A stretch of 26,916 nucleotides of DNA from the IMG/VR virus record IMGVR_UViG_3300017917_004706, positions 1-26,916 of that record; one strand, 5' to 3'. Shown piece after piece: positions 1 to 26,916 of this stretch (position 1 is the stretch's first letter; every line of letters starts with the position of its first letter). This DNA is from a virus. The notes beneath the pieces were generated by a model, which ran no database searches, was not told the DNA's origin, and saw only the letters and a list, made by a program, of their open reading frames with translations. The translations under genes and the position numbers were made by a program.

Positions 1-315
1 AAGACTAACCCAATCAACGATATTATTGAAGCTAAACCGGTTATGCCCGAAGCAGACCGCAACAACACAAACACACAACAGGTTAAATCGAATGTTCAAG
101 ATAACGATGCAGCCGCTGGAGTTTCTATTGATTCTATTGCTAGGACTCCTGTCGGTTTCAATACTTATTTGATTGCTTTAAATGACGCAGCCTTTTATTC
201 ACCCAAGGAAATTTATCGTAATCAAAAGACAGTTGATAATGTAAGAGCATTAAGGCAATTGGCAAGTGATAGACTCCATCAAGAAATGGTGGATCAACAA
301 TACTTACCGAGGTAA
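1..315 (+). CDS. C-terminal part of a phage protein, probably structural (5'-truncated)
   Basis: The frame is open from the first base of the window, so this is probably the 3' end of a larger gene. An internal ATG at 43 could also start a 90-aa protein, but no good ribosome binding site precedes it. The end has a distinctive block (TPVGFNTYLIALNDAAFY, then KEIYRNQKTVDNVRALRQL, then LHQEMVDQQY). From memory, similar blocks occur at the ends of hypothetical or virion proteins of marine T4-like phages. No enzyme motif is visible. It lies directly upstream of a run of small membrane and coiled-coil genes on the same strand. A structural role is inference. Confidence 0.6.
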   Translation, partial: KTNPINDIIEAKPVMPEADRNNTNTQQVKSNVQDNDAAAGVSIDSIARTPVGFNTYLIALNDAAFYSPKEIYRNQKTVDNVRALRQLASDRLHQEMVDQQYLPR

Positions 316-317
316 AA

Positions 318-971
318 ATGACCGAAGAAATCAAAGATGTTAATAAAAAAATAGATGAGGCTCAGGCAGCAGTTAAAAAATATGCAAGTGCTGATACTGT
401 AATTAGTATTGGCGGGTATGAATTTACTCCAGCAAAACTAATGGTTGCATTCACATTAGTATCATCTATACTAGGTGGATTATATGGGGCATTCGAAGTA
501 TATAAAGATTATGTTGGTATGAAGAAAAAGATAGCTGAATATGTAGCACCTGATCTTACAGAATTTGATAAGCGCTTAGCTTTAATTGAAGAAAATGCTA
601 GCAAGACTCAAAAGGCTGTTCAAGAAGGATCAGATAAAACGGCAGAATATACTCGCGATATTAAAAATGATTTAAAGAATGATATTCGTCGTATAGAAAA
701 GACTGTGGAAGAAGTTGAACGAAGTAATAAAACACAACAACGAGAGATTGATCGTACTGTCGCAGAAGTTAAAACAGAAGTTAGATCAATACAAAAAGCA
801 GCTGATGCTAGCATGAATACTGCTACTAAGGAAATGAATCGCATGGCAGCTGAAAATACTAAAGCTATTGCTGCAAATAACAAAGAGATTGATGCAAAAA
901 TGAAAGCGCTTGAAAAGAAGATAAACGATGATTTAAAGAAGGCTTTAGATAATCCATTAGCAAACAGATGA
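318..971 (+). CDS. Membrane-anchored coiled-coil phage protein
   Basis: This is a 217-aa protein. A hydrophobic segment at about residues 41-64 (from KLMVAFTLVSSILGG) is followed by a long charged helical stretch (about 85-210), rich in Lys, Glu, Asp and Ala and without prolines until the very end, which looks like a coiled coil. The ATG at 318 follows a GAGG ribosome binding site. The stop overlaps the next start by four bases, so the two are probably translationally coupled. Similar proteins (a conserved membrane block with a variable coiled tail) are frequent in marine T4-like phages, function unknown. Envelope-associated or virion-related roles are both possible. Confidence 0.7.
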   Translation: MTEEIKDVNKKIDEAQAAVKKYASADTVISIGGYEFTPAKLMVAFTLVSSILGGLYGAFEVYKDYVGMKKKIAEYVAPDLTEFDKRLALIEENASKTQKAVQEGSDKTAEYTRDIKNDLKNDIRRIEKTVEEVERSNKTQQREIDRTVAEVKTEVRSIQKAADASMNTATKEMNRMAAENTKAIAANNKEIDAKMKALEKKINDDLKKALDNPLANR

Positions 972-1192
972 GTACACCAAAAGAAATTGATTTAGAAAAA
1001 CAACTTGAGGAATGTGTTTGGAATATTAAAAAATTTGAGGAAGATACTACAAAAAAAGCTGTGGTAGAAGTTCCTGGAGCTAAAGTAATTGTTACTAAAG
1101 AAGATAACTGGGATGTAGTAGCAATGATGTTAGTTCTAGTTTTAGGAACCTATACTGGTATTAAATTTATAAACAGATTATTTAAGAGGTAA
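968..1192 (+). CDS. Small single-pass membrane protein
   Basis: This is a 74-aa protein. It has a charged N-terminal part with helix-forming residues, one hydrophobic segment at about 49-67 (VVAMMLVLVLGTYTGIKF), and a short basic tail (NRLFKR) that would stay cytoplasmic. It overlaps the preceding gene by ATGA and is three bases from the following nuclease gene, so it belongs to the same late-type operon. No family is recognised. Its size and topology fit an accessory lysis or membrane protein, but nothing in the sequence proves that. Confidence 0.65.
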   Translation: MSTPKEIDLEKQLEECVWNIKKFEEDTTKKAVVEVPGAKVIVTKEDNWDVVAMMLVLVLGTYTGIKFINRLFKR

Positions 1193-1194
1193 TA

Positions 1195-1620
1195 ATGTAT
1201 ATTTACAGATGCAAAATTAACAAAGTGGTCGATGGTGACACTGTTGAAATAGATCTTGATTTAGGTTTCAACATGATGCTTGTTAACCAAAAGGTTAGAA
1301 TGGCGGGGATAGATACACCAGAATCAAGAACATCTAACAATGAAGAAAAGGTTAGAGGTACTCTTTCTAAGAAAAAACTAGCAGAAAAATTACCTGTTGG
1401 AAGTTGGCAAAGAATTCAAACAATGAGATCAGATGCCAATGATGATAAGTTTGGAAGAATACTAGGTGTGTTTATTTTAGAAGATGGTACTAGTTTAAAT
1501 CAATGGATGATTGATAACAATTATGCTGTGCTATATCAAGGTGAGAATAAAGAATTGGTTCAAGAACAACATCAGTATAATAAACAAAAGCTTATCGAAA
1601 GAGGCGAACTTAAAGGATAA
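1195..1620 (+). CDS. Staphylococcal-nuclease-like (SNase/thermonuclease) endonuclease
   Basis: The 141-aa protein is an almost bare SNase OB-fold domain. Its start VVDGDTVEIDLDL matches the first beta strands with the calcium-binding Asp. RMAGIDTPESR gives the Arg and DTPE segment of the active site, and DKFGRILGVF supplies the second catalytic Arg. The Glu expected after DTPE falls in NNEEKVRG. Family members hydrolyse DNA and RNA, calcium-dependently. There is no signal peptide, so a cytoplasmic role (host DNA or RNA breakdown, or packaging-related cleavage) is more likely than secretion. The ATG follows AGAGG with a suitable gap, three bases after the previous stop. Confidence 0.88.
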   Translation: MYIYRCKINKVVDGDTVEIDLDLGFNMMLVNQKVRMAGIDTPESRTSNNEEKVRGTLSKKKLAEKLPVGSWQRIQTMRSDANDDKFGRILGVFILEDGTSLNQWMIDNNYAVLYQGENKELVQEQHQYNKQKLIERGELKG

Positions 1621-1625
1621 TTAAT

Positions 1626-1799
1626 ATGGAAGGTCTTGCTGACGCATTAGGAAAACTATGGTTTTTGGGTGCAGGTATTGTAGCTATAGCTGCCTATGCA
1701 GTAACCTTAAAAGTGAGACTAGATTATTTAGAAAAGAACTATGACAAACAAATAACTGCTTTATGGGATGCAGTAAATAGATTGAACAAAGAAAGATAA
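1626..1799 (+). CDS. 57-aa membrane protein
   Basis: A short reading frame starts five bases after the nuclease stop. The product begins MEGLADALGKLWFLG, has one hydrophobic segment (about residues 11-29) and a charged helical tail (RLDYLEKNYDKQ) of the kind seen in small phage spanin-like or holin-accessory proteins. Its stop codon (1797-1799) is immediately followed by the convergent stop of the cyclase gene at 1800, so the two transcription units meet with no spacer. Function unknown. Support is the open frame, operon spacing and clear topology. Confidence 0.6.
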   Translation: MEGLADALGKLWFLGAGIVAIAAYAVTLKVRLDYLEKNYDKQITALWDAVNRLNKER

Positions 1800-3035
1800 T
1801 TATTGTCTCATTCTATTTTCATCTATAAATTTTATTTCATCAACCAAAGCATCGCCATCTGTTTTAAAATTATTGAAATCACTTTTACTAATTTTCTTAT
1901 TAAGATCTTCTAGAAGTTTTTGTGCTTCCTTGTCATGTTCTGCTCTAGCAGCATATAGCCATCTAAACGCATTCTTGTTGTCGCCTATCTGTAGATAGTA
2001 TTTACCAAGACTAATCATAGCTGGGACCTTTCGTTTCATTGCACTTTCTTTGAGATCCCCTATTACACTTTCTATTTCACTATTACTACTATGTGGGTCA
2101 CTAAAAACCATCATTGCTAATCTATAACTGGCCTGCTCATTTACCTTAGCAGCAGTACGCAAAAATTGCATAGCAAGACTTTTGCTTTCTACCTCCACTA
2201 AATTAGCAATCTTTAATGCAAGTTCACTATTAACCTTTTGACAGAATTCTCTAAACGCGGCTAATACATAGGGTTTTAATTCACCGGGAATTAAATTCTT
2301 TTGAAGCATATTGATAAGTTCATCTAATGCATTACTATCTTGTTTACTTACTCTCCACATCAAAATTCTAGTAGCTGGACCGTATTTTCCGTCATGTTTG
2401 AATGTCATAGCATCATTTAAACTTCTATTACGAGCTGCTTGATCATTAACTATTGCAGCAACTAATTCACCATGCGATTTGCTTTGTGAAACTGTAGAAA
2501 CCTTTTTATTCACTTTACTTAGATTTGGATTAGATTCACACCCGGGTATTTCTACACTCCAAATTTCCATTGGTTCTACATTTTTAAATTCTTGAACACC
2601 ACGACTTATAAACTTATAATCTTTAATTTTCGGACTGACTAATCTATAAACAGTGTCAGTCATTGTTACTCCGCCATAGTCAGCAAGGCTCTCTGTTCGA
2701 GCAGCTAAATTGACAGCATCGCCCATAAGATTAGTACCATAAATCCATACCTCACCCATGTGCATGCCTACACGCCAGCGCATACCATTGTTTAATTTTT
2801 TCATACGTGCTTGCATCTCTATACCAAAACGTACTGCATCCACCGCACTGGCAAACTCAATGAGTACGCTGTCTCCTCCTGTATTGAATAGACGACCTTT
2901 ACTGGCAGCTATTAAGGGATCAATAACAGCGCGGCAAGCATCTAACTTGGCTAGTGTTCCTGCCTCATCTTTTTGCATTAGTGCACTATAACCAATAACA
3001 TCACTACAAATTATTGTAGCTAATTTAGTTTCCAT
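1800..3035 (-). CDS. Class III adenylate/guanylate-type nucleotide cyclase with C-terminal Sel1/TPR-like helices
   Basis: The protein is about 411 aa from the ATG at 3035, which I prefer because the cyclase domain begins there (METKLATIICSDVIGYSALM) and GGGAAG lies upstream. Residues 1-165 form a class III cyclase domain. The two metal Asp are D12 and D55 (in NTGGDSVLIEF), and the transition-state pair N109/R113 is in GDAVNLAAR. The base-specifying Lys position holds N51, and the partner Asp/Thr position appears to be N102, both unusual. Residues about 210-400 are helical and look like Sel1/TPR repeats (AMISLGKYYLQIGD, AFRWLYAARAEHDKEA). The overall form resembles rhizobial-type soluble cyclases. 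It overlaps the upstream membrane gene by 11 bases. Phage-encoded class III cyclases are rare, so cAMP, cGMP or another cyclic nucleotide as product is open. Confidence 0.88.
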   Translation of the reverse strand: METKLATIICSDVIGYSALMQKDEAGTLAKLDACRAVIDPLIAASKGRLFNTGGDSVLIEFASAVDAVRFGIEMQARMKKLNNGMRWRVGMHMGEVWIYGTNLMGDAVNLAARTESLADYGGVTMTDTVYRLVSPKIKDYKFISRGVQEFKNVEPMEIWSVEIPGCESNPNLSKVNKKVSTVSQSKSHGELVAAIVNDQAARNRSLNDAMTFKHDGKYGPATRILMWRVSKQDSNALDELINMLQKNLIPGELKPYVLAAFREFCQKVNSELALKIANLVEVESKSLAMQFLRTAAKVNEQASYRLAMMVFSDPHSSNSEIESVIGDLKESAMKRKVPAMISLGKYYLQIGDNKNAFRWLYAARAEHDKEAQKLLEDLNKKISKSDFNNFKTDGDALVDEIKFIDENRMRQ

Positions 3036-3468
3036 TTGTTTCTTCCCTGCGCCAATTATAATCTGGATAGCATTGCCTTGGAGCAATTTTCTTATCTATC
3101 GTGATTACCCAAATATATTCGCACATTCTTTTAATAATTTCAGTATTAGCTTGTATTCTTTTATCTAATACTTTAATATTATTTTCAAGAGTAAGATTAT
3201 GTTCCTCTAATTTTTTAATAAGAACACTTTGTTTTTCTAATTGAGTTTCTAAAAGAACTGTTGAATTATTTACCTGAGGAGTTTGTATTTTAATTTCTTG
3301 CACTTCATTGTTAGATTTAAATACTATAGATAAATATAAAATTAAAGCAGTACAAATTAAAATCAAAATGGTAAAATTAAGAGGATTAAATCTTATCCAA
3401 TTCAAAACTATTTGATATTTAGATGCTTTCAAGTTTTTTGAAGCACGAGCACTTGGTTGTCTAGGCAT
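3025..3468 (-). CDS. Membrane-anchored coiled-coil protein, partner gene of the cyclase
   Basis: This is a 147-aa protein. It has a basic N terminus (MPRQPSARASKNLKASK), one transmembrane segment at about 32-49 (NFTILILICTALILYLSI), then a heptad-like charged region (about 70-112) and a short tail with two Cys. The positive-inside rule places the N terminus in the cytoplasm and the coil in the periplasm. No family is recognised. It is the first gene of a two-gene minus-strand unit with the cyclase (11-base overlap), and it starts 35 bases after a TATAAATA motif. A role linked to the cyclase is an inference from gene order. Confidence 0.65.
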   Translation of the reverse strand: MPRQPSARASKNLKASKYQIVLNWIRFNPLNFTILILICTALILYLSIVFKSNNEVQEIKIQTPQVNNSTVLLETQLEKQSVLIKKLEEHNLTLENNIKVLDKRIQANTEIIKRMCEYIWVITIDKKIAPRQCYPDYNWRREETNGN

Positions 3469-3482
3469 ATGTAATCCATTTC

Positions 3483-3490
3483 TATAAATA
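3483..3490 (+). promoter_or_regulatory. T4-type late promoter motif (plus direction)
   Basis: An exact TATAAATA, the T4 late promoter core, lies 25 bases before the start at 3516 in a non-coding gap. It is half of a perfect 10-bp inverted repeat with 3503-3512 (TCTATAAATA against TATTTATAGA). Late transcription in T4-like phages needs the sliding clamp, which is encoded in this window. AT-richness makes chance matches possible, but placement at the divergence point supports it. Confidence 0.6.
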
Positions 3491-3502
3491 TTTAGACACG
3501 AT

Positions 3503-3510
3503 TATTTATA
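3503..3510 (-). promoter_or_regulatory. T4-type late promoter motif (minus direction)
   Basis: An exact TATAAATA on the minus strand lies 34 bases upstream of the start at 3468, where it would drive the membrane protein and cyclase genes. It faces the plus-strand copy at 3483-3490, so the two predicted start sites (about 6 bases beyond each core) almost coincide near 3496. Confidence 0.6.
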
Positions 3511-3515
3511 GAAAA

Positions 3516-3899
3516 ATGATAGACTGGACAAATTTAAATAAAGCACAATTTGCTATGAGCACGTTGCTTATAATTGTGGTAGGATTTCTATTACTTTTAC
3601 TTTGGATTTGGCACAGGAATAGCGATAGTAATATAGACCTAAAAGATTTAATATGTTCCAGAGGGAAAATTGATGAAAAGAAATTCGTAAGATTTGGTGC
3701 TTGGATCGTAAGTACCTGGGGTTTCGTTTATTTGATTGTCGAAGAAAGATTTAGCGAGTGGTATTTTATGGGATACATGGCTGCTTGGGTTAGCAATGCT
3801 ATTCTTGACAAATACTTAAATAAACCTAAGGAGGACTTTAATGACCGATACGAAGGAACAGAAACCATTAACCCGAAGCGAACGCGAAGCAAAGATTAA
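3516..3899 (+). CDS. Membrane protein, possibly holin-like
   Basis: This is a 127-aa protein. A strong hydrophobic segment occurs at about 13-32 (STLLIIVVGFLLLLLWIW), followed by a charged linker and a second amphipathic or hydrophobic region (about 58-95, including FGAWIVSTWGFVYLIVEE and WYFMGYMAAWV). The WYF-YMAAW block resembles small phage membrane proteins that I associate with holin-like families, but I cannot confirm this. The tail runs 59 bases into the next gene, whose own ribosome binding site lies inside this frame. It is the first gene after the late promoter motif. The ribosome binding site is weak. Confidence 0.65.
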   Translation: MIDWTNLNKAQFAMSTLLIIVVGFLLLLLWIWHRNSDSNIDLKDLICSRGKIDEKKFVRFGAWIVSTWGFVYLIVEERFSEWYFMGYMAAWVSNAILDKYLNKPKEDFNDRYEGTETINPKRTRSKD

Positions 3900-4377
3900 A
3901 GATAAGGCAGGATTTATAATCGTTTTTTTAGCTGCTGTTCTGGCCATCAATACTATGCTCGGGGGAAGTAATTCTAGCAAGATTCAAAATAATACTATTC
4001 AAGCAAATAATATGTGGGCTTGGTATCAAGCTAAAAATGTGCGAGGAGTATTATATGAAATAAGTGCTGCTGAAGCTAGTAAGCCAGAGAATAAAGATAA
4101 ATTTTTGGCCGAAGCAAAACGCATGAGTGATGACAAAAAAGAAATCATGGAGAAAGCTAAAGCATTAGAAGCAGAAAGAGATGCTGCCAAATTAAAGTCT
4201 CCTTGGTTTACATGGGGAGGTTCTACATTACAGATTGCAATTGTTTTATTAACAGCTAGTATTCTTGCAGTCAGTATGCCAATGTTTTACATTAGTACTG
4301 TGGTCGGCACCATTGGTTCATTACTAGTTAGTCAAGCTATATGGATGTGGATACCATGGTTAAATCAATTACTTTAA
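3841..4377 (+). CDS. DUF4337-like membrane protein
   Basis: This is a 178-aa protein with a hydrophobic segment at about 24-41, then a helical soluble region and two C-terminal hydrophobic segments (about 124-145 and 148-172). The block QANNMWAWYQAKNVRG is typical of the DUF4337 family as I remember it. That family is widespread in bacteria and has no known function. The ATG is preceded by a strong AAGGAGG at good spacing, which decides the start despite the 59-base overlap with the previous gene. It probably sits in the inner membrane with a central coil. Confidence 0.75.
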   Translation: MTDTKEQKPLTRSEREAKIKDKAGFIIVFLAAVLAINTMLGGSNSSKIQNNTIQANNMWAWYQAKNVRGVLYEISAAEASKPENKDKFLAEAKRMSDDKKEIMEKAKALEAERDAAKLKSPWFTWGGSTLQIAIVLLTASILAVSMPMFYISTVVGTIGSLLVSQAIWMWIPWLNQLL

Positions 4378-4580
4378 TTATATTAACTTTATTCCTATTT
4401 AGCTGCGACGCGAGATATAGATATCCGTGTCAAAATCCAGATAATTGGGATAAAGATTATTGCAAAAAACCTTATTGCGAGGTTTCTAGAGATTGCCCTG
4501 AACATATTTTTAAAGGACAAGAGGGAGTTGCGTCTTTCACAAGTCCAAGTAAATGTGAACAGTGTAAAGGAGGCAAATAA
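4356..4580 (+). CDS. Small Cys-rich lipoprotein
   Basis: About 74 aa from the ATG at 4356. An in-frame ATG at 4341 would add five residues in front of the signal sequence and is less likely. The N terminus is a lipoprotein signal: basic MVKS, hydrophobic ITLIILTLFLF, then SCDA with the lipobox Cys. The mature part has seven further Cys (PCQNPDNWDKDYCKKPYCE, RDCPEH, CEQCKGG), which suggests disulfides or metal binding outside the cytoplasm. From memory, small proteins with the NWDKxxCxxPxCE pattern occur in marine T4-like phages, function unknown. It overlaps both neighbours. Confidence 0.7.
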   Translation: MVKSITLIILTLFLFSCDARYRYPCQNPDNWDKDYCKKPYCEVSRDCPEHIFKGQEGVASFTSPSKCEQCKGGK

Positions 4581-5197
4581 TGGGTATAAAGGATATGTTT
4601 AAGGACCCTAATATTAACGATAACACACCAAAACAAGTCATGGCACCATTACCAATTAAGAAAGCACCTTCTTCGCTACCCCCTAAAAAGGATGATCATA
4701 AAGGTGAGAAACCTTCTAAACCCGGAGAGAGGTATACTGAAAATGAACTCATGGTTCGGCTTAAATTCTTTATCGGAGTCTGCTTGGCGCTCACTCTTAT
4801 TGGCATTGTTTTTACTGTTCTTTACAGTATCATGTTTGTCACACAACCTTTGAATGCCATAAGCCCAATAGATCAAAAATTCTTTGAATTAATAATTCCT
4901 GTTGCCACATTCTTATGTGGCACTTTATCAGGTATTATGCTTGCAGGATCAGGTAAAGAAGCAGCAATGGCAGGCGCAGCTGCTCAGGCTAATGCAATGA
5001 ATGGATTAAATAAACCCCCAGGTGGCCCAAGACCATTAGGGCCTGCACCATTATCATCGGGAGGGATGGGACCTATAAGCCCAATGAATGATATGGGACC
5101 CGACCCTGATCCAATGCCGAGCCCAATGGTTAGCTCACCTTCAACAGGAGTAAGACCAATTGGAAAACCGGCAATTAGACCAATTAGCGCTGATTGA
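4580..5197 (+). CDS. Proline/glycine-rich membrane protein
   Basis: This is a 205-aa protein whose start overlaps the previous stop (TAATG). Residues 1-55 are polar with several prolines. Two hydrophobic segments follow (about 64-89 and 107-128), then a Gly/Ala patch (GKEAAMAGAAAQANAM) and a low-complexity tail rich in Pro, Gly, Met and Ser with repeated GPxP/PMxP elements (about 148-205). No family is recognised. The flexible tail may be an interaction arm. It is the last gene of the plus-strand unit and is followed by a stem-loop terminator. Confidence 0.65.
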   Translation: MGIKDMFKDPNINDNTPKQVMAPLPIKKAPSSLPPKKDDHKGEKPSKPGERYTENELMVRLKFFIGVCLALTLIGIVFTVLYSIMFVTQPLNAISPIDQKFFELIIPVATFLCGTLSGIMLAGSGKEAAMAGAAAQANAMNGLNKPPGGPRPLGPAPLSSGGMGPISPMNDMGPDPDPMPSPMVSSPSTGVRPIGKPAIRPISAD

Positions 5198-5206
5198 TAT
5201 TGTTAT

Positions 5207-5246
5207 AGCGTACTGGATTATTATCTGGTACGCTCCATATTTTTTT
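5207..5246 (+). terminator. Rho-independent terminator after the plus-strand operon
   Basis: A perfect 7-bp stem AGCGTAC/GTACGCT (5207-5213 with 5228-5234) has a 14-base loop and is followed by CCATA and a run of seven T (5240-5246). It lies 10 bases after the last plus-strand stop and before the convergent minus-strand tRNA. Confidence 0.7.
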
Positions 5247-5262
5247 ATGGGCAATAAAGACA

Positions 5263-5281
5263 TTGCAGAATCTATCTGCAA
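5263..5281 (-). terminator. Stem-loop after the tRNA, possible end of the long minus-strand transcript
   Basis: A perfect 7-bp stem TTGCAGA/TCTGCAA has a 5-base loop. On the minus strand it lies just downstream of the tRNA 3' end and is followed by only a weak T-rich stretch (TGTCTTTATTG). It may help tRNA 3' processing or termination. The poor T tract keeps confidence low. Confidence 0.35.
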
Positions 5282-5288
5282 AAAGTGA

Positions 5289-5363
5289 TGGAAGCGGGGG
5301 AAGGATTCGCACCTCCGACCTGTGGATTATGAGTCCACCGTTCTCCTACTGAACTACCCCGCA
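5289..5363 (-). tRNA. tRNA with anticodon CAT (Met or Ile2), CCA encoded
   Basis: A full cloverleaf can be drawn. The acceptor stem is GCGGGG/CCCCGC plus an unpaired T1:T72. The D arm is GTTC-AGTAGGA-GAAC, the anticodon arm GTGGA-CTCATAA-TCCAC (anticodon CAT at 5331-5329), the variable loop AGGTC, and the T arm GGAGG-TGCGAAT-CCTTC. The discriminator is T, and CCA is encoded at 5291-5289. The 1:72 mismatch recalls initiator tRNA, but the anticodon stem lacks the three consecutive G-C pairs of initiators. CAT could also be modified to read AUA (Ile2). The tRNA lies at the distal end of the minus-strand operon. Confidence 0.88.
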
Positions 5364-5368
5364 TTTGA

Positions 5369-5482
5369 TCATTTACCTTGACCTCTATATTTTTTATAGG
5401 ATCTTTTATAATGCTTGTTCATGGTAGCAGTTTTACTACCATTCTGTCTAGTTTTCTTCTCAATAGTTTTGAGTTTTTTCAT
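5369..5482 (-). CDS. 37-aa highly basic small protein
   Basis: A short frame begins MKKLKTIEKKTRQNGSK and ends YKKYRGQGK, with about 40 percent Lys plus Arg. It overlaps the end of the upstream gene by 23 bases. The start is decided by an AGGAGG six bases before the ATG at 5482, one of the best ribosome binding sites in the region. The composition suggests a nucleic-acid or ribosome binder. I recall similar YRGQG endings in tiny hypothetical proteins of marine T4-like phages. The stop is six bases before the tRNA. Confidence 0.6.
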   Translation of the reverse strand: MKKLKTIEKKTRQNGSKTATMNKHYKRSYKKYRGQGK

Positions 5483-5768
5483 TCATTTCCTCCTCAGTAA
5501 GACTTGGATCAATTCCTTGATTCTTTATCCCAGCTTTATATGATATATCTGTAAACTTCTTATCACTGTTTGTAATGGTTCTTTTATTACATTGATTACA
5601 AATAGAATAATAAAATTTATGTTTTACTGGACCACCCACCCATTTATAGTTAGTTTCTTTAACTTCATAATAATTGACTAACTTATCCTTACATAAACTA
5701 GGGTTGCAGGTAGGTAATAATGTCTCAGGATCTAAATATATTACCGGCCCGTGTGAATTCTTTTTCAT
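5460..5768 (-). CDS. Hypothetical protein with two Cys pairs
   Basis: This is a 102-aa soluble protein. Cys residues at about 16 and 21 (CNPSLC) and a CxxC at about 57-60 (ICNQCNKR) could form a zinc-ribbon-like site, with aromatic-rich strands between them (YYEVKETNYKWVGGPVKHKFYY). The C terminus is acidic and helical. No family is recognised. It lies between the Sm-like protein gene (one base away) and the 37-aa basic protein that overlaps its end. Confidence 0.65.
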   Translation of the reverse strand: MKKNSHGPVIYLDPETLLPTCNPSLCKDKLVNYYEVKETNYKWVGGPVKHKFYYSICNQCNKRTITNSDKKFTDISYKAGIKNQGIDPSLTEEEMNEKTQNY

Positions 5769-5769
5769 A

Positions 5770-6048
5770 TTAAATCAATTGAATACCCGATCCAAAGACT
5801 TTATTGTAATTATTATATAGTTCTTCGGCAGGGTCAGCTTCCCAAACAATTTTATCTTTTTTAACTTCAATCTTGTGATTCTTAGTATAGCCGGCATATG
5901 GAAGTAATCCCATACGATGCTCTTGCATTGTAGACTGACCCGGTAAAATAATGACAGCACAGGGTTGATCAATAAGATAATAATCACCTTTATCTGTAAC
6001 GTCCCCTACTACTTCCTCAGTAGTAATGAGTTTTACAATCTTAATCAT
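5770..6048 (-). CDS. Sm-like small beta-barrel protein of marine T4-like phages
   Basis: This is a 92-aa protein. It starts MIKIVKLITTEEVVGDVTD, typical of a five-stranded Sm/Hfq-like barrel (a strand with Gly, then E-VVG-V). It continues with DQPCAVIILPGQ and MGLLPYAGYTKNHKIEVKKDKIVW, and ends in a helix ELYNNYNKVFGSG. This matches a family I know from cyanophages and marine metagenomes with a solved Sm-like fold and unproven function; RNA binding is a reasonable inference. The start overlaps the upstream gene by eight bases. Confidence 0.78.
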   Translation of the reverse strand: MIKIVKLITTEEVVGDVTDKGDYYLIDQPCAVIILPGQSTMQEHRMGLLPYAGYTKNHKIEVKKDKIVWEADPAEELYNNYNKVFGSGIQLI

Positions 6049-6250
6049 AAAACATCTCCAAGTATTGACAAGCTTCTAACTCATCTTCAAAAATTCTTAA
6101 TGAAAAATCATCATTTAAAAAATTAAAAGCACAAACAATGATTTGATTATCTAGGGAACTAATTTTTAATAACCAGTTCCCTAGTCTGATAACATCTAAA
6201 CTACAGTATTTACCTGTTGTTTTTAATGTATTCTTGTACTTCACGATCAA
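6041..6250 (-). CDS. Hypothetical 69-aa protein
   Basis: A short soluble protein with alternating hydrophobic strands (CSLDVIRLGNWLLKISS, QIIVCAFNFL) and a C-terminal acidic helix (EDELEACQYLEMFYD). No motif or family is recognised. It overlaps the Sm-like gene by eight bases and its upstream neighbour by about 40 bases, fitting this chain of tiny overlapping genes. Confidence 0.55.
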   Translation of the reverse strand: MIVKYKNTLKTTGKYCSLDVIRLGNWLLKISSLDNQIIVCAFNFLNDDFSLRIFEDELEACQYLEMFYD

Positions 6251-6314
6251 CTCGCATTCTACGACCCTCAGCCATAGCTTCTAAAACATCCCAAATTTTT
6301 CTTAGAATTTTCAT
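6210..6314 (-). CDS. 34-aa basic small protein
   Basis: The frame begins MKILRKIWDVLEAMAEGRRM and ends EYIKNNR, an amphipathic basic helix. The ATG at 6314 shares ATGA with the stop of the upstream 50-aa gene and is preceded by AAGGGGG. It overlaps the downstream 69-aa gene in another frame. No family is recognised. The coupling, ribosome binding site and helix pattern support it as real. Confidence 0.5.
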   Translation of the reverse strand: MKILRKIWDVLEAMAEGRRMRVDREVQEYIKNNR

Positions 6315-6463
6315 AGTAGCCCCCTTTGTTGTAGAACTTTTTCTCTATAACTAAAGTCTGCTCTATCTATACTCTTTGAAAGGTATGTTTCTGCAACTGA
6401 AGGAATTCGAAATTTCTTATCTAACCATGTCTTTAAAGTACTAAGGTTAGATATTAATATCAT
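6311..6463 (-). CDS. 50-aa small protein, weakly DUF3563-like
   Basis: The frame begins MILISNLSTLKTWLDKKFRI and continues PSVAETYLSKSIDRADFSYR. The pattern W-L, R-PS, YL-S-D-AD, R is faintly like DUF3563 short proteins found in bacteria and T4-like phages, but the match is weak. The ATG at 6463 follows GGAG and lies inside the last codons of the Hsp20 gene. The stop overlaps the next ATG. Confidence 0.5.
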   Translation of the reverse strand: MILISNLSTLKTWLDKKFRIPSVAETYLSKSIDRADFSYREKVLQQRGLL

Positions 6464-6947
6464 TATTTTTCTCCGTTAAATATTGCTTTTTACTAGATTT
6501 AGTTTCAGCATCTTTAACTTCGATCTTTTTTGGCTTCTTGTGCTCAGGAATAATTTTTTCCAAAGCAATTTTAAGCATACCATTCATCATCGCAGCATCA
6601 TTTATTTCGACTTGGTCATCTAATAAAAATGTGCGAGTAAATGCTCTGTTTGCAATTCCTTTGAATAAGAAATTGTCATTATCCTCTTGCGCTTTACCTG
6701 AAATAATAAGTTTATTATCTTCAAAGATAATTTCAATATCAGATTTAGCAAAACCAGCAACAGCTAGTTCAATAACATATTTGTTATCTTCTACCTTCTT
6801 GATATTGTATGGAGGATAGTTAGGAATATTTTTGGTCAAATCATCATGGAATTTTGCCATGCGATTATAAGTTTCATCGAATCCTACTAGAAACTTATCC
6901 ATATCTTTAAACATATCAAAGGGTCCGTTTTTCAGAAGTAGTGTCAT
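6447..6947 (-). CDS. Small heat-shock protein (Hsp20 / alpha-crystallin family)
   Basis: This is a 166-aa protein. An alpha-crystallin domain covers about residues 47-135: PPYNIKKVEDNKYVIELAVAGF is the first strands, then DIEIIFEDNKLIISGKA, FLFKGIANRAFTRTFLLDDQVEI, and MMNGMLKIALEKIIP matching the conserved GVL-type (here GML) strand. The short Lys-rich tail begins HKKPKKIEV, where an IxI/V-like anchor may reside. Such chaperones are common in marine T4-like phages and hold unfolding proteins, possibly during capsid or replication protein production. The ATG follows AGGAGA. A terminator-like hairpin lies just upstream, so a local promoter or read-through is needed. Confidence 0.92.
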   Translation of the reverse strand: MTLLLKNGPFDMFKDMDKFLVGFDETYNRMAKFHDDLTKNIPNYPPYNIKKVEDNKYVIELAVAGFAKSDIEIIFEDNKLIISGKAQEDNDNFLFKGIANRAFTRTFLLDDQVEINDAAMMNGMLKIALEKIIPEHKKPKKIEVKDAETKSSKKQYLTEKNNDINI

Positions 6948-6970
6948 TTAAATTCTCCTATTAAGCGAGT

Positions 6971-7000
6971 AAAAAATTGCCAACCCATATGGCATTGGCA
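6971..7000 (-). terminator. Rho-independent terminator between regA and hsp20
   Basis: On the minus strand TGCCAA/TTGGCA (6 bp) encloses a CCATATGG palindrome and is followed by A and six T (6976-6971). This would end part of the replication transcript after regA. Confidence 0.65.
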
Positions 7001-7014
7001 CCAGTGGATATTTT

Positions 7015-7038
7015 ACTAGCCTTCGCTGGCATGCTAGT
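7015..7038 (-). other. Second stem-loop in the regA-hsp20 gap
   Basis: A perfect 6-bp stem ACTAGC/GCTAGT has a 12-base loop that can pair further (GCC with GGC), next to a GC-rich CCCGGG palindrome (7044-7049). It is unusually GC-rich for this genome and non-coding. It could be a structured leader, processing site or extra terminator. Confidence 0.4.
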
Positions 7039-7063
7039 CCCATCCCGGGGATATAATTATTTA

Positions 7064-7489
7064 TTACGCAGATTGCTTTTTCTTACCAATATTATACTTC
7101 GTTTGGAGATCCCAGTCATCCTTATCTTTAAATGAAATAACTTTAATTTGAGATAAAGGAGCTGTATCCAAAAATTTATTATGGTCAATGATCTTGATAA
7201 GACCCCAATCTACTAATAATTTTGCAATAGTATTTCTTCTTTGCAGATCATTATCAGTTAGATCTGCTTGTTTACCATCTAATGCAAATAATTCTTTAAA
7301 ATGTACAATAAAATATCTACCTTGCTTATGTAGTATATGGCAAGATTGATAAAGCACTTTATCTTTTCTAGATGCTACACCGATTCTAGTTAATGTTTCT
7401 CTGACCTTTAAAAAATCGTCAGGGTGTGTAAGGGCAACTTCTAATGGAGAGTACCCAGGAAAATCAATATGGAATAAGTCATCCGCCAT
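7064..7489 (-). CDS. regA: RegA translational repressor
   Basis: The protein is about 141 aa from the ATG at 7489, which follows AGGTGG; an upstream GTG at 7498 lacks a ribosome binding site. It is easily recognised by similarity to T4 RegA: PDDFLKVRETLTRIGVA, then KDKVLYQSCHILHKQGRYFI, then VHFKELFALDGKQADL, and a C-terminal VISFKDKDDWDL. RegA binds initiation regions of many early phage mRNAs and represses their translation. It is longer than T4 RegA (122 aa) by an N-terminal extension (about 20 residues) and a basic tail. In T4 the order is 45-44-62-regA, kept here apart from insertions. It overlaps the orphaned gp62 tail by 11 bases. Confidence 0.94.
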   Translation of the reverse strand: MADDLFHIDFPGYSPLEVALTHPDDFLKVRETLTRIGVASRKDKVLYQSCHILHKQGRYFIVHFKELFALDGKQADLTDNDLQRRNTIAKLLVDWGLIKIIDHNKFLDTAPLSQIKVISFKDKDDWDLQTKYNIGKKKQSA

Positions 7490-7614
7490 TTCTACCACCT
7501 TTATACAATCTTGTTCTTATTGTTTCAATCTGTTCATCACTAAGAAGCGGGAGAATTTGACGGGCCTTTTCTTTGCTATATCCATAGTATTCCCTAATAA
7601 CTTCTAACGCTTCA
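7479..7614 (-). pseudogene. Orphaned 3' end of a clamp-loader small subunit (gp62) gene
   Basis: In frame on the minus strand this encodes EALEVIREYYGYSKEKARQ followed by ILPLLSDEQIETIRTRLYKG, a near copy of the C terminus of the intact gp62 at 8276-8719. No plausible in-frame start with a ribosome binding site lies just upstream; further upstream the frame is antisense to the endonuclease. It still overlaps the regA start, as an ancestral gp62-regA junction would. I read it as the displaced original gene end left by the homing-endonuclease insertion. Confidence 0.78.
7557..7614. repeat. 58-bp direct repeat, copy A (gp62 tail remnant)
   Basis: It matches 8354-8411 with two mismatches in 58 bases, including a final 45-base identical stretch. 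It encodes the conserved EYYGYSKEKARQ part of gp62 in the orphaned tail. Confidence 0.9.
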
Positions 7615-7620
7615 TACTTA

Positions 7621-7628
7621 TATTTATA
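7621..7628 (-). promoter_or_regulatory. Possible late promoter motif toward regA
   Basis: An exact minus-strand TATAAATA lies seven bases upstream of the gp62 remnant. It could restore transcription of regA downstream of the inserted endonuclease. Such an 8-mer can arise by chance in AT-rich DNA. Confidence 0.35.
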
Positions 7629-7640
7629 ATAGATGAATTT

Positions 7641-7648
7641 TATAAATA
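7641..7648 (+). promoter_or_regulatory. T4-type late promoter motif for the homing endonuclease
   Basis: An exact TATAAATA lies upstream of the plus-strand HNH gene. It would give a leader of about 75 bases containing two stem-loops. T4 intron endonuclease genes are known to use late promoters of this sequence. Confidence 0.55.
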
Positions 7649-7656
7649 ATGGGTAA

Positions 7657-7699
7657 GGGTAAAAGTTGCCGCTTTTACCCAATCTCGGAGAGTACGAGA
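7657..7699 (+). promoter_or_regulatory. Structured 5' leader of the endonuclease mRNA
   Basis: A perfect 9-bp stem GGGTAAAAG/CTTTTACCC (7657-7665 with 7672-7680) has a 6-base loop. A 5-bp stem TCTCG/CGAGA (7683-7687 with 7695-7699) follows. Both precede the GGAG ribosome binding site at 7719-7722. They may control translation or mRNA stability. Confidence 0.5.
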
Positions 7700-7728
7700 C
7701 TGTCCCCAAACTATTTATGGAGAGTTTA

Positions 7729-8301
7729 ATGTTTGAACAAAACAAATATTCTAAATGGTATTTCAACATAATAAAAAAAGCACAAGATAGAAATTGGAAT
7801 AAAAACAATTTTATTTACCTCGAAAATCATCATATTATTCCAAGAAGTTTGAATGGAAGTAATGATAAAAACAATCTAGTATATTTAACTGCTAAAGAGC
7901 ATTATATCTGTCACATTTTACTAGTAAAATGTGTTTATAAAGAATACCAATCTAAAATGATTTTTGCCTTTATGTCTATGAGTAATAGAAAAAATTTAAG
8001 CATGTTAAGATATAAAGGAAATTCTAGAATTTATAGTGAAATTAAAAATAAATGGGTAGAACATCTTAAGAAACAGCCTGGTCCAAATAAAGGCAAACAA
8101 TTTACTGATGATACTAAAATGAAAATGTCTTTGGCTAAAAAGAATATACTATTGTCTTTACAACATAAAAAATCTCTTTCAGAAGCTCAAAAAAATAGGT
8201 ATAAAAATAAAGCAAAGGGTTACTGTTGCTTAAAATGTAACAAAACATTTACGGGATATAACTTTAATAAGCATTTTAATATATGTTATATCCGCCCTTA
8301 G
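7729..8301 (+). CDS. HNH homing endonuclease with NUMOD3-like module and C-terminal zinc finger
   Basis: This is a 190-aa protein from the ATG at 7729 (GGAG seven bases upstream). The N-terminal HNH nuclease has YLENHHIIPRSLNGSNDKNN followed by LVYLTAKEHYICHILL, giving the paired His, Asn and downstream His of the active site. A NUMOD3-like DNA-binding stretch (NKGKQFTDDTKMKMSLAKKN) follows. The end has CCLKCNKTFTGYNFNKHFNIC, a likely CxxC-H-C zinc finger. It runs opposite to all surrounding genes and lies between gp62 and regA, flanked by a gp62 repeat. Its 3' end overlaps the gp62 3' end by 26 bases. It probably cleaves a gp62 target in uninvaded phages. Confidence 0.9.
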   Translation: MFEQNKYSKWYFNIIKKAQDRNWNKNNFIYLENHHIIPRSLNGSNDKNNLVYLTAKEHYICHILLVKCVYKEYQSKMIFAFMSMSNRKNLSMLRYKGNSRIYSEIKNKWVEHLKKQPGPNKGKQFTDDTKMKMSLAKKNILLSLQHKKSLSEAQKNRYKNKAKGYCCLKCNKTFTGYNFNKHFNICYIRP

Positions 8302-8719
8302 ATAATCTATTCTTTATTATCTCTATCTGTTGTTCAGATAAAATATTCAATACTTGACGGGCTTTCTCTTTGCTATATCCATAGTATTCCCTAATAACTT
8401 CTAACGCTTCAATCTTTTCTGGTTTTAGCCATTTATTGAATCTTTTCTTAGGCCGCACTATATTCTTTAAGAACGAAAATTGAAGGGCTTTTTCCAAGTG
8501 TGGTCTTGAATTCATCTCATTCGCGGGAATAATAGTATCCTGACCATATGATAAGCCCTTGTTTACTATATATGGATTATACTGTTTCTCTGACCAGTCA
8601 TCAACAATAAGTTTATCTTTTGTTTGATGGATAGCATTTATAAAATCAAAAGGCGATATAGCTGGTGCTTTCCAAGGTTCTTCTTTGAAAGATTTTACTG
8701 GTTCGCCAAATAGATTCAT
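8276..8719 (-). CDS. 62: Clamp-loader small subunit (gp62)
   Basis: This is a 147-aa protein. The N-terminal part FDFINAIHQTKDKLIVDDWS and the middle LEKALQFSFLKNIVRPKKRF are typical of T4-like gp62, which is poorly conserved and usually longer (187 aa in T4). Position between gp44 and regA is the second line of evidence. With four gp44 subunits it forms the loader that places gp45 on DNA. The ATG shares four bases with the stop of the metallopeptidase gene and has GGAG upstream. The last 45 residues are duplicated in the orphaned tail at 7479-7614, so this C terminus may derive from the endonuclease-associated copy. Confidence 0.85.
   Translation of the reverse strand: MNLFGEPVKSFKEEPWKAPAISPFDFINAIHQTKDKLIVDDWSEKQYNPYIVNKGLSYGQDTIIPANEMNSRPHLEKALQFSFLKNIVRPKKRFNKWLKPEKIEALEVIREYYGYSKEKARQVLNILSEQQIEIIKNRLSKGGYNIY
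8354..8411. repeat. 58-bp direct repeat, copy B (inside intact gp62)
   Basis: Partner of 7557-7614 (56 of 58 bases identical). The segment between the copies (7615-8353) holds the endonuclease, its promoter and the end of intact gp62. Confidence 0.9.
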
Positions 8720-9000
8720 AATCTAAACTCCGGATTATCATTTACTAAAGCAACAATAGCCTGTGCCGTGTAAACTACTTGTTCCTCAGTTAATTTAATG
8801 TTATATGACTTATCTAGAATATGAAGTATTTCGTGAATAAAAGCAATCTGTTGTGTTGATTCAGTTGCCTCTTTATTTATCATTATCTTTTGATTATTGA
8901 AATCTGCTAGTCCTAGATTACTATTCATCTCCTCAGCTGATAACATTTCAACCTTATATTCTATACCAGCTATTCTAAGTTTTTCCATAAAGTATCTCAT
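8716..9000 (-). CDS. Small zinc metallopeptidase-like protein (HExxH)
   Basis: This is a 94-aa protein with HEILH at residues 56-60 inside a hydrophobic helix (QIAFIHEILHILDKSYN), preceded by a short strand QKIMINKE and followed by a helix ending in IVALVND. The layout is like the minimal ImmA/IrrE or YgjP-like phage peptidases in which a strand precedes HExxH and an acidic third ligand follows (several Glu/Asp candidates after residue 70). The start at 9000 shares ATGA with the gp44 stop; an ATG at 8988 is an alternative. It is inserted between gp44 and gp62, which are adjacent in T4. Substrate unknown. Confidence 0.75.
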   Translation of the reverse strand: MRYFMEKLRIAGIEYKVEMLSAEEMNSNLGLADFNNQKIMINKEATESTQQIAFIHEILHILDKSYNIKLTEEQVVYTAQAIVALVNDNPEFRL

Positions 9001-9938
9001 TTAAATTCTACCGAAGCCATTATTTCGGTAAGGCATGCTACAAGATTAATTTCTTGATCTGCGCAGAATGCACTTTTATATTGATAATCCGCCAAGATTA
9101 AAACTAATTGAGGTACTTGTACAACATGATCTGTTAAAGTATCATAAACTTTTCTAATGATTGTTGCAGGATCATTATCAATATTGTTCACTACCCATCC
9201 TCGCATCTTTTTCCAATCCTTATCTTTCAGATAAGTAAGTAATTCTGATAGGTTTACTTCTCCCATATTGACAAGAATACCCTCATCAATTTTACCAGAT
9301 ACCGAGTAACGCTGCAACTCATTTAAAATGCGACGATAGTCGGGAAAATGCTTCTCAATTACTTTTGCTAAGACTTTAGGATCAAATGTCACATTCTCAA
9401 GCGAAAGAATTTCTGTAGCTCTTTTAAAGAATTTAGCCGCTATCTTTGGCTTATCTTCTTTAGGCAACTTGAATTCAATTACAGTGCATCTCGAATGTAG
9501 TGGCGGGATGATTCTATTCTTAAAGTTACAAGTAAAAATGAATCTGCAATTCGCAGAAAATTCTTCAATAAATGCTCTAAGAGCAGGTTGAGTAGAATTT
9601 GGATTTAGATAATCTGCCTCATCTAATATTACAACTTTAGTTTTGCCACTAAAAGAAACAGTAGATGCAAACTGTTTAATCTTTGTTCTTAGAACATCAA
9701 TGCCCGATTCTTCTGATCCATTTATAACAATATAATCTGTTTCCAATTCCTCACATAATGCTCTTGCTACTGTAGTCTTGCCTACACCGGCAGAACCACA
9801 TAATAGCATGTTTTGTATTTCACCTTTGCTAATCATTTCCTCGAAGATCTTTTTCTGATCTGAGGGCAAAATACAATCACTTAATTTTCTAGGGCGATAT
9901 CTTTCAACCCATAGAAATTGATCTTCACGAACTTCCAT
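8997..9938 (-). CDS. 44: Clamp-loader large subunit, AAA+ ATPase (gp44)
   Basis: This is a 313-aa protein, close to T4 gp44 (319 aa). The RFC-type start LWVERYRPRKLSDCILP is followed by Walker A GSAGVGKT (48-55), Walker B VVILDEAD (about 102-109), the sensor-1 region FIFTCNFKNRI, and the SRC arginine-finger motif (SRCTVIEF). A C-terminal helical collar (about 225-313) mediates oligomer assembly. ATP-driven, it loads gp45 onto primer-template DNA, so it also supports late transcription. The ATG follows GGAG. A metallopeptidase gene separates it from gp62. Confidence 0.95.
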   Translation of the reverse strand: MEVREDQFLWVERYRPRKLSDCILPSDQKKIFEEMISKGEIQNMLLCGSAGVGKTTVARALCEELETDYIVINGSEESGIDVLRTKIKQFASTVSFSGKTKVVILDEADYLNPNSTQPALRAFIEEFSANCRFIFTCNFKNRIIPPLHSRCTVIEFKLPKEDKPKIAAKFFKRATEILSLENVTFDPKVLAKVIEKHFPDYRRILNELQRYSVSGKIDEGILVNMGEVNLSELLTYLKDKDWKKMRGWVVNNIDNDPATIIRKVYDTLTDHVVQVPQLVLILADYQYKSAFCADQEINLVACLTEIMASVEFK

Positions 9939-9955
9939 AATAACTCCATAATATA

Positions 9956-10711
9956 TTAAGAAATATTTGCACCAGCAGTAATGATGTCACCAGTAAATAT
10001 ATGTGTTCCTATATGATCTAAATTAATGTCTGGTACAAGATGAACTTTGCCTCCTATTTTTCTATATTCCTCACAAAAGAACCAATCTTCCGACAAGAAT
10101 ACACCTTCCGTTCCCACAGCTGTCTTGAAATATTCAGTATACCATTTATCAAACTTACCAAAATTTGCTGCTCTTGCCTTATTCATATGAGGTTCTAATT
10201 TAGCAAAAACCTCTCTTTTAATCATCATGAATCCTGTGCCAACGTGAGCAACTTCTAGTAGACCTTCCGCATCTGTAGTATATTGGCCTGTATCATTACC
10301 TATTAGATTAATAACATACGATGCTCCAAACTTTTTTATATCATCAGCAGAAAGAATATGATTTGCTTTCATAGCATTATAGATATTACCCCAGTCAATA
10401 TATTTTTTAGGATAGGGAGCAGCTATAATATCTTTATCATATTCTAGTAATCGTTTTACGCTACCTGGGGGAAAAACAATATCTGAATCAACAAACATTA
10501 AGTGTGTACATTCAGAATTATTCAAAAAATAATCTACACAAAAATTTCTACCTCGCTGTATTAAACTTTCATTGGGCAGAAACATCCAATAGGTTGGATA
10601 ACCGCTATTTTGTAAATCCATTATAGCATGAAGTAAACTACTCACATAACCAAAATAACATTGACCATTATACATAGGTGTACAAAAAAGTACACTTTTA
10701 TTTTGACTCAT
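9956..10711 (-). CDS. GT-A glycosyltransferase-like protein
   Basis: This is a 251-aa protein. The N terminus SVLFCTPMYNGQCYFGYVSS begins a nucleotide-sugar Rossmann-like fold. THLMFVDSDIVFPPGSV carries the DSD (DxD metal-binding) motif at about 94-96. GTGFMMIKREVF and EDWFFCEEYRKIGGKVHL are acceptor-side motifs typical of GT-A enzymes. From memory, proteins with this layout are common in marine viruses. It lies between gp45 and gp44, away from the main glycan operon but on the same strand. Donor and acceptor are unknown; it might modify virion proteins or host glycans. Confidence 0.85.
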   Translation of the reverse strand: MSQNKSVLFCTPMYNGQCYFGYVSSLLHAIMDLQNSGYPTYWMFLPNESLIQRGRNFCVDYFLNNSECTHLMFVDSDIVFPPGSVKRLLEYDKDIIAAPYPKKYIDWGNIYNAMKANHILSADDIKKFGASYVINLIGNDTGQYTTDAEGLLEVAHVGTGFMMIKREVFAKLEPHMNKARAANFGKFDKWYTEYFKTAVGTEGVFLSEDWFFCEEYRKIGGKVHLVPDINLDHIGTHIFTGDIITAGANIS

Positions 10712-10889
10712 CCTGCCCCCAGAATTTCTTCTTATTTAGAAAACCTAGTTGCTCTAATAATAAAACCATATCCCAAGCTTTGCCTATGAAATTATGTTGA
10801 TAGCTATTCCAATCATCTTGGGATCCTGTTTTTCTTTCGGCCATAATCTTGGCAATATACTCAATGTTTTCCTTAGCTTTGTCAGTCAT
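10698..10889 (-). CDS. Hypothetical 63-aa protein
   Basis: A small soluble helical protein (MTDKAKENIEYIAKIMAERK, then FIGKAWDMVLLLEQLGFLNK). It overlaps the glycosyltransferase gene by 14 bases and starts three bases after the gp45 stop. No family is recognised. Confidence 0.6.
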   Translation of the reverse strand: MTDKAKENIEYIAKIMAERKTGSQDDWNSYQHNFIGKAWDMVLLLEQLGFLNKKKFWGQDESK

Positions 10890-10891
10890 GA

Positions 10892-11548
10892 TTACACCAC
10901 TGAATCAGGTTCCATAGCAATAAAGTATTCAATGGCTTTAGTTTCATGTTTAAAATGCATAAACTTTTTCTTTGAAATAGTTACAGTATACGCATCAGGA
11001 ATAACTTTAAAGTTTTCTACTGCTACATGGCAATCGAAATCCTCAATCCCAGGACCAATAGTTTTCTTATAAGTATTGGCAGTGTCATTCTTTTTATCAC
11101 CGATAGTTAAAGTTACCTGTTGGTGCTTACAAGCTACAGTGATTGTAGGTGCCGAAGTGATGGCAGCTGCTTTCATAATCATTTGAACATCTTCAGCTGT
11201 TAGTTTAAACTGAAAATGATTATCTAATTCAATACTTTTGTCTGGGGCGGCTACAATAACACCTGCGTTAGAATAAAAGTATTCAAACTTGCCACCATCT
11301 TTAGAAATAGTCAATGACTTATCACCGAACTCTACATTCTGATTCTCCATCAAAGTCAATAAGGCAAGCAATGAATTTAAATCATAAATTGGAACTTCAA
11401 CAGGGAAATCTTCAGTAACACTTGCCTTGGCAAAAATATTTTTGGCTGTACTGATTGTTGCTAAGGATTTACCCTTACGAATAAGAATGTTGCTGTTAAT
11501 GCTAGCAAAATTCTTTAGAATATCAATTGTTTCTTTACTAATTTGCAT
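10892..11548 (-). CDS. 45: Sliding clamp (gp45)
   Basis: This is a 218-aa protein, close to T4 gp45 (228 aa). It begins QISKETIDILKNFASINSNI, matching the T4 gp45 start. PIYDLNSLLALLTLME is the first-domain helix and strand, and the end IEYFIAMEPDSVV matches the VALEAD-type C terminus. It has the expected two-domain clamp fold, with three copies making the ring. It holds the DNA polymerase on DNA and activates late promoters. The ATG follows GAGG. The next downstream replication gene (gp44) is displaced by two inserted genes. Confidence 0.92.
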   Translation of the reverse strand: MQISKETIDILKNFASINSNILIRKGKSLATISTAKNIFAKASVTEDFPVEVPIYDLNSLLALLTLMENQNVEFGDKSLTISKDGGKFEYFYSNAGVIVAAPDKSIELDNHFQFKLTAEDVQMIMKAAAITSAPTITVACKHQQVTLTIGDKKNDTANTYKKTIGPGIEDFDCHVAVENFKVIPDAYTVTISKKKFMHFKHETKAIEYFIAMEPDSVV

Positions 11549-11555
11549 AATGTCC

Positions 11556-11861
11556 TCACACCGAATGATGATCTATTTGTTTCACGTTTTTTGTTTCTTT
11601 ATCATGCACATGGAGCATAATTAAAGCATAGTGTAATATCTTTAGTATATCTTTCCTATTCCTTCCTTCTTTTTTACCATACCTTTGGCAATATTTGATT
11701 ATATTACCCGCAGTATGTCCTATCCCATGTCCACAATCAATAATAAATTCTGTAGTTTGTATGGCACCTTGAGCATAATGTTGCGAATAGGTAGAATCAA
11801 CATATTGTTGTAATTCTTTAATAGATTCGTCTTCATTATATTTGTAACTTATTTCTGCCAC
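11556..11861 (-). CDS. DUF3310-like protein
   Basis: This is a 101-aa protein with a GTG start at 11861, preceded by GGAG seven bases away. The core TTEFIIDCGHGIGHTAGNII leads to KYCQRYGKKEGRNRKDILK and the helix LHYALIMLHVHD. The GNxxKYxxRYxxK-G--DxxK pattern is that of DUF3310 small phage proteins related to the T7 gp1.7 nucleotide-kinase group. It may act in nucleotide metabolism, but the residues shown do not prove catalysis. It overlaps the preceding glycosyltransferase by 13 bases. Confidence 0.75.
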   Translation of the reverse strand: MAEISYKYNEDESIKELQQYVDSTYSQHYAQGAIQTTEFIIDCGHGIGHTAGNIIKYCQRYGKKEGRNRKDILKILHYALIMLHVHDKETKNVKQIDHHSV

Positions 11862-12565
11862 GGATAAACTCCATTATAAAGTTGTTTCATTTTTTCGTTA
11901 CCATTAATAAAAAATTGCGCTTGAACTGAATCAGCTCTATTACCAACTCTATAATTAACAGTATACTTACCTGACACATTACATCTTATATTATTATCTT
12001 TTAGTGCAGAAGTCAATGCTCTATCCACCTCGGGTTGATCTTCTGGATGTCTTGCTCTTTTATACCATAACGGAGATAATTGTAATGCCAATATTCTAGG
12101 CAAAAAGAAACAATTCACATCAACAAAGTAATCACCTAAAACAGATTGCCAATTACCTAAGTTTTCACAATCATCATTACATATAAATTTACCAGAACTA
12201 TCTACGATTCTTCTTAAAGAACATGAAAAAGAATTTTTGTCTGATACTTCTAATAAACTTTCTACATGATTTTCTTCTAACCAATTATCCTCATCTAAGA
12301 ACATTATGTAATCGCCCTTAGCTAAATAAGTACATCCACCATATATTCTATGTCCGTTGTATTGTTCTGTACCTGTAGCATACGGTAAAACAATTACATC
12401 TTGATTAGTAATAAAACGATCAGCTTTACTCTTATGATGTTTACCATCTATGACAACTAAGTGTTGAATATTCTTATATGTTTGATTCTTTACAGATTGA
12501 AGATTTTGTTTTAGTAATTGTGACCCAGTAGTTGCTGTAATAATTGTGACAATGGGATTATTCAT
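11849..12565 (-). CDS. Family 2 (GT-A) glycosyltransferase
   Basis: This is a 238-aa protein. PIVTIITATTGSQLLKQNLQ, SVKNQTYKNIQHLVVIDG and YIMFLDEDNWLEENHVES are the classic GT2 blocks; the DED at about 94-96 replaces DxD. The C-terminal part (ARHPEDQPEVDRALTSAL) is likely the acceptor-side helix. It transfers a sugar from a nucleotide donor. It is the last glycan gene before the replication block and shares one base with the stop of the E1-like gene (TAATG). Confidence 0.9.
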   Translation of the reverse strand: MNNPIVTIITATTGSQLLKQNLQSVKNQTYKNIQHLVVIDGKHHKSKADRFITNQDVIVLPYATGTEQYNGHRIYGGCTYLAKGDYIMFLDEDNWLEENHVESLLEVSDKNSFSCSLRRIVDSSGKFICNDDCENLGNWQSVLGDYFVDVNCFFLPRILALQLSPLWYKRARHPEDQPEVDRALTSALKDNNIRCNVSGKYTVNYRVGNRADSVQAQFFINGNEKMKQLYNGVYPWQK

Positions 12566-13764
12566 TAATGATATTTCTTATGTTCGACAATCATTACTGG
12601 ACCATTATGATTTTTAGCAAATCTATAGGCAGATAAAACTTCACTTGGTGTATGAACATCTATAACTGGAAAATCTACCATATGTCTGAATACTTCTGTA
12701 AAGTTTTGTGAATGAGTCGGACCAGAATAAAAAAGTCCACCATCATCTATTACTGTTTTAAATATTACAGGCGCTTTGAATTCGCCATGGGAAATTCTTT
12801 CAACTTTATCTACATGATTACCTATGGCATCCGCAGCAACAAGCATAAAATCATGTCTTTCAAAATAAACAACAGGTTTAAATCCCTCAAAAGACATACC
12901 CATTGCTAATCCTACCATTAAATTTTCTGCAACAGGTGTTTCTATTTTTTGTGACATTGGCACATTTTTCAATGTACCCATAGCATCGCCGGGTATAATA
13001 CTATATCCAAGAAAAATTGATCCCTGTTCTCCAAGTTCTGTCATTGCTAAAGTTACAGCATCTTTATAACTTAAAGAAGTGTCTATATTCGTAGGTGTGT
13101 AATTTACTTTATCTAGTAATGGAAAATATTCAGTGTCAGTTTTCTTTGTTTTCTTCATCATATTTAGATCAGCAAAATTGCCTGTTCTAATGTGTGGTCT
13201 AGTTTTATTATAATGGTACCGATATACACAACTAGGCCAAATTAAATCTTTATCTGTCCCCCATCTTGACAATTTAGAAGCCTCAACTGCCATTCTGTCG
13301 TCTTCGATAACAAATGTACATGGTAAATTAAACCCATCAACATATCTTACAGCTTCGGCGAAATGTCCTGTGTCTTCTATACCATCTCCAACAAAACACC
13401 AAACGCGCTGATTTGAACCTTTATTTTTGAGTGCCCATGCAATACCTACAGCAATACCAGGTGTTCCTCCAATAATAGCAGACACATAGAAATTTCTTTT
13501 ACGATCAAACATAAACATACTTCTACCTGACAAAATTTTATTTTCTATTTCATTTTCAGGCAACTCTTTAAGTAATGCATGATACCAATTTCGATGAGTA
13601 GATAGGACATAATCACCCTCATTTACCTTTTGAAAAATTTCTATCAACTGTTCCTCATTACCACCAGGCAAGTGAACCGCAAAGGGCAATAATCCCGAAT
13701 CATGGTAGTTAGCCATCTTATTTACAAATGTTTTCAATTCTTCTGCTGTTTTTAAGTTCTTCAT
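12565..13764 (-). CDS. Fused E1-alpha/E1-beta-like thiamine-diphosphate enzyme
   Basis: This is a 399-aa protein. Residues 1-195 resemble 2-oxoacid dehydrogenase E1-alpha: DYVLSTHRNWYHALLKELP, GGTPGIAVGIAWAL, and GDGIEDTGHFAEAVRY as the start of the ThDP-binding GDG motif, with EDDRMAVEA at the usual Asn-containing end. Residues about 230-399 resemble E1-beta (SYKDAVTLAMTELGEQG, ETPVAENLMVGLAMGMSFEG, RHDFMLVAADAIGNH). The E1-beta C-terminal transketolase-type domain is absent. ThDP enzymes of this kind decarboxylate 2-oxoacids or transfer two-carbon units. No E2 gene is seen, so a carboligase or transferase role in sugar building is more likely than an oxidative complex. Confidence 0.85.
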   Translation of the reverse strand: MKNLKTAEELKTFVNKMANYHDSGLLPFAVHLPGGNEEQLIEIFQKVNEGDYVLSTHRNWYHALLKELPENEIENKILSGRSMFMFDRKRNFYVSAIIGGTPGIAVGIAWALKNKGSNQRVWCFVGDGIEDTGHFAEAVRYVDGFNLPCTFVIEDDRMAVEASKLSRWGTDKDLIWPSCVYRYHYNKTRPHIRTGNFADLNMMKKTKKTDTEYFPLLDKVNYTPTNIDTSLSYKDAVTLAMTELGEQGSIFLGYSIIPGDAMGTLKNVPMSQKIETPVAENLMVGLAMGMSFEGFKPVVYFERHDFMLVAADAIGNHVDKVERISHGEFKAPVIFKTVIDDGGLFYSGPTHSQNFTEVFRHMVDFPVIDVHTPSEVLSAYRFAKNHNGPVMIVEHKKYH

Positions 13765-14774
13765 TGTTTTCCCTCAAAGTTTATCACTATTCTACCCGAT
13801 GAACCCTTCCTCATCTTTTCAAATCCGAGATTAATATCGTCTAAAGATATTATATCTGTTACAAGTTTTTCAGCTAATTTATAATTATCACTTACATAAT
13901 CTACGATTGTGGATAAATCAGTATCAGGATCAAAATCGCCTCCATCTGAACTATAAATTTTTTTGCCATCAAAAAATGCTAAAGGATTGTCTAAAATTAA
14001 TTTCTGACCTATTCTGGGTTGCCCTACTAATATAACGGATCCGTTTTTAGAAAGTAGATTGAATAATTTTGAAATCACGTCTACCTTGCCCGTCGTATCT
14101 ATGGCATAATTTACCTTGTCTAAATTATCTAAATCACTAGTAATTATAAAATTGGCATCAAATTTTTTGGCTAATTTTTCTTTTGTGTTATCTAAATCTA
14201 CTAAAGTTGTAGAAAAATTACCAAATACTTTCAACCAAAATGCAATAGCTAAGCCTAAACCGCCTGCACCAGTAATCACGATTCGTGTATTTTTATCTAA
14301 ATTTTTAACTATGCCATACGATGTAGATAATGCACAACCAATTAGGGGAAATAAATTTTTTAGTTTATTATTTTTTTGTACTTTGGTTATTCTATTCTCT
14401 GATACAATAGTTTGTTCTGCGAAAGTAGTTACCGGGCCCGAACCCACGGTTCCCAACAATGAAGAATATCTTCCCCCAAAACAATCACATCCGAGACCCT
14501 TTCTCCAATGTAATACAACATAATCGCCGCATTGTACTTTAGTAACTCCCTCGCCTATATTTACTACATACCCATATCCTTCATGCCCCATAAAATGTGG
14601 CATATATTTATCCTCACCTTTTACAGCATCAATTTCATTGATCTGTGCGCCACACAACCCAGAGGTAATCATTTTAACTAAAACTTGCCCAGGACCAGGT
14701 AACTGTTCATCAAATGTTTCTATGCTTAAAGGATTAAAATGTTTTCTAAGAACTGCTGCTTTGAATGTTTTCAT
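13761..14774 (-). CDS. Zinc-type medium-chain alcohol dehydrogenase
   Basis: This is a 337-aa protein. The catalytic-domain motifs are GLCGAQINEID (catalytic-zinc Cys), GHEGYGYVV (GHE), and IGCALSTSYG, the usual second Cys. The NAD(P) Rossmann site is IVITGAGGLGLAIA (about 166-179), followed by an acidic residue (LVDLDN) suggesting NAD preference. The structural-zinc lobe (GLGCDCFGG) has fewer Cys than usual. It oxidises or reduces a hydroxyl or keto group of an unknown sugar-type substrate. It overlaps both neighbours by four bases, which ties it to the E1-like and kinase genes. Confidence 0.9.
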   Translation of the reverse strand: MKTFKAAVLRKHFNPLSIETFDEQLPGPGQVLVKMITSGLCGAQINEIDAVKGEDKYMPHFMGHEGYGYVVNIGEGVTKVQCGDYVVLHWRKGLGCDCFGGRYSSLLGTVGSGPVTTFAEQTIVSENRITKVQKNNKLKNLFPLIGCALSTSYGIVKNLDKNTRIVITGAGGLGLAIAFWLKVFGNFSTTLVDLDNTKEKLAKKFDANFIITSDLDNLDKVNYAIDTTGKVDVISKLFNLLSKNGSVILVGQPRIGQKLILDNPLAFFDGKKIYSSDGGDFDPDTDLSTIVDYVSDNYKLAEKLVTDIISLDDINLGFEKMRKGSSGRIVINFEGKQ

Positions 14775-15694
14775 AAATCTTCTATTTTTGCTCTGTATTT
14801 AACACCAAGTGAAACTAATTTTGAAGCAACTTTATTAGCGGCTAAAACAGCATTATAGGTTTCGATTTTTCTAGAAATACAATATCCTATAGTTGCTAAT
14901 ACAGAATCTCCTGCTCCACTGAGTTCTATTGTTTGAACTTTGTTTCCATTAATATGTTTAATTTTTCTTTCCTTATCATATAGAAAAATACCATTCTCGC
15001 CATCTGTGATTACTATACTTTGTATATTAAAAATTGAACTTATTTTTTTGCAAGCGTCCTCTACGGAAAGATCCGGGGCATATCTTAATTGTATTTTAGT
15101 AAATTCATACTTATTAGGTTTGATAATACTGACATTACTAAACATACTTAAATCATCTCGTTTTGTATCAACCAAAATGGGTTTCTCATTTTTATTTGCT
15201 ATACTTATAATATTAGATGTTAAGTAATTATCAAAGATACCCTTTTTATAATCAATTAAAATAATAGTATCATATTTTTGTATATTACTTTTTACATAAT
15301 CAATAATTTTTTCTGCAGAAAAAGTATTGATTGTATGTAATGACTCATTATCATATCGCAATAAATGGCTATTTTTATAATTAGAAATTAATCTAGTTTT
15401 TAAAGATGTTTTTCTGTTAATTTCGTAAACAAAATGTGATTCACAATTTTCAGAAAAATTATCTTCAAAATCTTTAGTTATACCCAAGTAATCATCACCG
15501 ACGACTGTAACAAAAGTACAATTATCTCCTAATGAACAAAGATGCGCGACCACATTATAAGCTCCACCATAAGAATCTAATTTTTTAGTTACATCTAAAA
15601 CCAAAGTAGGTGCTTCAGCAGAAACTCTTAATGTATCGCCATAGATAAATCTATCTAATATAAAATCTCCTATAACTAGATGTTTCTTATTCAT
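14771..15694 (-). CDS. PfkB-family kinase, HldE/RfaE kinase-like
   Basis: The protein is about 307 aa from the ATG at 15694. It starts HLVIGDFILDRFIYGDTLRV then SAEAPTLVLDV and LDSYGGAYNVVAHLCSLG, closely like the N-terminal heptose-7-phosphate kinase domain of HldE. ELSGAGDSVLATIGYC carries GAGDS with the catalytic Asp and anion hole. The nucleotidyltransferase domain found in bifunctional HldE is absent. It probably phosphorylates a sugar or sugar phosphate; a heptose substrate is suggested only by similarity. It forms a trio with the dehydrogenase and E1-like genes. Confidence 0.87.
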   Translation of the reverse strand: MNKKHLVIGDFILDRFIYGDTLRVSAEAPTLVLDVTKKLDSYGGAYNVVAHLCSLGDNCTFVTVVGDDYLGITKDFEDNFSENCESHFVYEINRKTSLKTRLISNYKNSHLLRYDNESLHTINTFSAEKIIDYVKSNIQKYDTIILIDYKKGIFDNYLTSNIISIANKNEKPILVDTKRDDLSMFSNVSIIKPNKYEFTKIQLRYAPDLSVEDACKKISSIFNIQSIVITDGENGIFLYDKERKIKHINGNKVQTIELSGAGDSVLATIGYCISRKIETYNAVLAANKVASKLVSLGVKYRAKIEDL

Positions 15695-16424
15695 AATCAA
15701 CTTTTATCCAATTATGTTGTTTATCTACGGTATCGAAATCTTTTCTACAGTTATGAAAAAATAATTTTACATCATTATTGTATTTTTTAATATGATCTGC
15801 TAAATGAAAAAATGCTGTGCCTACTGTATGTATTTCTTTTGCATTTTTAACGATATCAAACCAATCAAATATTCCTGTCCCTTTATCAGTAATAAAGGTT
15901 TTAATAATAGGAAGATTACATTCTATTTTAAGATCATATGTACCCCATGAATTTGTATCTACAACTATTATATAATCTTTTTTATCTGAGATCAATTCTT
16001 TGTATAATTCTTTAGATTGCTGAGTAGATTTTAATTTTGGAAATAATTTCCAGCATTGACTATATTCTATACCTATTTGTTCATAAAATTGCACATAATG
16101 AAAAGGTTGTTTTACTGCACCAAATCCTATTATAAAATGATCTAAGTTGTAATTATTAATTATATTATATACATCTTGTTGTTCCGCAGCATAATTTTCA
16201 TTATTTACTTCAAAAACTATTGCGCGATTTTCATCATTGTATAGATGTAACATACTCTCTAAATATCTAGATTTAACAGGTAGATATACTTTACCCGAAG
16301 TCGTATTAAGTACAGTTTTATTAATAGCAAAATTAGCAAGGATATCTCCCAAACCAAGATGAGTATAAACTAAAACATCTTGGGTTGGATCTATGTCATT
16401 AATATTGTTGAGAAGTCTAGGCAT
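15687..16424 (-). CDS. Glycosyltransferase-like protein, paralog of the protein at 24401
   Basis: This is a 245-aa protein. VLVYTHLGLGDILANFAINK has the GLGD loop typical of nucleotide-sugar-binding GT-B-like proteins. Near the end are FDWFDIVKNAKEIHTVGTAF, FHLADHI and a final FFHNCRKDF. The pattern FD--D-IK-AKEIHTVG, then FH-L-D, then FHN is shared with the protein at 24401-25186. I infer a glycosyltransferase of a poorly described family. It overlaps the kinase gene by eight bases (by 14 to an in-frame TTG). Confidence 0.6.
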   Translation of the reverse strand: MPRLLNNINDIDPTQDVLVYTHLGLGDILANFAINKTVLNTTSGKVYLPVKSRYLESMLHLYNDENRAIVFEVNNENYAAEQQDVYNIINNYNLDHFIIGFGAVKQPFHYVQFYEQIGIEYSQCWKLFPKLKSTQQSKELYKELISDKKDYIIVVDTNSWGTYDLKIECNLPIIKTFITDKGTGIFDWFDIVKNAKEIHTVGTAFFHLADHIKKYNNDVKLFFHNCRKDFDTVDKQHNWIKVDYE

Positions 16425-17061
16425 CTATTTTTCCATCATAAACAGGTTCATCATTTTCAGTATAAGTTTGCCCAATGAAATTTTTACCACTAAAATCATA
16501 TGTATCTCGCATCCAATCTAATTCTTTTACTCCATATATTAAAGTTTTATCTTGTATAGAAGGCCACAACACGTCACGTAAAAAAATCTGATCAACAGTA
16601 TATTGTTTTATAAATCTATATTGTTTCATAATTTCTTTAAAACTGTTATCTATTATTATATTCTTTTTTCCCCACATACCCGCTAAAATAGGAAATTCGT
16701 AATGATTGTGATGATCCCTAATTACCATATAATTGGCTTCAGTATTTAACCAATGATCTATTAGAATTTTTTCTCTTTCACTTAATCGTGAATCAGTGTC
16801 TCTAGATAATACTATATTTTTGTTATCAAACATAATATCAAACCGCCAAAATGCTCCGAAAGAATTATCTAATATTTTTATTGTGGTGGTGTTTTGAAAA
16901 TGATTTAGAATGTTAATAAATTCTTTGGGCACCGTAATATCATAATAAAAAATACATTGCCAATCAGGAAATATTGTTTGTGCTAGTTGAGCATTCCTTA
17001 CAGCACCAAATAAATATTTAGGATTATTTCCCCACAAACTAAACGTAAAAATTTTTACCAT
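16417..17061 (-). CDS. GT-A glycosyltransferase-like protein
   Basis: This is a 214-aa protein. VKIFTFSLWGNNPKYLFGAV, FPDWQCIFYYDITVP, FGAFWRFDIMFD and LSRDTDSRLSEREK show a GT-A-like domain with the DTD metal motif at about 87-89. Then come IRDHHNHYEFPILAGMWG and a VDQIFLRDVLWP helix. From memory, proteins with SRDTDSRLSxRE are frequent in polysaccharide clusters. Donor unknown. It overlaps neighbours at both ends by seven or eight bases. Confidence 0.75.
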   Translation of the reverse strand: MVKIFTFSLWGNNPKYLFGAVRNAQLAQTIFPDWQCIFYYDITVPKEFINILNHFQNTTTIKILDNSFGAFWRFDIMFDNKNIVLSRDTDSRLSEREKILIDHWLNTEANYMVIRDHHNHYEFPILAGMWGKKNIIIDNSFKEIMKQYRFIKQYTVDQIFLRDVLWPSIQDKTLIYGVKELDWMRDTYDFSGKNFIGQTYTENDEPVYDGKIDA

Positions 17062-18008
17062 ATAAACTTATTTCTATACCATTCTACAATTAATTTAAGT
17101 TCATCAGTGAAGATTGCCTTTGGTTGCCAATCAAGAGATTTTAATTTCCTATCATCAATAGCATAACGAACATCCTGCCCGGGTCTAACTTCTGAAAAAT
17201 CAAAGTTATTAGTTGATATGTAGGATAAATTTATATAAAAATGCGACAAAATAGCTTGTGCCACATCTATATTTTGTTTTTCTGTGTTCCCTGATATATT
17301 AAATATCTCATTAGTGATATTTTTATCTATTATTTTTATAATAGCATCAGCAGTATCTGACACATGTAGCCAAGTTCTTTTCGGCAATCCTTGGTCGTGC
17401 ATTACTATTTTTTTGCCTAGAGACAAATTCTTTATAGCCTTAGGAATAAACTTTTCAACATACTGACCGATACCATAGTTATTAGTTGGTCGAACAATAA
17501 CATAAGGTATATCATATGTTCTAGCCCATGCTAAGACTAACATATCTGCTGCTGCCTTTGTGGCAGAATATGGATTACTAGGTTTTAGCAAATCTGTTTC
17601 AGTATGGAATCCCTGTTCTATATCACCATATACTTCATCTGTACTAAAATGTAATAATATAGGACGTCTTGATTTCGGTTTAGATTTAATTAATTCTAAT
17701 AATCTATGTACCCCATTAACATTACTTTTTAGAAAGACGTCAGAACTTTCTATACTATTATCTACATGCGTTTCTGCGGCAGTATTGATAATATAATCAC
17801 AATCATATAAACGAGTTAAATCATTGATATCAAATATTTCAAATTTAAATTGGTCGCCATACTTTCTTAGATTTTGTAAAAGATCCCAATTAGCAGCATA
17901 TGTGCATTTATCAATACCATAAACGTACCAACCCTTGTCCAAGCATGCTTTAGTTACATGGTATCCTATAAATCCTAAGCAACCTGTCACATAAACAATT
18001 TTTTTCAT
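17055..18008 (-). CDS. Nucleotide-sugar 4,6-dehydratase (RmlB-like extended SDR)
   Basis: This is a 317-aa protein. The NAD motif is GCLGFIG (9-15). AAETHVDNSIESSDVF is followed by LLHFSTDEVYGDI (catalytic Thr-Asp-Glu in STDEVYG), NPYSATKAAADML (YxxxK pair), and RPTNNYGIGQYVEKFIP. These are RmlB dehydratase signatures, removing water to give a 4-keto-6-deoxysugar nucleotide. The RfbG-type TSDKCY motif of CDP-glucose dehydratases is absent, so the nucleotide is more likely dTDP, but this is not proven. It could supply the 4-keto intermediate to the RfbH-like enzyme. Confidence 0.92.
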   Translation of the reverse strand: MKKIVYVTGCLGFIGYHVTKACLDKGWYVYGIDKCTYAANWDLLQNLRKYGDQFKFEIFDINDLTRLYDCDYIINTAAETHVDNSIESSDVFLKSNVNGVHRLLELIKSKPKSRRPILLHFSTDEVYGDIEQGFHTETDLLKPSNPYSATKAAADMLVLAWARTYDIPYVIVRPTNNYGIGQYVEKFIPKAIKNLSLGKKIVMHDQGLPKRTWLHVSDTADAIIKIIDKNITNEIFNISGNTEKQNIDVAQAILSHFYINLSYISTNNFDFSEVRPGQDVRYAIDDRKLKSLDWQPKAIFTDELKLIVEWYRNKFIW

Positions 18009-18805
18009 TTATAGGTTCTCAATCCAAATTCTAATCCTTTTAGATCTAAATTTAACAAATCTAGATTATCAGAATTGCCAGTATAATTTTTATCAGTGTC
18101 CACAACCGTATAATTAGTTTTCCATCCGTGAATAGATGACATTAGATCAAGTTGTTTACTTAATGTGAGTTTTTCTTTATAAACACAGTTTATATCTTTT
18201 ACCATATGATTATAACTAACAAAGTGATCAACTATAGTACAAAAATCCTCAACGAAAAAATTATCAAAATACTTATTTCGTAATTCTAGTGTAGTATTAG
18301 AAATCATTGAATTTTTATACTTACTAAAAATTCTAAAATTAGGTTCACCTTTACCAAAACAACCAAACAATCTAAGTGTGTAGAAATGATCAATACTCTC
18401 GCATATTCTAGCTATGATGTTTTTTGACATAGCATAAGAGCTATTTGTAGGACAATCTTTCCATACCCAATCTTCTTTCACATAATTGGAATCTACTATT
18501 TCCGACCCCGATGCTATATTTATAAACTTTTTAAAATACTTAGATGATCTTAGAATATTTGTAAAAAGTTCTAGATTATTAGCAGCATAAAGTAATTTAT
18601 CACTATGAAGATTTTCTTTACCGCCAAAACTAATACAGTTTATTACTACATCTGGCGTTTGTTCTTTAATATAAGTATATAGAACATCTTTCTTTAATAC
18701 GTCGACTTGCCTATTTACATTTAGAACATGATGTCGAGTCGATACTAGATAATTAGTTAGATATGATCCTATAAATCCTGACCCACCAAGTATCACAATT
18801 TTCAT
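18005..18805 (-). CDS. NAD-dependent sugar epimerase/reductase (extended SDR)
   Basis: This is a 266-aa protein. GGSGFIGSYL is the nucleotide-binding motif, followed by PDVVINCISFGG and a YxxxK in SSYAMSKNIIARI. It is shorter than typical epimerases and looks like a 4-ketosugar reductase or epimerase (RmlD or fucose-synthase type). In yersiniose-like pathways an SDR reductase (YerF) finishes the branched sugar, and this gene adjoins the ThDP enzyme as that model would need. The exact substrate is not readable. It overlaps both neighbours by four bases. Confidence 0.82.
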   Translation of the reverse strand: MKIVILGGSGFIGSYLTNYLVSTRHHVLNVNRQVDVLKKDVLYTYIKEQTPDVVINCISFGGKENLHSDKLLYAANNLELFTNILRSSKYFKKFINIASGSEIVDSNYVKEDWVWKDCPTNSSYAMSKNIIARICESIDHFYTLRLFGCFGKGEPNFRIFSKYKNSMISNTTLELRNKYFDNFFVEDFCTIVDHFVSYNHMVKDINCVYKEKLTLSKQLDLMSSIHGWKTNYTVVDTDKNYTGNSDNLDLLNLDLKGLEFGLRTYK

Positions 18806-19575
18806 ATACTAAGAGCTTTATTTCTTTCCAATTCATATTCTTGAGTAGACAAAAAGGGATACATGTCATCAAGTCCAGGTTGTACTTTTTTGCCTTCTAT
18901 AGTTTTAAACATTTGTGTGGGTATTATTTCTTGATCCTCTTGACATACTACCTTAACCAACTTAGGCAAAGGTTGTTTGAGACAATAACTTAAATCGGCT
19001 TCAATAGCCGATTTCTTATTTAGCACAAAATACTTTAGACCATAAAGATCTGCTGTCTTATACAGATCAGCAAAATATAGCCCAGATTCTTTACTTACAC
19101 CATAAACTCTGTTTTCAAAAAATTTCTTCTGTGTGTTTTTAATACTTAAATAACCATTGTTGTCTAATACGAAAATAGTAATAGGAAGATTGTAATACTT
19201 TATAACTGCTAATTCTTGTAGATTAGAATTAAAACTTCCGTCACCGGTAACGACAATTATTTGTTTATTAGGATTAGCCATTGCCACTCCTATAGAACCT
19301 GGAACTGAAAATCCCATATCCGCTTGGGCAGATGAAAAAATAAAACGTTGATTGTTCTTACATTTTAAATTTTGAGGCAATGCATAAGAAGGAGAACCAG
19401 CATCAGTTACAACTATATGACTATCTGTCATAACATTACTTAGTGCCTCTATAAAGGTATAGATGTTTAAAGAATACTCATTGTCCAAATAGTCATTAGT
19501 AAACACTGGCCATTTGTTCTTCCATTCTTGGCATAGACTTGCCCAATCATTATTCTTTTCTGATTTTATATTCAT
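18802..19575 (-). CDS. C-terminal half of a split ThDP enzyme (acetolactate-synthase-like PP domain)
   Basis: About 257 aa. The ThDP/Mg motif is GDGSFNSNLQELAVIKYYNL ending in FVLDNNGYLSI. Before it are IVVTDAGSPSYALP and SSAQADMGFSVPGSIGVAMA, as in IlvB-type enzymes. The ATG at 19575 follows AAGGA eight bases upstream, so it can be translated separately. It overlaps the N-terminal half (19550-20596). Removing one T from the T7 run (minus strand of 19577-19583) would fuse the frames into one protein of about 597 aa, the usual family length. Probable partner of the RfbH-like dehydrase. Confidence 0.85.
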   Translation of the reverse strand: MNIKSEKNNDWASLCQEWKNKWPVFTNDYLDNEYSLNIYTFIEALSNVMTDSHIVVTDAGSPSYALPQNLKCKNNQRFIFSSAQADMGFSVPGSIGVAMANPNKQIIVVTGDGSFNSNLQELAVIKYYNLPITIFVLDNNGYLSIKNTQKKFFENRVYGVSKESGLYFADLYKTADLYGLKYFVLNKKSAIEADLSYCLKQPLPKLVKVVCQEDQEIIPTQMFKTIEGKKVQPGLDDMYPFLSTQEYELERNKALSI

Positions 19576-20596
19576 CAAAAAAATCCTTTAAATTCAAACA
19601 ATACGTTCTATCAATATTCACAGGTCCCTTCAGTTTAAATAATTCATTTGCATCGATGTCTACCATTATTTTAAATGAATAAGGAGAAAATTGCGATTCA
19701 TCATATCCCATATGTGTCGCATTAAGTGAACATCCAAGTATTAGTAACAAATCACAATAATGTAGAGCAAAATTAGCTGCTCTAGTTCCTTTTATACCTA
19801 TAGCACCAAGATTTAATCTATGTTCATATTCCATTATATCCCTTCCAAGATAAGAAGATACAAATGGTGTATTATGATACTCAACAAAATCTTTGAATAT
19901 TTCTCTAGAATCACTTAAATGTATACCATTGCCTGCTAGTATAATTGGTCGATTACTTTTTTCTAGCATTTCTGAAAAAGTTTTATATGCTATAGTCAAA
20001 ATATTATTTGGATTACTAGGAACATAATTACCGGAAATAAAGCTATCGCTTTCTATTGGCATTTCTGCAGTTTGAATATCACTTGGGATATCTAACCATA
20101 CTGGCCCAGGCCTTCCAGTAGTGGCTATGTATAATGCTTCTTCTAATATTCTTTTTACGTCCTCGACTTTTTCAATTACCTTAGCAAATTTAGTAATACT
20201 TTTTACACTATTAGTAATATCATGTTCTTGAACACCATACTTTCTAATACTTACTCCTTTAGTTTTGTTTATATAATTACTAGTATGATTTAATCTAACA
20301 TTACCAGATAAAAATAAAACAGGAATAGAATCTTGCCAACTATTAAGTAAAGGAGTCATGCAGTTAGTACCACCGCAACCTGTCGTTGGATTGACAACAG
20401 ATAATTTATTCGTGGATTTAGCTTCAGCATAACCAGCATATCCTGCACCCTGTTCATGATGAAAACAAATATACTTTATTTTACCATGTTTAATAAAGCC
20501 ATCGTTAAGACCTGATGCTCCCCCTCCCATCAAACCGTATACATTCTTTACACCATAATCATAAAGATAGGAAGCTATGTAATCGCATACTCTCAT
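19550..20596 (-). CDS. N-terminal half of a split ThDP enzyme (acetolactate-synthase-like; YerE-like)
   Basis: This is a 348-aa protein carrying the N-terminal pyrimidine domain and the middle domain. YGVKNVYGLMGGGASGLND, then CFHHEQGAGYAGYAEAKS with the catalytic Glu, TTGCGGTNCMTPLLNSWQDS and IPVLFLSGNV are IlvB-type. The WQDSIPxLFxSGxV block resembles versions in polysaccharide clusters. GRPGPVWLDIPSDIQ and the middle domain (RPIILAGNGI, DLLLILGCSLN) complete it. It probably works with the C-terminal half at 18802. In Yersinia, YerE is a ThDP enzyme of this superfamily that adds a two-carbon branch to a 3,6-dideoxy-4-ketosugar. The gene is next to an RfbH-like enzyme, as needed. Confidence 0.87.
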   Translation of the reverse strand: MRVCDYIASYLYDYGVKNVYGLMGGGASGLNDGFIKHGKIKYICFHHEQGAGYAGYAEAKSTNKLSVVNPTTGCGGTNCMTPLLNSWQDSIPVLFLSGNVRLNHTSNYINKTKGVSIRKYGVQEHDITNSVKSITKFAKVIEKVEDVKRILEEALYIATTGRPGPVWLDIPSDIQTAEMPIESDSFISGNYVPSNPNNILTIAYKTFSEMLEKSNRPIILAGNGIHLSDSREIFKDFVEYHNTPFVSSYLGRDIMEYEHRLNLGAIGIKGTRAANFALHYCDLLLILGCSLNATHMGYDESQFSPYSFKIMVDIDANELFKLKGPVNIDRTYCLNLKDFFDEYKIRKE

Positions 20597-21912
20597 GTGA
20601 ATAAACTCATAAAGTTATCTAAAGTGTAACCAATATATTCTATTTGTTCAGGAATAATCACAGGACTTGTACCATGAAAATAAGTATCCGTCATAACTTT
20701 AGTAGCTGTAGGAAAATTCTTTCTTGCATCTTCTTGATTCATCAAATGACTATATGCTGGTTGTAGTAAAATATTACCAGCAAAGTATGGTCTAGTCTGT
20801 ATTAAATTTTCTTCAAAATAATCAACTACATCATTTCTCTTAAATGGAGAACCTGATCTGATAGTAATAGGAAATGCAAACCAACTAGGATTACTATGTT
20901 CTTGTGCCCTCGGCAAATGAAAATATTCCTCGTATTTACTATATATGTCAAATAATAATTTGTAATTACGTTTTCTAATAGAATGAATTTCGTCCAATTT
21001 AGAAAGTTGAACTAAACCCATAGCACCTTGTATTTCTATAGGTTTTAAATTATAACCTATCTCATCATACACATACTTGTGATCAAATATTTCGTTAGGT
21101 AAACTAGGAATCCACTCACTAAATCTTTTACCACAAGTCCCGCATTTTAATTTATTAGCTTCGGGCCCCACACAGTAACATCCTCTACCCCATTCTCTAA
21201 ATGATCTGAGAATTACCTCTTGATCATATGTATTACAGGCAACATATCCTCCCTCCCCCATTGTTATATGATGAGCAGGATAGAAAGAGCAAGTAGCCAT
21301 AATACCAAATGAGCCCAAAGGCGCACCATCGTAAGTTGATCCGAGGGCATCACAACAATCCTCTAGTAATAGTAAATCATATCTTTTAACAAGCTCCATC
21401 AACCAACGCATATTAGGCGGATTGCCTAATACATGAGCGAAAGTCATTACTTTTATATTATGTTTTCTTATTAGATCCTCAGCCTTGGTTAAATCAAGAT
21501 TAAGAGTATCTAATTCTATATCTAAAAATACAGGTTCAAATCCTAACTGAATGATTGGATTGAATGTGGTTGGGAATCCTGCAACTGGAACTAATACCTT
21601 AGTTCCTTTAGGAAGATTGTAACCTCTTTTTGAGGTCAGAGAAGTCATCATCAATAAATTTGAACTGGAACCAGAATTAGTTAATATACCGTTGGGTTTT
21701 CCAAAGTGTTTAGGAAATTCACGTTCAAATTTCAAACACTTATCACCCATTACCAACCAACCATCGAGTAATGAATCCATTACTGATTCGTATTCTTTTT
21801 CATTAAAATATGGACCGGCGTAGTTAACAAAATCCTTGCCCGCTTCCCATTTTTTGTTCGCTTGTTTCTGTTTAAAAAACTCAGAAACACTTTTTATAAT
21901 ATCTTGTTTCAT
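20593..21912 (-). CDS. RfbH/E1-like PLP 3-dehydrase (CDP-6-deoxyhexulose-3-dehydrase family)
   Basis: The protein is about 439 aa from the ATG at 21912, one base after the upstream stop. It belongs to the DegT/DnrJ aminotransferase fold but has CSFYPAHHITMGEGG, where His (H214) replaces the PLP Lys. This is the hallmark of RfbH/AscC-type dehydrases that remove the C3 hydroxyl. Cys 187, 245 and 247 reproduce the C-X57-C-X-C spacing of the E1 [2Fe-2S] ligands; the fourth Cys is at 257 (nine residues later rather than the seven I recall), with another at 260. The length matches the family. The reductase partner (E3) is not seen here, so a host enzyme or another electron donor would be needed. 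Confidence 0.92.
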   Translation of the reverse strand: MKQDIIKSVSEFFKQKQANKKWEAGKDFVNYAGPYFNEKEYESVMDSLLDGWLVMGDKCLKFEREFPKHFGKPNGILTNSGSSSNLLMMTSLTSKRGYNLPKGTKVLVPVAGFPTTFNPIIQLGFEPVFLDIELDTLNLDLTKAEDLIRKHNIKVMTFAHVLGNPPNMRWLMELVKRYDLLLLEDCCDALGSTYDGAPLGSFGIMATCSFYPAHHITMGEGGYVACNTYDQEVILRSFREWGRGCYCVGPEANKLKCGTCGKRFSEWIPSLPNEIFDHKYVYDEIGYNLKPIEIQGAMGLVQLSKLDEIHSIRKRNYKLLFDIYSKYEEYFHLPRAQEHSNPSWFAFPITIRSGSPFKRNDVVDYFEENLIQTRPYFAGNILLQPAYSHLMNQEDARKNFPTATKVMTDTYFHGTSPVIIPEQIEYIGYTLDNFMSLFT

Positions 21913-21913
21913 A

Positions 21914-22822
21914 TTACCAATAAGCAAAATTTGTTTCAAGTTGCATATATTGTTTTCTTTTTTGTGCTTCATCTATTTGTAAAGGATATATCCAATGTTC
22001 ATTATACATTTTATGCCAATTTTTATACCCTTCAACTTTAGTCCATCTATAACCTAATATACCAAAAAACAGTTGTATGGTTCCTCCAGTTTGAATACCA
22101 ATTTTACCTAAATTTTTTGCATGCTCAGCATAAAAGGGAGAAGATGTTGTAGCACCAGTTAATAAAACATCAAAATCATATTTAGTAATTTGTTCTTTAA
22201 TGTAATTTACAGTGTCTTCCCAAGATTGGCAACCGGGATATTGCCTATCATCGAAATAAGGATGGTAAGGGGATCTTATACAATCCACCAACTCGAAAGG
22301 CACAACTAATTCTTTATTACTTCCCCATATCTTATCAATACGATCCCATTGATGTAGTATAGATTCTCTGTGTGTAGAAACAACTAGTACTTTTTTATTC
22401 TTTAAATACTTTGTCCACGGATCAGTGCAATCATAATAACCAGAAACATTTACTAATGCTGCTGGGTCGTTTACTAACATAGGTGGGCCAGAATAAATTG
22501 GAATGTTTTTAAAATTAGACAAAAATTTTATGTTTTTATATAACGTATTGGCTACATCCACAAACCCAAGCAAATCCGCTCTTTTCATTACTTCTATTGT
22601 ATTAGGATACAATCTATTAAAAGCATAATTTAAAGTTGTAGGCACGACTCCTGCTTCTACTAATGATCTTTCATTAAAAAAATTTATATCAGGATATTCG
22701 CCTTTAAGTAAACATTCTATTACATACCCTGCAGTGTTATCTATTCTTAAAGCACAAAATGGATCGCCTTTTAAAATTTTTTCTTTTAAGAAATTATTTG
22801 TAGCATGAAAATCTAAAACCAT
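21914..22822 (-). CDS. Unrecognised glycan-cluster protein, possibly GT-D-like
   Basis: This is a 302-aa protein. The N terminus FCALRIDNTAGYVIECLLKG, then NTIEVMKRADLLGFVD, KKVLVVSTHRESILHQWDRI, VVPFELVDCIRSPYHPYF and LGKIGIQTGGTIQLFFGILG give a pattern I associate with poorly described proteins in polysaccharide clusters, perhaps GT-D-fold glycosyltransferases. No decisive catalytic motif is seen. It shares one base with the upstream gene and lies one base before the RfbH-like start. Confidence 0.55.
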   Translation of the reverse strand: MVLDFHATNNFLKEKILKGDPFCALRIDNTAGYVIECLLKGEYPDINFFNERSLVEAGVVPTTLNYAFNRLYPNTIEVMKRADLLGFVDVANTLYKNIKFLSNFKNIPIYSGPPMLVNDPAALVNVSGYYDCTDPWTKYLKNKKVLVVSTHRESILHQWDRIDKIWGSNKELVVPFELVDCIRSPYHPYFDDRQYPGCQSWEDTVNYIKEQITKYDFDVLLTGATTSSPFYAEHAKNLGKIGIQTGGTIQLFFGILGYRWTKVEGYKNWHKMYNEHWIYPLQIDEAQKRKQYMQLETNFAYW

Positions 22823-23532
22823 TATTTATCCATATAATATTTAGCTAAATTGCTTCTTTCGCCTTTAATGTAGTAAAAGGCTTCTTGTATATCTTTAGGT
22901 AAAGATTGAAAAAGATTACCCATTTCTTTTTCAGCTAATTCTTTATTATAGTTTGTTCCAATAGGATGTTGAACAGTGTGTGAATAATCCCTTAGTACTG
23001 GTCTCTTTAGCATATGTGATAACGCAGGATATACTATATCAAAACTCCACCCCATCTTATATGGCGTGAAATTTACATTTCTTTTATTTGCTTCCTCTAA
23101 AATATCTTTATGAATAAACCAACAAGTACAATCAGTATTAGCTACCATTTTTAAAGGAGTTTCATCTACAGTAAACATATCTAAGTCTGTTCTGCTAGCA
23201 TCATACCATGTATAATCTACATTCGGAGCATAAATCCCCCATTTATATTCATCATAGTATTTCTTGGCGTCTGCTATTAATCCTTCCCAATTATTATATG
23301 ATGCATCTCCTTGAATATGGAACAACACATCACCATCGAATAACTCTAACGCCTTTAAAAACTGAGCAGTGAAATAAGATTCCTCACCTATATTAATCCA
23401 TCCGTCGTTGTGATTATCATCATCACTATTAATTATAGTTGGAGTAATGCCTATAGAATTAAGCTGTTGAATTTTTTCAAGTGTATTAGAATACTGTCCG
23501 CGCCAATTAAAAATAAAGGTATGTATTTTCAT
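22822..23532 (-). CDS. GT-A-like glycosyltransferase
   Basis: This is a 236-aa protein. HTFIFNWRGQYSNTLEKIQQ, ITPTIINSDDDNHNDGWINI, and DVLFHIQGDASYNNWEGLI with QGDAS at the position of the metal motif suggest a GT-A-like fold. CTCWFIHKDILEEANKR and MGWSFDIVYPALSHML are acceptor-side features. Donor and acceptor are unknown. It is placed between the GT10-like gene and the unrecognised glycan gene, with overlaps at both ends. Confidence 0.7.
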   Translation of the reverse strand: MKIHTFIFNWRGQYSNTLEKIQQLNSIGITPTIINSDDDNHNDGWINIGEESYFTAQFLKALELFDGDVLFHIQGDASYNNWEGLIADAKKYYDEYKWGIYAPNVDYTWYDASRTDLDMFTVDETPLKMVANTDCTCWFIHKDILEEANKRNVNFTPYKMGWSFDIVYPALSHMLKRPVLRDYSHTVQHPIGTNYNKELAEKEMGNLFQSLPKDIQEAFYYIKGERSNLAKYYMDK

Positions 23533-24401
23533 CTTTGTAATATCTTGTTATATACCACAGCATCAAACCAATTAAGAAAATTATCTAGTATCAGATATGA
23601 AGGCGGAATGTTGTTTATGAATTTTGGTGCTGCCAATATTTTATCGTATAGATTACTATCACTATCCACCTTAATAATGTAATCTATCGCATCTTCAAAT
23701 GTCGAAAAGTCATGGACATTAATAAATGAGTCTCTATTAAAGTCAGATGCTATAAGTTCATTGCCCCAGTAAATAGGTATAGTGCCAGCATAAAAAGCAT
23801 GCATAATTTTTTCAGTGACATAACCAGGATATGTATACGGTTCAAAGCAAACGTTGAATTTACGAGTACTAAGAAAATCTATTTTCCCCTGTTCACCGTG
23901 GATATTAGCTTGTATATTATTATACAACTTACCCCCGCTGTCAATAGTATTATACTTATTAAGTAGCTCAAAAAAGTTATTTCTTTCTTTACAATTAGGA
24001 TTGGATACTACAAAAGAGGCAAAAGATGTTTTTTCTTGTATATTAATTTTACCTAAAACATAGTCCATATCGTATTTCATACCATGTAGATGTTTCCATG
24101 CCCACATATAGATTACGAATAACGGCAATCTATAATGCCATGATTCGTAATTATGATCAAATGAAATAGCGTAATGGCAATCATAGTTTTCCGGTCTTTG
24201 ATTTTCGCCTGTATAAAATATTTTGGTTACTTTATTCTTATTGAATTTTAGATTTTGATTTCCAAAATTGTTATCTCCAAATATTAGATATTCAGGATTT
24301 TCATTATCTATTTCTATTTCATATCTTGTTGATAAAATAGAATGGAAAAACATAGCTAGATGATTGTGGGTATCTGTAAACCCAAGCTTAATTTTTTTCA
24401 T
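23529..24401 (-). CDS. GT10 alpha-1,3-fucosyltransferase-like enzyme
   Basis: About 290 aa from the ATG at 24401 (overlapping the previous stop). The family pattern is clear: FYTGENQRPENYDCHYAISF, YRLPLFV, SFASFVVSNPNCKERNNFF, then FNVCFEPYTYPGYVTEKIMH followed by AFYAGTIPIYWG, the signature CFExYxxxGYxTEKI of GT10. Family members transfer fucose from GDP-fucose. No GDP-fucose synthesis gene is certain here, so the donor may come from the host or be another sugar. Cytoplasmic, no signal peptide. Confidence 0.92.
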   Translation of the reverse strand: MKKIKLGFTDTHNHLAMFFHSILSTRYEIEIDNENPEYLIFGDNNFGNQNLKFNKNKVTKIFYTGENQRPENYDCHYAISFDHNYESWHYRLPLFVIYMWAWKHLHGMKYDMDYVLGKINIQEKTSFASFVVSNPNCKERNNFFELLNKYNTIDSGGKLYNNIQANIHGEQGKIDFLSTRKFNVCFEPYTYPGYVTEKIMHAFYAGTIPIYWGNELIASDFNRDSFINVHDFSTFEDAIDYIIKVDSDSNLYDKILAAPKFINNIPPSYLILDNFLNWFDAVVYNKILQR

Positions 24402-25186
24402 CAAAATTTCCTATCATAGTTTAGTTGAGACCATCTATGATTATTCCAAAAACAATTAATTTGCGTCTCATGCTTCATCATGATATTATGGAATACTAAT
24501 CTTGCATCTGTCTTGTCAGTAATACTATCCACTAAATTGTGAAAGAAACTTCCTACAGTATGTATTTCCTTCGCCTCTTTAATTAGATCAACGAAATCAA
24601 AAATATTATTAGTAATACCAGGTTTAATTTCTACTATAGGCAATCCAACATAAGGAGATTCAGCATCCATATCAATCTGATATCCTGTAGATGATTGACT
24701 ACTAGTATTATGGACCAATCTAAAATCCTTACCATTAGTTAAATCTTTTAAGATCTTTTTAGATTTTTTTGTGCTCTCAGGTATAACACATCTAGTATAT
24801 CTGATAGAAAAATGCATGCCTGCTAGTTCATAGAACTGTCTATCAAAATTTATTGCGGTATGTACAGCAGTTAGTCCTCCATTCTTATCTAGAACTAATC
24901 TTCTCGGATAGTATAAATGTGGATCTGCTACAACAATTAATTCTGAATTGGTATCTCTAGCTAAGTCTGCAATTTTATCTCTTTGGTAAAGATTAATATC
25001 TTTATCCTCAAACTCTACGGTTTCAATTTTATCGAAACCTTTATATAGAGCTCTTACTGATTCACCAAACATCTTTAAATGGATCACATACACTTTATCA
25101 TATCTATCAGAAAAAGCATGCACCATTCCATTAGTTATCAAATGATCGCCAAGACCGGTGTGAGTATGAAGAACTAAACTATTCAT
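24401..25186 (-). CDS. Glycosyltransferase-like protein, paralog of the protein at 15687
   Basis: About 261 aa from the ATG at 25186, which overlaps the FkbM stop by ATGA. It starts MNSLVLHTHTGLGDHLITNG with the GLGD loop, and ends with NIFDFVDLIKEAKEIHTVGS, FFHNLVDSI and LVFHNIMMKHE. The shared FD--D-IK-AKEIHTVG and FHN elements mark it as a paralog of 15687-16424. A GT-B-like nucleotide-sugar fold is inferred. A charged middle segment differs between the two copies. Confidence 0.6.
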   Translation of the reverse strand: MNSLVLHTHTGLGDHLITNGMVHAFSDRYDKVYVIHLKMFGESVRALYKGFDKIETVEFEDKDINLYQRDKIADLARDTNSELIVVADPHLYYPRRLVLDKNGGLTAVHTAINFDRQFYELAGMHFSIRYTRCVIPESTKKSKKILKDLTNGKDFRLVHNTSSQSSTGYQIDMDAESPYVGLPIVEIKPGITNNIFDFVDLIKEAKEIHTVGSFFHNLVDSITDKTDARLVFHNIMMKHETQINCFWNNHRWSQLNYDRKF

Positions 25187-25935
25187 TTGGGTAAATTCTC
25201 CCATAGTTCTTCAGGTATAATAAGCATGTTCTGCCAATCAACAATAATATACTTATAGTTTTGAACACTCTGCAGTGAAGCTTTGATATTGTCTTCTCCT
25301 GCCATATTGTATTCAATCCATATAATAGGGCGATGTTTTTCTATAGTTTTTAGCCCACCAGAAAGTGCTTGGCACTCATAACCTTCAACATCAAGTTTGA
25401 GAAAATCCAATCTTGGAAGTTTCATTGAATCAATGGTTATAACATTAACTGTATTATAACTAAGATAAGGGTGTTCTTTCTTTTCTACTTTTTCTGAAAT
25501 AGTAACCATACCAAAATCTATCTTATTGCTATAATCTATCTCAGACAATTGAGCGGTAGTAGATTTATCTCCTAGTCCTAGATTATGTACGAATACGTTT
25601 TCTAATTCGTTTAAAGCGCAAGAACCGCAAAGAGCATAATAGATTTGCTTTTGCGGTTCAAACGAGATAATTTTGCTGCCCTTATCCTTTACTGCCTGAG
25701 CAACAGGTATAGTAAAGAATCCCATATTGGCTCCACCATCAATAATAATAGCATTGTCAGGCAATCGAGAAATGAGAAACAAAATATTTTGTAACTCATC
25801 TTCGATATGTGTTTTACCTGTGCGCAACATCACCGATGCTGGATCAGGTGTTGGTGGTCCTGGTGTATAATGTCTGGGGATTATAAATTTGCCATACATC
25901 GACTCCATTACAACAAAATTATCTAATATAAACAT
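25183..25935 (-). CDS. FkbM-family methyltransferase
   Basis: This is a 250-aa protein. AIIIDGGANMGFFTIPVAQA is the SAM-binding motif I (about 75-94), followed by IISFEPQKQIYYAL (acidic motif II), VFVHNLGLGDKS and DFLKLDVEGYECQALSG, the typical FkbM block with LDVEG. It probably O-methylates a sugar or polysaccharide. The ATG follows AAGGAG four bases upstream. It is the first glycan gene after the AAA ATPase, with an eight-base gap. Confidence 0.92.
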   Translation of the reverse strand: MFILDNFVVMESMYGKFIIPRHYTPGPPTPDPASVMLRTGKTHIEDELQNILFLISRLPDNAIIIDGGANMGFFTIPVAQAVKDKGSKIISFEPQKQIYYALCGSCALNELENVFVHNLGLGDKSTTAQLSEIDYSNKIDFGMVTISEKVEKKEHPYLSYNTVNVITIDSMKLPRLDFLKLDVEGYECQALSGGLKTIEKHRPIIWIEYNMAGEDNIKASLQSVQNYKYIIVDWQNMLIIPEELWENLPK

Positions 25936-25943
25936 ACATCTCC

Positions 25944-26916
25944 TTAAAAAGGAATCTCATCTTCAACGTTTACTGTTGGTTGCTCAACAGCTGTTTGTGC
26001 TTCTACTGGCATATCGATTTTCTGATAGAGATCAAGGAAAGCTGATTTTGTATCTGAATCAAAACGATTGATACATAAGTTAATAGCTTTCTGCCTATCC
26101 TTAAATACAGAATAAGCTTTTACGATATGGACAAGGCGTCGAGTCGAAATTAATTCGTCAATAGCACCTTCTACATAAGTCTTACGAATAATCTCTGCCC
26201 AGCCTACAAGTTTGTCTGCAAAATCTTCGTCAGCACACTCCAATGCCTCCATGTTATTTATAATAATTTTCTTTTCAATAGTGGTACTTGGATATTCTTG
26301 TTCTACAGTAATAGGAAAGCGTTCTAGAAATGCCTCATCAAGAATTTGTGCTGCAATATACTTACCATCATCTGTACCTCTACCTTTAGTATTTGCTGTT
26401 GCAATAACGTTGAAACCTGATGCAGCAGTAATTACTTCACCTGTTTTCTTGATGAAATAAGGTTTGCCTTCAAGAATACCTTGAATACACATTAGCTTAT
26501 TACTGCCTCGATCAATTTCATCAATTAAAAGAATTGCACCACGTCTCATTGCAGTAATAACAGGGCCTTCTCGGAAGGTAACATTGCCGTCGATTAGAGT
26601 AGATCCGCCTACTAAGTCATCCTCATCAGTTTCAATACTAATATTTACTCGAATACATTCCCTTGATAACTTAGCGCATACCTGTTCTACCATAGTAGTT
26701 TTACCATTGCCAGTTAAGCCAGTAATGAACAATGGATAAAATGCTTTAGATTTTACAATCGATTCTAAGTCTTTATAAAAACCAAAGGGTACATAAGTAG
26801 TATCTCTTGTGGGAACTAGATTACCAACTTCTGTAATCATTTTCTTTTGCTTCAAAGGAACTACTTGTGCTTGCATAGCAATTTCTAAAGATTGAGTTTG
26901 GACAGTATTTGTTACT
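25944..26916 (-). CDS. CobS/MoxR-like AAA+ ATPase (5' end beyond window)
   Basis: The frame stays open to the right edge. An internal ATG at 26876 has only a weak ribosome binding site, so the true start is probably outside. From that ATG, Walker A is GLTGNGKTTM (about 53-62), Walker B GAILLIDEIDRG (about 114-125), sensor 1 FNVIATANTKG, and the arginine-finger region EAFLERFPITVE. It closely resembles the CobS-like ATPases common in marine T4-like phages. CobS acts in cobalt insertion in bacteria, but the phage role is not established; a MoxR-type chaperone function is as likely. It ends with an acidic tail VNVEDEIPF. Confidence 0.88.
   Translation of the reverse strand, partial: VTNTVQTQSLEIAMQAQVVPLKQKKMITEVGNLVPTRDTTYVPFGFYKDLESIVKSKAFYPLFITGLTGNGKTTMVEQVCAKLSRECIRVNISIETDEDDLVGGSTLIDGNVTFREGPVITAMRRGAILLIDEIDRGSNKLMCIQGILEGKPYFIKKTGEVITAASGFNVIATANTKGRGTDDGKYIAAQILDEAFLERFPITVEQEYPSTTIEKKIIINNMEALECADEDFADKLVGWAEIIRKTYVEGAIDELISTRRLVHIVKAYSVFKDRQKAINLCINRFDSDTKSAFLDLYQKIDMPVEAQTAVEQPTVNVEDEIPF

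Follow-up and report, generated by a model that had tools for sequence, protein, structure and literature searches.

A T4-like virus cassette predicted to make a yersiniose-like branched dideoxysugar with a two-chain ThDP enzyme

Introduction

The yersiniose A pathway of Yersinia pseudotuberculosis comprises the 3-dehydrase E1 (DdhC), the reductase E3, YerE and YerF. Characterised E1 acts on CDP sugars, and in the ThDP superfamily the active site lies between the PYR and PP domains. YerE-like enzymes accept 2-oxo acids that differ in length, and 4-hydroxy-2-oxo acids are used by ErwE (PMC12247030), while the E1 homologue SpnQ works on dTDP sugars with ferredoxin/flavodoxin reductases in place of E3 (PMC8987622). 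T4-like cyanophages and pelagimyophages carry LPS/sugar islands, in which sugar-nucleotide enzymes and glycosyltransferases occupy a variable region (PMC3037559, PMC7029224). The literature that we searched contained no report of a virus as a maker of C-branched sugars, and a 2025 review of ketone-accepting ThDP enzymes does not mention phages.

Here we describe a T4-like virus that probably encodes a pathway to a yersiniose-like, NDP-activated 3,6-dideoxy-4-C-branched hexose. Family membership, motifs, a split gene, synteny and phylogeny were observed; with no biochemistry to draw on, the product, nucleotide, donor, order of steps and destination are inferred.

Results

The window, by which we mean the whole stretch of DNA analysed (26,916 nucleotides of IMG/VR record IMGVR_UViG_3300017917_004706), belongs to a T4-like virus as identified by a gp45 C-domain, a gp44 lid, gp62 and RegA. 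Its minus strand encodes an E1/RfbH-type 3-dehydrase, an acetolactate synthase-like ThDP enzyme, an SDR and an RmlB-type 4,6-dehydratase, and domain and profile matches place all four where an earlier note, made from the letters alone, had put them. Because successive genes overlap by 4, 26, 4 and 4 nt, we treat the cassette as one coupled unit; the overlaps and domain matches uphold the earlier assignment of the SDR and dehydratase to the same operon as E1 and the ThDP enzyme. The cassette and the sugar island around it contain the following features.

20593..21912, minus strand: E1/RfbH-type NDP-4-keto-6-deoxyhexose 3-dehydrase (PMP, [2Fe-2S]), putative; 439 aa from the ATG at 21912; NF011936, 3bcx
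19550..20596, minus strand: predicted YerE-like ThDP carboligase, chain 1 (PYR + central); 348 aa; PF02776 + PF00205; 8rph (JanthE)
18802..19575, minus strand: predicted YerE-like ThDP carboligase, chain 2 (PP domain); 257 aa from the ATG; PF02775; 8rph
18005..18805, minus strand: SDR-fold NDP-ketosugar reductase candidate; 266 aa; PF01370; AlphaFold2 model
17055..18008, minus strand: RmlB-type NDP-glucose 4,6-dehydratase; 317 aa; TIGR01181, TDEVYG motif
21914..22822, minus strand: predicted GT-D (DUF1792-like) glycosyltransferase, conserved upstream neighbour; AlphaFold2 model, VIA fold match
23529..24404, minus strand: GT10 fucosyltransferase, same sugar island; PF00852 + PF18025
11849..12565, minus strand: GT2 glycosyltransferase, same sugar island; PF00535
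25183..25935, minus strand: FkbM-type methyltransferase, same sugar island; PF05050

The model of the GT-D candidate (pLDDT 89.1) gave a VIA Z of 12.2 to 4pfx, with TagA/TarA at Z ~9.5 and the next unrelated fold at 4.3. A promoter scan of the window gave no signal above shuffles, and a tRNA was the sole RNA element detected in it.

The dehydrase scores 440.8 bits with the RfbH model NF011936 of NCBIfam, exceeding the cut-off of 423, and among solved structures it is closest to Yersinia E1 (3bcx, E 6.6e-101), with ColD at 6e-52. The ORF is open up to 21972 and has candidate starts at 21972 and 21912; the latter, implied by the earlier note, is preferred because homologues begin there and the overlap with the upstream gene disappears. 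In the 459-aa ORF, H234, C207, C265, C267 and C280 correspond to H220, C193, C251, C253 and C261 of Yersinia E1. The spacing is C-X57-C-X1-C followed by X12 before the fourth Cys (X7 in Yersinia E1), and the catalytic His and four cluster Cys are kept in 70/70 viral copies. Profile and residues agree with the earlier description of an RfbH/E1-type enzyme with His for the PLP Lys and a C-X57-C-X-C cluster; an aminotransferase, raised there as an alternative, does not fit, as the dehydrase His and cluster Cys are present and the aminotransferase Lys is not. A reductase-free 3-dehydrase of the ColD type was rejected, since E1 matches far better and all cluster Cys are retained. Deoxygenation at C3 is inferred from these features.

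The RmlB-type enzyme gives 295 bits with TIGR01181 and 74 bits with the CDP-glucose 4,6-dehydratase model TIGR02622. TIGR01181 matched at 285-308 bits in 20/20 virus records, all under the cut-off of 365, and we therefore call the enzyme RmlB-type and not a proven dTDP enzyme; the TDEVYG motif is present in 72/72 viral copies. The AlphaFold2 model of the SDR (pLDDT 93.9) has GDP-L-fucose synthase and GDP-4-keto-6-deoxymannose reductase as its nearest folds. At ~16% identity to GDP-fucose synthases it is only generically a ketosugar reductase, and it is missing or replaced in some relatives (the L020, L051 and L056 groups). On the strength of this model, and without comparison to a YerF sequence, the SDR is a candidate for the YerF role of reducing the acyl branch.

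E3 was reported missing by the earlier note, and we likewise found none (PF00970, PF00111) in 20/20 virus records searched, several of them 130-222 kb long, with the caveat that records may be fragments. In many relatives E1 and the ThDP gene stand ~1.1 kb apart; the gene in this gap was considered as a possible E3 and is a class-I aminotransferase instead. As no E3 is encoded, we propose that electrons come from the host, as for SpnQ. TIGR02622 was over cut-off in 0/20 virus records and the cytidylyltransferase model TIGR02623 had no match in 6/6, whereas both were over cut-off in 9/10 bacterial relatives. This difference suggests that the viral route is probably dTDP-based, with UDP possible; where a CDP or dTDP sugar had been left undecided, dTDP is thus probable and CDP less so. 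We assume that the viral E1 can take a dTDP sugar, although the characterised enzyme works on CDP sugars. Genes of nucleotidyltransferase type, which the earlier note also reported missing, occur in few of the virus records, with one further weak HAD-fused match.

The ThDP enzyme is encoded by two ORFs in different frames, 19550-20596 (TPP_enzyme_N + M) and 18802-19575/19578 (TPP_enzyme_C), which overlap by 26-29 nt. PYR, central and PP domains are all found beside E1, as anticipated for an acetolactate-synthase-like enzyme adjoining it; the fused enzyme of the earlier note gives way to separate PYR+central and PP chains. Chain 1, conserved in 80+ virus loci, has its catalytic Glu48 in HHEQ, and E48 is invariant in the chain-1 alignment (A1). 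In the ThDP motif of chain 2, GDG...NN, G112, D113, G114 and N140 are invariant and the first N is variable (alignment A2). Because the superfamily active site lies between the two domains, the chains are expected to form PYR-PP dimers.

Several lines of evidence place the pair among YerE-like enzymes. JanthE (8rph) is the best solved match for both halves; chain 2 matches it at 124 bits, with the next PDB match at 73, and a naturally fused viral form scores 253.6 bits with JanthE, 206.5 with 5ahk and lower with every ALS. In a FastTree phylogeny (LG, 61 sequences, authentic Yersinia YerE and ErwE not included) the viral enzymes, JanthE, PpYerE and bacterial RfbH-linked enzymes form a YerE-like clade with support 1.0, and IlvB, IlvI and AtALS fall outside it; how the viral clade branches with respect to JanthE and PpYerE has weak support (0.195-0.756). 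The yersiniose-like branched-dideoxysugar reading, which the earlier note held would fail if the enzyme grouped with true acetolactate synthases, gains support from this and from the retained dehydrase His and Cys. The YerE-like assignment is supported; acceptance of a ketone is inferred.

We found relatives of the ThDP enzyme in at least 119 stretches of virus contigs and kept 80 of these; cassette relatives come from at least 81 related virus fragments. A pattern scan of 84,980 genomes returned two relatives only. YerE-like genes turned up in 14/398 Bacillota genomes searched with a profile, so that a virus-exclusive family cannot be claimed; in most of the Bacillota loci fetched with their flanks, E1 lies within ~7 kb. 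The best plasmid matches of the fused viral enzyme are annotated ilvB, and the single plasmid locus examined (L122) falls with IlvB and lacks neighbouring sugar genes.

Genes that could make a donor lie beside the ThDP genes: a class-I aminotransferase (as in L024), an LldD-like FMN oxidase and PanB (as in L045). In many relatives the neighbouring gene might provide a 2-oxo acid donor, so different phages may add different branches, and pyruvate, the donor named in the earlier note, is not necessarily used in all relatives.

Discussion

The split ThDP gene might reflect a frameshift introduced by sequencing or assembly, or decay to a pseudogene, as there is a T7 run at the window's junction where one T fewer would join the frames, and five viral relatives have a fused gene. 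We find this scarcely credible, given that the gene is split in 77/82 virus loci from many metagenomes, with offsets of -1 in 61 loci and +1 in 15 (a 4-nt overlap in 54 in all), and on these counts we reject sequencing error as the cause. Chain 2 also has its own ribosome-binding site (AAAGGA, 8 nt upstream of the start, with an alternative TTG start at 19578), each half retains its catalytic residues, and the fused form is nested within the split clade. The differing offsets and the separate ribosome-binding site likewise disfavour a programmed frameshift yielding one fused protein. We claim, from sequence comparison, that the split is a genuine two-chain variant that would work like YerE, although most viral loci then depart from the single-chain PYR-central-PP layout of YerE-like lyases.

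That automatic models label both halves acetolactate synthase-like, and that virus papers count ilvB-type genes among amino-acid genes (PMC8226683, PMC5371798), would suit an acetolactate synthase or other carboligase of branched-chain amino-acid or central metabolism that adjoins E1 and RmlB only incidentally. This is very improbable: the TIGR00118 scores (191.8 bits for chain 1, 117 for chain 2) are far under the cut-off of 538, and the tree, a stronger test because split halves cannot singly reach a full-length cut-off, excludes the pair from the synthases. The position of AtALS R377, the second-substrate Arg, holds Thr, Ser or Gly in all viral members compared, which is supportive only since PpYerE retains Arg. 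E1 moreover shares the locus in 75/81 viral relatives, within 1.3 kb in 71. Another reading has the ThDP pair acylate a different acceptor, such as an aldehyde or a second ketosugar, with E1 and the SDR forming the route to an unbranched 3,6-dideoxy (or amino) sugar. In its favour, E1 occurs near RmlB- and SDR-like genes in a marine virus (L125) and a cyanophage (L124) with no ThDP enzyme present, the pair occurs in L007 and L010 with no E1 nearby despite 8 kb of upstream sequence, and the SDR fold is like that of 4-ketosugar reductases. We nevertheless judge this reading unlikely, as the tight, coupled E1-ThDP adjacency in most loci and the bacterial pairing fit one pathway, and removal of the 4-keto group by the SDR would deprive the ThDP enzyme of its acceptor.

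In the branched-sugar pathway that we favour, the 4-keto-6-deoxy sugar would be formed from host dTDP-glucose (or possibly from UDP-glucose) by the RmlB-type enzyme, after which E1, with PMP and [2Fe-2S], would deoxygenate C3 while host ferredoxin/flavodoxin reductases supply the electrons. The two-chain enzyme, presumably assembled as PYR-PP dimers, would decarboxylate a 2-oxo acid and join the resulting acyl anion to the ketosugar at C4, so that an acyl-branched tertiary alcohol results. The SDR may then reduce the branch ketone, and the island glycosyltransferases would transfer the finished sugar. More tentatively, it is possible that T4-like and related viruses own a YerE family of two chains whose donor modules (aminotransferase, 2-hydroxy-acid oxidase, PanB, an E1-alpha/beta-like pair) can be swapped, so that the branch attached to a dTDP-based dideoxy sugar differs chemically from phage to phage, giving a virus-made, diversifying branched-sugar code for virion, DNA or host-surface glycans.

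Viruses may thus make unusual sugar coatings of their own. If the activity is true, ilvB or acetolactate synthase labels on virus genes would need re-reading as possible sugar-branching genes, and rare branched sugars would come from phages as well as from bacteria, with relevance to superinfection exclusion and virion or DNA decoration. Tertiary-alcohol chemistry would gain a new set of enzymes in a naturally two-chain YerE and its several donor-supply partners, and it would become possible to test how E1 works in the absence of E3 and, probably, of CDP.

Among known systems, the T4-like cyanophage and pelagimyophage islands include an RfbH homologue in some cases, and no YerE-like enzyme was recognised among matches in 50,697 phage records. 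SpnQ of the spinosyn pathway is likewise an E1 homologue that uses dTDP sugars without E3 (PMC8987622), but it acts on a 2,6-dideoxy sugar and has no tie to a branching enzyme. The ketone-accepting JanthE (Janthinobacterium) and PpYerE (5ahk) are the best solved matches and share the viral clade against ALS; both are single-chain and distant in sequence, and JanthE has CDG where the viral motif is GDG. Bacillota RfbH + YerE-like clusters (L105, L107, L109 and others) also have E1 near a YerE-like enzyme, at 32-39% identity to the viral N chain, yet their ThDP enzyme is fused in nearly all and linked to CDP-glucose 4,6-dehydratase and cytidylyltransferase. Compared with the yersiniose A pathway, the viral cassette is virus-borne, has a two-chain ThDP enzyme and an RmlB-type enzyme in place of CDP-glucose 4,6-dehydratase, and lacks E3 and a cytidylyltransferase; the two share an E1-type 3-dehydrase beside a YerE-like ThDP carboligase and an SDR, and the same predicted chemistry.

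Layout of the cassette

The 26,916-base IMG/VR virus record is a fragment of a T4-like phage, judged by its T4-type replication genes: clamp loader gp44 with lid domain, the sliding clamp gp45 C-domain, the clamp-loader A subunit (gp62) and RegA. The locus L003 is its closest relative, with a clamp 96% identical, and the T4 gp23 major capsid gene is found on the contigs of L003 and four other related loci (L007, L012, L027, L071). An HNH endonuclease ORF on the plus strand (7666-8301) lies inside the gp62 region (7479-8719), where the gp62 3' end is apparently duplicated beyond it at 7479-7808; a further phage ORF (1800-3086) contains an adenylate/guanylate cyclase catalytic domain (PF00211). 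A sugar island, entirely on the minus strand, is located between the clamp and an AAA gene and contains GT10, GT2 and FkbM methyltransferase genes together with a five-gene cassette, listed 5' to 3':

20593-21912, minus strand, E1/RfbH 3-dehydrase
19550-20596, minus strand, ThDP enzyme chain N
18802-19575, minus strand, ThDP enzyme chain C
18005-18805, minus strand, SDR
17055-18008, minus strand, RmlB-type dehydratase

Successive genes overlap by 4, 26, 4 and 4 nt, confirming the single operon described in the earlier note, which had however taken the ThDP enzyme to be a fused protein; it is encoded by two ORFs.

E1 is by sequence a 3-dehydrase and mostly travels with the ThDP gene

As the earlier note proposed, the viral E1 is by sequence a PMP/[2Fe-2S] 3-dehydrase and not an aminotransferase. 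The window copy exceeds the curated cut-off of NCBIfam RfbH, its best solved relative is Yersinia E1, with ColD behind by ~49 orders of magnitude in E-value, and the catalytic His and four cluster Cys are kept in 70 of 70 viral copies. Yersinia Cys257, outside the four cluster Cys, is not conserved in these, and the loop preceding the fourth Cys is longer by five residues. Of 81 viral loci, 75 have E1, which in 71 lies no more than 1.3 kb from the ThDP gene. In four of the six others, upstream sequence is <0.9 kb long; the remaining two, L007 and L010, show no E1 in 8 kb upstream. E1 also accompanies most Bacillota YerE-like loci retrieved with flanks.

E1 occurs in other settings as well. In a marine virus (L125, 6188-9230) and a cyanophage (L124, 2076-9287) it has RmlB-like and SDR-like genes nearby but no ThDP enzyme, which may represent a dideoxysugar version without the branch. 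On a Methylovirgula plasmid (L123, 7983-11114), cytidylyltransferase and CDP-glucose dehydratase genes are followed by RfbH and then by two genes forming a transketolase-like pair, which may be another class of ThDP enzyme serving branching.

The ThDP enzyme is YerE-like and split

JanthE (8rph) is the best PDB match for both chain N and chain C. With a fused viral homologue as query, JanthE scored 253.6 bits, 5ahk (which we take to be PpYerE, from a 2018 paper cited in a review) 206.5 and the best acetolactate synthase (ALS) 180. JanthE has been characterised as YerE-like (PMC12188165). In a FastTree phylogeny of 61 sequences, for which bacterial members were collected by similarity to the viral profile and from Bacillota only, the viral enzymes, JanthE, 5ahk and Bacillota enzymes separate from IlvB, IlvI and plant ALS with support 1.0; the ThDP enzyme thus does not group with true ALS. 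The viral clade has support 0.967, and the positions of JanthE and 5ahk within the YerE-like clade are weakly supported. All viral members compared have Thr, Ser or Gly in place of the ALS second-substrate Arg, and JanthE has Pro; since 5ahk and some bacterial members keep Arg, this is supportive only. Acetolactate synthase genes have been reported alongside deoxysugar genes in algal prasinoviruses and Chlorobium-associated viral contigs (PMC5371798, PMC8226683); these genes, too, may be YerE-like and not belong to amino-acid metabolism.

Among virus contigs, a first scan recovered 14 relatives and an alignment-based scan at least 119, of which 80 were kept. Counting the window and the 81 viral loci examined, the enzyme is split in 77 and fused in five (L050, L064, L067, L068, L070). 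The window places PYR and central domains on chain N and the PP domain on chain C, so that the break falls in the central-PP linker. A T7 run at its N/C junction, taken alone, would have cast doubt on the split; neither one sequencing error nor a single frameshift site can account for it, because junctions differ across loci (frame offset -1 in 61, +1 in 15), with a 4-nt overlap in 54. The catalytic Glu and ThDP motif are invariant in the alignments, the first Asn of NN varying. Decarboxylase-family ThDP enzymes bind the cofactor where a PYR domain meets a PP domain, so the two can function on separate chains, as in sulfopyruvate decarboxylase ComDE and keto-acid dehydrogenase E1 alpha/beta. 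Nesting of the fused viral form within split ones in the tree suggests one early split with later re-fusion. A Bacillota YerE-like gene adjoining E1 (L106, 5937-7657) is also divided, with the break slightly further along (368 + 205 aa, 4-nt overlap), either an independent split or an assembly frameshift.

Sugar nucleotide, electrons and donor

YerE-like genes occur in 14 of 398 Bacillota genomes (E <= 1e-62). Among ten such genomes tested, CDP-glucose 4,6-dehydratase and glucose-1-phosphate cytidylyltransferase each exceed the cut-off in nine, often on the ThDP gene's own contig. The dehydratase passes in none of 20 virus records and the cytidylyltransferase was not found in any of six tested; instead, all 20 records carry an RmlB-type enzyme (285-308 bits, short of the 365-bit equivalog cut-off), with TDEVYG in 72 of 72 copies. 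This makes a change of route from CDP to dTDP probable, UDP not being excluded.

The E3 reductase was rightly noted as missing: its domains PF00970 and PF00111 are absent from all 20 records, including those of 130-222 kb. Nucleotidyltransferase-type genes are few: an NTP_transferase domain was detected in three of the 20 records, with a weak HAD-fused match in L012. Given these absences, the phage would rely on its host for NDP-glucose and reductant. For SpnQ, an E1 relative that accepts dTDP sugars, ferredoxin/flavodoxin reductases can replace E3 (PMC8987622).

Related loci hint at the donor. Many encode a class-I aminotransferase between E1 and the ThDP gene (for example L024, 6845-8014); L019 has an LldD-like FMN 2-hydroxy-acid dehydrogenase ahead of the ThDP gene (2140-3276), and a PanB homologue follows it in L009 (9759-10685), L010, L045, L047 and L048. 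All three chemistries make or elaborate 2-oxo acids. The slot between E1 and the ThDP gene holds a split E1-alpha/beta-like pair in L033 (5220-6385), L034 and L036, and ORFs adjoining the gene in the bacterial relative L017 resemble, by eye, acetaldehyde dehydrogenase and 4-hydroxy-2-oxovalerate aldolase. Donors differ among YerE-like enzymes, pyruvate serving YerE and 4-hydroxy-2-oxo acids ErwE (PMC12247030). Being independent, the L017 linkage speaks for decarboxylation of a 2-oxo acid by the ThDP pair, an activity that is inferred. As the window has no donor-supply gene of these kinds, pyruvate is our default guess there.

Elsewhere in the window (12565-15700), a second ThDP gene, of alpha-keto-acid-dehydrogenase E1 type (399 aa, PP and PYR on the same chain), stands in line with genes for a Zn alcohol dehydrogenase and an HldE-kinase-like PfkB, a trio recurring in L024, L026, L027 and L030. 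Since some other bacteria branch deoxysugars with alpha-KADH-type enzymes (PMC12247030), it may, by analogy, be a second branching module.

Later steps and destination

The predicted SDR model (pLDDT 93.9) has GDP-L-fucose synthase and GDP-4-keto-6-deoxymannose reductase as nearest folds, which fits an NDP-ketosugar reductase; fold cannot separate branch from ring reduction. Upstream of E1, a conserved protein without a Pfam match (21914-22822) is predicted to be a GT-D-fold glycosyltransferase from structural similarity to DUF1792 (Z 12.2) and TagA/TarA (Z ~9.5). Hydropathy gave no clear membrane helices in the island proteins tested (11.8-25.9 kb), and hence no sign of a flippase or polymerase in this stretch. 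Possible destinations of the sugar, which we cannot tell apart, are virion protein, phage DNA and, via host machinery, host LPS.

Comparison with the yersiniose pathway

No report of a phage branched-sugar pathway was found in the literature searched, and chain N has no close relative in 50,697 phage records (best matches <36% identity, mostly ilvB-like); such absence does not prove novelty. The yersiniose-like reading survives both refutation tests named in the earlier note, grouping of the ThDP enzyme with ALS and an aminotransferase identity for the RfbH-like protein, and we infer that the cassette works like that pathway without being an ordinary example: two of the pathway's features, the CDP route and E3, were tested for and are lacking, and the viral ThDP enzyme is a two-chain variant.
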